Assembly: GCA_021229015.1 (NCBI GenBank)
Contig: CM037783.1
Coordinates: 29,919,401-29,983,400, forward strand
Origin: Solen grandis
Taxonomy: Eukaryota; Mollusca; Bivalvia; Adapedonta; Solenidae
Direction: 5' to 3'
Length of the DNA: 64,000 bases
Both the position numbers and the translations under genes were made by a program. How positions within the stretch are numbered: the stretch's first letter is position 1; every line of letters begins with the position of its first letter. Below the pieces are notes generated by a model, which searched no databases, was not told the origin of the DNA, and was given only the letters and a program-made list of their open reading frames with translations. Below are positions 1-64,000 of this stretch, piece by piece.

Positions 1-291
1 TATAGTTCCTGGATACGAGTTTTTAGGAAGGCAAGAATGTATTTATTGAAAATTTATTTGTTTTTATTTTTGTTAAAGGTGCTTCTAAAAATAGTATTCT
101 GATTCGATTCGACTGTACGTGTTTCGATCGCCGATTTTTTGTTTTTGTTCGCAGTCGAAACAAATAAATGCGCGAACGTTATTGATAATTATAGGCTAAG
201 TTTACAATAGGGTCAGCCAAATTATTCCAACAAAATAATCGTATTTCAATTTTCCAAACAAGCGCACGATGTAAACATCCGGTAAGAGGAA
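1..291. other. No gene recognised (5' flank of hAT-derived gene)
   Basis: AT-rich sequence without a convincing reading frame. It probably holds the 5' flank or UTR of the hAT-derived gene that starts at about 292. I saw no terminal inverted repeat that would define the outer end of a hAT transposon. Confidence 0.4.
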
Positions 292-1631
292 AATGCCGTC
301 TAATAACGGGAAATACTATGTGAAGTCGGTAAAAAGAGCCGGTACAAAAATCAAGGAAGTCTCTTTGACTTTGGAGTGAAAAAAAGCAAAGTAGAAAGTC
401 AATCTACACAATCAGTCGTCAGTGTAAGTCCAGAAAGTCAATCTTCTCAGGCAGTCGTCAGTGTAAGTCCAGAGAGTCAATCTATACAATCATTCGTCAG
501 TATCGGTCCAGAATGTCAATCTACACAATCAGTCGTCAGTGTCAGTCCAGAAAGTCAGTCTTCTCAGGCAGTCGTCAGTGTAAGTCCAGAGAGTCAATCT
601 ATACAATCATTCGTCAGTATCGGTCCAGAATGTCAATCTACACAATCAGTCGTCAGTGTCAGTCCAGAAAGTCAATCTACACAATCTGTTGATGTTGACA
701 GTCTACAGAGTTTGTCTCCAACATTACCCCCTGATCAATCTTGCTCCAGTGTAACAGTTGATAAAGGAAATTTATTGACAGCCAATCCATCACCCACCCA
801 ACCTGTATCAGTTGATCATCTTGAAACATATGATGGTCGTAAAGCTGTACTTATTAAATATGAGTTAAAGTTTCCATGGGTTTATCAAAGCAGCAGTCGG
901 CAGGGTTATATATGCAAATATTGTGAGGTATTTGGCCATGGCCTTTCATCAGAAAGTGCATTCGTCTCAACAGGAGCCACTTTGGGAACACATCCAGGTC
1001 GTCGCCTTTCTACACATGAAAAAAGTTCTCGCCACATAGAATCTAAAAGATGGTTCATAGCATGCACAACAAATGAAGAAATGCTGAAATGTTTGATGGC
1101 TAAACAATCAAATTCAAAGAAAATGAAGGAAGAGGAAGATGTTAAGAAAAATAGAAGTTATGTGACAAAACTTCTAAAAATCACAATATTTCTTGTAAAA
1201 AAGAAATGGGTCACACAGATAATTTACGGGCAGTAGCTGGCCTTGTAGGTGATATATGTGATGAAGTTGTAAAGGATATGCTTACAGAAAGTGTTAACTA
1301 TACATCATCAAATATAGCAACTGAAATGGTATCAATTATCAGCAACTTCTATGAAAACATGACTCTTACTGATTTAAGAGGTAAATAGTTCACACTATTA
1401 CTCGATGATTGCACTGACAATGCTAACAGGAGCCAGGCATCAATTATGGCAAGGTGGATTGGAGAAAGGGGAAATCAAGAACAACTTTTAGGGCTGGTCC
1501 ATATGACGGGAACCAAGGCAGTAGATTTCGAAGAGGCGGTGTCAACTTTTTGCCTAGCAAGGGTTTGAAAACAGCTGATATTAGATTTGTTGCATTAGAT
1601 GGCTGCAGTACAATGAGTGGTGTGAATACAG
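292..1631 (+). pseudogene. hAT-transposase-derived gene, exon 1 (degenerate)
   Basis: First exon of a hAT-superfamily transposase-like gene of the type that also gives domesticated zinc-finger proteins. An ATG at 292 opens a frame that moves to the next frame near 346-351 (an A run). It then encodes a stretch reading SLFDFGVKKSKV, a serine-rich tandem repeat, and a TTF/BED-like zinc finger (ICKYC near 910-925, followed by THEKSSRH near 1012-1035). The catalytic-core start follows (DDCTDNANRSQAS near 1406-1440; LDGCSTMSG near 1597-1623). Breaks: a frame change near 1200 in an A run, an in-frame TAG at 1386-1388 and another frame change near 1565. The exon ends at a GT donor at 1632. Without these breaks it would be one continuous frame, so it is decayed or contains base errors. 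It continues in exons up to 19173. Confidence 0.8.
394..689 (+). repeat. 39-bp coding tandem repeat (about 7.5 units)
   Basis: Units start at about 394, 433, 472, 511, 550, 589, 628 and 667. Each encodes 13 residues of the form ES/CQSxQSxVSxxP. Units alternate in a higher-order pattern (two blocks of three nearly identical units), which suggests expansion by unequal exchange. It lies in the disordered N-terminal part of the hAT-derived protein. Confidence 0.9.
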
Positions 1632-1834
1632 GTACCTAAAAATATTTTAAACACTGATATATACCAAGTACAATGTAATTATAAATTTTAAGAATGAATT
1701 ATAAACAGTAAAACTTTTCTTCAAAAGACTGATAAATTTTAAAGAGATTTGCTGCATTACTAGGCATTTGGTGCCGTTTGGTGCAGGATCCCACTGGGTA
1801 CTTGATTATTAAAAAACTTTTTCACTACTTTCAG

Positions 1835-2078
1835 GACTTCAGAAGAGGATCAGACATATGGCGCCTCACTTTCTTTACATTAACTGCAGGAACCATAGGC
1901 TAGCTTTATGTTTTGTACATCTAGTCAAGAACCATGATCACCTAGCAGACGTAGAAGCCCTACTTGTGTCGCTTTGGAAACTCTTCCATTATTCTCTCAA
2001 GAGAAATGAAGTCTTCCAAAACATCCAGGCAATCTATGGTGAAAAAACATTGACATTCATCAAGGCCTCCGCAACAAG
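1835..2078 (+). pseudogene. hAT-derived gene, exon 2
   Basis: Begins after an AG acceptor (1833-1834) and ends before a GT donor (2079). It continues exon 1 in phase (…NTG|LQKR…). It encodes the CRNHRLALCF and LWKLFHYS motifs that follow the first catalytic Asp block in hAT transposases of this subgroup. The frame is open throughout this exon. Confidence 0.75.
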
Positions 2079-2374
2079 GTATCAAATTAATAAATTATCA
2101 TTTAAAGCCCAAGTTTTTTTTGTAATCAAAATTAGTACAGTTAAAAATTGATAATGAATATGTCAATAAACAGCTAATAAGCAGGCAATTTAGTAACAAA
2201 CCAATTAATTCAAAGTGCTTAAAACACACACACAAAAAAAACAAAAACCATACTGAATAATACATGAATTTGATTTTCAACCATCAAACACTTTTATATG
2301 TCTGCATTTGTGGTGCATGCTATGAACCCTTTTTTAGATTCTAAATGGAAGGTAACTGTTTCATGTATTTATAG

Positions 2375-2692
2375 ATGGCTGTCTCATCTCCATACCAGCA
2401 CTAGATTTATTGCTAGATATGAGTGCATACTGGACACACTCGACACACTTACTGACTCAACGAGAGATCCTGAAATAGAGGGTATACGTGCGAAGGCTGC
2501 CAACCAGAAGATAGTCCTCACAATCTTGCTACTTACTGATGTTTTGAAGCCAGTCCACTACTTGTCTCTTTACTTACAAGAAGATACTGGTTATTTTACC
2601 AGCCTCCCAGAACGTGTCAAGGCCTGTGTAAATGATCTGCATGGAATCATAAGCAAGTTTCAGGATGGTGATTACCAAGACCTAGAGTTTAG
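2375..2692 (+). pseudogene. hAT-derived gene, exon 3
   Basis: Acceptor TATAG at 2370-2374 and donor GT at 2693. The exon joins in phase to give …ATR|WLSH…, the usual RW/RWLSH signature downstream of the zinc-finger/RNase-H-like core. It contains a helical stretch (KIVLTILLLTDVLKPVHYLSLYLQ). That part corresponds to the insertion domain of hAT transposases. Confidence 0.72.
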
Positions 2693-2817
2693 GTATTATG
2701 ACTTACTGTTAATTGCATTTCAAGTATTTATTCATTTTTTAATTTTAATTTAAAATATGTATTTTAAATTAAGATGATATAAAACTTATTAATATGCAAC
2801 TTTATATCACTTTACAG

Positions 2818-2906
2818 CAAGAGTGAGATGCTAACAGATTTGATAAGAGACAGGACTGATCTGGCAAGGCGAATGAGAAGGGATGACGGACTTGTAAACC
2901 CAGATG
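2818..2906 (+). pseudogene. hAT-derived gene, exon 4
   Basis: Short exon between TTTACAG (ends 2817) and a GT donor at 2907. It reads KSEMLTDLIRDRTDLARRMR, consistent in phase with exons 3 and 5. It is too short to be convincing alone; position and phase support it. Confidence 0.6.
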
Positions 2907-3169
2907 GTAAATAAAACCACTGCTGCTGTGTTATATTTATTATTTTAAGATTGAAATATTGTAGGTACTTTTTTACTTATTAAGTTTATTTGTTTATTTA
3001 CAACATGTAAATATTTTAACTGTGGTTAAAGACTTTCATTAAATATTATCAATTTGATATAAATATAAATATTTTATATATATATTATTTGAATTTTCCT
3101 TGCTTATATGAATTGAATTTTATTACTTGTGTCCTTTAAAATAATTAATTTCACAATTGTTAATTTCAG

Positions 3170-3324
3170 ATTATCTCCAGACCATTGGTATTCCCATAGT
3201 ATATCAGTTGATAGCTGAAGTGGAAGATGCCTTTACTGTGCAATCCAATGTTCTGTCTGCCTTTAGAGTGCTGGATCCGTGTAGCCTTCCAAATGATGTA
3301 ACAGACATCAATGATTATGGAAAG
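3170..3324 (+). pseudogene. hAT-derived gene, exon 5
   Basis: Acceptor TTTCAG ending at 3169, donor GT at 3325. Encodes DYLQTIGIPIVYQLIAEVED and a segment ending DINDYGK. The splice phase matches the neighbouring exons. Confidence 0.65.
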
Positions 3325-3565
3325 GTACATTTAATTTATAATTGATGATTATCTTCTCGGAAGACCCTTCATTTTAAAGTATAAGTTCAAATATTTATTG
3401 AAGTTTGAGTAGAACTTGAATGCTTCAAGTAGAACTTGAAGCAGTTATAACTCTGGCATTAATGACTATTATATCGAATTGGTTTACTTCAAAAAGTTAA
3501 AGGTATTGATGTATAAATTAAATAAATTTGAAATAAAAAAGCATTTCCATGATGTAACTTGACAG

Positions 3566-3598
3566 GAGAGAATACATACACTAGCACAACATTATGGC
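3566..3598 (+). pseudogene. hAT-derived gene, exon 6, 5' part, cut by Polinton
   Basis: After the acceptor GACAG (3561-3565) the frame reads ERIHTLAQHYG and stops at the Polinton end at 3599. The same exon resumes at 18227 in the same frame. The last six bases (TATGGC, 3593-3598) are repeated at 18221-18226 as the target-site duplication. Confidence 0.85.
3593..3598. repeat. Target-site duplication, left (TATGGC)
   Basis: Directly abuts the element start at 3599. An identical 6-mer lies at 18221-18226. Six-bp duplications are characteristic of Polinton/Maverick integration. Confidence 0.95.
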
Positions 3599-3681
3599 AG
3601 TAGTATAGGTATTGAGCGTCCCTGGCTCACCCCCCCCCCCCCACTCCTCCAAAACCAGGGACGCTCAATACCTATACTACT
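3599..3681. repeat. Terminal hairpin palindrome, left end
   Basis: The first 27 bases (3599-3625, ending GCGTCCCTGG) are perfectly inverted at 3655-3681 (starting CCAGGGACGC). A 29-nt loop containing a long C run separates the arms. This resembles the folded termini of linear DNA viruses. It could allow a self-primed or covalently closed end. Confidence 0.9.
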
Positions 3682-3902
3682 AATTAGTTAAAAAAATCAA
3701 AAAAATCACACTAATGTAAACTTTAAAATAACACATGTGTAAATTTTTAAAAAAAAACAACAATGAAAAATTGGTGTTTTTTTCTTAAACCCCTTTTTTA
3801 CATTTATATAAAAATCCTCACTCTGAATATGGAGGAGGAGGGTTTTCTAACATATTATAAAAATTCAATATTATACAGTTTTTATATTTTTGGATATTAT
3901 CT
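3599..3902 (+). repeat. Polinton terminal inverted repeat, left
   Basis: Matches the reverse complement of 17919-18220 almost completely. Differences are mostly in the C run of the hairpin loop, in A runs and a few substitutions near 3740-3755. The last coding bases of the minus-strand gene 3871-4545 lie inside it. Confidence 0.93.
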
Positions 3903-4545
3903 CCATTGCTTCTTGTCTTCCCTGTTCTATTAATTTTTGCCTTTCTTCTTTTGAATAGTTTTTTGGAACCGCAGAGTTTTTTGTTAATTGTTTAAGCTCA
4001 TTATATTTTTCTAATTCATCTAATATAAGTTTAAATTCTTGTTCAGATATATGTCCATCTGTTAAAGCTTTAGAGATTAAATTTTTTATACTGTTTAATT
4101 TAGTGTTAGCAATAGTTTTAATATTATTATGTTTTTTTATTTTATTCATAAATTTACGTCTAACAATTTTTATAGAGGCTCCAACTCCTCCACATGTAAT
4201 GGCAATAATTTCAAATGGTAATAGAACAGGAATAACCACTCCAACAATTCCTATAATTACACTAGCAGACATTAAAGCTGTGTCTACTCCATCTGTTATA
4301 TTTATTCCTCTTTTATATTTTTTATATAATGCTTTACGAGTATCTCTCTCATTAATTAATGTTTTTTCAATCTCTGAGATTTTTTGTAATCTATAATTTT
4401 GACTTGGTTCCTGGAGTTCACTACGGCTGGAACTTCGTTCCACTTCCGGCTGCTCTGCACTATGGATAGTTCCATAGTCCGGTTGTGAATCTAGTATTTT
4501 ACTATTTAAATCAGGGTATAAATTTGGGGCCGTTGGTTGCTTCAT
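3871..4545 (-). CDS. Polinton-encoded membrane protein with two hydrophobic segments
   Basis: 224 residues. The N-terminal ~50 residues are polar and low in structure and contain a copy of the element's small hairpin repeats (4429-4477). A basic/helical stretch follows. Residues ~85-130 form two hydrophobic segments (ALMSASVIIGIVGVVIPVLL; FEIIAITCGGVGA) like a membrane hairpin, and the rest is charged and helical (HISEQEFKLILDELEKYNEL). I recognise the layout as one seen in Polinton accessory proteins, but not a function. It is the last of four co-directional minus-strand genes, 11 bp downstream of 4557-5093, and ends inside the left inverted repeat. The frame is intact. A membrane-active or minor virion role is only a guess. 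Confidence 0.6.
   Translation of the reverse strand: MKQPTAPNLYPDLNSKILDSQPDYGTIHSAEQPEVERSSSRSELQEPSQNYRLQKISEIEKTLINERDTRKALYKKYKRGINITDGVDTALMSASVIIGIVGVVIPVLLPFEIIAITCGGVGASIKIVRRKFMNKIKKHNNIKTIANTKLNSIKNLISKALTDGHISEQEFKLILDELEKYNELKQLTKNSAVPKNYSKEERQKLIEQGRQEAMEIISKNIKTV
4421..4486. repeat. Hairpin-element cluster inside a coding region
   Basis: GGAAC-TTC-GTTCC at 4429-4441 and a second stem CTATGGA-TAGT-TCCATAG at 4460-4477, with linker CTGCTCTGCAC. It lies in frame in the polar N-terminal part of 3871-4545. Confidence 0.75.
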
Positions 4546-4556
4546 TTTTATATATA

Positions 4557-5093
4557 TTATTTAAATTCAAACAATAACGAGGCAACAGTATTAACTACAG
4601 TTGTATTATCTATCAGACTAACAAAATTAATAACACTTCCAGCCTCAACTAAAAAAGGGCGTTCAAAATTATCATGTTTTGCTGTTGTTGTTTGTAAAGT
4701 AATATCACACCCACTTAAAAGCTCTCCATCAACCAAAACACCAACTCGCACTTCACCACTTGCCCTTTTACTCGACAGACCAATACCAGTAATATAACCA
4801 CGCCTTATCACAACATAACCAACATCTTTTTCTCTACCGGCATTTCCAAATGAAAACACCTTACTTTTAAATAAAGAACCTTTTATTTCAGCACTTATTG
4901 TAATGTTTTTTAAGGATTCCTCTATTCTTTTTACCACAAGGTCTAATTTTGTTAAAGTGTCAAGTAATTCTCTATCTAAATTTGACTTTAAATTATTAAA
5001 TAATTTACTTTCTAAATTTGAGTTTAAATTATTAAAATATGAATCTATCTTACTATTATCTAGTATATACTTTTTAGAACCGAATATATTCAT
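4557..5093 (-). CDS. Fibre-like protein: coiled-coil stalk plus beta-rich head (candidate)
   Basis: 178 residues, intact. Residues ~15-65 show heptad-like spacing with a short repeated pattern (NNLNSNLESKLFNNLKSNLD). After that comes a compact beta-rich domain with many Gly/Val (GYVVIRRGYITGIGLSS; VRVGVLVDGELLSGCDITL) ending in VASLLFEFK. A stalk followed by a beta-sheet head is the architecture of virion fibres and receptor-binding spikes, so this could be the attachment protein at the vertex. No sequence family was recognised, so the role is inferred from shape and from its place beside the penton-like genes. It lies 3 bp downstream of 5096-5824 on the same strand, probably one transcript. 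Confidence 0.55.
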   Translation of the reverse strand: MNIFGSKKYILDNSKIDSYFNNLNSNLESKLFNNLKSNLDRELLDTLTKLDLVVKRIEESLKNITISAEIKGSLFKSKVFSFGNAGREKDVGYVVIRRGYITGIGLSSKRASGEVRVGVLVDGELLSGCDITLQTTTAKHDNFERPFLVEAGSVINFVSLIDNTTVVNTVASLLFEFK

Positions 5094-5095
5094 TT

Positions 5096-5824
5096 TTATT
5101 GATAAAAAATGAATTTTATATAATTTATATGATCTCTAAAACACAACTCATTATTATCTATTTTTTGTCTTTTTTCATCACGAACACTTATATTTAATTC
5201 AGAAATATTTCCTATAGTTAATTTTTTATACTCTGGATTACTAAAGTTTATATTAACAATATCTCCAAATTGATTACTCTCAACAGGAATAACACCAAGA
5301 ATATTACTAGGTGCACCATCAAAGAAATTATAAGTATTATTTATTTGTTCAAGGTAAACATATAATTGTTTATAAGGAACTAAATCTATTGATTGTTCAC
5401 CATGGCATGGGAGGTTAAGAAGAGGTGAATTTTCCAAATAATGACTCTCTTTAAATCCTAACATTTTTCTTAATTCTTTGGTTATTATTAATCCATAGGT
5501 TATATCACTAACTGAACTTATTGTTGGGTATTCTTCTGCTTTTAAACAAGCAATACCATTTTTTTCATCAACAGTTAATGTTATTCTGTTGTCAAAATTT
5601 TTAAATACATCAACTATTTGTTGAAAATTATAAAAACCATCTGAAATTATTTTTTTGGGTGGTGGGGATTTACGAATGTTAGTATCAATCCATTGTCCAA
5701 TTAAATTATACCAACCCATAGTATAAGTAAAACCTCTCAATCCAATTTTCTTATCTCCATGTTTATTATCTATATATTGTTGTAGGTTTATAGGTTCATT
5801 AATATTAGAAATTATATGATTCAT
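5096..5824 (-). CDS. Penton/minor-capsid-like Polinton protein, copy 1
   Basis: 242 residues, open. The C-terminal ~90 residues (from YKQLYVYLEQI to NISELNISVRDE) form the conserved beta-rich domain shared with the neighbouring gene 5879-6950. I associate it with the single-jelly-roll minor capsid (penton) proteins of Polintons, from family memory and not from a search. The N-terminal part has the start MNHIISNINEPINL and a conserved block GFTYTMGWYNLIGQW. Compared with copy 2, about 14 bases are missing near 5147, so the last ~15 residues are in another frame (ending IKFIFYQ instead of the usual hydrophobic strand). This may damage the last beta strand. It shares a start-region motif (TTTTTATTGATAAAAAA) with copy 2. 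Confidence 0.6.
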   Translation of the reverse strand: MNHIISNINEPINLQQYIDNKHGDKKIGLRGFTYTMGWYNLIGQWIDTNIRKSPPPKKIISDGFYNFQQIVDVFKNFDNRITLTVDEKNGIACLKAEEYPTISSVSDITYGLIITKELRKMLGFKESHYLENSPLLNLPCHGEQSIDLVPYKQLYVYLEQINNTYNFFDGAPSNILGVIPVESNQFGDIVNINFSNPEYKKLTIGNISELNISVRDEKRQKIDNNELCFRDHINYIKFIFYQ

Positions 5825-5878
5825 TTTTATTGATAAAAAATAAATTTTATATAATTTAGATGATTTCTAAAACACTTT

Positions 5879-6950
5879 TTAGATGATTTCTAAAACACAA
5901 CTCATTGGTAATCCATGATTATTTATTTTTTTCCCCCATTCATCACAAACACTTATAGTTAATTCAGAAATATTTCCTATAGTTAATTTTTTATACTCTG
6001 AATTATCAAAAATAATATTAACAATATCTCCAAATGATTTATTTTCAACAGGAACAACTCCTAAGATTTTACTAGGTGCTCCATTATGAAAATTATAAGT
6101 ACTATTTATTTGTTCAAGGTGAATATATAATTGTTTATAATTACTAATAATATTAGCTTTTATTTTCTCTTCTTCCATTCTTTCTCTTTCTCTTTCTCTT
6201 TCCATTCTTTCTCTTTCAAACTCTTCTAATATTTCTCTTTCTCTTTCTCTTTCCATTCTTTCTCTTTCTATTCTTTCTCTTTCTCTTTCCATTCTTTCTC
6301 TTTCCATTCTTTCTATTTTTTCTAACTCTTCTATTCTTTCTCTTTCTCTTTCTCTTTCTCTTTCCATTCTTTCCATTCTTTCTCTTTCTATTCTTTCTCT
6401 TTCTCTTTCCATTCTTTCTCTTTCTATTCTTTCTCTTTCTCTTTCCATTCTTTCTATTTTTTCTAACTCTTCTATTCTTTCTCTTTCTATTTTTTCTAAC
6501 TCTTCTATTCTTTCTATTTCTCTTTCAAACTCTTCTAATATTTCTCTTTCTCTTTCTAACCCTTCCATTCTTTCTCTTTCTAACTTTCTATCTCTTCCAT
6601 TCTTTCTCTTTCTATTCTTTCTCTTTTCTTTATTATCTTCTATAAAATTTTTCTGCCTCTTTAATTATTTTTTTTATACTCTTTTTATTTCTTTTTTAGT
6701 TTTAATTTTTCTTCATGATCTTCTATATAATTTTTAAATGCTTCTATTATTGATTCTAAATTACCTACATCTCTTTTTTTTAAATGTTTGAGTGGAGAAT
6801 TTGAAAAACCCATTATTTGAATATTTTCTATATTATACCATCCTATAGTATAATTAAAACTTTTTAATCTAATTTTCTTATCTCCATGTTTATTATCTAT
6901 ATATTGTTGTAGTTTATAGGTTTATCAATATTGGAAATTATATGATACAT
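5879..6950 (-). pseudogene. Penton/minor-capsid-like paralogue, copy 2, with Glu/Arg repeat expansion and frame breaks
   Basis: An open frame at 5879-6568 holds the conserved C-terminal domain (YKQLYIHLEQI … NISELTISVCDE … LPMSCVLEII). The homologous N-terminus is seen upstream from an ATG at 6950 (MYHIISNI; a block matching copy 1's TMGWYNL region lies near 6830-6880), but in other frames. Between them, 6170-6640 is a six-base repeat (CTTTCT type) encoding E/R/M-rich sequence (ERERMERERERIE) that replaces the middle of the protein. At least one frameshift (near 6915-6925) and further changes near 6640-6680 separate the parts. So it is a tandem duplicate of copy 1 invaded by repeat expansion. 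Either the long charged helix was a real novelty before decay, or the gene died through slippage. Confidence 0.65.
6170..6640. repeat. Pyrimidine-strand hexanucleotide repeat (TTTCTC/CTTTCC)
   Basis: Long imperfect array of TTTCTC, TTCCAT and TTCTAT units. Since the unit is six bases, slippage keeps the frame and lengthens a predicted charged single alpha-helix. Longer period copies (~50-100 bp blocks) are also visible. Confidence 0.9.
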
Positions 6951-6966
6951 TTTTTACCGATAAAAA

Positions 6967-8389
6967 ATGATTCCACAAGAATTTAAATATAATAGTGATA
7001 TTAATTATTTACATGGAGGAGTGTTTAATAAAAAAACACTTAACATTATAAAACAAGAAATAATAATTTCATCAGATGGAAACGGAACGGCTGCTCTGCA
7101 CAAAAGTTTTAATGTAGATTTCCCTAATATATTTGAAAAATATTTATTACCTAAAGTTACATCAGAAGAAATAGTAGAAAGGTGGGAAAGTGATTGGATG
7201 TTATTTTGGCAAAATCAATTAAACTTTGCTATTTGGTGTTCAACTACAGGTTGTGGAGTTGACATAAAAAATCATATAAATGCGGGAGGATTAACAGGTT
7301 CTTTATTCTTATTTCATATTTATTATCAAACAAGAAGAATATTATTTGAATTATCTATTCCTCTTCCACAAGATAAAAGTTGGAATGCTTTTAATAATAT
7401 TTATAACAAAGAAGCTTATGAAAGAGTATGTAAAGAGTTTAATGTAAATCCTAATACAGATTGGAGACAGAAAGAATATGCAGATGGTGGTGGTCTTGGA
7501 TATATATATACAAAAGATTCAAATGTTTGGAAAAAAACTTATTTTAAGGATAATTTTCTTTATGTTTTTGATTTATCTGTTTTTAGACTATATAGATTTA
7601 TTTTTGGACCTGGAGGTCCTGTTAAAGGTAAGTCTTATACAAAAAACATTTCTATTGATTATATCAAACAACCAGATGAATTTAAAAACATATGGACAAC
7701 TTTTATTCTTGATGAGTCAAAAGGTTTTACACAAGCAGGAGTTGAAAGAATTAATGAGTCTATAAGAATATATTGTTGGTCTATTCTTGGAGCACAATCT
7801 CAAACTAGAACAGATATTTTAGGAATAGGAACGGCATTTGATGCTCAAAATTTTTTTAATTAATTAAAGTCCTATAGATATACCTAGTCAAATAACAAGA
7901 TATGAAAACACATTAAAATATGCAAGAAGTAAAGTTGATTATGTTTATGGAATAGGATTATATATGTCTCCTAGTGATATGGAATTAAGAATTGGAACAA
8001 TACAAGATTATAATAATGAAATTGTAGTTGCAGAAGAAGAAAAAATTCAAACACTTGGAATAAATAATGAAATAAATAGTCAACCTGTTCCTACGGATGA
8101 AATCCGGCTGCGTAGCACTAAAAAGAAAAATGTTGAACTCAGTGGTACACCAACAAAAAAATCTTTACCAGAACCTACGGACGAAGTCCGGACTAGTGAA
8201 CCAATTGTTTCCCAGCTGGACTATGGAACAGCTGCGGAGCACTCTGTCCGTAGAAAACCTAGTGAACCAATAAAACCTAGTGATCTCATTGAAACAACGG
8301 ATGAACATGAAGATGATAAAATATCTATTATAATAGGAAGTATTGTAGTAGGGGGTTTAGCTTTATTTATTTATGAGTATGTTCTCTAA
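6967..8389 (+). pseudogene. Conserved Polinton structural protein with C-terminal membrane anchor, one frameshift
   Basis: Open frame 6967-7863 (298 residues), then in the +1 frame from 7868 to 8389 (the internal ATG at 7964 is not the start). The break is at a T run (7851-7858). Part 1 is a globular domain with a Cys-containing motif (IWCSTTGCGVDI), a FHIYYQTRRILFEL block and a conserved end (KGFTQAGVERINESI … ILGAQ). I recognise it as a family present in animal Polintons and suspect a virion component. Part 2 continues it (ITRYENTLKYARSKVDYVYG), then a disordered linker that carries hairpin repeats (8091-8265), and ends in a single transmembrane segment (IIIGSIVVGGLALFIYEYVL). It starts 16 bp from the divergent gene at 6950 and its end overlaps the end of 8386-9558 by 4 bp. 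Confidence 0.6.
8091..8265. repeat. Hairpin-element cluster inside a coding region
   Basis: CGGAT-GAA-ATCCG (8094-8106), enclosed by CTACG…CGTAG (8091-8114), and CGGAC-GAA-GTCCG (8178-8190). A weaker copy lies near 8217-8252. In frame these give TDEIRL and TDEVRT in the protein linker. Confidence 0.8.
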
Positions 8390-9558
8390 CGACTAACAGC
8401 TGTATATATCATTCCTATAACTAAAATTAACAAAGCCCATAAATTATTTCCAAACCATGCAACAACATTTCCTGTTGTTTTTAATAACCATCCTACAATA
8501 GCTCCAATAATACCAGGTAATGCTTCTGCTGCTTTTCCTGCAAGTTTTGCTAATAGTTTAGCAATATTTGATAATTGTTTTTTTATCCAATCTCTTACAT
8601 TTCCTCCTTTCCCAGGAGGTTTAGGTGTTACAGTTCCACCACCACCAGGAATAAAAGTCTCAACAATAACACCAATAATCATTCCAAAAGCAGTTAAAAT
8701 ACTAACAATTGTAATCCCTTGTTCTCTAAATAAAGTTTTTATTCTTTCTGCTAATGTTGTATCTTCATTTAATACTTTATGTATTGTCTCTTTTATTCTA
8801 TTTTTTTTCTTAATTTATCTCTAAGGATTCAATTATTTTTTTTTTTTTTCAGAAATGCAATTTATTTGTAGCGCTTCTTTTACAGTGGTCATTGCTTTAA
8901 GGACTCCATCAATATCTCTTTTATCTATAATTGTTTGTGTTCCTTGTTCAATTCCAACTATTTCTTTCACTCTAGTTTCGGCTTCTTCAGAAAAAGATGT
9001 TTCCATTACAGTTTCAGCAGCATTTGCTGCAGTTTCAGCTGCTCTAGGTAAATCAATCATTTCTATATTATCAACATTTGGAATGTTTCTTTCTGCATTT
9101 TGTAATTTTTCTTTGGCTTGTTTTGATAATGGTTCATAACGTATATTCAACAAGTTTCTAATTGCACCTCTTCCAATTTTAACCTCTAAAGTGTTCAAAG
9201 ATATAAAACTATTACCTTTAGTAAGTTTAATAGGTTCTTTACCTGGAACTTTTAAATATATTTTATTATCTATAACTTCAAAGTTTGTAATATCGATATA
9301 TTCTGATTTTACTTCATATTTTTATTCTAAATATTTAAAATATTTATCAACCATATCTTTTCTCTGTTATATTATTAATTCTGTTCCTTTACCAACATTA
9401 GGTTTGCGTAAATCTAACAGACGTTCATCAATAGTTTTCTCTGAATACCTATCATCTATAAAAGGAGTTTCATCATCTTTATCATTATCATCATTATCAT
9501 CATCTTCATCATATACAGGATTTTCAAAATCATATCCTCCTTCTGCCATTTTAAACAT
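8386..9558 (-). pseudogene. Polinton protein with acidic N-terminus and C-terminal amphipathic/membrane region, several frameshifts
   Basis: Three open pieces in order: 9367-9558 (starting MFKMAEGG or MAEGGYDFENPVYD, then a run of Asp), 8833-9198 (…GRGAIRNLLNIRYEPLS…, ending in a Lys run at the 15-T tract) and 8386-8682 (Gly/Pro linker, then AKLLAKLAGKAAEALPGIIG and a hydrophobic helix WALLILVIGMIY). Coding-like sequence continues between the pieces in other frames (for example 9199-9366), so this looks like one gene of about 390 codons broken by small indels, at least one of them in a homopolymer. An acidic Tyr-containing start plus amphipathic and transmembrane helices could suit an internal, membrane-active capsid component. 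That is inference only. It diverges from the capsid gene at 9578 with a 19-bp gap. Confidence 0.55.
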
Positions 9559-9577
9559 TAAAAATTTCCTCTAAAAA

Positions 9578-10819
9578 ATGTCGGCTTACGGAGAAAAACT
9601 AAACCCATACAGAAGAATAAGAGAACCTAGAGGTATTAAAGGTATTCGTCAAAGTGTTGTAATAAGCAATAATCCTTCAACTATTGATCAAAATCAACAA
9701 TTGTTAGTAAGATTTCCTAATCTAAGTGGTAATGATGTTATTGTTCCTGGAACAACAAGATTAGCATTTGAAATTGAAATCAAAAGTGATAGTGATGCAA
9801 ATGCAACAATATATCCAAACATAGGAAGATCAATAATAAATGAAGTTATGACAATTGATGATAGTGATATATTTCATTGTTATATCGATTTATGGAAGTC
9901 TCCTACAGAACGTGAAAATATGGCATACCAAGGAATTGGTAAAATAAACATGTTAAGACATAGAGTTGGATCTGGTAATGCTTCTTCAGATAAACAAGAT
10001 GAAGCTATTGCAAAAGCTTATAAAAATAGATTTTGTATTCCTCTAGATTTTGAATTATTAGAATCACATATGCCTTTTTATCAAGCTGGTCTAGGAGATA
10101 GACTTGAATATGAACTTACATTCAATGATTATAATAAAGTAGTTAAATCTACTGACAAAAATGCTTCTTACGTTATTAAGAATATTTGTTTAGAATTTGA
10201 AAGTGTTTCTGATGTTGAATTAGCTAGAATAATTAGAAATAGATTTAGTGTTAAGATGGTTATTTTATATGATAGAATACTTAGACATAGGAAAATAACA
10301 AAAAACAAATCTGATACACTTTGGAATATTAATCTAAATGTTCCAGCTAGAAGTATGAAAGGTATTCTAATGTTATTTGAAGATCCGGATAGAACATCAA
10401 CAGAACATTATTTTAATCCTGAAATAACAAAAGTAGAAATAACAATAGAAGGAGTACCAAATCAACTATACAGTCAAGGAATGAGAGCTTATCAACAGTG
10501 GGATGAGATAAATAAATTCTTTGCTTTGAATTCAAAAGAGGATAAAGAAATTAGTAAAATGATAAAAAAATTAAATTTTACCTATACAACATTAGAAAAA
10601 TATCTAACAACCAATTATGCATTATGGTTAGATTTACGTTCAACGGATGATAACTCTCTACATGGTTCAGGGAGAAGAATTGAAAATGCATCAGAAGGTA
10701 TAACTATACAAATAACAAAAAACGCAGGATCGGATGAGCCAATAAATGTTTATCTATTTGTTATACAAGATGCACAAATTAATTTTGATGAGGGTAGATT
10801 TAAAGGAATTGTGTATTAG
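9578..10819 (+). CDS. Major capsid protein candidate (double jelly-roll type)
   Basis: 413 residues, intact, starting MSAYGEKLNPYRRIREPRG. An N-terminal arm is followed by a first beta-rich half (LVRFPNLSGNDVIVPGTTRL … FEIEIKS), a central region (MPFYQAGLGDRLEYELTFND) and a second beta-rich half. It ends DEPINVYLFVIQDAQINFDE, the type of C-terminal strand found in Polinton capsid proteins. It is shorter than many Polinton major capsid proteins, so assignment rests on fold-like pattern, on being the longest structural frame, and on position just before the packaging ATPase. Structure prediction should show two stacked jelly rolls with a pseudo-hexagonal trimer interface. Without that, another abundant virion protein remains possible. 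Confidence 0.6.
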   Translation: MSAYGEKLNPYRRIREPRGIKGIRQSVVISNNPSTIDQNQQLLVRFPNLSGNDVIVPGTTRLAFEIEIKSDSDANATIYPNIGRSIINEVMTIDDSDIFHCYIDLWKSPTERENMAYQGIGKINMLRHRVGSGNASSDKQDEAIAKAYKNRFCIPLDFELLESHMPFYQAGLGDRLEYELTFNDYNKVVKSTDKNASYVIKNICLEFESVSDVELARIIRNRFSVKMVILYDRILRHRKITKNKSDTLWNINLNVPARSMKGILMLFEDPDRTSTEHYFNPEITKVEITIEGVPNQLYSQGMRAYQQWDEINKFFALNSKEDKEISKMIKKLNFTYTTLEKYLTTNYALWLDLRSTDDNSLHGSGRRIENASEGITIQITKNAGSDEPINVYLFVIQDAQINFDEGRFKGIVY

Positions 10820-10890
10820 TGGAACTTTGTTCCATAGTGTTTCACAGTGCTCCGCAGCTGGACTTTGTCCATAGTGTTTCATAGTGAAGT
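10819..10890. repeat. Hairpin-element cluster, intergenic
   Basis: GGAAC-TTT-GTTCC (10821-10833) and TGGAC-TTT-GTCCA (10859-10871) joined by the linker ATAGTGTTTCACAGTG. It starts right after the capsid gene's stop codon. Confidence 0.85.
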
Positions 10891-10895
10891 ATATA

Positions 10896-11045
10896 AATTA
10901 CTAAATAATTACTAAGTATTACTAAATAATTACTATATATGCCTTAAATAATTACTAAATAATTACTAAATAATTACTAAATAATTACTATATATACCTT
11001 AAATAATTATTAAATAATTACTAAGTATTACTAAATAATAAATTA
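10896..11045. repeat. AT-rich tandem repeat (TAAATAATTAC units)
   Basis: About a dozen imperfect 11-bp units (CTAAATAATTA) with TATATACC interruptions fill the gap between capsid and ATPase genes. Function is unknown. It could hold the ATPase promoter or an origin-like AT-rich tract. Confidence 0.85.
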
Positions 11046-11050
11046 GAAAA

Positions 11051-11613
11051 ATGGAACTACCTAAATATCCACACTGTGCAATTATTTGTGGACAAACAGG
11101 ATGTGGAAAAACAGAATTTGTTTTAGATCTTTTAGAAAAAGAATATAGGGGTGTATTTAAATATATTATTATACTATGTCCAACTATTCAATGGAATAAA
11201 ACATATAAAAATAGAGAATGGATCTCTGATGTTAAAAACCCTAAAACTAAAAATTTAATAATTGTTAATCCTATTAGTAATGGAGAAGAAAAACTACAAG
11301 AACTATTAAGAATATTTTTTAATAAATATGCAGGATATCCTACTCTATATATTATAGATGATTGTAGTGCAACTAAACAATTAACAAAGAAAAGAGATAT
11401 GTTATCAGAGTTAGCTTTTTCAGGTAGACATGCTGAACAAAGTGTATGGGTTATATCACAAAGATACAATTCAGTTTTAAAAGATTTAAGGGAACAAACA
11501 AAATGGTTATGTATTTTTTATACAAAAGATAGGGATAGTTAAAAAATGATGTTATCCCTACATTAGAAGAAAGAGAAAGAATTAAAGAAGAATTGAAAAA
11601 AAAAGAAACATAG
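11051..11613 (+). pseudogene. DNA-packaging ATPase (FtsK/HerA type), frame broken near the end
   Basis: The open frame 11051-11542 (163 residues) begins MELPKYPHCAIICGQTGCGK: GQTGCGKT is the Walker A motif. LYIIDDCSA is Walker B with two Asp. SGRHAEQSVWVISQRY matches the conserved downstream (sensor/arginine-type) motif of viral packaging ATPases. The family pumps the genome into preformed capsids. After DRDS a one-base loss in an A-rich run (11540-11547) gives a stop. The next frame continues NDVIPTLEERERIKEELKKKET to TAG at 11613, so nearly the whole protein is readable. It sits directly downstream of the capsid gene and the AT repeat. The core is intact; whether the lost tail matters is unknown. 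Confidence 0.85.
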
Positions 11614-11651
11614 TAAATTAATTTTAAAAACTGATCAACCTACAAATTATT

Positions 11652-12386
11652 TTGTCTGCGGATAAAATCCGTATTAAAATGGAGATTTTATCTATAAGCT
11701 GGACTTTGTCCATATTAAATTTTTTTACTAATATATGTACTTTAAGTTTAATAGGTTATCTCACTTATAATTATAGAAAATTAACTTTAAACATAAAAAA
11801 AATCTATTTTAAATTTTATAAAATGAATGCTGAAGAAATACTAGAAACACCAAATCCACAGAATAATGCTACGGAACGTATACATAATGACAATGAAAAA
11901 AGAGAAAGACTTTTAGCTCTTGTCTCTGGAGGAATGAGTAAACAATATTTAGGAAAAGAAATCTCAATTTTAGATATTGAAAAATTACCAGATGAAGAAA
12001 TTGATAAATTATATATTCGATATGAAGCTAAATTAGGAGCAAGTATGACAAAAACTTTAGGGAATTCTTTTATTAATTTATATGTTATGGGAGTGTCTAA
12101 ATATTTTAAAGTTAAAAATCAACCTAAATTAATAGAAGATTTAAATGAAGATCCTTTTTTAAATAATGCTTTAAATTCTTTATGTTGTGAATTGTATTAT
12201 AAATATGGAATGTTTCTTGCTCCTTTTACAACAGTATTAACAACAATAGAAAATATTGATTTTGAGCAAAGTCCAGACTTTGTCCATAGTCCAGTTGTGG
12301 AAAAGGAAGAACAACCTTATGGAACAGCTGTAAAACATGTTAGTGAAAATCAACAACCAGAACTTTGTACCATTAAAAATGAGTGA
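11652..12386 (+). CDS. Conserved Polinton protein of unknown function
   Basis: 244 codons if the first ATG-equivalent is used. The true start is more likely 11679 (MEILSISW…) or 11823 (MNAEEILETPN), because the first ~9 codons are made of hairpin repeat. Between 11715 and 11815 there is a hydrophobic stretch (FTNICTLSLIGYLTYNY), so starting at 11679 would give a signal-anchor. The main part is helical and soluble (KRERLLALVSGGMSKQYLG; EAKLGASMTKTLGNSFINLY). I recall similar proteins in Polintons but cannot assign a function. The C-terminal tail (from ~12260) is again derived from decayed hairpin repeats. Its last bases overlap the start of the next gene by 8 bp (ATG 12379), suggesting co-expression. 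Confidence 0.6.
   Translation: MSADKIRIKMEILSISWTLSILNFFTNICTLSLIGYLTYNYRKLTLNIKKIYFKFYKMNAEEILETPNPQNNATERIHNDNEKRERLLALVSGGMSKQYLGKEISILDIEKLPDEEIDKLYIRYEAKLGASMTKTLGNSFINLYVMGVSKYFKVKNQPKLIEDLNEDPFLNNALNSLCCELYYKYGMFLAPFTTVLTTIENIDFEQSPDFVHSPVVEKEEQPYGTAVKHVSENQQPELCTIKNE
11655..11715. repeat. Hairpin-element cluster
   Basis: CGGAT-AAA-ATCCG (11659-11671) and TGGAC-TTT-GTCCA (11700-11712), with a weaker AGAT-TTT-ATCT between them. It lies upstream of, or in, the apparent N-terminal extension of the next gene. Confidence 0.8.
12266..12375. repeat. Decayed hairpin elements in a gene tail
   Basis: AGAC-TTT-GTCC near 12276 and GAAC-TTT-GTAC near 12361 are one mismatch away from the perfect stems seen elsewhere. 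They supply the last ~40 codons of 11652-12386. Confidence 0.6.
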
Positions 12387-12861
12387 AGTACAAAATCCAG
12401 ATCCTGTTAAAAAAAGTAAAAACCCAAAAAGAGTTGAAGCAGGTAAAAGAATTGCAGAAGCAAAAAAAATAAAAGCTGAATTAAAAAGAAAAGAAATGGA
12501 AGAAATGAAGAAAGAAAACATTCAATTAAAATCTATTACGGACGAAGTCCGGCTGCCACAGCCAGACCGTAGCATTACAAAAGAGGACGGACAAAGTCCG
12601 GCTACGGAACGGTTGTATAACACTGTTAAACACAATGATGAAGTTAAAGAAGTTCAACATAGTGTTCCGCAATGCTCCGCAGCTGGACAAAGTCCACAAC
12701 CAGATTTCATCCATGTAAATATATACAAAAATTATATACCTTTATGTCTAATTGGAGTTGTTGGATTGGGATTATATATGTATAATTCTAAACAAGTAAA
12801 CCCCATGCAGAAAGAAATTAAACCACAAGAAAAAGTTGAATATGACCCATTTAATCTTTAA
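12379..12861 (+). CDS. Basic coiled-coil protein with C-terminal transmembrane segment
   Basis: 160 residues from the ATG at 12379 (MSEVQNPDPVKK). The N-terminal ~45 residues are Lys/Glu rich and helical (NPKRVEAGKRIAEAKKIKAE) and could bind DNA or form a coiled coil. Residues ~50-110 are a disordered linker made largely of hairpin-repeat sequence (TDEVRL; EDGQSPATER; AAGQSPQPD). Residues ~115-135 are a transmembrane helix (YIPLCLIGVVGLGLYMY), followed by a short polar tail ending DPFNL. The order basic helix, linker, membrane segment recurs in small Polinton proteins; a role at the virion core or membrane is inferred only. The frame is intact. Confidence 0.65.
   Translation: MSEVQNPDPVKKSKNPKRVEAGKRIAEAKKIKAELKRKEMEEMKKENIQLKSITDEVRLPQPDRSITKEDGQSPATERLYNTVKHNDEVKEVQHSVPQCSAAGQSPQPDFIHVNIYKNYIPLCLIGVVGLGLYMYNSKQVNPMQKEIKPQEKVEYDPFNL
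12539..12710. repeat. Hairpin-element cluster inside a coding region
   Basis: CGGAC-GAA-GTCCG (12539-12551), CGGAC-AAA-GTCCG (12588-12600) and TGGAC-AAA-GTCCA (12684-12696), plus a one-mismatch AGAT-TTC-ATCC near 12703. All are within the linker of 12379-12861 and keep its frame. Confidence 0.85.
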
Positions 12862-12955
12862 TGCTACGCAGCTGGACTTTGTCCATAGCCGTTCCGTAGC
12901 TGGACTTCGTCCGTAGTGTTTCACAGTGTTTTACAGCTGAACAAAGTTCACAAAT
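12862..12955. repeat. Hairpin-element cluster, intergenic
   Basis: Three hairpins in a row: TGGAC-TTT-GTCCA (12873-12885), GGAC-TTC-GTCC (12902-12912) and TGAAC-AAA-GTTCA (12938-12950). They are joined by GCTACGCAGC-like and GTGTTTCACAGTG linkers. This is the densest cluster and fills the whole space between two genes. Confidence 0.9.
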
Positions 12956-12969
12956 TTGTTTTCTAAAAA

Positions 12970-13197
12970 ATGGCGGATGAAAAACAAATTGTTAATACAG
13001 CTTATCATGGAGTATTGATTTCTGCTTTTACAGTGGGTTATTCAGAATTAATTAGAAAACTTTTTAGAACAAATACAACCAAACTACAAATGGATTTTAA
13101 AGATATTTCAATGTTAACTCTTGATATTATATTATCTATTTATACAAAAGAATTCTTAGTTAAGCAAGGTATTATTTCTGATAATATTATGAAGTAA
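12970..13197 (+). CDS. Small Polinton membrane-associated protein
   Basis: 75 residues, intact, starting MADEKQIVNTAYHG. It alternates short hydrophobic helices (VLISAFTVGYSELI; ISMLTLDIILSIYT) with basic residues. The size and the start resemble short conserved Polinton proteins of unknown role. It lies between two hairpin clusters, in the same direction as the capsid operon-like block. Confidence 0.6.
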   Translation: MADEKQIVNTAYHGVLISAFTVGYSELIRKLFRTNTTKLQMDFKDISMLTLDIILSIYTKEFLVKQGIISDNIMK

Positions 13198-13202
13198 TGT
13201 TT

Positions 13203-13282
13203 CAATGGAACAAAGTTCCAGCTGTGAAACACCACAGCCAGACTTTGTCCGTAATGCTACGCAGCTGGATTTAATCCATATT
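13203..13282. repeat. Hairpin-element cluster, intergenic
   Basis: TGGAAC-AAA-GTTCCA (13206-13220), GCTGTG…CACAGC (13219-13238), a one-mismatch AGAC-TTT-GTCC and TGGAT-TTA-ATCCA (13266-13278). It extends the downstream frame in front of its likely ATG. Confidence 0.85.
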
Positions 13283-13285
13283 AAA

Positions 13286-13713
13286 ATGGCAAGTGCAATA
13301 GCGATGATGATTGGTGGAGCGGCATTGAATGCTGCTGCATTTGGAGGTGGTAATTATTTATTTTCTCTTATTGATAAGAATAAAAGTAATGAAGAGAAAA
13401 AAAGACATGATAAAGCAATGGAAGAATATCAAGCTTCACATAATAAATGGAGTGAAGAAAGAACACAAAGATTAGATTTTTTAAATGAACAAACGAAAAA
13501 GGAAGATCATGCTGTAAAAACCTTTGAAGATGTTGATGAAGCAATGAAAGAATATTACTATATCACAGGTAAACAATTAGAACCTTTACCTAAAGAACCT
13601 ACATTAAGTGATTTTTATACTCCTTCTGAAGATCAAAAAATAAAGAGATTGTATTTATTATTGGTGGAATGACATTAACTGGATTTGTTGCATGGAAGCT
13701 ATATAAATGGTAA
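13286..13713 (+). pseudogene. Polinton helical protein with N- and C-terminal hydrophobic segments, frameshift near end
   Basis: The likely start is ATG 13286 (MASAIAMMIGGAALNAAAFGG). The upstream open frame to 13205 is hairpin repeat. An Ala/Gly-rich hydrophobic N-terminus is followed by a long charged helix (KKRHDKAMEEYQASHNKWSEE … FEDVDEAMKEYYY). The frame ends at 13672, but an indel near 13640-13648 (A-rich) separates it from a continuing frame that ends in a second membrane segment (FIIGGMTLTGFVAWKLYKW) at 13713. It overlaps the convergent polymerase gene by 15 bp. The pattern of two membrane ends and a helical middle suggests an internal membrane or scaffold protein. No family function is known to me. 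Confidence 0.55.
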
Positions 13714-13934
13714 AGTATCTATTCCATTGTCACATATATATCTTTTATCATCAAATGGAGACATACTTATTTTATTTACTTCATTAATATACATTTCATG
13801 TTTATCAGAATTTAATGTATACATCTTATTTATTTGTTGTGTTTCATTAAATAAACAATTTTTATAATCATCAAACTTTATATCTTTAGTTATTGTTGTT
13901 TTACCTATTCCTTTTAATTTCTTTATTTCCTGTA

Positions 13935-13965
13935 GTGCTACGCAGCCGGACGAAGTCCGTAAAGC
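13935..13965. repeat. Hairpin element inside the polymerase gene
   Basis: CGGAC-GAA-GTCCG (13947-13959) with flank GCTACGCAGC. It adds about ten residues in frame between two conserved polymerase blocks, a clear case of in-frame insertion in an essential enzyme. Confidence 0.85.
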
Positions 13966-16087
13966 TTCAGTTAAAGTAAAAGAATAAGCTTTACTTCTTA
14001 AGAAAACTATCTCATACATAGGGTTTCCATTTAGTTCATCTTTAAATTTTCCAATTACTTTTTTATTTTTTTGTGAATGAAGTGGGTGATCTTTAGGATA
14101 ATCAGATGTATCTAAATATTCATCTTTTATTTTTTCTAAATCTTTATAAACATCTTTTGTTGTTATTGATAAGAAGATACTATCCGTATCTGAAGCAACT
14201 AGTTCATTCTTTTCCCATAGTTTATTAACAACATTATAATAAAATTGATACATTAATAATTTAGAATAATCTAAAATTGCTTGTCCTAAATAAATAGGTT
14301 TATTAAATGTAACAGAAGTAACATTATTTACAATTGCAACAAGATTATCATTGAATATAACTGAATCTTTAAAATTAGGTTTATTTATATATTTTCTTAC
14401 TTCTTCTCTATTGGTAAGTAGATTAATCTCATTTCTTCCTCTTATATTTTCTAAAGTCTTTCCATAGAAAGAATTATTCATTAATTTCCAAAGATCCTTT
14501 TCAAAGTTATATTTTTACTTATTTAATTTTATATATTCTTTTAAAATTGAATGATGTATAATATATTTTTTTCTTTTAAAGTAAGAAATAATTTTTCTTC
14601 TTTCCTAAGGTTTATCTCCTAATAAATTTAATTGATAATTAGATAATTGTTCTTTATTTATTTTCATCTTTTCAGGTGCTAAAGGATATTTATTTGTTTT
14701 CTTTTTACATTCATCTGTATACTCTAAATCACATTCTACTATACAACCTCTACCTTTTGGAATATTTTTGTAATAATTAGGATTTTCTTCCCATTTAAAA
14801 TCTTTGGTTGGAAGAGGTTGAGACATTGCCCATCCATAAAGATTATTCGCATCTAAATATAATAAATATTTTTCTTCAAAAAACTTATTTAAATCTCCAC
14901 CATTCTTTAATATTTCTAACGCTTCTTCTTCTTCATAATCATCTGCTATTCGAATATCACCATCAACATAATTAGGAGTATATTTATTATAAGCTTTTAC
15001 ATGTCTAGGACCTAATACTCCTGAAAATCCTCCTCTTATTCCTTTCTCAAACATTTGTAGCATATCTATATCAGTTAATAATTCTAACTCTACTCCAGTA
15101 TATTTTAGTCCACATTGCCATGTTAATCCTGGAGCAGAATAACAATAACAAGGATCTATATTATGATGTTTTAAGAAAAAACTTCTAAATTTTTCAAACG
15201 CATCTGCTAAAATAAGAACATCTGTCTTTAAATATAATTCATGATAATCTTTTAAAGATTTACATTTATAAAAAATTTTTTTTTAGATTAATATTTTAAT
15301 CTGGTAATTGTGTTTCATTTAATTTTTCTATGGAATCTACATATTCATATGGATATTTAAGTCTTTAATTTCATTTTCTAAAATAGGAAATTCATCTATT
15401 GATTTAGCTATATCTGATAACCCTTTAAATCTAAATAATATTCTTCTGAACTTTTTGAAAGAAGTTTTACTTTATTATAATTATCTTCATATTTCATAAG
15501 TTCTTCAATTAGAAAATGGAAATCATAATTAGAACCATTATGAAAAAATACAGGTATTAACTTTGTTACTTTACCTTCTTTAGTATTACATGATTGACAT
15601 GCTGCTCCTCTATATTTCCCAGAAAGATGATTATGTTCTCTTACTTTATCACTTTGTTTTTCAAAACCTTTTTCACAAATATAACATTCAGTTGCTTCTT
15701 GAAATTCATCTTCTTCATACTTATTTAATATTGGTTTTTTCTGTTCATTAAGATAGATCTTATAATTTATTTCTTTAAATATCTTTATTACTTTTTTTCT
15801 ATTGCATCATTTCCAACATATGAAAAGTATTGTGATTTATATATATTTGGATAAATTTTTTGTAATTTTAAATTTAAAATATTTTTTTTGTTAGCATTAT
15901 AGATTTACAATGTTCATTATCATAACATATTTCTTTATGATTAATTAATGTTATTTCTCTTTGAAATCCTTGTAAACAATTTCTACATGTAAATGATTTA
16001 TGTTTATTCTTATCATACTTGAAACTATCTAAATTTTTAATTAAACAATAATGGGTATTTTCATTACTTTCAATATAAGAGAAACTA

Positions 16088-16160
16088 CACGGAACGGTTG
16101 CTCTGCACTATTTTCATTTCTATGGAACTTTGTTCCAGCTGTGAAACACTGTTTGAAACA
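16088..16160. repeat. Hairpin element inside the polymerase gene
   Basis: TGGAAC-TTT-GTTCCA (16123-16137) with linkers CGGAACGGTTGCTCTGCAC and GCTGTGAAACACTG. The frame of the polymerase N-terminal block ends inside it (stop at 16085-16087), so this insertion, or later change in it, broke the gene. Confidence 0.85.
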
Positions 16161-16836
16161 TAAACTGGATATAAAGATTGTTTATTAGATTGATCTTCTA
16201 ATGCAAAAACATTTATAGATATATTATTTTGTCTCTCTACTTTTGAAATATCTTTTATTTTAACTGGATATTCAATCCCATCCATATTAAGTTTATTTTC
16301 ATATGGTTTATATTTTGTCACTCTTTCTTTGTTATCATCTGCAGGGAATAACTTTGATAGTATTGCCCAGAGAAAACATTTGTTATCATTTTTATTTTTA
16401 ACATTAATAATATTATTTGATTTAAATTGAAGAGGTATATAAGATGAAGCTTTCTGATAATCATATTTATATTGTTTTACTTCTACACTTTTAATATTTC
16501 TAAAAACAAAACCAGATCCTCTTTCTTGAAATTTATCTACCCAAGCTTCAAATTTATCTCTCAAACTATTATAGAATTCTTTTATATTATTTTGTGTTTG
16601 AATAACTTGAACAGGATGAGAGTAATGACTTTCTATTATATCAGTAACTAAAGGGGTTAAAAATTCACTTGTTATTATTATTTTTATTTTTAAAGGAAAG
16701 TTACTAATAACTATTCTTTTTCTTAATAACTTAATATATTTAATTATATTTTCTTCATCTATATCATCAATAATAGTTTCACTAATAAGATCTTTAAAAT
16801 TTCTTGGTCTCATTTTAAAAGAAATAAATTTTAATT

Positions 16837-17022
16837 TCACTGTGTTCCACAGTCATAGGATTTTTTTTTTTTTTTTTTTTTTTGTTTTGATAATTTTTTT
16901 TGATTAGGCTTAAGACATTGTTTACATGCAGATTTAATACCAAATCTTCTTCCTGTTTGTTTGTAATATTCACTTAGTAGTTTATATTCTTTACATTTTG
17001 TACAAACTTTTCGATCTGCCAT
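16837..17022 (-). CDS. Small zinc-ribbon protein (CxxC…CxxC)
   Basis: 61 residues. The two Cys pairs (VCTKCKEYK … SACKQC) with a YYKQTG spacer form a compact treble-clef-like zinc site, as in the short Cys4 proteins coded next to Polinton polymerases. The tail is a poly-Lys run from a long T tract (16861-16883) that is prone to slippage, so the exact end is uncertain. Its last codons overlap the polymerase ATG by 4 bp, so both are probably on one minus-strand transcript. A nucleic-acid-binding role is likely. Confidence 0.6.
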   Translation of the reverse strand: MADRKVCTKCKEYKLLSEYYKQTGRRFGIKSACKQCLKPNQKKLSKQKKKKKKKSYDCGTQ

Positions 17023-17054
17023 TTTTTAAGAAAACAATTTTAAGCTATTTAAAA

Positions 17055-17921
17055 ATGGATCACCCAAAAATATATTGTTTACGTTGTAAAAAAAATACTG
17101 AAAATAATTCAGTAGAACAAGTAACAACAACCAATAATAGACAAATGTTAAAAGGTAAATGTTCTGAGTGTGGATCTAAGAAAAATAGATTTATAGGAAC
17201 AAAAGGGGATAAATTAGCAGATGAATTACATCATAGAGTTATAAAGAAATTTCCTAAAAGACGTGTTTTTGTTGATTCAATAGATAAAATATGGGCTGTT
17301 GATTTAGTAGATATGCAACAATATTCAAAACAAAATAAAAAATTTTTTTTAAAAAAACATTATTTGAAGAAAGAAAACCAATTTTTATTTGGTCAGATAA
17401 AGGATCTGAATTTTATAATCGACAAGTAAAAGAATTGTTAAAAGATAATAACATAAAGTTATATTCAACAGAGAATGAAGAAAAATCTAGTGTAGTAGAA
17501 CGTTGGATAGGAACTATGAAACAACATATGTTTTAAATATTTTACTGCTCATGAAACTACTAAATATTATGATGTATTAGATCAATTAGTTAAAGATTAT
17601 AATAATACAATTCATTCTTCAATTAAAATGACACCTGTTGAAGCAAGTAAATCAGAAAATACATTAACAGTGTATGAAAATTTATATCCAGAAGAAGAAA
17701 AGAAAATTAAGAAACCTAAATTCAAAGTTGGAGATAGAGTAAGAATAACAAAAAAGAAAGGTAAATTTGAAAAGGGTTATACTACTCGTTGGACTAGAGA
17801 AATATTTGTAATTGAACAAGTTTTAAATACAAATCCTGTTACTTATAAAATAAAAGATTTAAAAGATGAAGACATTATAGGTAGTTTTTATGAACAAGAA
17901 TTACAGATAACTGAGTTCTAG
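17055..17921 (+). pseudogene. Polinton integrase (DDE, retroviral type), internally deleted and frameshifted
   Basis: Starts MDHPKIYCLRCKKNTEN. The N-terminus is a Cys4 zinc ribbon (YCLRCKK … KCSECGSKK), followed by the helical segment (DELHHRVIKKFPKRRV) and the DDE core. First Asp is in WAVDLVDM (~17301), second in WSDKGSEFYN (~17394), Glu in STENEEKSSVVERW. The first two acidic residues are only about 31 codons apart, against roughly 55-65 in the family, and the junction is a T/A homopolymer, so part of the core is lost. The frame changes there and again after KQHMF (17533). The C-terminal SH3/chromo-like part is intact (FKVGDRVRITKK…GYTTRWTREIFVIEQV). It is divergent from the zinc-ribbon gene and ends exactly at the right inverted repeat. 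Normally it inserts the linear element and makes the 6-bp duplication. Confidence 0.88.
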
Positions 17922-18220
17922 ATAATATCCAAAAATATAAAAACTGTATAATATTGAATTTTTATAATATGTTAGAAAACCCTCCTCCTCCATATTCAGA
18001 GTGAGGATTTTTATATAAATGTAAAAAAGGGGTTTAAGAAAAAAACACCAATTTTTCATTGTTGTTTTGTTTTAAACATTTACACATGTGTTATTTTAAA
18101 GTTTACATTAGTGTGATTTTTTTGATTTTTTTTAACTAATTAGTAGTATAGGTATTGAGCGTCCCTGGTTTTGGAGGAGTGGGGGGGGGTGAGCCAGGGA
18201 CGCTCAATACCTATACTACT
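17919..18220 (-). repeat. Polinton terminal inverted repeat, right
   Basis: Inverted copy of 3599-3902. Its inner edge coincides with the integrase stop codon (TAG, 17919-17921), so the integrase gene runs exactly up to the repeat. Confidence 0.93.
18142..18220. repeat. Terminal hairpin palindrome, right end
   Basis: Arms 18142-18168 and 18194-18220 are perfectly complementary (27 bp) around a 25-nt loop with a G run. Read outward, the loop has the same orientation as at the left end, so the two ends are in the same 'flip' state. Confidence 0.9.
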
Positions 18221-18226
18221 TATGGC
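18221..18226. repeat. Target-site duplication, right (TATGGC)
   Basis: Directly follows the last base of the element (18220). Identical to 3593-3598. Confidence 0.95.
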
Positions 18227-18336
18227 AACTCTCAGAAGGACATTTTCCAAGGCCACACATCCATTGCACCAGCTGATATGGACATCATAGTTGAGCAGGA
18301 ACTACTGGCATTACGAACACACATGTTTCTTATGAA
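18227..18336 (+). pseudogene. hAT-derived gene, exon 6, 3' part
   Basis: Continues the exon interrupted at 3598, in frame, reading NSQKDIFQGHTSIAPADMD and on to THMFLM. It ends before a GT donor (GTAATT, 18337). Frame and sense are uninterrupted when one copy of the 6-bp duplication is removed, which shows that the element entered an existing exon. Confidence 0.8.
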
Positions 18337-18869
18337 GTAATTAAACAGTTGAACCTGTTTGAAACCCTGTTCTTTAAGTGTTCACAGTTTTGCTGCATGT
18401 TATTTAATCCTGTTTGTGTTTATCTTTTTTACAGCTGTGGACAAAATATCAGTCCAATGCAGTTTTGTTGCTTTGTGTTTCATTCTTATTTATTATCACT
18501 TTGCAGGATACAACATTAGATACCATGCAAGGCTAAGGGTGTCTTTATTTGATTAATTTAGATCTTGAAAGAGGCAGATACTCAGTTATTTTATTTCATG
18601 TTAAACAATTTTGCTTGGTATAATCCTACTTAGAAGTTTAATATAATAATTTGTATTACAGTTGCTTTGGAGTATAAGACTTTATCAAACATTTAAGTTA
18701 ATTTCAGGAATTGGAATCTTTCATTTAACAAATATGTAAAAAAAATGTGTTTACTTGTTTAATAGGCTACTTCTGAAAATCATAAGCTATCTGACAATAA
18801 ATAAAATGTTATGTGACAATCTAAATGCTTTAATAATCTAAATTGTACCATATTTTGCATATGTTTCAG

Positions 18870-19173
18870 GCAGAGAGGTGTGACTTCTGTTGAGGCAATT
18901 TATAATGAGCTGATCACAGACCAGGGACTGAAAACCTGCTTCCCAAGAGTTGTGGATTTATATGACCTGACATTGTTGATCCCTCAGAGCACTGCAGTTG
19001 TTGAGAGGTCATTCAGTCTCATGAATGACTTGTGTACGTTCTTGAGAACTTCACTGACCACTCAACAACTGGATGCTTAGATGAGGATCAATGCCTGCAC
19101 ACCACAAGAGGAGGATTTCGACAAGATTGTTGACCTTTTCAATGCGTTTAAGAATAGGCAGCTGCCTTTGTAA
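18870..19173 (+). pseudogene. hAT-derived gene, last exon (hAT C-terminal dimerisation domain)
   Basis: Acceptor TTTCAG ends at 18869. Encodes the hAT C-terminal domain: STAVVERSFSLMND is the typical A-x-x-E-R-x-F-S signature, followed by LRTSLTTQQLDA. An in-frame TAG at 19078-19080 falls where the family normally continues (…L-[x]-MRINAC), and the frame then stays open to TAA at 19171-19173. The stop is further evidence that the gene is dead. The introns argue for an old domesticated or exonised copy and against a fresh transposon. Confidence 0.8.
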
Positions 19174-20690
19174 TATGACACTGACTGTAATACTGAATGA
19201 ATGACATAAATGCAGTTCTTAATGTGTACTTTTTGTTTGTTGTTTGAACATTAGTCCACTTCTTTCCCAATTTGCCAAAAATCGCGCTTGAATTTCCCAA
19301 AATGAAAGGCTAAGGCCTCTTCCCAATTTCTGGAAAAAAAGCCCTGATCCTCTTATATCAAAGCTTACCTCAAGACGTGTTCCCATATATCCATTTAAAA
19401 AGCTGCCTTCTTGTGTATTAACGTGCTTCTAAGAGAACATTGTAAGCTATGCTTTCGTTCACATCCTGTCACAATGCTTGAATATTATATATTATGTGGT
19501 ATTGATGATTGAATAAATATGTTTAAACAAATTCAGATAGTGACATATGAGGTTATAAGTAAATCATATATTTTAAGGGTGAAAGAAAGTGGCCATATAC
19601 GTATGCTAAAATCATAACAGAATAAAATAAAATGCGACCTCTTTCACTACAGGTTACTCAACCTGTCATTTGTACCCTCAATCTGGTTGAACCAGGTATA
19701 TTGAATGAGTGATATATTTTTAGATTTTAGAGTAGCAGATATGAAATTTTTTGGAGATGATTAATAGCAAATTGACAGCGAATGCGCAACGTGGTGCTAG
19801 GAACGAATAGCCCGCGCATGCAGCGCGTGCGGCTCTCAATGCACAGTCAGCGAACATTTAGCGGGTTCCTCAAGGAGCTGATCATTGTCGCCTAAAGATC
19901 CCAGGACGGCCCAAAACCTCAGTCTGTCAACCTCCCCTTTTGTCTCTTCGTCTCCTAAAAACATAGGCTTGGTGAATTGTCAGTTCCAGGAGGTTCTGCG
20001 GGAATTCGTGTAGTAGCTGCAGCATGTCGGGTTGCTTTACCTCCATCTGACGTTGCTCTTCTAGCAAGAACCTCTGTCATCATCATCCATTCGGGACGGT
20101 GAGAAGTGATGAGAAGGATGGGCGAGACACCTTTATGGACTTATTTTACTTAAAAGGGTACCTCTGCATGTCTGTATGTAGGCCATTTGTTAAAGTAACG
20201 TCGTGTTGACTGTGCCGGGATCGAAAATAATAACGAGTGACGCGAAATCGATACAAATGACGTCACGTCGTATTATTGAGGCTCCCCATGGGGAATTTCA
20301 AAGACACGAGAGATGGAAAGAAAAAGAAATTCTGAGTCATGCCTCAGAATAGCATGAAATTAATAGAACCCATGATAACTTCATTATGAGATCACATTTT
20401 CACTCACATTTGATCATGTAAAAGAAATTGTAATCTTACAAAAAAGGGTATCTTTATATTTGTCACTGTTTTAAAAAGACAAAATGATAAGATTATGAAA
20501 CATGTTCATGCGTGTCATTTTTGAGGAACGATGCGTTCCTATGACCACGCGTGTAAGAAATTATGACATATATAACTACTTGTATTGTGCTAACTAATGG
20601 AACACTGTGTTCAATCGCCGTAATGAAGTAAAGTGACTCCCCCACCCCCACCATAAAAGTAACTACCGTCGGTCAATATCTTATGAAGGA
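19174..20690. other. No gene recognised
   Basis: Sequence 3' of the hAT-derived gene. AATAAA-like signals occur near 19513. A GC-richer patch at 19790-20010 holds a GCGCATGC motif, and a palindromic TGACGTCA (CRE-like) lies near 20259. No conserved coding region was seen. Confidence 0.4.
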
Positions 20691-20727
20691 TTGTGACCCT
20701 CATCATAATATGTGATGACTGTAGTAA

Positions 20728-20905
20728 CGTTTAACGTCGCACTAACGCTAAATGTCGCACTTGACGTATGTCGCAAGGCTGACGCTAAATGTCGCAACCA
20801 ACGCTAAATGTCACAAAACCTTATATGTTGCATCTATAAAGCCAAAAAAAAAAATTCACTGCCGCTATATGTCGCAACATCAACGCAAAGTGTCGCATTC
20901 CTTTT
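20728..20905 (+). repeat. Inverted-repeat end with GACGCTAAATGTCGCA subrepeats, left
   Basis: About nine diverged copies of a 16-22-bp unit (AACGCTAAATGTCGCA). An inverted homologue lies at 25130-25320, 4.2 kb away, both facing inward. This suggests terminal repeats of a large non-autonomous DNA transposon. Confidence 0.7.
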
Positions 20906-20934
20906 TAAGTGGAAATTAAAAATCTCACAGAACA

Positions 20935-21022
20935 ACATACTACAGAATCGCAGTGCCAGACAATCGTTAATATTAATTTCGAGTTGTTTCCCTTTTGAAT
21001 AGGTGAAGTGGAATCTCACGGA
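20935..21022 (+). repeat. Inner inverted repeat, left arm
   Basis: About 85 bp (with TTTCGAGTTGTTTCCCTTTT) repeated inverted at 22303-22397. The right arm has an extra ~15 bp (TATCTAGATAAATAT). The pair frames 1.3 kb and may be a foldback element nested in the larger one. Confidence 0.75.
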
Positions 21023-21039
21023 GATTACAGTACACACAG

Positions 21040-21165
21040 AGCAGTAAGGACAAGTTTAAACGGAACAGTTAGGGCAAGTACACAAAGAACAGTTAGAGCA
21101 AATTCACACGGATCAGTTTCGGCAAGTTCACGTGGAACATTTAGGCAAGTTTACGCGTATAAAAA
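21040..21165. repeat. Short tandem repeat, ~27-30 bp units
   Basis: Four to five diverged units of the form GGAACAGTTAGGGCAAGT(A/T)CACA, just inside the left arm. Confidence 0.7.
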
Positions 21166-21401
21166 ATGAAATGTTTTACTCTATATTCTCTTCATTTGTT
21201 TCTTTTTCCCCCTGGAACAACTTTGAATGAGAAATGGGTCTTGTATATGCACGTTTTACAAGTTAAAAGTACAAATGATTATGTAGCTCAGTGGATTTTC
21301 AAAACATAAATAAATGTCACGATTAAAATAGAATAATATTATTATAAGGTAACAAATTAAGGGATATAGCCAATAAAATAAATGTCAGATAATTTTGATT
21401 T

Positions 21402-21478
21402 TCACCCCAGGATTTCGAACCCACGCGGAGTGATACTGAGAGGAGTGGTAGACGGAGTCGCTACCACTGAGCACTTTT
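21402..21478 (-). repeat. tRNA-derived SINE head (or tRNA pseudogene)
   Basis: On the minus strand a box A-like GTGCTCAGTGGTAGCG is followed about 40 bp later by a good box B, GGGTTCGAAATCC. The flanks do not pair as an acceptor stem, so it is not a working tRNA. It fits the polymerase III promoter of a tRNA-derived SINE. Confidence 0.5.
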
Positions 21479-22302
21479 TAGCCTTATTTTAAATGGAATA
21501 GAACACCTATAACATCATCCTTAACGATTCCATTTCGTTGGAAAGATATAAACACCAAATTAAGCTTTTTGTTATTACTGAGTTAGCTAGTTGTATTTTG
21601 TTGAGCTTCTGTAAGGTAAAATAACTCTGTATCTAACCTAATTATAATAAATGCTCAAAGAAATATATTTTTATGAAAAAAGTTGAATGTAGAACCAATT
21701 TAATACCCGTTCGAAAAATATTACAAGTGAGGTACATAAAGTGTGGATTATAAGAGACGAAAGTCAGGCCCCAAGTAAGTTTCTGCATAATGCAGACTTT
21801 CCCTAACGTTCGCTTAAGGCGAACCCAATCGGCCTTTACTGTTGTACGGTTTAGGTCTCAATTCAAGCATGATCCTGGTCGTGGGCTCTCATGCAAAGTG
21901 TTCATATTTCTCTTTCTTAAATTGTCTTATTATATGGTCTCTTTTGTAATAAAAAATCAAAGTCTTAATATTCTATCTTCACTTCATTTGTTTCTTCTCT
22001 CTTTCTTCAAATAATACAACAGTCACTCCGACTCTTACATTCACTATTCCCTCTGTAAATGTCTTTTCTTCACTAGCAGCATTTTTCCACGACGTTTTGT
22101 TTTCTTTTCTATCTCTCTTTCTTGAAAACAAGTCAGACATCCATCTTTTCACACACAATCTCTTCCAAAGTCTCAGCTTACATTTCATCTTTCCCAGATA
22201 ATGTCCCTCATTTGATTCGAAGCCAGTCGCACCTGTGTCTTGAGAGAAGACACTGGGTAATATAAGAACTGTGGTGAGGTGCCGGAAGAGAATTTGAAAG
22301 AG

Positions 22303-22397
22303 TCTTCGTGAGATTCCACTCTTACCTATTCAAAAGGGAAACAACTCGAAATTAATATCTAGATAAATATTAATGATTGTCTGACACTGCGATTCTA
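22303..22397 (-). repeat. Inner inverted repeat, right arm
   Basis: Reverse complement of 20935-21022 apart from the insertion noted there and scattered changes. Confidence 0.75.
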
Positions 22398-25129
22398 TCG
22401 CCCCACCAGCAATCGTCAAATATTTTTAAATTTAATGAAAGTCAATTTTGTTTTTGCTTTTGACACGATGTTGTATCAAGAAAACCGAACACATTCATGG
22501 TTATAATGTTTTATTGTACATAACACAAGCATACTCTAGCGTGAGTAATAGAGACTAACTGGTACTGCATTTATAACATTATACAATAACATAACTCATG
22601 TGCGTGATAGATCATATAAGCACATCGTTGTTGTCTCCCTTTATATATAATAATGCTTAACATAACAATTAAGACATTCACTTTCAATTTAAAATCATGC
22701 CAAACAGTATTACGGATGAATTACGGACACATGAAAAAATGTCCATAACGGACAATGGTTTTTGTATAAGGGTATATATTTATATACAGGAGCGTCGTAT
22801 CACATAAAAATCCAAATAAGAAAAGAAATTGAAATTGTGATTTTATTATTTTTTCCAGCCGCTTTTCGAGCCAACAGAACATCTTTGATATTGAGTATAC
22901 ACATTATTTCAAATCATCTTTATGTTCACAAATAGATGCAGAATAAAATCTAAACATGTTTAAACTAATAGAAAAATACTTTGGCTTAAGACGTTAAGTG
23001 TCTTAAAAAGAGAAAGTCAGCAATAAAACAATAAAGGCTCATTATGCTTCCAAAAGCAGCAAAGTGTGTGCTACGGATTTGTTACGAGATGCAATCTGTT
23101 CATACTCGTTGACGCAGCATTACTACAATGCAGAGATACGAAAAAAATTTTACTTAAGATCTTTCAATTATTTCAAAAATAAACTCTACATGCATATTCC
23201 ACATATCTTTGTCAATCACGAGTACATAAATTGGTGACGTATCAGATAAACAAATTGTGATTTCAAATTCAGATTATTTCCGTGAAAACAACAAAAAACA
23301 ACAACATCTAAAAGCCGTGAAATCCTATTTATTGCATGTCGCAAAAGGTAGTCGTTCTTTGTGGCTCGAAACTTAAACCATTTTGGTTGTCATCAGTGCT
23401 GTTCGGGGTGTATGCCGGATTCTGGATCACCAATCCGGGATACATCAACTTACTCCGTGCAAACCACTGAAGAACTTAGTTCTATCTGTTGAATATATTT
23501 CATATCGTCACCACTGTCACAAAATAATTTTGACGTGGCCTGAAAATAAGCGTAGATTTAGAGTACGTTGTATTTGTCACGTAGGCCAGAGTGGAACTGT
23601 GTTAACCGATTTTGGTTATATAAGGTTTATCACAGGTTTCTTTTATTACCTTTTGTTCAGAATGAGATATGATTAGAGTTTGAAATGGTTATATCAACTG
23701 TTTTGCTAAGTTTTAAGTGTATTAAGAGAGATGTTTAAGGCTTAGAAGTTTAAACATATAGTTTCTTTACATAAGCCCTTTTTATCAGTATACCTCAGTG
23801 TTGTCAGTGTTTCTCCGGATGCACGGGATTCAGCTATTTACAATTTATTGTACGATTCACGTGATATTTGATTTTTAAGAGTAAATCGTGGGGTTTTAGT
23901 ATATGAGTTGATTTGTATGGAGCCTCAGGGTCAGATATCGATGGGAGCTACGGAAGATGCCTAGTCTAGTCTAGAATATTCTGACCAAATTACACTACGG
24001 AGCTTGTCCGTATTTAGTTGGGGCATTGTGCGTGCCTATGTAAGCTGGAAGGTTACAGTCGATACGGGACCCCATTGGTAGACTACGTCGCAAGGACGGG
24101 ATAATCTACGTATGCGTAGTAGATCACATTTACTGAAGGGACAGCGACGACAGGAAGTCGGTCCAGTGTTCATCGATAAGAGCTCGTGTTATAGTTTATG
24201 AGAACTGTGAATTTAGGAATCACTTTGTGAATGTGGCACATTGAAGTGCGTTGGTATCAGTAAGCCATTATGTAGATTAATATGCGGGCTTAAAGTGAAA
24301 ACAGAACATTCAGTGCAGTTATTATTTTATTATTGTACCAACAGATAAAGAGACAGTTATTTTTTTTTTTGTTGTTGTTTTTTTTTCATATTCTTTAATT
24401 CTTTTTCTAATATTCTCATTGTTTATATTTTTATACTAAATATAATTTTAAAGAAAGTTGTTTGGTATTTATTCTACCTTAGAGAGTTGTCAGCCCTTGG
24501 TCATTTTGTTACAACCACACATGCAGTGAGTGATAAATTTCATATCACCACAGTCACCGTTCTGCTGTGGTGATAGAAAATTGGCTATATTTTCCAATTT
24601 TTTGGAGAAATCACAATCACAATATACGTGTTTGCATTCATGTTTTTTTGTTTTTTTTTTGTTTTTTTTAAATAAGATCGTTGACTTAGTATCTATTATT
24701 TTGTCGAAATGGTCTAAATTTGTTATCGTACTCCATTATCAGTGAGCAGCAAAAAATGCAGAAAAGAAAACTTCAAACCGGTATAACGTTTTTGTTTGTG
24801 AACGTAACATAGCCTTGTGGATATACATTTTCTAAAGACGAAATCTAAAACTGTCTTTTATGGTGCAAAACTATTTATTCCATCACCACCGTTGTTGTTA
24901 TTGTTTCCGTAGTCTAATATAAAATGTGCTTGTTTATCGTAGATATAGAATGTATCTAACCTCAAAGTGATATAAGTTTAAATATATTCCATATCTATTC
25001 AAAACAAACAATGTCTATCTCAAACTGGCACAGTAAAAACTGGGCCTTTACGGTCGTCCCGGTAACTCATAGCTCACTGTTACAGGATACGTCGGGAGCT
25101 TAAACAAGGTCAGTAATACTACAAAAGAG
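22398..25129. other. No gene recognised
   Basis: Non-coding between the two inverted repeats. A perfect 8-bp palindromic pair (TCACCACAG…CTGTGGTGA, 24534-24562) and T runs at 24361 and 24643 are the only structures noted. Short open frames show no domain. Confidence 0.4.
24962..25018. repeat. Solo end of a small MITE-like family
   Basis: TATTCCATATCTATTCAAAACAAAC matches the terminal repeat of the hairpin elements at 29995-30125 and 30987-31090. Confidence 0.5.
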
Positions 25130-25320
25130 TGCCCATAAAAGGGTGCGACTTTAGCGTTGATGTTGCGACATATAGCAGCAGTACAATTTTTTGAGACATT
25201 TGGCGTCACAGATGCGACATATAACGTCAGGAGGTCTTGCGACATTTAGCGTTGGTTGCGACATTTAGCGTCAGCCTTGCTACATATAACGTCAAGTGCG
25301 ACATTTAACGTTGGTATGAC
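25130..25320 (-). repeat. Inverted-repeat end with TGCGACATTTAGCGTT subrepeats, right
   Basis: Reverse-complement match of 20728-20905, in the same subrepeat order including the CAACATCAACGC end. No clear target duplication was found outside the pair, so the element boundaries are not fixed. Confidence 0.7.
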
Positions 25321-25927
25321 ATTAAATTTGCTATAATGACTTTCCCACGCGTAGTAAAAGAAGAATTCCGAGTGTAGCGAATCCTAATAGTTCAATCGAC
25401 ATATTTTTGTGAGCAGCCACAATAATGGCTATAGAATTGTTATAAGGCTGAATCGGCCACTTGGAATCGAGAAACAAACCCGTGGGATCGAAATATTAAG
25501 CAAGATAATTAATTAGTGGGGACAACAGGACAGGAATCGTGCATATCACCTCAGTGAATGGGAATCGAAATTCATACCTGTTGTGGCATTGCGTTTTACA
25601 TAATTTATCTGAAATAATTTTTCATGGGTATCTTACGTAGGACAGTAAAAGAAGTATTTCAATCAATAAATCATGTAACAATTATAAGACGGCGCTACTA
25701 CGAAAACAATCAAATGATGGCATGTTTTATTTAGGACATGCAAAGTTCTAGAGATTCTTTTCTTTCATTCGAATGAGTGGATTTTCTAAGATGGATCAGG
25801 AAATGATCTATTCTAGGAGTCTGAAGAAGTGACTGTCGCATTCAGTGGCAAAACAAACTTTCTTTAAGGCATGTATATAGTTGGTGCAAGGTTCGATCAA
25901 AGGGTGTGTGATTAGGTAGTAGTATTA
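25321..25927. other. No gene recognised
   Basis: Non-coding sequence outside the duplicated block. Nothing structured was seen. Confidence 0.3.
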
Positions 25928-26269
25928 ATTACATATGAACAAGAGCTCGCTGGACTTATCATAAAGCCTTATAGTATTCTACCAGGCCCCACAAGGCTCA
26001 TCATTATAGCAAATTTCTTATAAGGGCTATCTATCCTTTCTAATAAGCGGTAAACATAATTTAAACAGCAGTTGATTAGTTAATTAGAATGTTTTTTTTA
26101 TAGATTTACTATTTTGTATGGATTGCACGTCCGTCAGGTCCCTTTTCTTTATATTAGTGTGTGTGGGGGGGGGGGTTGTTTTTTTTTAATCCTTGGAGTA
26201 GCACGAAAACACCTTTTCTTCATGAAAGTAATACTACTGCTGCGACGACGGTATCAGAAGCAGCAACAT

Positions 26270-28906
26270 TTAGTACAAAAAATTCAAAAAGTGTCTAAAA
26301 GTGATGCACAATGTATACTGAGCCATTGTATGAATTTGTAGCAAAATATTCTTTCATTTTATCAAAATACAGCATTTCATGTAAAATAGCTGCAGTTACA
26401 AATGCAGTCTAGCTTACATGGCCAACACTGAAATTTTAATAACTTCTTTATATATGGGAATTTTTCAATAAAATAAAAATTGTGTGTTCTATCAACTAAT
26501 CTGCATTAGGAAATGTAAAACAAATGAAAATAAAACCCTATTCTTTTCTCAATAAACTTGTTACTATTTTTAGTAACATTTTTTTTATTTTTTAAATTGT
26601 TGAAAAAACAACAACAATATAAATAAAATTAAAATCTCACCCTGTCAAATATTTGATCATCTGAAAGAATACACTTTTCTCTTTAATATGAGACATAGTT
26701 GACCATTCTACTATAAAAGACTGGAGATACCTTGTTATGAAACAGGCCACTGCAGGCACTTCAGGGGGTCTGGATGGCCAAAAAGCATCTCCTGCCTTGA
26801 AATGCACTAACTGCAACTATATCTCACATTAAATCACACCCATGACAAGCTGTATCGTAAGGTTCAAACTCCTTAACATGAGTCAAACACCCCAGCACGA
26901 TCATGGACTGGCAGAAGGGTCAAATGATGCCTAAATGGGTGACAGGCGATGCTGGTACATATTAGCTAAAATGGACATATTTGACCTCCAGCTAAGAGCA
27001 GCATGCAGAAAGCAGCTGATAGAATAGGAATGGCTATCCAGGACCTGAATGAGAAATGGCTGCCAACCCAGTACACAGAGTATAATAAAATATAAATCAT
27101 TAAAGGAGACAACAGAAATAAAAAGAAAACTAAATCCAAAGACATCATCCAGGGGAGATAACCATTCCTATGTACTAGAAATAATTTCATGAGTTATCTC
27201 CCTTTTGCTTAATGATATAAAAGAGCAAATTTAAGTTCTTAACAACACAGTAAAAAGATGAATTCTGTTGAACTCCATTCCTATAGTAAAAATAAATGCT
27301 TTATAATAAATGGAAGCTCTTGCTTGCCCTTTATTTGAATATTATTGTTTTCATAAGTGCCTGTAAATAAGATGCCGAAATGTGTCACTGGGTTTTTCAT
27401 TATAGCAGTGAATGAGCCTTTTAATTGCAGTTACTAGTTCACATGATGAAGAAAAAATATGTACACATTTGTCTACACCATGAAAACTAACCACTTTTAT
27501 TAAAGTGGCACTGTCCTGACTTAAAGATATATTGTATTTGAGTTTTTTGTTTTGATTCTTTTTCAGAGAAGAGAAAGAGAGAGAGGCGGGGGTGTGGGAG
27601 AAAGAGAGAGAGATAAAGAGAGAGAGAGGAGTACATACATATAACATGAAAACACTACAAACACATGGTCCCCCTAAGACAGCACAATCCCTTAAACAAA
27701 GAATCACATAACCAAAAAATAAAATAAATAAATAAATAAGAAGAAAGAAAATTTGCCAAATACTTACACTAGCTGTCACGTCATTTATGATAGCCATCAT
27801 GGGCTAAGCATCTCCCCTTATTAATACAAATCTGCTGTCTCATGTTCATATCAGGGGACTTAAGTCTAAATTGTTCCATATTTATACAGAGTACATTGTA
27901 ACTCATGGCACAGATGCGGAACATCACAATCATGCTTTTTAAGCGGAATTCTATGATTCATAATGTGTCGCAATCTGTCAACATGGATAGTAAGCTAAAC
28001 TGCATCTGAAAAATGGTCCTTGAGGAGTCTCTGGTTTGTGGAACCTGACTATCCATGGCAGTTTTTCTCATTTTGGACATTTTTTTCTGCTAATAAAATG
28101 GAATATTAAACTCCCATTTGCCCCATTCTGCTGTTTAATACCAAACTGAGGCATGATTTTTTTTATTATTTTGAACCCTGCTGTTGTCATGACTATTATA
28201 AACATGCATCTTTCAAACGGAAAGTAGGTTCTGATATAATTTTAGTATGATGGGGAAAAAATACATATTTTTATATATTATATTATATAATATGAAGAAT
28301 ATCATATATTTTCTTAAACAAACATAGTAACACATTTATATCTTTATAAGCAATAACTGTGCCAAATTTCAAGTCAAAAACATGCATAATAAAGAAGTTA
28401 TTAATAATGAAAGTACGTCATCCCCCTTCTCAAAAGCTAGTCTATATCAGGACTAAGAATACAATTAATTTTACTATATGTTCTATATAAGCATCTATGC
28501 AAATGACAATTTCTGTTAGGGAAATTGACATCCAAACTTACCTCATTAGATAGATATATTCAAGAGAAATAATTCTGTACATTTTAAACATGTGGTCACC
28601 TGACTACTTTTTGACCTATTTAAGGCCAAATAACATACGTATGAATTTAGTGCACCGGTCGGGCATTTCACACAAATTTTCTCAAAAATTCCCCTTTCAG
28701 CAATGCTTAACTTTTAAGGTTGTTGTGCAATAAGGCCTCCAAATTGGGAATTTTATTACTATTTTAACTGTCTTCTGTAGGACTTAATCCATTATTGCAT
28801 GTCTTTCAGTCAAAAACTCACCATAATATAGCATTAAATAGGGTCACTATTTTCTGTGTCGGCACATCCGGATACAAGGGCAGGTAACTGTGGTCTTAGT
28901 CCAACA
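26270..28906. other. Segment present only in copy A (insertion or deletion)
   Basis: Copy B passes directly from the sequence matching 26269 to that matching ~28907 (GTATTAGCAATACCGAC near 46293). The segment has no convincing gene. It contains a GA-rich tract (27570-27630), an AAAT run (27717-27738) and AT-rich DNA. It may be a transposable element, but I could not define ends or a target duplication. Confidence 0.6.
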
Positions 28907-29994
28907 AGCATTAGCAATACCGACAAAAACAAGACGTTTGCAATAACACCTTTCACTTAGTGATCGATTATATGGGGCAAATATATTATAGATATTATCA
29001 AGCGGATCATTTTTTTTTTCAATGGGAGTCAATATTTTAAAGAAAAGGGGTCACTTTTTCTACAGAATAATGAATGAGGTCGTTATTCCTTGGATGTCAC
29101 TTTACTGCGTTACACCGTAACTGCATTTTTCACTTGTAAGGGGAGATAATCGGGGTGAAATATAACCCTCAAAAATATACAAGTTGCCTTCCTTGTTTCC
29201 TTCAAAATTCTAACACAATGAAAATAAGTAAAGCTGAAACGCTTAAATTAAAATATGTAAGATAAGAATTAATTGTTTCTGGAAAACTTTGTAAATGTAA
29301 CTAGAAATATCTTTTAAAAACGACATGCGGCGTTGATAGGAATTAACGTAATGGAAAATGAAGAAAGGAACCATTATCTATGAAGCATTTCATATTAGGA
29401 GGTCAAAACACGCATAAATAAAACCTCGGTCTAGCAGCCGCAATCGGCCGGGTAAACATCATTGTAATACTGGGCATCGTGTATCAGTGAAACAGACAGT
29501 AATATGTTGCAGGTATTTAAAACATCAGGTCAGAAACAAGTCTCAGTGTGCATCAACGAGAATTGCTTTGATAAAATAACTTTATATTTATCAAAGAAAC
29601 TGTAATTCAGTCAGAATACTTTATTATTACTTGTTTAATGTTTCAGCTAGTTGCCATTTCAATAAACAATGGTACGTAACATTTTTTCCGTGAGAATAGG
29701 AATATCTACCGATAAAAAAAATTTAAAATACTTATTCAGTACTGTCTTACGTCTTCAGCTCTAAGTAGGTCAAAAGTGAGGTTACATGATGTGTAAAAAA
29801 AGAAGTATTGTCATTGTCTGACTTTATTTAGTAAACCAATAAATCCAATAGATGTCTGGCATTTTTTCTCGAGACACCTATCAAGTGTGTATTCAAAAAG
29901 ACATATACATAAATCCATACGCGTGTCAGTAGGAACGTATAAACAAAATGGTTAAATTATTTCGTTTTCAGTTGGCATAAAATAAAAAGAAAAT

Positions 29995-30125
29995 GTGTTT
30001 GATTTGAGTAGATATGGAATATATCCATCTGTAACATTTCACTCGTGATACGCGTTCTTTGAAATAGTAATAAATAATTATATATCACTTCTCGGTGACA
30101 TATTTCATATCCACTCAAAACAAAC
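29995..30125. repeat. MITE-like hairpin (copy A)
   Basis: The outer ~27 bp (GTTTGATTTGAGTAGATATG) are inverted at 30099-30125. An inner palindromic part includes TATATATCACTTCTCGGTGA. About 131 bp in total. The same element is at 47377-47510 in copy B. Confidence 0.65.
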
Positions 30126-30986
30126 AAATATGATCAGTCTAAATCTTTATTCCCATCTATAAAATTGTATCGACGTACTGAGTTTAACCTTTTGGGACAA
30201 TTACCCTACTTATACTTGACCTGTTTGGGGTAAACTACTATTTGTATACTATCCAAATTTAGCTAAGCGTATTAAGCATACATGTATAAAAGAACAGAAA
30301 AATACACATGTACACATATCAGAAAATAGTCTTACAGCTTTTATGGCTTCTTCCAGAGTACAGTTCGACTAATATGGAGCTCTCCGTTGAGAAGGAAAGC
30401 AGACGATAAACATGTACTATTTATAGATCTGTGTATTGCGTGGGTATTCATAGGATCCATTTTCCATTCGTCGCAAAGCAATTGCCGCTGAAAGGTATGT
30501 GATTTAATATGTTCAAAACATACCTTAGATCAATTTCACATTGAGGTCAAAAGTAAGCAGTTTAATAGTTCAATGTAATTTTTCAAACACAATTTCAAAT
30601 GGGATATTTTCATTTTATTAATCAACAAATGACTAACCATTTATCGCTGCGCGTGCGGGTAATTTGTCGTAAAGATAATTTTCATGGTTAAGACGCAAAC
30701 ATCCATTTTTTTTATTTTTTTTTGTTCGTATATTCAAACTTCTGTCTTTGAGGCTGTAGAAGTGAATTTAAAACTCATATGCAGCAAGTAAGCTTTACGG
30801 CTTAACTTTCTAAATATAAAGAAGTGTCTACTCATTCTTCGCATAGATACTGTAGTCATAATTTTTAGCGGCTCTACTCTGGCGTTAGTACAATCTAATT
30901 GTGTACCATACATATACGTGTATGATACTTGTTGATAACTTCATTTACACATAGGTGTGTTTTTACACTTAATACATAGTGGATAT

Positions 30987-31090
30987 GTGTTTATTTTGAG
31001 TGAATATGGAATATATATCATCGGGAAGTGATACAATTTCATTTTTTCGCGACGGAAAATATAAAAATTGTACATATCACTTCGAGATGC
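30987..31090. repeat. Second MITE-like hairpin of the same family (copy A)
   Basis: Starts GTGTTTATTTTGAGTGAATA, like the element at 29995, and contains an inverted pair (GAAGTGATACAATTT / AAATTGTACATATCACTTC). The copy B equivalent is at about 49700-49803. Confidence 0.6.
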
Positions 31091-34000
31091 CGACTGCTGC
31101 TATGTACCAATATACATGCTCTTTATATGTGAAAACCAGTCCCGGCAAATCTTTATCACTCATACCGTAAGGTTTCACTGATAGAGCACAGTACCATGAA
31201 ATAAAACACTATTTTAGATCATTACTTTGATGTCAAAATATTATGATATTTATGCTATATTAGTAAGAATTTTGAGATAATAGAGTGGGAGACGAGCGAA
31301 AACTGATCCATATTCGATTGTTCCTTTACGTCATGAATATTCATGTGAAAATTTATGACTTGATAAATATTGTATTACTGAACATTAAATGGTACCAATT
31401 TATTTTTCTTTGCCATGCATTCTGTGTAGAATTAATAAACAGAGGAGACCCTGACCAGATAGTTTCTATAGGTGCTGTCTGATCTGAATCTGCTCTGTTT
31501 GCCACTGCGTCTAAACGAGTCTTTATGGGGTGAAAGGTTAAGTTTCTATCCCATGGCCTCTGATATAAAACTGCAAGATTGTTATAATTCTTAAAGTTTG
31601 ACAGATCAGCGTTTTCGAAAGCTTAAGTATCCAACCTTGAACTAAATCCGAAGTAGCATGTTAACCTAACCTGCTTGTTGACGTTGTTCTTTGTTTTCAC
31701 GAAGGATTGAATATCTCACAAAAGACTACGTTAATCGCAAAGTTCAATATCTAATCTAGGCCGTCCTGATCCATATTCTTCTCTGAAGCATGCACAGTTA
31801 CTGTCGAACTGTTAGAAAATCACACGGGTCAATATTGTTATAGTTTTACCTGCAAATATTCGTTGCTATTTAAAAATTCAGTGGTTCTTAATGTTAATTC
31901 CATTCAAAATGTATACAATTTGTATATACATGTAATACGTTCAATACGGTGATTCACCATACACGAATAGCTGTACTGAAAACGTTAACAGAAAATCGAA
32001 ATGTGTTCATGTACATGACGTTTTGTGTAGAATCCGTATCACGTGCAATGCGATACACAGTCAAACATGTCTTAAGCAGTCAGTCAATGGAACAAGAGAT
32101 AGTGACCGCTTGACAGAGGTGGCCGCTGAATGAAGGTTAAATTTAAGAAAAAAATGCTATAATTTGGTCATATTAAAATTGACCACTTAATGCAGATTGA
32201 CCACTTAATACAAGTGTCGGATAATACAGTTCAACTCTATGTAGTTCATGCGCATATCCGGAAGCGGGTGAATGACCTGTGGTACGGGTTCCCTTTTTAA
32301 TCCTTTTATATATCTCATTTAGTCAGAAGACATGAGAAAGACCCTTCATCCTTTACCTAATATAGAGTTGGCTTGACGCATTGGCAAACATAGCAGACCC
32401 AGATCAGATAATTCCTTTTGTTGCAGTCTGATCAGGTTCACCTCAGTTTGCTCCATACAATATTGTAGCTCAGATTTTACAAGTCTGCACGACAAAGGAA
32501 GAAAATAATCCATTGTTCCAGGTAAAATAACTATTTAAGACTCAGTAAATCAATATTCATAGAATAAAAAAAATTGTACATGAATATTCATTAGGTACAA
32601 GGTTAGTCGTATATCCCGGCTGGCTGGCCATTTCACCACAATGCTCATATATATTTATCAAAATCTAAGATTCTAACTTAAGCTTCCCTTACATTGGCAG
32701 TTTAACTAAGTAATGCTTAAAATCTTAGATAATAGAACAAATTCCATCTGTCTTTTTTATAAAATATTTAAGTAAATAACTCAGTTGACATAGGTATACA
32801 TATATTCTTCACTGGCTTGCATTTTGTAAAAACTTACATACATGTACGAATATGTAGATACGTGTGAATACACCACACAGTTGAACGTTTACATGACTTT
32901 TATATTTAATCATCTACCATGACGACTCAACCCAAAATTGTCCCACTTTTACAAAGTGTAATACCCCTTTGGAATGTTTATATGAGACGTGATAGGGACT
33001 ATTGATAATAAGCGTCAAAGGGTTTATAAAAAAAAGCTTTCAGTACAATAATGATGCTATTAAAAATATTATGGTAATAATAAGTGTGTCTCCTCTGTCC
33101 GACCGACCGTACATTTTGACCGACGAACGTAAAGTTATTGGGCTTTGAAAATAAATGCAAGGAAAATACTACCACAGCAAGATAATGCATGAAAGAATAA
33201 CAACAATGCCGAGCTACCGAGCTTGTTTGTTTGGCAAAAATTTAGAAATATTTTTTTAACTAAGTTATCGTTTTGACGACGTTTTTCTTTCGTTCAATGG
33301 TTAGTAAGAACGTCCGCGGGATCCGGAAAAAAATACCATTTCAACAAACTATAGCAATTTTATTTGTTGTTCAGTGTTTAGATATAAGGTAGTATCCATT
33401 GTCGGGGTATGTGACTGGGTGTGGTATCATGTCACAAAGTTTCATGGTGGTACTGCAGCATGGAAGCACTCGCGTAGACATTGTTTCCAATTGTCCAAAA
33501 CGTAAATCTCAGTACAAACATAATTATATAGTGTTTTGAAAGCCAATTCAGTAAGTTATAACATGACAAGGCGTGTATACCCAGTGAATACTTCACTACT
33601 TGTGAACAGACTATACAAATATCGAAGTCACTTCTACACCGCCAGTGATTTTTTGAGAGCAGGACTCACTACCCGGACATAATATGGTGTGGGTACTCGA
33701 GTGTCTATCGCTTAGTCACTTTGATGTTATTTATGTCCTTTGTCGTTGTACTGTTGCTTTTCTTCCTCATATTGTTGGGTTTTCAAAGTATAAAGCTAGT
33801 TTATTGTCCGCCTTCCGTCCGCCGTACATAATTAGATCGTTTTCATTTCATAGGCAGTCCTAAACAAATCTGGTCTCAATATTCATAATGACTTAAAATC
33901 TCTCGACTCAAATCAATTATGTCTGATAAATAATTTCAACGATCATATTATCTAATTTCTCAGATATCGGAGTGATAGGTCTTTCAATATCACATAATCA

Positions 34001-35081
34001 ATAAATTTTTACATTTTTACATTCTCGCTTTATCATTTCTGAAGCAGTTATTAAGACCTGATCATTATTGCTCGACCAAGTTCGATTATGGCTGATATCG
34101 AACAAGTAGGGCAGGGTTTGTGGCTCTCGAATTATCGAAAACAATAACACTCAATCATTTTATACGGACATGCACAATTTTATTATCATAATAAAGATTA
34201 TAACTGATTTTGGACAGGTACATCTTGAGTTATGGCCCTTTATATATCAAACAATTTTCCATGTTTACGCATAAGCATCTTAATTTCATCAAACTTCATG
34301 ACAGATTTTACGGCAATACCTGATTTTGGCTGATAATGGCAGGAGATCTGGTCCTTGAATAATAAACAATGCCACATAATCTCCTTCTCGCTCTAGCTGC
34401 TGCATTTATGCAGCAATCTATATGAAACTTATACAAGTCAAATTTTGACTTGACGAAATCGATGTTTATGGCCATATTCTCTCGGCAAAGTTCGATCATG
34501 GCAGTCATTAAACCAGAATATCTGAAGTTATGGTCATTGAATCACTGAAAAATGCCACATTCCGCTTTATTTATTTTGATCAAACTTCACAACCTTAATG
34601 TGCATCTCTATGAAATATCAGTGATACTCAGATGAGCGAGGTAGGGCAAAGGTGGTACTCTTATTTAACTATATCTCATGGTGCATAAATCAAAGGTTTA
34701 CCCATTTTACGAGTAGCTACAAAAAGCTATAAATAACATATTAAGCCTTTGTTAGCTGTTGTTATTTCAATTCTTGATAATGTCGTCTTTATTTATCAGA
34801 AGATAGAACACTATTATGATTTCCGTACTGAAAGTCGAGGTCACTATTAAAATTATCCCACTAGATCATGTATGCATATTCAAATATTGATCATAACATG
34901 GCTTGAATTAATTACAGCTGAATACAAATCCTTTAGGATATTGATGCGACAGAACATAAACATAGTAATACCAGTAATAACTACCAAATTATCTCCCTAC
35001 ATCTTATAATTGGTGCCTGTATATCGGTTGTAAGTCTTGGGGAACGTTATAATATTATGCTGATCTTCAATCTGTCTGCAG

Positions 35082-35265
35082 ATGTCATCGACACTAAGAA
35101 GATCAAATTCCCTGACGGGCCGTCGGAATGTCCCGCCCCTTCCGAGGAGATCGGCCGACGATCTGTCACCGTTTGAGGAGTCCATGTTGTTATTCAGGGA
35201 ACTGATAGAGACGAACAAAAGCAGGAATCGTCGTAAGGAGGAACCCATGGAAGTTGATATTCCAG
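35082..35265 (+). CDS. Transglutaminase candidate first exon 1a (copy A)
   Basis: ATG at 35082 opens 61 codons plus one base to a GT donor at 35266. It encodes MSSTLRRSNSLTGRRNVPPL, a Ser/Arg/Pro-rich stretch, then a helical acidic part (EESMLLFRELIET) ending EPMEVDIP. Phase 1 fits the acceptor of the transglutaminase exon at 60957. GC content is higher than the flanks, and the codons are nearly unchanged in copy B, as expected for coding DNA. The role as an alternative N-terminus is inferred from phase, strand and position. An open frame also exists on the other strand (34997-35320) but has no supporting features. Confidence 0.55.
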
Positions 35266-36232
35266 GTACCCGGTTACATCTATCTTCATAAATACCGACA
35301 AACCTGTCCCAAATAGCCATTTAGAGGAAGAAAATAACTGGTGAAATATGTAACAAATGTATTTTCGGGACGATTAAACTTGGGCGCTTAGGACAGAATT
35401 GCGGAAATGTTTGCCAACAGGGGTTTAATTGGATTGGTCTTAGTTATTAGATATAGAATTTCATGGAGTGTTTTAAATATATAAGAGTCTCATCTAAAAT
35501 AAGCAGGTCATTTACAAAATTAATGTTATCAATCTGAACGTTAAAGCATTTCATTACAGCACTATTTGTCTATCTGCCAATTTTTCAAACTTATTTATGC
35601 ACCGAACATGTTTAATAAGAATAAAAATTATGGGTATTTTTTTTTTTTTTTTTTTTTTTCGTTTTCAGCATCTTATTTCGTTTTAACGAAATATTCCATT
35701 CCGTCCTCATATCAATATATAGTTTTATCGAAACTACATGTTGTGTAATCAAAATCTATTTTTTTTTCACTCAAACTATTATTTCATACCGCACAAATTC
35801 TTCTAGAGAGAGAAAGAGAGAGAGAGGGAATAAAAAGATTTGTAGTAATTTTGTTTGTTTTTGAAATATCGAACTGTTTTGCCCTGAGTTAACTTTTTAT
35901 CGATCTACGTTCAAGCAGCATTTAACAGCTGTATAAGTATCACGCATTTCAAGGGTGTATATGTACTTTACAGTTATAAACTACTTTGATCTACCTTGAC
36001 ACCATTCCGTATCAAGTTACCCAGTATATTTCACACAGATTTAAGCATGCAGAATATGATCAATATATGTCGTGCTAACAATTAACATGTCTCGATATTG
36101 CATGCATGGGTGCCGTCTAATGAATTTGTTGTGGTAACCACTGGCCGGTTTCTGAGCAGAAACGAAAACATTTATTTAGTTCTTCTTTCGTGACTGTAAC
36201 ACACATACCCGTGAACTTGGACAGAAACTAAA

Positions 36233-36350
36233 ATGGGATCGTGCTCATCTAAATCATCAACTGTCCATCCCTCAAAACCCGGGGCCGGAGACAAGCGACG
36301 GACAGGACGTTATAATTCGTCAAATTCGGAATTTCAGACGGATATAAAAC
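36233..36350 (+). CDS. Transglutaminase candidate first exon 1b, myristoylation-type start (copy A)
   Basis: ATG at 36233 gives MGSCSSKSSTVHPSKPGAGD and ends …EFQTDIK plus one base before GTAAG (36351). Gly2 with Ser at positions 5-6 fits an N-myristoylation signal, and Cys4 could be palmitoylated, which would tether the enzyme to membranes as in other membrane-bound transglutaminases. Phase 1 again fits 60957. The retrotransposon 36443-41476 lies only 92 bp into the following intron in this copy. Confidence 0.65.
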
Positions 36351-36442
36351 GTAAGACTTAGAACATGTTAATGGTGCTACCTAAATCATTGAAATGCTGT
36401 AAGAGGTAAAATATTGTTTCAGGTATGTATATGTATGTATGT

Positions 36443-36636
36443 TGTAATGTTTGTCCAACTCTAGGCCGATGTTAATGAGTACTTTATTGGCGTAAAATAA
36501 TAACATGCACCATTCAAGGTTACCATCTTTAATTCCCAGAATTCCTCATCCCATGCAAGGGACGTAACTCATATTGCTTGTCTAACTAAATATAGGATAA
36601 CAGAAGTAGTCCCCCTTACTCTGTTAATACACTACA
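36443..36636 (-). repeat. 3' LTR of the gypsy element
   Basis: 194 bp, TGTAATGTTTGTCC … ACTACA on the plus strand. I see no difference from 41283-41476. Confidence 0.95.
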
Positions 36637-36690
36637 TTTCCTCCCCTAATCAAATTTAAAAATACCCTGTTAACTGTTTGACTAGAACCT

Positions 36691-36734
<44 letters not shown>

Positions 36735-37103
36735 CAAACAACTTTTTAAAAAGTAACTTTAACTAGATATATGTAAATTGAACATAAAACTGTTCAACTA
36801 CTTTTCAGTATGACATGATATTTCAAGAATTACCATACATTAAATTGCCACAATACAATGGTACTAATTTTTTAAAATATCCATGCATAACATAATATCC
36901 GTACAAATAGTATGTTCCTACATCAATCAACAATTTGTTTCACTTCAAATCCTGACCTTACTTGAAATACCTCACTAAAATCTGTATGCAACAAATAATA
37001 ATTAGCAATCCCAATAATGTCTTAGCCATTAACACATACTTATTGTCTTAACATAAATACATCATACATTCTTTGAATATCTAAAAATACCCATATTAAT
37101 GTC
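36637..37103 (-). other. 3' untranslated part of the gypsy element
   Basis: Between the gag-pol stop and the 3' LTR. It holds a ~36-base T run (A run on the sense strand, 36692-36727) and the polypurine tract at its end. No envelope-like frame was seen. Confidence 0.7.
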
Positions 37104-40100
37104 TCATTTGTTACTCATAATGAAATCTGAGTATTTCTGCGGCATTTTCCGAACTCTCGATGGTCGCAAGTAGGATTCTGCCACTATTTTTGTTGGTGAC
37201 TTCACATCCTCCATTTCTACAGGATTCTCTATCTGTTCTATTTCTGTCAACTCTGCTTCCTGATTATTCTCTAGAATTGAATTTGACCCCGACTCCACTC
37301 TATTTTCATTAAGCACATTTTTATCAGATTGAACACTTTTATTTTCACTGCAATTATTTTTCACACTTTGATGATTTTTCACGTTATCTAACACATATTC
37401 TACTCCTTTTGATTTTTCAGATTCTCTTCTCTGATCATTAGAATAGAACTTTTTCACATGTGACACATTTCTAGAATATCGCACACCTTCTTTTGACTCT
37501 ACAATTACACTATTTCCTTGCTTATCTACTACTGACATTGGATTTGGATTAAACACTGTGGATAACTTATCTTGCTTCTTTTGCTTTACTAACACTAGAT
37601 CACCTTCTTTTATATCACTTTCTCTAGCATTTCTTCTGTTATCACCATAAATCTTCCCTTTTCCTTTTCTTTCACTGTCGCGATCTCTAATTTCATGATC
37701 GGAAACTCTGTGGTTCGAAATATCTGGTATTTTTGTGCGAATCTTCCTTTTGAACAGCATTTCGGCGGGTGACATCCCTGTTGTGGAGTGTGGTGTAGAT
37801 CTATACATCATGAGATATGTCTGAAGTTCTGTTCTTTTGTTTTTCTTCTCCGCATGCGCAATGCGAAGCCTTTTCATAATCGACTTATTTTGGATTTCCA
37901 CTTCTCCGTTTGCTTGCGGCCAATATGGAGTTGTATTGCGATGTTCAATGTTCAGATACGTTAGATAGTCGTTCAACTCTTTGCTGTTGAAATTTTTTGC
38001 GTTATCTGTCTGTAAAGACACTGGAATTCCATGAACACAGAAAAGACTATCTAGACAGTTTATAATCTTCTCCGACGTAGTAGTTTTCATGATGAAAACC
38101 TCAATCCATCTGGAATAGTAGTCGACAATAACTAGTAGATTTTCTCCCGATGGCAGTGGTCCCAGAAAATCAGCACTCAGATGCTCCCATGGCTGGCTTG
38201 GTAATTCTCGTCGGCTCATTGGTTCAGGTTTCGTAGTAACTTGACTAGCTACTTGGCACCCATAACACGATTTGCAAAAATTCTCTATCTCTTTATCTAT
38301 CCCTGGCCACCATACTTTGGATCTTAATCTTTGTTTCATTAAAACCATGCCAGGATGACCTTCATGTCCCAAAGATAAAATGTCCTCTCTTAATGTCTTG
38401 GGTACAAGGATTCTAGTACCTCGTAGTACTAAATAGCCTAAAGACGCTAATTCATGCTTTATCGGCAAATAGCTCTTGTTTGACAGTTCATGCCATCGAC
38501 CTGTTCTTAACAGATTTTGAATCTCTTTCAGTTCTTTATCATCCTTTGATTCTTGTTCAATTGTCTTTGTTGACATGGCAATTGGTGTCGCCTCGGTTGC
38601 TACAAATTTAACGTACTCCTCCGTGTTAAGAAAATCACATTTTCCTTTTGGAACACTTGTTTCAGGCACTAGACGCGATAGTGCATCTGCAATATTTGTA
38701 TGTCCTGGAATATGTCTGACTTTGTATGTGTATGGTTGTAATCGCAACATCCACCGTTCTACTCTAGCACATGGTTTGGAATTTGGAGAAAAGATGAACT
38801 GCAACGGCTTGTGATCTGTCAGCAGTTCAAATTCGATTCCGATCAAATACATATGTAGTCTCTCACACGCCCAAACAATGGATAGTGCTTCTTTCTCCGT
38901 TTGCGAATACTTCCGTTCTATACTTGTCAAAGTTCTGCTCACATATAGAATCACTCTAGATTCACCTTGCCCATTTTCTTGCACCAGAACACAACCTATT
39001 CCGACTGGCCCTGCATCACAAATTACTTGAGTCTTATCTTTCTTGTCGAAATACCCCAGGTTCTTCGCATTTGACAACTGTTCTTTTAGTTCTTTGAAAC
39101 TTTCCTTTTGTTCAGCATCCCATGTGAATGGAACTCCTTTTCTGGTCAACTTCCGCAAAGGTTCAGCAATAGATGCGAGATTTGGAATAAACCGACCACT
39201 AAAATTGACGAGACCTAGGAAACTCTTCACTTCTGACACAGTTTTTGGTTGCCTAAATTCAAGAACAGCTTTCACCTTACTTTCGTGAAGACCTACTCCA
39301 TGGTCTGACAAAACCATGCCCATAAAATCTACATGAGTCATATTGAATTGGCATTTCTCCAGATTCAACGTAAGTCCTTTCTGTTCAAGACGTTCTAACA
39401 ATGCTTCAAGTCTTGCATCATGCTCATTATCACTTCGTCCATGTATAATAATGTCGTCGAATATACTGTTCACACCTTCTAGACCACTCAATGTTTGTGC
39501 CATCACTTTATTGTACATCTCAGGAGCACAGCTGACCCCAAACATAAGTCGTTTATACCGATACATTCCTTTATGAGTCATGAATGTAGTAATTTCTCGA
39601 GATTCTTGGTCCAATTCAATTTGATGGTAGGCCATTTTGATGTCTAGCTTTGAAAATACAGTTGAGTTGTTCAGATCTTGCAAAACTTCTTCTGTTGTTG
39701 GGATAAGGTATCTCTCCCTTTTAACTGCTTCGTTGGCTCTTCTCATATCAATACAAAGTCTTATATCATCTTTCTTTGGCACGACAACAATTGGATTTAC
39801 CCATTTACTTGTTGTTTTTACTTTTTCAATAATGTCCAACTCTTCTAACTCATTTATTTTCTTCTCAAGCTTCTCTCGTAACCCATACGGTACTCTTCTC
39901 AATGGCTGTACAACTGGTACAATGTCATTATCAACTGGAATGTGAAGCTGATAATCTTTTAGCTTGCCAATACCATCAAAACACTTTGGAAATTTCTTGC
40001 ACAGGTCTTGTTTTCTTTCAGCATCAGTCATAACGTTGTTCACCATACTCGGCATATCAATGTGTAAAATGCCTAGCTCTACAGCAGTCATTTTACCTAA

Positions 40101-41240
40101 CAATGCCTGTCCTTTTTCTTCTACCACAATGAATTCAGCATTTACAGTTTTATTTGACACTGTTACATCAGCAGTGAAACTCCCACTTTTTTTTTTTTTG
40201 TTACATTTCACTTTTCTTTCTTTCATGTATTCCCACATGTTTCTGTCAATGATATTCACGGTTGCCCCCGAATCTATAATCACGGGAATGGATATTCCCC
40301 CTATGTCAACATGTATGTCTCCTTTCATGTGCTGACTTGATACAGTGAATACGTAGTCATCAGATGAATCATTTCCATCAACATCAACTGCTCTGATATT
40401 TTCTCTACGCCTCTGATTTGGCTTACCAAAAAGCTTAGATTTGCAACATTTCTCAAAATGATTTTCTTTCTTACATTTTCTGCACTTCTTTCCCTTAGCT
40501 GGACACTTAGGATCTGTCTTTATATGCCCTTCGTAGCCACATGCATAACATTTCTGACCTTTACCATAGTCCGTCACATTTCTGTTTTTGTATGCACCAC
40601 GTGCCTGTGGTCTGTATGCACCAGCTGCCTGTGGTTTTGGCATAAATTTGTGTCGTATTTTGTTTACACTTTCTTTTGATTCCATGGTGGAAGCCTGCGA
40701 TTCTGATGATTCAAGCGACCTTGCCATCACTCGTAAATCATCTAAAGATACATCGTTTTTTTCCAACAATTTTCTTCTCAGTCTCTGCGAATAACATTTC
40801 TCTATGACCTGGTCCCTGATATTTTCTTCTACATTTGTAAAATTACAGTACACGGCTTTTTGTCTCAAACGAGTGATATACTGATCCATGGCTTCATTGG
40901 ATTGTTGTGCAATACTTCTAAATTGCGATCTTTCAAATGCAACATTTGCTTTCGGTTTGAAATAAGTGTCCAACAAACCTTTTGCGATCCCGTACTCAGT
41001 TTCTCCATCAGCTGGATCCGGAACCGTTAACGTGTAGAAAATGTCTTGCACATCGATACCAGCACTGTGCAAAAGCAATGCTTTTTTCTGTTTGTCGTCT
41101 TTTACCCCTTTTCCATCAGAAAATAACTCGAAGCTGCGAAGCCATCTAGTCCACCTGATTCCTAGCGTTGTTCGTTCGCCGATTTCAAATGGCGAAATAC
41201 CTCCGATGTCTTGGAAAATCGGGGTTGTCATCTTGATCAA
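37104..41240 (-). CDS. Gag-Pol polyprotein of Ty3/gypsy retrotransposon
   Basis: 1378 residues in one frame. Order: gag-like N-terminus; two zinc knuckles (CYACGYEGH…, CRKCKKENHFEKCC; ~228-267); aspartic protease with DSGATVNIID (~322); reverse transcriptase (~430-620) with the FDDIIIHG active site; RNase H with VICDAGPVGIG (~740) and LTDHKPLQFI; integrase with the zinc motif HEGHPG … CKSCYGCQ (~959-1000) and the catalytic series SADFLGPL, TDNAKNF, QANGEVE (~1023, 1080, 1110); a basic C-terminal tail. All key residues are present and there is no stop, so the protein looks functional. It makes virus-like particles, copies its RNA and integrates it. Gag and Pol share one frame, so a frameshift signal is not needed. 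The insertion lies antisense to the transglutaminase gene. Confidence 0.95.
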   Translation of the reverse strand: MIKMTTPIFQDIGGISPFEIGERTTLGIRWTRWLRSFELFSDGKGVKDDKQKKALLLHSAGIDVQDIFYTLTVPDPADGETEYGIAKGLLDTYFKPKANVAFERSQFRSIAQQSNEAMDQYITRLRQKAVYCNFTNVEENIRDQVIEKCYSQRLRRKLLEKNDVSLDDLRVMARSLESSESQASTMESKESVNKIRHKFMPKPQAAGAYRPQARGAYKNRNVTDYGKGQKCYACGYEGHIKTDPKCPAKGKKCRKCKKENHFEKCCKSKLFGKPNQRRRENIRAVDVDGNDSSDDYVFTVSSQHMKGDIHVDIGGISIPVIIDSGATVNIIDRNMWEYMKERKVKCNKKKKSGSFTADVTVSNKTVNAEFIVVEEKGQALLGKMTAVELGILHIDMPSMVNNVMTDAERKQDLCKKFPKCFDGIGKLKDYQLHIPVDNDIVPVVQPLRRVPYGLREKLEKKINELEELDIIEKVKTTSKWVNPIVVVPKKDDIRLCIDMRRANEAVKRERYLIPTTEEVLQDLNNSTVFSKLDIKMAYHQIELDQESREITTFMTHKGMYRYKRLMFGVSCAPEMYNKVMAQTLSGLEGVNSIFDDIIIHGRSDNEHDARLEALLERLEQKGLTLNLEKCQFNMTHVDFMGMVLSDHGVGLHESKVKAVLEFRQPKTVSEVKSFLGLVNFSGRFIPNLASIAEPLRKLTRKGVPFTWDAEQKESFKELKEQLSNAKNLGYFDKKDKTQVICDAGPVGIGCVLVQENGQGESRVILYVSRTLTSIERKYSQTEKEALSIVWACERLHMYLIGIEFELLTDHKPLQFIFSPNSKPCARVERWMLRLQPYTYKVRHIPGHTNIADALSRLVPETSVPKGKCDFLNTEEYVKFVATEATPIAMSTKTIEQESKDDKELKEIQNLLRTGRWHELSNKSYLPIKHELASLGYLVLRGTRILVPKTLREDILSLGHEGHPGMVLMKQRLRSKVWWPGIDKEIENFCKSCYGCQVASQVTTKPEPMSRRELPSQPWEHLSADFLGPLPSGENLLVIVDYYSRWIEVFIMKTTTSEKIINCLDSLFCVHGIPVSLQTDNAKNFNSKELNDYLTYLNIEHRNTTPYWPQANGEVEIQNKSIMKRLRIAHAEKKNKRTELQTYLMMYRSTPHSTTGMSPAEMLFKRKIRTKIPDISNHRVSDHEIRDRDSERKGKGKIYGDNRRNARESDIKEGDLVLVKQKKQDKLSTVFNPNPMSVVDKQGNSVIVESKEGVRYSRNVSHVKKFYSNDQRRESEKSKGVEYVLDNVKNHQSVKNNCSENKSVQSDKNVLNENRVESGSNSILENNQEAELTEIEQIENPVEMEDVKSPTKIVAESYLRPSRVRKMPQKYSDFIMSNK

Positions 41241-41282
41241 AACTCAGATAAATGTTTAAAGTTTATCCTCGTCGCCAAATTA

Positions 41283-41476
41283 TGTAATGTTTGTCCAACT
41301 CTAGGCCGATGTTAATGAGTACTTTATTGGCGTAAAATAATAACATGCACCATTCAAGGTTACCATCTTTAATTCCCAGAATTCCTCATCCCATGCAAGG
41401 GACGTAACTCATATTGCTTGTCTAACTAAATATAGGATAACAGAAGTAGTCCCCCTTACTCTGTTAATACACTACA
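41283..41476 (-). repeat. 5' LTR of the gypsy element
   Basis: Identical by eye to the 3' LTR, which indicates a very recent insertion. It contains the presumed promoter, as the element is read on the minus strand. Confidence 0.95.
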
Positions 41477-41481
41477 TATGT

Positions 41482-43818
41482 TTTATGTATTGTTTGCGTA
41501 TTTGTACAAAGGATATTGTATGGACCTATGTACAAGGTGTCATAAAGCTGATTTAGGAGACATCGTCGGAAACCCCGGGATTGACTTATTCCTTTTATCT
41601 TCATGACACTAAGCAGTGGGAAGAAATGCCAACTAAAACATCATTAACAGCAGTCGTTGACTAAGAAATGCGCCTTATTGGGTTATATTGCCGTTTAAAA
41701 CAGCCATGGAATCAATGAAATGATTTGACACAACTTAAAACGAAGAAATACAGACGTAAACTCCCTGTTTAGAGGATATCGATTAATCGGGTATGGAAAT
41801 CCGATGATTAGAGATTTCTGGCGATATCAATAGCTACGCCTTTTTGTTTATGTCTATTTCTGACCTATTGTCGTCAGCGGTATAATTTATAAAGGAAACA
41901 AGCCCAACATTAATGTCATCTGTATTGTATGACAATACAGGAGCAATGGGGTAGGAACTGCCAGCATGCCACAGCGTCCTGTAATCCGTGTGTTACATAG
42001 GCCGAGGAGGTAACAAAAACAACAGATGATCCATTGAAATAGGAGAAAGTAAGGCTGTTCGAACGCAGGCGCCGACAAAAAAAACACTAGTCCTTTATAA
42101 TCCGTGCTCGAAAAGATGTTTGAATCATTCCAACATATATAATTCAGGGCAAAACTTACGGCTGGCAATCCTTATTCTTTCACAGGGAAGTAATTGTTGG
42201 ACTTTAACCCGGTTGTGGATTAAATATTTATTGATTTAGATCAGCTCGTTCACAGAAAGTCATTGTCTAAGATCTTCATTTTAACTATATGTATATGTGC
42301 GTATTACGTCTATCAATACCAATCTACAGGCGTATGGTCACCCAGTGCAACATTTCGTGATTGTAAAATAAATATTGGGTCTCTCCATCGCAAGCAATAG
42401 TGATAGGAACAGTATTGAACTTATATTAGAATATTTTAATATAAACTTTTATTTAGACGTTTCCTTTACGTGTGCTATCACATGACTGATCACATTCTCT
42501 TCGCGCATGCGCTCTCACTTCACAGGCTGAACTTACGAATTCGCTACCCGGAATTTGTGAAGGCGCCGTGTTGCGGAACATACAAGCACCTGTTTCGTGG
42601 ATACCGAGTTCTATATTTAACATATTTCACCGAAGTTGGCGTTTACGTAAATAGCGTTTTTTGTGCAATGTGACCTACACTTGCTGAGTTATTTGTCAGG
42701 AAACAAATACTACACCCATGTACATTAACGAGGGAGATTAGAAACAACATGTTATATTACTATACCGCTCATCTTTTAAGGATAACAAAAGATAACATAT
42801 TTCATAGCATGCAGATGTAAGATACTTTTGCAATTAATTAAATCCTACCCATGATCGAAATTTTGAAAGTCTATTATATCTTCTGAAAATAAAAGGGCAA
42901 CGTTTGTCCTAGAACGCTCACCAGTGAATGCTCTAAACCTATGTAACATAGCTTTAACTGGTTACATTTAGCATCAACCAAGTTCAAATTTCAAATGCAA
43001 AAAAAAAAAAAAAAAAGTTTCTCTGCAATTTATATAAGAAAACTAACCGACTAGCATGGAGCCTCATTTTTCAATGGATAAACAGTGCTGAAGCATTTAC
43101 AGTTAAGGGCCGTGAAGTTATCATAAGTCATCAAAATTTAATTCTAAAATTGCTTTCAGAGAAGGAGAATTACATTGTATAAAAGGAAATTAGCCGACAC
43201 GCTGGGGTCATATCTTTAATGGATCAACTTTATTTTAGCAATATGATGTAAGGGCCACAAGCTGACCATTGTTTTCAAGGAAGAATATTTCGAAAGTTTT
43301 TTGGGTTTTTTTGGTTACTATGGCAACCAGAGTTCTGTATAAATCGAGTTTAGCATATTTTAAGTATCATCCATGCCTAGTTCATCAATTTCTATACATT
43401 GGTCATTTTTTTAAACGCACGAAGGACGCGGTGTAATCATAAAAGCTTACCTTGAGTACGTTGTGCTCTGGCAAGTTTAAAAAGAAAAGTATGAAACACA
43501 CCGGTCAAAAAGTATATATTTTCTTATATATCTATTTTCTAACAAGCACGCAGTATCCACTCAGCTGGTAAAATGTTTTGCTTCATTGATACACATATGC
43601 TGATTCCTTTTCTTACACGAAATAACATCTTACATGATTTAAGTACATTTATTATGAAGTCAATAAACGTTACACGCTTGAGAGTAGTACTCGTCTCGGA
43701 TGCTGAACGTTGAACGCTGAATTTGTAGGTTATGTTTATTGTTCGGGCAGTGCGCGGATTAGAAAGCATTGGATCTGCATTCACTACTGTAACAAAAAAA
43801 CACGATTTGCTAGTTAAA
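41482..43818. other. Non-coding between exon 1b and exon 1c (copy A)
   Basis: Intronic or promoter sequence. A TCGCGCATGCGCTC motif near 42499-42512 is a good NRF1-type site and could mark a promoter for exon 1c. A short conserved open frame around it (42470-42673) has no domain. An A run lies at 43000-43016. Confidence 0.45.
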
Positions 43819-43966
43819 ATGGGAACAATACTATCGTCTGCACGCAGATCATCGTCTGCCTCATATTCTGATAATGTGACCGAAATAAGACCTGAGACAC
43901 GGAGCCGTCTTGGAAGGTTTAACCTGTCGAGGAACGCGGGGCTGGAATTACAACCGGAAATTAAAC
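43819..43966 (+). CDS. Transglutaminase candidate first exon 1c, myristoylation-type start (copy A)
   Basis: ATG at 43819 gives MGTILSSARRSSSASYSDNV, then Arg-rich sequence (RPETRSRLGRFNLSRNAG), ending QPEIK plus one base before GTAAG (43967). Gly2 and Ser6-Ser7 fit N-myristoylation, and the basic cluster would help membrane binding. Phase 1 matches 60957. The end (…PEIK-R) resembles that of exon 1b (…TDIK-R), which suggests the two are old duplicates. In copy B one residue differs (Leu to Phe). Confidence 0.65.
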
Positions 43967-44283
43967 GTAAGGCCTAGAAAGCGTTTTATTGTTGACTTAA
44001 TCATCGACTATATAATATACATGTTAATTTCTTTCAAACTCCACGTTGCCAGTCTTAACTATGACTTCCGGTGTCGTCTACTGCAGTATGTATATAGTTG
44101 TGCAGAACATATATATGCCATTAATTAATATTTGCAGAATAAATCGTTATTTATGTTACATAGCATGTGTTCCGGTGAGGGTTATCGGGAATGCTTTTGA
44201 TCATTCGTGTAAGTCATACGCGTACTTTTAAGTGCTAACCAAGTTGAATATCACACATTCTAATATAGACCTGAGTGTAATTA

Positions 44284-44388
<105 letters not shown>

Positions 44389-45006
44389 CCGTCGCTGCGA
44401 TAGTATTTCAATCATATAGCGACGTCCAGCTAATTACAGGTGGAGGAAGACCCCGAGTACACAGAGGTACCCGGGTAGAACCACCGACCTACCGCAAGCC
44501 AGCTGGAAGGCTGTAATTATGTACATTTCTGTATATAATGGGAGAGACATTGATGTTTTTGTTGTTGTTGTTGTTGTTCCCGAGTTGTCTGTCTGTTTGT
44601 TCGTCCGCCCAAGTTTCAACCATTTTGTTTCGAGGTGAAGGTCACAGTTAGAGGTTAAAGGTCTACTGACCATTTTGTGTATGTTCCAATTATCTTTTCT
44701 TTTTTCTTTTTTCTTTTTTGTTGTTGTTGTTGTTTTTATTTGTTTTTGCTTTTTTGCCACTCGTTTTTCATGTAATGATATATTTTACCAAAATATATAA
44801 TACACTTGTGCCATGGGCAAACCCCTTCGCCGGTAGATCTGCGACTGTTAGCAGCTGTGTGGCATGTTGCAACCACTTTACACACAGAATGTCTCCGCAT
44901 TGCTAAGTAGATCAAGGTTAAGATTGATTTGGATCATAGATACACAAAAGCTGGTCGCATATTTCTTGCTTACATACGTCAGCTCAGTTCAACGGAATTA
45001 TACTAT

Positions 45007-45240
45007 AAATAGTTTGTTTGTTGCTGTTTAACGTCCCATCGAAAGTGCATATCTTTCAGTCACATAAAGACTGTCTACCCGATATATATAGTGCGTGCTC
45101 TCGCAATTTGATAACCATTTAAGACAACCTAGGCACGTTTTCCTCCCATCGAGCACTACCAATTGTTACCGTTTAAACGACTTGGCCAGTGATTGAGGTC
45201 AAGACCTGTCGAATACGAGACCGGCTCTCTGGCTACAAGG
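45007..45240. repeat. SINE-like dispersed repeat (copy A)
   Basis: Begins GTTTGTTTGTTGCTGTTTAA and contains ACGTCCCATCGAAAGTGCAT and a region CGAATACGAGACCGGCTCTC. I recall similar sequence as a common mollusc repeat. No target duplication was defined. Copy B equivalent at about 58768-59003. Confidence 0.35.
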
Positions 45241-45827
45241 TCAAATAGATCGGTTTGGTTGGTTACCAGGCGTTGTTTTTGACAAAACCACTTGTGTGGA
45301 ACCTTTCAGCAAACACTGCATGTTGGGTGGTTATAAACATAGACATTTTAAACCTTGTTCAGCCTGTATAGACATTACTCACTCAGGCGAAATTGAAGCG
45401 GCTGTAACTGAAAATTTATGGCTGGGCGAGCAAGCTGGTGAGCATTAATGATTGCCAAGCTATTGTAGTGTTCCATGTATACTCCATGAATAGCATAATT
45501 TGTATTCCTTTGTCAAACTGGTCAGATCATAAACACATATACCAAAGTTAAATTTATTTGATATATCGGTACATGTATTAGGATTTCAAGATGCGTGTAT
45601 TCTTATGAAACTGTATATCCTACGTTATGTAATTAGACACGCTTGTAGTTGTTAAACAAGTTTTGATTTAGATAAAAATAGTGAACTACAAAACGTCACT
45701 GCTTTTTTAATCTTCGGCTAAAATTGACAGTATTTATTTTAGCTGCTTGCGTTTATAGTGTGCAATGTTCTTGACCTTTTCATAAACTAAAGGGTAATGG
45801 GGTTTTACGGATGTTTTTTTTTTTATT

Positions 45828-45927
45828 NNNNNNNNNNNNNNNNNNNNNNNNNNNNNNNNNNNNNNNNNNNNNNNNNNNNNNNNNNNNNNNNNNNNNNNNN
45901 NNNNNNNNNNNNNNNNNNNNNNNNNNN
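45828..45927. other. Assembly gap (100 N)
   Basis: Exactly 100 N, the usual placeholder for a scaffold join of unknown size. Both flanking contig ends are homologous to the interior of the other contig. Confidence 0.99.
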
Positions 45928-47376
45928 ATTACATTTATGAACAAGAGCTCCCTGGACTTATCGTAAAGCCACATAATATTCTATCAGGCCCCACAAGGCT
46001 CACCATTATCGCAAATTTCTCAAAAGGGTTATCTATCCTTTCTAATAAGCGGTAAACATAATTTTAACAACAGCTGAGTAGTTAAAATAGAATTATATTT
46101 ATAAATTTACTATTTTGTATGACTTGCGCGTCCGTCAGGTCCCTTTTCTTTGTATTAGTGTGTGTGGGGGGGGGGGGGGTGAAGGTTGTTTTTCTTTTAA
46201 ATCCTTGGAGTAGCACGAAAACACCTTTCTTCATGAAAGTAATACTACTGCTGCGACAACGGCATCAGAAGCAGCAGCATCAACTACAAGTATTAGCAAT
46301 ACCGACTACAACAAGACGTTTGCAATAACACCTGTCACTTAGTGATCGATTATATGGGGCAAATATATTATAGATATTATCAAGCGGATCATTTTTTTTT
46401 TCAATGGGAGTCAATATTTTAAAGAAAAGGGGTCACTTTTTCTACAGAATAATGAATGAGGTCGTTATTCCTTGGATGTCACTTTACTGCGTTACACCGG
46501 AACTGCAGTTTTCACATGTAAGGGGAGATAATCGGGGTAAAATATAACCCTAAAAAATGTACAAGTTGCCTTCTTTGTTTCCTTCAAAATTCTTAAACAA
46601 TGAAAATTAGTAAAGCTGAAACGCTTAAATTAAAATATGTAAGATAAGAATTAATTGTTTCTGGAAAACTTTGTAAATGTAACTAGAAATATCTTTTAAA
46701 AACGACATGCGGCGTTGATAGGAATTAACGTAATGGAAAATGAAGAAAGGAATCATTATCTATGAAGCATTTCATATTAGGAGGTCAAAACACGCATAAA
46801 TAAAACCTCGGTATAGCAGCCGCAATCGGCCGGGTAAACATCATTGTAATACTGGGCATCGTGTACCAAATGAAACAGACTATAGTATGTTGCAGGTATT
46901 TAGTACATCAGGTCCGAAATAAGTCTCAGTGTGCATCAACGAGAATTGTTTTGATAAAATAACTTTATATTTATCAAAGAAACTGTAATTCAGTCTGAAT
47001 ACTTTATTATTACTTTTTTTATGTTTCAGCTAGTTGCCATTTCAATAAACAATGGTACGTAACATTTTTTCCGTGAGAATAGGAATATCTACCGATAAAA
47101 AAAATTTAAAATACTTATTCAGTACTGTCTTACGTCTTCAGCTCTAAGTAGGTCAAAAGTGAGGTTACATGATGTGTAAAAAAAGAAGTATTGTCATTGT
47201 CTGACTTTATTTAGTAAACCAATAAATCCAATAGATGTCTGGCATTTTTTCTCGAGACACCTATCAAGTGTGTATTCAAAAAGACATATACATAAATCCA
47301 TACGCGTGTCAGTAGGAACGTATACACAAAATGGTTAAATTATTTCGTTTTCAGTTGGCATAAAATAAAAAGAAAA

Positions 47377-47510
47377 TGTGTCTGATTTGAGTAGATATGA
47401 AATATATCTCATCTTTAACATTTCACTCGTGATACGCGTTCTTTGAAATAGTAATAAATAATTATATATCACTTCTCGGTGACATATTTCATATCCACTC
47501 AAAACTAACA
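47377..47510. repeat. MITE-like hairpin (copy B)
   Basis: Allelic match of 29995-30125 with a few substitutions. Confidence 0.6.
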
Positions 47511-48363
47511 AATATCATCAGTCTAAATCTTTATTCCCGTCTATAAAATTGTATCACCGTACTGAGTTTAACCTTTAGTGACAATTACCCTACTTGTACT
47601 TGACCTGTTTGGGTAAACTACTATTTGTATACTATCCAAATTTAGCTAAGCGTATTAAGTATACATGTATAAAAGAACAGAAAAATACACATGTACACAT
47701 ATCAGAAAATAGTCTTACAGCTTTTATGGCTTCTTCCAGAGTACAGTTCGACTAATATGGAGCTCTCCGTTGAGAAGGAAAGCAGACGATAAACATGAAC
47801 TATTTATAGATCTGTGTATTGCGTGGGTATTCATAGGATCCATTTTCCATTCGTCGCAAAGCAATTGCCGCTGAAAGGTATGTGATTTAATATGTTCAAA
47901 ACATATCTTAGATCAATTTCACATTGAGGTCAAAAGTAAGCAGTTTAATAGTTCAATGTAATTTTCAAACACAATTTCAAATGGGATATTTTCATTTTAT
48001 TAATCAACAAATGACTAATCATTTATCGCTGCGCGTGCGGGTATCTTGCCGTAAAGATAATTTTCATGGCAAAGACGCGAATATCCTTTTTTTTTTCGTA
48101 TATTCAGACAGGACCTGTCAAGATTCTGTCTTTGAGACTGTAGAAGTGAATTTAAAACTCATATGCAGCAAGTAAGGTTCACAGCTAAACTTTCTAAATA
48201 TGAAGAAGTGTCTACTCATTCTTCGCGTAGAATCCTCATTATAAATACTGTAGTCATAATTTTTAGCGGCTCTACTCTGGCGTTAGTACAATCTAATTGT
48301 GTACCATACATATACGTGTATGATACTTATTGATAACTTCATTTACACATAGGTGTGTTTTTA

Positions 48364-49677
48364 GCTCACCTGAGCCAGAGGCTCAAGGTGAGCTATTGTG
48401 ACCGGTCTTTGTCCGTCGTCCGTCCGTCCGTCGTCCGTCCGTCGTCCGTCAACATTTTGCTTCAAACGACATCTCCTCCTTAACCGCTTGGTCAATTTTG
48501 ATAAAACTTTACAGGGATGTTCCTTGGGTGGTCCCCTTTCAAAGTTGTTCAAAGAATTGAATTCCATTTGGAATTCTGGTTGCCATGGCAACGGAAAGAA
48601 AAAACTTAAAATGTCTTCTTCTCCAAAACAACCAACTGAATTTCAAAATGTTTTGGCACAGATGTTCCTTTGGTAAGTGTCTACCAAGATTGTTCAAATT
48701 ATTTGGATCCATAAAAAAACATGGCCGCCAGGGGCGTGGCTAGTTTTCCTTAGATGCCTATACTCAAATCTTAAAAAATCTTCTCCTCCAAAACTGCTGG
48801 CTGAATTTCAAAATGTTTTGGCACAGATACTCCTTGAGTAAGTGTCTACCAAGATTGTTCAAATTATTCGGAACCATAAAAAAACGTGGCCGCCAGGGGC
48901 GGGGCTAGTTTTCCTTATATGTCTATAGTGAAAACTAAAAAATCTTATTATCCAAAACTACTGGCTTGATTTCAAATTGTTTTGGCACAGATGTTCCTTG
49001 ATTAAATGTCTATCAAGACTGTTCAAATTATTTGGATCCATAAAAAAACATGGCCGCCAGGGGCGGGGCTAGTTTTCCTTATATGTCTATAGTCAAATCT
49101 TAAAAAAATCTTCTCCTCCAAAACCACTGGCGTTATTTCAAATTGTTTTGGCACAGATGTTCCTTTATTAAATGTCTTCCAAGATTGTTAAAATTATTTG
49201 GATCCGAAAAAAAACATGGCCGCCAGGGTCGTGGCTAGTTTTCCTTATATGTCTATAGTCAAATCTTAAAAAAATCTTCTCCTCAAAAACTGCTGGCTGA
49301 ATTTCAAAATGTTTGGCACAGATGTTCCTTGAGTAAGTGTCTACCAAGATTGTTCAAATTATGGAAAAAATATCTTTATAGCAATTTCATACAGGCCGAA
49401 AACCAGAAAAGCTTTTGCCGTGGCACATCTTCCATCTGTCCATAAACACTTGTTTGGGAATGCAACAAAGTTTTGAATGTATCTTTATCAAACTTATGCA
49501 GCAGTAAGATGTCCATTAGAGCTCAGGTACTTTAGAAAACCAGCCAGATCTGCCCATGCATGACTGGATAATGGCCCTTGAATATGTCAAGTCATAAAAT
49601 TGAGCTTATCATGTCTACTAATATCTTTAATCAACTAGCCCTAAGGTGAGCGATTCAGGGCCATCATGGCCCTCTTG
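48364..49677. mobile_element. Non-autonomous hairpin-ended repeat element (copy B only)
   Basis: The empty site in copy A (near 30970) shows the limits: TTA at 48361-48363 and 49678-49680. The 5' end is a near-perfect hairpin (GCTCACCTGAGCC / GGCTCAAGGTGAGC). Near the 3' end GGGCCATCATGGCCC is a second hairpin. It has no coding capacity. A 3' hairpin close to the end recalls Helitrons, but the last bases (CTTG) do not match the CTRR rule, so the class is uncertain. Confidence 0.8.
48608..49365. repeat. ~168-bp tandem repeats inside the copy B insertion
   Basis: Five units beginning near 48608, 48776, 48938, 49107 and 49278 (CTTCTCCTCCAAAAC … AACATGGCCGCCAGGGGC … AGTTTTCCTTATATG). Only the first and last are incomplete. 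Confidence 0.85.
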
Positions 49678-49699
49678 TTACACTTAATACATAGTGAAT

Positions 49700-49803
49700 A
49701 TGTGTTTGTTTTGAGTGAATATGGAATATAAATCATCGAGAAGTGATACAATTTCATATTTTTGCGACGGAAAATATAAAAATTGTACATATCACTTCGA
49801 GAT
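49700..49803. repeat. Second MITE-like hairpin (copy B)
   Basis: Allelic match of 30987-31090, just downstream of the copy B-specific insertion. Confidence 0.55.
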
Positions 49804-49809
49804 GCTGGC

Positions 49810-52800
49810 TGCTACTACATACCAGTATACATGCTCTTTATATGTGAAAACTTGTCCCGGCAAACCTGTATCACTCATACCGTAAGACAGGGATTTATTT
49901 CACTGATAGAACACAGTAGCATGAAATAAAACACTGTTTTAGATCATTACTTTGATGTCAAAATATTATGATATTTATGCTATATTAGTAAGAATTTTGA
50001 GATAATAGAGTGGGAGACGAGCGAAAACTGATCCATATTCGATTGTTCCTTTACGTCATGAATATTCATGTGAAAATTTATGACTTGATAAATATTGTAT
50101 TACTGAACATTAAATGGTACCATTTTTTTTTCTTTGCCATGCATTCTGTGTAGAATTAATAAACAGAGGAGACCCTGACCAGATAGTTTCTATAGGTGCT
50201 GTCTGATCTGGATCTGCTCTGTTTGCCACTGCGTCAAAACGAGTCTTTATGGGGTGAAAGGTTAAGTTTCTATCCCATGGCCTCTGATATAAAACTGCAA
50301 GATTGTTATAATTCTTAAAGTTTGACAGATCAGCGTTTTCGAAAGCTTAAGTATCCAACCTTGAACTAAACCCGAAGTAGCATGTTAAACTAACCTGCTT
50401 GTTGACGTTGTTCTTTGTTTTCACGAAGGATTGAATATCTCACAAAAGACTACGTTAATCGCTAAGTTCAATATCTAATCTAGGCCGTCCTGCTCCATAT
50501 TATTCTCTGAAGCATGCACAGTTACTGTCGAACTGTTAGAAAATCACACGGGTCAATATTGTTATAGTTTTACCTGCAAATATTCGTTGCTATTTAAAAA
50601 TTCAGTGGTTCTTAATGTTAATTCCATTCAAAATGTATACAATTTGTATATACATGTAATACGTTCAATACGGTGATTCACCATACACGAATAGCTGTAC
50701 TGAAAACGTTAACAGAAAATCGAAATGTGTTCATGTACATGACGTTTTGTGTAGAATCCGTATCACGTGCAATGCGATACACAGTCAAACATGTCTTAAG
50801 CAGTCAGTCAATGGAACAAGAGATAGTGACCGCTTAACAGAGGTGGCCGCTGAATGAAGGTTAAATTTAAGAAAAATAAATGCTATAGTTTGGTCTTATT
50901 AAAATTGACCACTTAAAGCAGATTGACCGCTTAATACAAGTGTCGGATAATACAGGTTCAACTCTATGTAGTTCATGCGCATATCCGGAAGCGGGTGAAT
51001 GACCTGTGGTACGGGTTCCCTTTTTAATCCTTTTATATATCTCATTTAGTCAGAAGACATGAGAAAGACCCTTCATTCTTTACCTAATATAGAGTCGTCT
51101 TGACGCATTGGCAAACATGGCAGACCCAGATCAGATAATTCCTTTTGTTGCAGTCTGATCGGGTTCACCTCAGTTTGCTCCATACAATATTGTAGCTCAG
51201 ATTTTACAAGTCTGCACGACAAAGGAAGAAAATAATCCATTGTTCCAGGTAAAATAACTATTTAAGACTCAGTAAATCAATATTCATAGAATAAAAAAAT
51301 TGTACATGAATATTCATTAGGTACAAGGTACAAGTCGTATATCCCGGCTGGCTGGCCATTTCACCACAATGCTCATATATATTTATCAACATTTAAAGTT
51401 CGAACTTAAGCTTCCCTTTAATACATTCGCAGTTTAAGTAAGTAATGCTTAAAATCTTAGATAAAATAGAACAAATTCCATCTGTCTTTTTTATAAAATA
51501 TTTAAGTAAATAACTCAGATGACATAAATATACATATATTCTTCACTGGCTAGCATTACAGTACATAAATGTACGAATATGTAGATACGTGTGAATACAC
51601 CACACAGTTGAACGTTTACATGACTTTTATATTTAATCATCTACCATGACGACTCAACCCAAAATTGTCCCACTTTTACAAAGTGTAATACCCCTTTGGA
51701 ATGTTTATATGAGACGTGAGAGGGACTATTGATAATAAGCGTCAAAGGGTTTATTAAAAAAAAGCTTTCAATACAATAATGATGCTATTAAAAATATTAT
51801 GGTAATAAGTGTGTCTCCTCTGTCCGACCGACCGTATATTTTGACCGACGAACGTAAAGCTATTGGGTTTTGAAAATAAATGCAAGGAAAATACTACCAC
51901 AGCAAGATAATTCATGAAAGAATAACAACAATGCCGAGCTACCGAGCTTGTTTGTTTGGAAAAAAATTTAGAAAGATTTTTTTAACTAAGTTATCGTTTT
52001 GACGACGTTTTTCTTTCGTTCAATGGCTAGTAAGAACGTCCGCGGGATCCGGAAAAAATACCATTTCAACAAACTATAGCAATTTTATTTGTTGTTCAGT
52101 GTTTAGATATAAGGTAGTATCCATTGTCGGGGTATGTGACTGGGTGTGGTATCATGTCACAAAACTTTATGGTGGTACTGCAGCATGGAAGCACTCGCGT
52201 AGACATTGTTTCCAATTGTCCAAAACGTAAATCTCAGTACAAACATAATTATATAGTGTTTTGAAAGCCAATTCAGTAAGTTATAACATGACAAGGCGTG
52301 TATATCCAGTGAATACAGAACAGACTATACAAATATCGAAGTCACTTCTACACCGCCAGTGATGTTTTGAGAGCAGGACTCACTACCCGGACATAATATG
52401 GTGTGGGTACTCGAGTGTCTATCGCTTAGTCACTTTGATGTTATTTATGTCCTTTGTCGTTGTACTGTTGCTTTTCTTCCTCATATTGTTGGGTTTTCAA
52501 AGTATAAAGCTAGTTTATTGTCCGCCTTCCGTCCACCGTCCATAATTAGATCGTTAACACCCTTGCAACTTCATTTCATAGGCAGTCCTAAACAAATCTG
52601 GTCTCAATATTCATAATGACTTCAAATCTCTCGACTCAAATCAATTATGCCTGATAAATAATTTCAACGATCATATTATCTAATTTCTCAGATATCGGAG
52701 TGATAGGTCTTTCAATATCACATAATCAATAAATTTTGACATTTTTACATTCTTGCTTTATCATTTCTGAAGCAGTTATTAAGACCTGGTCACAACATAT

Positions 52801-53822
52801 GGTCATTATTGCTCGACCAAGTTCGATTATGGCTGATGTCGAACAAGTAGGGCAGGGCTTGTGGCTCTCGAATTATCGAAAACAATAACACTCAATCATT
52901 TTATACGGACATGCTCAATTTTATTATCATAATAAAGAGTATAACTGATTTTGGACAGGTACATCTTGAGTTACGGCCCTTTATATATCAAACAATTTTC
53001 CATGTTTACGCATAAGCATCTTAATTTCATCAAACTTCATGACAAATTTTACGGCAATACCTGATTTTGGCTGATATTGGCAGGAGATCTGGTCCTTGAA
53101 TAATAAACAATGCCACATAATCTCCTTCTCGCTCTAGCTGCTGTATTTATGCAGCAATCTATATGAAACTTATACAAGTCAAATTTTGACTTGACGAAAT
53201 CGATGTTTATGGCCATATTCTCTCGGCAAAGTTCGATCATGGCAGTCATTAAACCAGAATATCTGAAGTTATGGTCATTGAATCACTGAAAAATGCCACA
53301 TTCCGCTTTATTTATTTTGATCAAACTTCACAACCTTAATGTGCATCTCTATGAAATATCAGTGATACTCAGATGAGCGAGGTAGGGCAAAGGTGGTACT
53401 CTTATTTAACTATATCTCATGGTGCATAAATCAAAGGTTTACCCATTTTACGAGTAGCTACAAAAAGCTATAAATAACATATTAAGCCTTTGTTAGCTGT
53501 TGTTATTTCAATTCTTGATAATGTCGTCTTTATTTATCAGAAGATAGAACACTATTATGATTTCCGTACTGAAAGTCAAAGTCACTATTAAAATTATCCC
53601 ACTAGATCATGTATGCATATTCAAATATTGATCAGAACATGGCTTGAATTAATTACAGCTGAATACAAATCCTTTAGGATATTGATGCGTCAGAACATAA
53701 ACATAGTAATACCAGTAATAACTACCAAATTATCTCCCTACATCTTATAATTGGTGCCTGTATATCGGTTGTAAGTCTTGGGGAACGTTATAATATTATG
53801 CTGATCTTTAATCTGTCTGCAG
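49810..53822. other. Non-coding, copy B equivalent of ~31100-35081
   Basis: Collinear with copy A with small changes. No gene recognised. Confidence 0.5.
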
Positions 53823-54006
53823 ATGTCATCGACACTAAGAAGATCAAATTCCCTGACGGGCCGTCGGAATGTCCCGCCCCTTCCGAGGAGATCGGCCGAC
53901 GATCTGTCACCGTTTGAGGAGTCCATGTTGTTATTCAGGGAACTGATAGAGACGAACAAAAGCAGGAATCGTCGTAAGGAGGAACCCATGGAAGTTGATA
54001 TTCCAG
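53823..54006 (+). CDS. Transglutaminase candidate first exon 1a (copy B)
   Basis: Same 61 codons and GT donor (54007) as 35082-35265, with no amino-acid change seen. It is on the same contig as the downstream transglutaminase exons. Confidence 0.55.
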
Positions 54007-54975
54007 GTACCCGGTTACATCTATCTTCATAAATACCGACAAACCTGTCCCAAATAGCCATTTAGAGGAAGAAAATAACTGGTGAAATATGTAACAAATG
54101 TATTTTCGGGACGATTAAACTTGGGCGCTTAGGACAGGTTTGCGGAAATGTTTGCCAACAGGGGTTTAATTGGATTGGTCTTAGTTATTAGATATAGAAT
54201 TTCATGGAGTGTTTTAGATATAGAAGAGTCTCATCTAAAATAAGCAGGTCATTTACAAAATTAATGTTATCAATCTGAACGTTAAAGCATTTCATTACAG
54301 CACTATTTGTCTATCTGCCAATTTTTCAAACATATTTATGCACCGAAATTGTTAAATAAGAATAAAAATTATGGGTATTTTTTTTTTTTTTTTTTTTTTT
54401 TTTTCGTTTTCAGCATCTTATTTTGTTTTAACGAAATATTCCATTCCGTCCTCATATCAATATATAGTTTTATCGAAACTACATGTTGTGTAATCAAAAT
54501 CTATTTTTTTTCACTCAAACTATTATTTCATACCGCACAAATTCTTCTAGAGAGAGAAAGAGAGAGAGGGGATAAAAAGGTTTGTAGTAATTTTGTTTGT
54601 TATTGAAATATCGAAGTGTTTTGCCCTGAGTTAACTTTTTTATCGATCTACGTTCAAGCAGCATTTAACAGCTGTATAAGTATCACGCATTTCAAGGGTG
54701 TATATGTACTTTACAGTTATAAACTACTTTGATCTACCTTGACACCATTCCGTTTCAAGTTACCCAATATATTTCACACAGATTTAAGCATGCAGAATAT
54801 GATCAATATATGTCGTGCTAACAATTAACATGTCTCGATATTGCATGCATGGGTGCCGTCTAATGAATTTGTTGTGGTAACCACTGGCCGGTTTCTGAGC
54901 AGAAACGAAAACATTTATTTAGTTCTTCTTTCGTGACTGTAACACACATACCCGTGAACTTGGACAGAAACTAAA

Positions 54976-55093
54976 ATGGGATCGTGCTCATCTAAATCAT
55001 CAACTGTCCATCCCTCAAAACCCGGGGCCGGAGACAAGCGACGGACAGGACGTTATAATTCGTCAAATTCGGAGTTTCAAACGGATATAAAAC
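54976..55093 (+). CDS. Transglutaminase candidate first exon 1b (copy B)
   Basis: Allele of 36233-36350 with the MGSCSS start and the phase 1 donor at 55094. The intron here lacks the retrotransposon. Confidence 0.65.
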
Positions 55094-57534
55094 GTAAGGC
55101 ATAGAACATGTTAATGGTGCTACCTAAATCATTGAAATGCTGTAAGAGGTAAAATATTGTTTCAGGTATGTATATGTATGTATGTTTTATGTATTGTTTG
55201 CGTATTTGTACAAAGGATATTGTATGGACCTATGTACAAGGTGTCATAAAGCTGATTTAGGAGACATCGTCGGAAACCCCGGGATTGACTTATTCCTTTT
55301 ATCTTCATGACACTAAGCAGTGGGAAGAAATGCCAACTAAAACATCATTAACAGCAGTCGTTGACTAAGAAATGCGCCTTATTGGGTTATATTGCCGTTT
55401 AAAACAGCCATGGAATCAATGAAATGATTTGACACAACTTAAAACGAAGAAATACAGACGTAAACTCCCTGTTTAGAGGATATCGATTAATCGGGTATGG
55501 AAATCCGATGATTAGAGATTTCTGGCGATATCAATAGCTACGCCTTATTGTTTATGTCTATTTCTGACCTATTGTCGTCAGCGGTATAATTTATAAAGGA
55601 AACAAGCCCAACATTAATGTCATCTGTATTGTATGACAATACAGGAGCAATGGGGTAGGAACTGCCAGCATGCCACAGCGTCCTGTAATCCGTGTGTTAC
55701 ATAGGCCGAGGAGGTAACAGAAACAACAGATGATCCATTGAAATAGGAGAAAGTAAGGCTGTTCGAACGCAGGCGCCGATAAAAAAAAACACTAGTCCTT
55801 TATAATCCGTGCTCGAAAAGATGTTTGAATCATTCCAACATATATAATTCAGGGCAAAACTTACGGCTGGCAATCCTTATTCTTTCACAGGGAAGTAATT
55901 GTTGGACTTTAACCCTGTTGTGGATTAAATATTTATTGATTTAGATCAGCTCGTTCACAGAAAGTCATTGTCTAAGATCTTCATTTTAACTACATGTATA
56001 TCTGCGTATTACGTCTATCAATACCAATCTACAGGCGTATGGTCACCCTGTTCAACATTTCGTGATTGTAAAAGAAATATTGGGTTTCTCCATCGCAAGC
56101 AATAGTGATAGGAACAGTATTGAACTTATATTAGAATATTTTAATATAAACTTTTATTTAGACGTTTCCTTTACGTGTGCTATCTCATGACTGATCACAT
56201 TCTCTTCGCGCATGCGCTCTCACTTCACAGGCTGAACTTACGAATTCGCTACCCGGAATTTGTGAAGGCGCCGTGTTGCGGAACATACAAGCACCTGCTT
56301 CGTGGATACCGAGTTCTATATTTAACATATTTCACCGAAGTTGGCGTTTACGTAAATAGCGTTTTTTCGTGCAATGTGACCTACACTTGCTGAGTTATGT
56401 CAGGAAACAAAGACTACACCCATGTACATTAACGAGGGAGATTAGAAACAACATGTTGTATTACTATACCGCTCATCTTTTAAGGATAACAAAAGATAAC
56501 ATATTTCATAGCATGCAGATGTAAGATACTTTTGCAATTAATTAAATCCTACCCATGATCGAAATTTTGAAAGTCTATTATATCTTCTGAAAATAAAAGG
56601 GCAACGTTTGTCCTAGAACGCTCACCAGTGAATGCTCTAAACCTATGTAACATAGCTTTAACTGGTTACATTTAGCATCAACCAAGTTCAAATTTCAAAT
56701 GCAAAAAAATAAAAAAAATAAAAATAAATAAAGTTTCTCTGCAAGTTATATAAGAAAACTAACCGACTAGCTTGGAGCCTCATTTTTCAAGGGATAAATA
56801 GTGCTGAAGCATTTACAGTTAAGGGCCGTGAAGTTATCATAAGTCATCAAAATTTAATTCTAAAATTGCTTTCAGAGAAGGAGAATTACATTGTATAAAA
56901 GGAAATTAGCCGACACGCTGGGGTCATATCTTTAATGGATCAATTTTATTTTAGCAATAGGATGTAAGGGCCACAAGCTGACCATTGGTTTCAAGGAAGA
57001 ATATTTCGAAAGTGTTTTGGGTTTTTTTGGTTACTATGGCAACCAGAGTTCTGTATAAATCGAGTTTAGCATATTTTAAGTATCATCCATGCCTAGTTCA
57101 TCAATTTCTATACATTGGTCATTTTTTTAAACGCACGAAGGACGCGGTGTAATCATAAAAGCTTACCTTGAGTACGTTGTGCTCTGGCAAGTTTAAAAAG
57201 AAAAGTATGAAACACACCGGTCAAAAAGTATATATTTTCATATATATCTATTTTCTAACAAGCACGCAGTATCCACTCAGCTGGTAAAATGTTTTGCTTC
57301 ATTGATACACATATGCTGATTCCTTTTCTTACACGAAATAACATCTTACATGATTTAAGTACATTTATTATGAAGTCAATAAACGTTACACGCTTGAGAG
57401 TAGTACTCGTCTCGGATGCTGAACGTTGAACGCTGAATTTGTAGGTTATGTTTATTGTTCGGGCAGTGCGCGGATTAGAAAGCATTGGATCTGCATTCAC
57501 TACTGTAACAAAAAAACACGATTTGCTAGTTAAA

Positions 57535-57682
57535 ATGGGAACAATACTATCGTCTGCACGCAGATCATCGTCTGCCTCATATTCTGATAATGTGACCGAA
57601 ATAAGACCTGAGACACGGAGCCGTCTTGGAAGGTTTAACCTGTCGAGGAACGCGGGGCTGGAATTTCAACCGGAAATTAAAC
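57535..57682 (+). CDS. Transglutaminase candidate first exon 1c (copy B)
   Basis: Allele of 43819-43966 with one Leu-to-Phe change. Donor at 57683. A conserved NRF1-like site lies upstream near 56205-56217. Confidence 0.65.
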
Positions 57683-58001
57683 GTAAGGCCTAGAAAGCGT
57701 TTTATTGTTGACTTAATCATCGACTATATAATATACATGTTAATTTCTTTCAAACTCCACGTTGCCAGTCTTAACTATGACTTCCGGTGTCGTCTACTGC
57801 AGTATGTATATAGTTGTGCAGAACATATATATGCCATTAATTAATATTTGCAGAATAAATCGTTATTTATGTTACATAGCATGTGTTCCGGTGAGGGTTA
57901 TCGGGAATGCTTTTGATCATTCGTGTAAGTCATACGCGTACTTTTAAGTGCTAACCAAGTTGAATATCACACATTCTAATATAGACCTGAGTGTAATTAT
58001 C

Positions 58002-58140
<139 letters not shown>

Positions 58141-58767
58141 CCGTCGCTGCGATAGTATTTCAATCATATAGCGACGTCCAGCTAATTACAGGTGGAGGAA
58201 GACCCCGAGTACACAGAGGTACCCGGGTAGAACCACCGACCTACCGCAAGCCAGCTGGGAGGCTGTAATTATGTACATTTCTGTATATAATGGGAGAGAC
58301 ATTGATGTTTTTGTTGTTGTTGTTGTTGTTGTTCCCGAGTTGTCTGTCTGTTTGTTCGTCCGCCCAAGTTTCAACCATTTTGTTTCGAGGTGAAGGTCAC
58401 AGTTAGAGGTTAAAGGTCTACTGACCATTTTGTGTATGTTCCAATTATCTTTTCTTTTTTCTTTTTTCTTTTTTGTTGTTGTTGTTGTTTTTATTTGTTT
58501 TTGCTTTTTTGCCACTCGTTTTTCATGTAATGATATATTTTACCAAAATATATAATACACTTGTGCCATGGGCAAACCCCTTCGCCGGTAGATCTGCGAC
58601 TGTTAGCAGCTGTGTGGCATGTTGCAACCACTTTACACACAGAATGTCTCCGCATTGCTAAGTAGATCAAGGTTAAGATTGATTTGGATCATAGATACAC
58701 AAAAGCTGGTCGCATATTTCTTGCTTACATACGTCAGCTCAGTTCAACGGAATTATACTATAAATAG

Positions 58768-59003
58768 TTTGTTTGTTGCTGTTTAACGTCCCATCGAAAG
58801 TGCATATCTTTCAGTCACATAAAGACTGTCTACCCGATATATATAGTGCGTGCTCTCGCAATTTGATAACCATTTAAGACAACCTAGGCACGTTTTCCTC
58901 CCACCGAGCACTACCAATTGTTACCGTTTAAACGACTTGGCCAGTGATCGAGGTCAAGACCTGTCGAATACGAGACCGGCTCTCTGGCTACAAGGTCAAA
59001 TAG
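58768..59003. repeat. SINE-like dispersed repeat (copy B)
   Basis: Allele of 45007-45240. Confidence 0.35.
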
Positions 59004-59577
59004 ATCGGTTTGGTTGGTTACCAGGCGTTGTTTTTGACAAAACCACTTGTGTGGAACCTTTCAGCAAACACTGCATGTTGGGTGGTTATAAACATAGACA
59101 TTTTAAACCTTGTTCAGCCTGTATAGACATTACTCACTCAGGCGAAATTGAAGCGGCTGTAACTGAAAATTTATGGCTGGGCGAGCAAGCTGGTGAGCAT
59201 TAATGATTGCCAAGCTATTGTAGTGTTCCATGTATACTCCATGAATAGCATAATTTGTATTCCTTTGTCAAACTGGTCAGATCATAAACACATATACCAA
59301 AGTTAAATTTATTTGATATATCGGTACATGTATTAGGATTTCAAGATGCGTGTATTCTTATGAAACTGTATATCCTACGTTATGTAATTAGACACGCTTG
59401 TAGTTGTTAAACAAGTTTTGATTTAGATAAAAATAGTGAACTACAAAACGTCACTGCTTTTTTAATCTTCGGCTAAAATTGACAGTATTTATTTTAGCTG
59501 CTTGCGTTTATAGTGTGCAATGTTCTTGACCTTTTCATAAACTAAAGGGTAATGGGGTTTTACCGATGTTTTTTTTT

Positions 59578-60353
59578 TTTATTTATTATCATTATTATTA
59601 ATATTTATATTTATTATTATAATCTATTTGTCTTGTGTTCATATTGTTTCAATAATGTGTTATATTTAGATCAATATCATTTAAAACGTAAGAAAAACGT
59701 CAAACAATTGTTCTGATTAATAATAAACTGATTTCAGATTGGGTTTATCATTAGTCTACAGTACCTTGTCCTGACCAAAGGCTCTACATATTTAACTGAC
59801 CAGCGTAAGCTGCATCATTGTTTAACCTATTCTCGGGAAAAAAAGAAAAACAACAACAACAACAAATCAGTAGTTTTACGCCCCCTCCATGAAATGGCGA
59901 CATGCATATAGTTTTACAATTGTCCATATGTCTGTCTGTCTGTCTGTCTGTCTGAACAAGCAATCATGTCTGAACTGTAACTTTGTTTATGGTAGTGTTT
60001 TGAATTAACTTTGCACCGATGATCCCTATGACAAGACGATTTGTCGCGAACAAGAGCAATGTCACAAGCTTGAATGTCAAGGTCATAGCAGTCGGTTAAG
60101 CTTAAAATATGTGCAAGCAATCCAGTCCGGGCTCTAATTTTGTTGTGTATGTTCATGTTTTGAAATAACTTGGCATAAGTTGTCCCTAGGACAAGAGGAA
60201 AATGAATCACGTTACTACTTGAAGTTCAAGATCACAGAGCTCGGATTACCTAAAACTCGTAGTTACTGTGGTGTGTATGGTTGTGTTTTAAAAAAAACTT
60301 GGTGCAAGTGATCCCTAGGACAAGACAGTATGTCGGAAACAAGGTCGTTAGGG

Positions 60354-60385
<32 letters not shown>

Positions 60386-60665
60386 CCCCATTCTCCACCA
60401 TCATCAGAAACGTTTAATCGTGTTTTTCATGGCTATCGTCTTCACTATCAGCTATATGTATTACAGTTGAATCATTTATTTATAGCCATTTCAAGACAAG
60501 TACAACACATATCTTCACTATACTTTACTATCCATTTTAGACAGCGCAGCGCATGCGCGAAGCAGGCTTAAGGCAGAGGAACTCTAATCGGCCCGGCAAA
60601 TTACAACCTATGTCGGCAAAGATCGCCGAACTTTCGTTATTCTTCGTCATAGCACATCATGATTC

Positions 60666-60711
<46 letters not shown>

Positions 60712-60956
60712 TTAAGAAGTTTCATTCATGTATCTTATATCATTGTTAATTTGATGTAATAATTCTGATTGGTATTCATCTATTTGAATGCAAAAATATC
60801 GTTCCTTTTTCAAAAGAGAGAAAAAAACATCCCAAATAACTTCCGGTGACGTCATTTTTGGAATTCCCCTAGTCAAAACGAATAATTGTGATAATTGAGG
60901 GTATTTTGAAAAGTACTCCATAAAAAAATCTACATTTATGAAATCTTTGTTTTCAG
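59578..60956. other. Intron sequence before transglutaminase exon 2
   Basis: Single copy. Contains (TCTG)n at 59932-59954, (ATC)n at 60354-60386 and (GT)n at 60668-60706. A GCGCATGCGCGA NRF1-like site at 60549-60560 may indicate another promoter. No exon recognised. Confidence 0.5.
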
Positions 60957-61184
60957 CCCCAGATAGTGCAGACAAGGACATTCTCCAAGTAGAAAGTGTT
61001 GATCAGCATGTGAAAGACAACACCGAGGCACACCGCACTGACGCGTTTGCCATCACAGATGTTATTTTAAACAACGGAAAAGAGTGCCTGGTTGTGAGAC
61101 GAGGTCAAGCATTTGACCTGACTTTGAACTTAAATCGCCCTTATGACGCCAACAAGGATGACCTCAGATTTAATCTTCAGTTTG
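60957..61184 (+). CDS. Transglutaminase, exon 2 (N-terminal domain, first half)
   Basis: Acceptor TTTTCAG ends at 60956, donor GTAAGT at 61185, phase 1 at both ends. Encodes PDSADKDILQVESVDQHVKD then HRTDAFAI, LVVRRGQAFDLTLNLNRPYD and DDLRFNLQFG. These are hallmarks of the transglutaminase N-terminal beta-sandwich (VxSxDxHxxxN…HxTD…LVVRRGQxFxLxLxxxRxY). The protein crosslinks Gln to Lys side chains; invertebrate forms act in clotting, cuticle or matrix. The start is spliced to one of the candidate exons 1a-1c. High confidence in family, lower in which isoforms exist. Confidence 0.93.
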
Positions 61185-61961
61185 GTAAGTGAGAATGTTT
61201 CAGTCCATTGAAATATCTAATATTAAACGAAAGAATTGGGGAAAAAATACTGATCTCATCTACTTGAGTAAGTTATATCCAGTAAGTCGATAAGGAAAAC
61301 AGATTTTTATGTATAAATTTATTAAATATAATTCCTCTGTAAAATAATGATGAACCTGATATGCATCTCTTTTAGCAAAGCTTAAATTCAATCGTTGTAT
61401 GCAATCTTATTTATGACTGCCGTCCGCTTTGCTTTAAAAGTCACATCCTCTGTCATTGAGGGACTGCCTAATCGATACAGAGCGACCAATGCCTCGCAAA
61501 CTCCACACAGTGATCTCCCTTGCAGGCAAAAAAAAAATACTGTCGTCACAAATGTCACGTGATGATGGTAAACTGACAAAATGGTGTCTCTGTCTGCTGT
61601 CACAACAAAAATATTTTTAAAATGATTTTTTTTTGCCAATTTTTTTACCACGAGGCGATACTTGTATTTGATGTTTATTAAAGAAAACATACTTAGGGAT
61701 ATGACACTCGCAGTATTTTTTTTTATTATTTTTTTTTTTTTTTTTGGAAAAATTAGATAAATTCAGTTAATTTTTACTTGTGGTTGCAGAGGTTATATAC
61801 AACTATTTTTATTCTCCTTATCATGAAACCGAGGCAACTAGTGTATCATCTCTACATTTATAGTACATATCATGAGGCCGTCCACCATCCATTTTGTTTC
61901 TGCTGAATGTAAATGTATTAGTAAATGAAATTCTTAGAATGGTATTGCTGTTTATATGTAG
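61185..61961. other. Transglutaminase intron
   Basis: AT-rich, with T runs near 61717-61745. Nothing else recognised. Confidence 0.8.
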
Positions 61962-62219
61962 GAGATAATCCATTCCCAACCAACGGAACATATGTGACGT
62001 TTATCCTTTCGACAAAGGAAGAACCAAATGAATGGGGAGGTTCCGTTGTCTCGAACAAGGATAACAGTCTCCGTGTTGCCCTGGTAACACCACCGTCATG
62101 TTTAGTCGGCAAGTGGAGTCTGAAAATCGATGTCGTCAAGAAGGCGAACGCGAAAGAGACGGTTTACAGGTGGAGCCAAAAGCAACCAATCTATGTCCTC
62201 TTCAACCCTTGGAATAAAG
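61962..62219 (+). CDS. Transglutaminase, exon 3 (N-terminal domain, second half)
   Basis: Acceptor TATGTAG ends 61961, donor GT at 62220, phase 1 to phase 1. Encodes GDNPFPTNGTYVTFILSTKE, WGGSVVSN, LRVALVTPPSCLVGKWSLKI and PIYVLFNPWNKG. The last block is the conserved LFNPW motif joining the N-terminal domain to the catalytic core. Confidence 0.93.
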
Positions 62220-62970
62220 GTGAGAATACTTTACATCTCACCTGATGACTTTCTTGTAAGTACACGTGACCGCAGGATGGCCAGCTTCAACCGGAATTTC
62301 CCAGGTGAAGCAAAGGAATTTCATGAATATATTAAAAAATAAAAATAATGTACATTCATGCAGTAGCTTAATGAATATATGTAAAGGTTTTCGAATTAAC
62401 CATGATCTGTGGCAAGATGTTTTCTTTTTAACTTTTTATCATGGCTGCTGTACGAAACCCATATGTGAAAGGGAACATGTCGGTATAAACTAAACCTCCC
62501 ATGGTAACTTATGTGGAGTGAAAGGACAAGGTCTTGTAAGTTTTGTAATTCTGATTGAATTTCTGAAGGAAATCGTTTTGTTACCTAACCTGAACGAAAT
62601 GTGCTCAATGTGACCTGTTGTGACCCCCCTCCTCCTCCTATATCCCCCGGATGTAGGTAGTCATCGTCTGCCGTGCGTCGTTAACAATTTCCGTTAAAAT
62701 CTAGAAATTTATGAAACTTGGCATGGATGATACTTTCGTGAACCTCCGTGAAATATTTATAAAATTTGAAGAAAAAAAAAACCACTTGAACTCTAACAAT
62801 CATATTAAAAAAAAAACTTTCAAAAATCTTCCCTTGTACTAATCAGATCAATGTTATCACCCTAAATGATCAAAATGTAGTTGAGCCCTTGAAAAGTGAG
62901 GTATTGTATATACATGTATTAAAAGCCGCCAAATAGGTTCCACATGACGACTGTTTATATTTTTTTCCAG
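62220..62970. other. Transglutaminase intron
   Basis: Canonical GT-AG limits. No inner gene; the short open frames are incidental. Confidence 0.8.
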
Positions 62971-63089
62971 ATGACCAGGTTTACATGAAAGAAGAAGAAT
63001 TGCTTGGGGAATATGTTCTGAGTCAAGTTGGAAAGATATATTCAGGAAGTCAAAAACAGATTTCGTCAAAACCATGGGCGTTTGGACAA
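62971..63089 (+). CDS. Transglutaminase, exon 4 (start of catalytic core)
   Basis: Acceptor TTTTTCCAG ends 62970, donor GTACGT at 63090. Encodes DDQVYMKEEELLGEYVLSQV, GKIYSGS and KPWAFGQ, matching the DxVYM…EYVLN…G.IY.G…PW.FGQF region of transglutaminases. Phase 1 in, phase 0 out. Confidence 0.93.
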
Positions 63090-63630
63090 GTACGTATAAA
63101 GATACATTTATATCCAACTATCAGAATTTCGTAAATAAATAACAATTCACGCATCTTGATTTCTGATATCATTCTCTAAGGTTTGGATGTCAAATATATA
63201 CCAAAGATACTGTAATTCAGTACGAGTACTTTATAAATATTTCGTGAATACGAAGCATATATTTCATCTCGTCTCAACAAACAATTGTGCGTAACCTTTT
63301 TCCCGACGTAAAGGCATTTTCTACCAATAAAAATCGTTCATACATTTGATCTTATATTGCGTCATCATCCATAAAAAATGTTAAAGTGAGATTAGACAGC
63401 TACGCCGAAAAACTAGCACCTTAAAAATGTAATTCCTTTTGACTATAAACACTCTAGTAATACTACCGCTCCCCGTCACCCTGCCCCGTAACCGGAAGTT
63501 GTGAATCCGACCCCTTGTCGCGATTTCTACCAATGGGGCGTTTAAACGAAGCAATCAAATATACACATATACACTATTCCAGTCTTGTTTGACTTTGTTG
63601 GTTGTAATTTTTCGTCACTATACACTACAG
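63090..63630. other. Transglutaminase intron
   Basis: Canonical GT-AG limits. Nothing else recognised. Confidence 0.8.
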
Positions 63631-63738
63631 TTCGACGGAGTGATACTGGACTGCTGCATTTATCTTCTGGATAACTCCAAATTAAAGGATCACCAGCGTG
63701 GGAACCCCATCAATGTCAGTAGGACCATCTCAGCCGCT
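63631..63738 (+). CDS. Transglutaminase, exon 5 (core, before the active-site Cys)
   Basis: Acceptor CTACAG ends 63630, donor GTAAGT at 63739, 36 codons. Encodes FDGVILDCCIYLLDNSKLKD then RGNPINVSRTISAA, the RGNPxxVSRxxSA signature. The next exons (with the catalytic Cys, His and Asp) are beyond the window, so activity cannot be judged. Confidence 0.93.
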
Positions 63739-64000
63739 GTAAGTTTGTTCTTGGTATTTCAGTAAGAATTTGAATTGTCACTTTGAATTATTTCTAACCG
63801 TGATGATTATCAGAAGGGAGTTCTTTGAGAATTTGACTGTGCTGAGAGAAAAAAAAATGTTACATTGATTGAAACTTATCGATTCTTTGTAACATTATAT
63901 ATTGAACGGGAGTTTCTCAGCGTCGGAAACCTACGAGCGCTCATTCCGTTACTATATTCATCGCGATGTAACAGGCAGTCGTGGGTATCGGCATCGTCGA

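What the first reader, a model, noticed from the sequence alone, without database searches (positions are those of the whole stretch)
4421..16160. A family of ~11-15-bp hairpins with compensatory stem changes has colonised the Polinton
I count 17 perfect hairpins with a 3-nt loop (4429, 8094, 8178, 10821, 10859, 11659, 11700, 12539, 12588, 12684, 12873, 12902, 12938, 13206, 13266, 13947, 16123) plus several one-mismatch forms. Stems occur as GGAC/GTCC, GGAT/ATCC, GGAAC/GTTCC and GAAC/GTTC, often extended by T/A or C/G. Loops are TTT, TTC, AAA, GAA, AAA-like or TTA. Both stem strands change together, which points to selection for pairing or to copying through a folded form. They come in clusters joined by recurring linkers (GCTACGCAGC, GTGTTTCACAGTG) that can themselves pair, like the double-hairpin elements of some fungal mitochondria or the palindromic elements of Rickettsia. 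I saw none in the host DNA of this window, although I did not search it exhaustively.
Basis: partly seen in the sequence, partly recalled or inferred. Interest (0 to 1): 0.88.

Follow-up and report, generated by a model that had tools for sequence, protein, structure and literature searches.

The report
Tiny jumping hairpins inside a Polinton
A virus-like transposon (Polinton) carries 11 full copies of a 25-27-letter double-hairpin DNA unit, some of them inside genes at places where its aligned relatives lack it, and the unit likely spread by being copied in folded single-stranded form into TA sites, which would make it one of the smallest mobile DNAs.

Summary
All 17 hairpins exist. Family-type hairpins number 16 in the 14.6-kb Polinton against 0.1 in shuffles, and 1 against 0.4 in the other 49.4 kb. 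Most belong to one 25-27-bp double-hairpin unit, TA|RTGCTACGCAGCYGGACTTYGTCCR|TA and variants; the 'linkers' are its second hairpin. Eleven full units were found, all in the Polinton. The products show insertion: five in-frame stretches of hairpin DNA (7, 9, 13, 16 and 18 residues) interrupt two genes where 15-26 aligned relatives lack the unit; the linkers holding three of them vary in length in relatives too. Five of 11 units have TA on both sides. The S loop occurs both ways round relative to its neighbour. Loops read purine-N-A on one strand in 38 of 40 hairpins, a class that includes the extra-stable ssDNA GNA triloops. Stem changes are coordinated, but the covariation measures least affected by relatedness do not all stand out. 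I favour copying through folded single strands during Polinton replication; a TA-specific transposase is the main rival. The mechanism is inferred. The host genome could not be searched, and no sibling copy's DNA was available.

The parts
3599..18220 (.). Host element: Polinton, 14,622 bp, 6-bp target-site duplication TATGGC, terminal inverted repeats
   Evidence: Ends and TSD; ATPase (Pfam Pox_A32, 6.8e-12); 3353 homologues of the probable major capsid protein
8094..8118 (-). Canonical 25-bp unit, TA on both sides; 9-residue in-frame insert in the probable minor capsid gene
   Evidence: (absent in 15 of 15 aligned relatives)
13935..13959 (+). Canonical 25-bp unit, TA on both sides, inside the probable pPolB reading frame; S loop flipped (GAA)
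12861..12885 (+). Canonical 25-bp unit, TA on both sides; left TA is that of a stop codon (TAA 12859-12861)
12888..12913 (+). 26-bp unit with CCG-TTC-CGT left hairpin, TA on both sides
12926..12950 (+). 25-bp unit (TGAACAAAGTTCA stem), preceded by an extra small hairpin TGTTTCACA (12917)
13254..13278 (+). Canonical 25-bp unit, TA on both sides; loop TTA
10847..10871 (+). 25-bp unit after an extra small hairpin (10838); the 35-bp whole is TA-bordered
12672..12696 (+). 25-bp unit with AAA loop; part of the third insert in the membrane-protein gene
12588..12613 (-). 26-bp unit; part of the second insert in the membrane-protein gene
13206..13232 (-). 27-bp unit (6-bp S stem)
16123..16149 (-). 27-bp unit (6-bp S stem), AAA loop relative to L
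12539..12575 (-). 37-bp TA-bordered unit: 25-bp unit carrying 12 extra nt in the L hairpin; first insert in the membrane-protein gene
   Evidence: (25.9 bits)
7081..7101 (+). 21-nt insert made of small hairpins (CGGAACG + TGCTCTGCA), 7 residues NGTAALH in the probable minor capsid N-terminal part
   Evidence: absent in 16 of 16 aligned relatives; P0132 has 1 other residue there
12589..12636 (+). Second insert in the membrane-protein gene, about 48 nt, 16 residues
12661..12714 (+). Third insert in the membrane-protein gene, about 54 nt, 18 residues
8217..8250 (+). S hairpin whose loop appears to hold another small unit (model hits 8224-8242 -, E 0.038, and 8204-8250 +, E 0.33): probable nested insertion
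8178..8190 (-). S hairpin in a TA-bordered 16-bp piece (8178-8193)
4428..4442 (+). S hairpin in ORF 3871-4545, with small hairpin at 4451-4459
10819..10834 (+). S hairpin, TA-bordered; left TA is that of the probable major capsid stop codon TAG 10817-10819
11659..11671 (-). S hairpin
11700..11712 (+). S hairpin (model hit 11694-11712, E 0.02)
12274..12286 (+). S hairpin, imperfect outer pairs
12358..12372 (+). S hairpin, imperfect
12701..12713 (+). S hairpin, imperfect
13239..13251 (+). S hairpin, imperfect
16088..16108 (+). 21-bp piece of small hairpins bordered by TA
16839..16853 (+). Single L-type hairpin ACTGTGTTCCACAGT, outermost member

Best explanation
The Polinton at 3599-18220 carries 11 full copies and further pieces of one 25-27-bp double-hairpin unit, no full copy of which was found in the rest of the window, and the units likely spread inside the element by being copied, in folded single-stranded form, into TA dinucleotides while the element replicated. 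Shown directly: one sequence family; two stems whose sides change together; confinement of the full unit to the Polinton within this window; five in-frame inserts absent from the same places in the aligned relatives; TA at 12 of 22 borders; both S-loop orientations relative to L. Inferred: the inserts were gained rather than lost in all those relatives; TA is a target-site duplication; one unit is nested in another's loop; the single strands come from strand-displacement synthesis by the element's protein-primed polymerase (a Polinton-type B2 polymerase shows strong strand displacement in vitro: PMC3511435, abstract); a nascent strand that reaches a hairpin switches template to or from a unit at a TA, which would add units at new sites, repair stem arms against each other and flip loops. 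The purine-N-A loops, often closed by C-G, would help the units fold as single-stranded DNA (GNA mini-hairpins: PMC4686876, passages). The units look like tolerated passengers in linkers, at gene ends and in a probable polymerase frame, not like parts of the element's machinery.
For: Loop-3-specific excess. Eleven full units in the Polinton, 0 elsewhere in 64 kb. Profile hits: the best 14 are all in the Polinton (7 of them the training set), best other hit 10.9 bits. Covariance model: its 14 hits at E<0.05 in 104 kb are all in the Polinton, 11 of them its training set. Paired change: 12 cells changed on both sides against 3.8 shuffled for S, 10 against 3.3 for the whole unit, incl. an L pair. 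Units absent in relatives: 26 of 34 found were aligned, 15 of 103, 16 of 103. Linker lengths: 17 residues against 4 in 19 of 26 relatives, 16 against 1 in 20 of 26, 21 against 2-10. TA at 12 of 22 unit borders, TA being 11.3% of the element's dinucleotides. S loop relative to L: 6 TTY, 1 TTA, 4 AAA/GAA; 38 of 40 loops purine-N-A, 27 of 40 closed by C-G. All 12 stretches folded as DNA are below the shuffle mean, z -1.3 to -4.4. Arm homogenisation and spacer inversion are known marks of template switching (PMC8604942, PMC8794818, abstracts).
Against: No sibling copy's DNA was seen; gain is inferred from proteins at 46-70% identity. The three linkers of the membrane protein vary in length without units: 6 of 26 relatives have 6-13 residues at the first, 5 of 26 have 9-13 at the second, 8 of 26 have 6-10 at the third. 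The region after 8170 is too variable to judge. Six of 11 units lack TA on one or both sides; the second and third membrane-protein inserts show no clean TA pair; several TA-bordered units are tandem neighbours, so border counts are not independent; a 2-base border cannot prove duplication. Constant 25-bp bodies fit a transposase better than template switching. Relatedness of copies is not removed from the covariation test, and the measures least sensitive to it are weak: pairs with change on both sides 256/500 and 21/500 shuffles as high, pair types 447/500 and 173/500. Some DNA folds differ from the drawn two-hairpin form (12535-12577, 12862-12955, 13199-13282). Template switching in Polintons was not tested.
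Confidence: 0.5

Rival explanations
1. The units are extremely short non-autonomous DNA transposons, moved in trans by a TA-specific transposase (Tc1/mariner type) of the host, like Submariner MITEs in Pandoravirus.
For: Five of 11 units are TA-bordered on both sides with a constant body of 25 bp (26 bp in one); TA-duplicating MITEs colonised a viral genome (PMC4495683, passages).
Against: 25 bp is far below the 100-600 bp given for MITEs in that paper; the unit's two ends are not inverted copies of each other; L-only and S-only pieces, pieces of 16, 21, 35 and 37 bp, and flipped hairpins are not expected from cut-and-paste; no Tc1/mariner-type transposase among the 18 reading frames scanned, though the rest of the window was not scanned for one.
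Confidence: 0.25
2. The hairpins are functional signals, e.g. 3-prime-end or termination hairpins as in Mimivirus, multiplied and kept paired by selection.
For: Three of six genes in the + strand block 9578-13672 have hairpin clusters starting exactly at the stop codon's TA; both stem sides change together.
Against: At least 11 of 21 S hairpins lie inside reading frames; aligned relatives lack the inserted ones; no Rfam family matches 3500-18300.
Confidence: 0.1
3. The units are a repeat of the host nuclear or organelle genome that merely also landed in this Polinton.
For: Cannot be excluded: the host genome was not searchable here.
Against: 0 full units in 49.4 kb of other DNA in the window; 0 hits of two exact unit patterns in viral contigs and of one in genome contigs, which are collections of viral and prokaryote sequences.
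Confidence: 0.1
4. Each hairpin arose on the spot by template switching or end-joining fill-in of local sequence, without any mobile unit.
For: Polymerase theta can build stem-loops from two paired bases (PMC11292364, abstract).
Against: The same 25-bp sequence recurs in unrelated contexts, so most copies derive from one another.
Confidence: 0.05

Closest known systems
Double-hairpin elements (DHE) of Allomyces mitochondrial DNA and repetitive hairpin elements (RHE) of sponges
   Same: Short hairpin-forming repeats, scattered, differing between relatives, proposed as mobile (PMC2800124 section 23; PMC5910586 passages)
   Different: Those are organellar; the Allomyces elements are reported to lack flanking duplications, whereas TA borders are common here. 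DHE size and any coding inserts are recalled, not read.
GC clusters of yeast mitochondrial DNA (GC42)
   Same: Palindromic, GC-rich, putative short duplication (AG), merging and shuffling of units (PMC4478555, passages)
   Different: Mitochondrial, 42 bp, other target; mostly intergenic
Palindromic repeats of Volvox organelle DNA
   Same: Hairpins with 3-5-nt loops, both orientations, nested in one another (PMC2670323, passages)
   Different: The mitochondrial ones are confined to intergenic and intronic DNA and one rRNA module; average 50 nt; other loops; mainly organellar
Submariner MITE of Pandoravirus salinus
   Same: A mobile family that multiplied inside one viral genome, TA duplication (PMC4495683, passages)
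   Different: 243 bp with long terminal inverted repeats and a known transposon relative
Rickettsia palindromic elements
   Same: In-frame hairpin inserts inside conserved genes (recalled)
   Different: Longer, bacterial (recalled); no sequence tested against them

Membership tests
Double-hairpin / hairpin elements (DHE, RHE, GC clusters) | Unit made of hairpins shared as a dispersed sequence family | tested here: met
Double-hairpin / hairpin elements (DHE, RHE, GC clusters) | Presence/absence between relatives at the same site | tested here: met
   At protein level only, relatives 46-70% identical:
Double-hairpin / hairpin elements (DHE, RHE, GC clusters) | Resides in an organelle genome | tested here: not met
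   Units lie in a Polinton with TIRs and 6-bp TSD; so 'works like', not a member
Double-hairpin elements of Allomyces | No flanking duplication | tested here: inconclusive
   5 of 11 units TA-bordered on both sides; feature
MITE of Tc1/mariner type | TA target-site duplication | tested here: inconclusive
   12 of 22 borders TA; no empty-site DNA
MITE of Tc1/mariner type | Terminal inverted repeats shared with an autonomous element | tested here: inconclusive
   The unit's two ends are not inverted copies of each other; host genome not searchable
MITE of Tc1/mariner type | Length 100-600 bp (as given in PMC4495683) | tested here: not met
   25-27 bp
Known structured RNA family | Rfam match at gathering score | tested here: not met
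   0 matches in 3500-18300
Mimivirus-type 3-prime hairpin signal | Hairpin marks transcript 3-prime ends | not testable with these tools
   No transcript data; rule recalled and seen only as a reference title in PMC5799277; the paper itself is not held
Extra-stable ssDNA mini-hairpins | GNA (or GNNA) loop with at least two G-C pairs | tested here: inconclusive
   19 of 40 loops GNA, 19 of 40 A-N-A, 27 of 40 closed by C-G; rule from PMC4686876 passages; G-C pairs per stem not scored
Rickettsia palindromic elements | In-frame hairpin insert tolerated in protein genes | tested here: met
   Feature recalled; inserts
Rickettsia palindromic elements | Sequence kinship | not tested
   No such sequence was fetched

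The most novel reading that the evidence does not exclude
A 25-bp replicative parasite of a Polinton: a double hairpin with no gene of its own that multiplies by hijacking the element's protein-primed, strand-displacing DNA synthesis, entering TA sites as a folded single strand, nesting in its own loops and being tolerated as in-frame peptide inserts in capsid, membrane and polymerase genes. It would be one of the smallest mobile genetic elements known and the counterpart, in a virus-like nuclear element, of mitochondrial double-hairpin elements.
Probability: 0.35. Interest if true: 0.9.

Novelty: new variant of a known kind. Interest (0 to 1): 0.72.

Why it matters
The mobile hairpins of this size in the papers I saw come from organelles, where their way of moving is disputed (DNA transposition or RNA copies). 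A virus-like nuclear element that is thought to replicate by strand displacement offers a second setting: thousands of related capsid proteins are known (3353 hits), so gain, loss, target site and in-frame tolerance could be counted. If movement is tied to single-stranded replication intermediates, the old question of how palindromic elements spread without a transposase becomes directly testable. It would also show how capsid and polymerase genes can gain peptides from selfish DNA.

Tried and rejected
Searching public DNA for units: two exact unit patterns in viral contigs and one in genome contigs gave 0 hits. A paired-core pattern gave 4 loci judged unrelated: L002 and L005 share one stretch, L003 and L004 hold tandem repeats, and none has a full-unit model hit at E<0.05. 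DNA of related elements: capsid protein, capsid alignment and minor-capsid alignment found none in viral contigs; genome contigs gave one distant piece, L001, whose best model hit is 13.1 bits, E 0.49.

Hints of units in other elements: of 137 proteins scanned for translated units (P0121-P0257; the 120 capsid hits were left out), three reached 7 identities and none of their reversed copies did. One of the three, P0162, is ordinary conserved family sequence. P0142 (ALQSELRSS) and P0146 (ERSSGSE, 6 residues more than P0134) remain leads only; P0242 and P0253 were noticed by eye.

The L hairpin alone is not specific: outside the Polinton there are 23 against 30.8 expected. Covariance model R1 had a misplaced pair and was replaced by R2. 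One L match (10759) was left out of the loop count. Rejected: chance palindromes; a known RNA family. The Polinton integrase as mover is unlikely because the Polinton's own duplication is 6 bp, not TA.

Literature: ten searches. Among listed titles and abstract starts for Polinton with hairpin and palindromic (8 of 8 papers), with bivalve and hairpin (3 of 3), with protein-primed and similar terms (12 of 44 listed) and with adintovirus, MITE and similar (15 of 796 listed) I saw no report of such units in Polintons; this does not cover unlisted papers or papers outside that library.

Full report
WHAT CARRIES THE HAIRPINS. The element at 3599-18220 has identical 20-bp tips and the 6-bp duplication TATGGC. 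It encodes a packaging ATPase (Pfam Pox_A32). The frame 9578-10819 has 3353 homologues, among them one from the clam Mactra antiquata. I call it the major capsid protein, 6967-8389 the minor capsid gene, 13699-16840 (minus) the polymerase pPolB and about 17.0-17.9 kb the integrase from recalled gene order and motifs; Pfam gave no match for the two capsid frames or for the three polymerase pieces. The element is decayed: the polymerase frame is in pieces and the minor capsid gene shifts frame near 7863.

THE OBSERVATION. All 17 hairpins are there. The excess is specific to a 3-nt loop: 16 hairpins with stem >=5 and >=3 G/C, against 0-3 at each other loop length and 0.97 in shuffles; family-type 16 against 0.115. 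The other 49.4 kb has 1 family-type hairpin against 0.37.

ANATOMY. Reading the sites side by side shows that hairpin and 'linker' form one unit: a small hairpin L (TGC-TAC-GCA, TGC-TCC-GCA, TGT-TTC-ACA, TGT-TTT-ACA, or CCG-TTC-CGT), then GC, then the strong hairpin S (YGGAC-TTY-GTCCR and its GGAT and GGAAC forms). Eleven full units of 25-27 bp were found in the 64 kb, all in the Polinton. A 25-column profile ranks 14 Polinton sites (7 its training set) above the best other site, which scores 10.9 bits. A covariance model over the window and five fetched loci (104 kb) puts 14 Polinton sites at E<0.05 and nothing else; 11 are its training set. L pieces, S pieces, an interrupted unit (12539-12575) and a unit that seems to sit inside another hairpin's loop (8217-8250) also occur. 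The small L hairpin alone is enriched in the element (20 against 4.2) but is common elsewhere by chance (23 against 30.8).

PAIRING. In 21 S hairpins (14 distinct rows) 89% of cells pair, and 12 cells changed on both sides against 3.8 in shuffles. In the 11 full units 96.6% pair, with 10 such cells against 3.3, and one L pair changes on both sides too. These controls do not remove relatedness; the measures that resist it better are weak (pairs with change on both sides: 256/500 and 21/500 shuffles as high; pair types: 447/500 and 173/500). In 38 of 40 hairpins the loop reads purine-N-A on one strand, against 41% of the element's 3-mers, and 27 of 40 are closed by C-G (the copies are related, so no probability is given, and the L match at 10759 was left out). 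GNA loops with G-C pairs are the known extra-stable single-stranded DNA mini-hairpins (PMC4686876, passages); 19 of the 40 loops are GNA and 19 A-N-A. With L on the left the S loop is TTY in 6 units, TTA in 1 and AAA or GAA in 4: S occurs both ways round. Folded as DNA, 12 of 12 stretches lie below the shuffle mean, though three regions fold partly otherwise than drawn.

GAIN. Two genes were compared with relatives' proteins. In the gene 12379-12861, 26 of the 34 relatives found were aligned. The window has three extra stretches, coded by the hairpin DNA at 12539-12575, 12589-12636 and 12661-12714; none of the 26 shows these peptides. Between fixed anchors the window has 17, 16 and 21 residues; the relatives have 4 in 19 of 26, 1 in 20 of 26, and 2-10. 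Six, five and eight of the 26 are themselves longer there, with other residues. In the minor capsid gene the unit at 8094-8118 makes a 9-residue insert absent in 15 of 15 aligned relatives, and 7081-7101 a 7-residue insert absent in 16 of 16, one of which has a single other residue there; 103 relatives had been found and I chose mainly the best-scoring. A unit also lies in the probable polymerase frame (13935-13959). That the inserts were gained here rather than lost in all relatives is inferred.

BORDERS. Five of 11 units have TA on both sides, and 12 of 22 borders are TA against 11.3% TA in the element. Pieces at 8178-8193, 10819-10834, 10837-10871, 12539-12575 and 16088-16108 are also TA-bordered. 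Three of the six genes in the block 9578-13672 have hairpin clusters that start at the TA of their stop codon (10817, 12859, 13195). Against a simple rule: six of 11 full units lack TA on one or both sides, and two of the three membrane-protein inserts show no clean TA pair.

MECHANISM. Shown: one dispersed family, insert-like differences from relatives, frequent TA borders, both loop orientations, coordinated stem change. Inferred: movement as folded single strands by template switching during strand-displacement replication. Arm homogenisation and spacer inversion are what template switching does (PMC8604942 and PMC8794818, abstracts), and a Polinton-type polymerase displaces strands in vitro (PMC3511435, abstract). 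A TA-specific transposase acting in trans is the main rival and explains constant borders better. A 3-prime-end signal is weakened by the 11 or more of 21 S hairpins inside reading frames, but the stop-codon placement deserves a transcript test.

COMPARISON. It works like the double-hairpin, GC-cluster and palindromic repeats of organelles (passages or one section of each paper) but is not a member by location. It shares colonisation of a virus-like genome and TA with Submariner MITEs but is a tenth of their length and lacks inverted ends.

LIMITS. The host genome was unreachable in 16 tries. No DNA of a sibling or close relative was available. All evidence of gain is at protein level.

Noticed in passing
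window 3599-3680 and 18139-18220: Each Polinton tip is itself an ~82-bp foldback: the terminal AGTAGTATAGG...CCCTGG is followed, after a C-rich spacer, by its own inverted copy, so the element ends could form hairpins.
   Followed up: partly
window 10817-10819, 12859-12861, 13195-13197: Hairpin clusters begin exactly at the TA of the stop codon of three neighbouring genes.
   Followed up: partly
P0142, P0146, P0242, P0253 (relatives' proteins): Extra residues resembling translated hairpin cores (ALQSELRSS, ERSSGSE, LERSP, EQSS) hint at units in other Polintons; DNA not seen.
   Followed up: partly
window ~29-44 kb against ~46-59 kb: The same hairpins recur in order (32944/51671, 34434/53175, 41920/55624, 42939/56643), suggesting a large direct duplication; a retroelement reading frame (37104-41240, RT, RNase H, integrase) lies in the first copy, and the spacing is about 5 kb shorter in the second.
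   Followed up: no
window 5879-6568: An apparent paralogue of ORF 5096-5824 carries a 15/36-bp repeat coding for Glu/Arg-rich repeats.
   Followed up: no
window 10896-11039: AT-rich 11/55-bp tandem repeat between the probable major capsid and ATPase genes, just after a hairpin cluster.
   Followed up: no
window 9578-10819: The probable major capsid protein lacks about 8-9 residues (KKTTIRISG region) that nearly all of the 12 aligned relatives have, another sign of decay.
   Followed up: no
L001: A contig binned as an archaeal (Diapherotrites) MAG carries a distant relative of this element's capsid gene; likely a binning contaminant. A Thiodiazotropha MAG protein may be the same case (P0070).
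   Followed up: no
L002 63-100, L005 738-775: Two viral contigs share GGACTTCGTCC-16 nt-GGACTTCGTCC, similar mini-hairpins without the L part.
   Followed up: no
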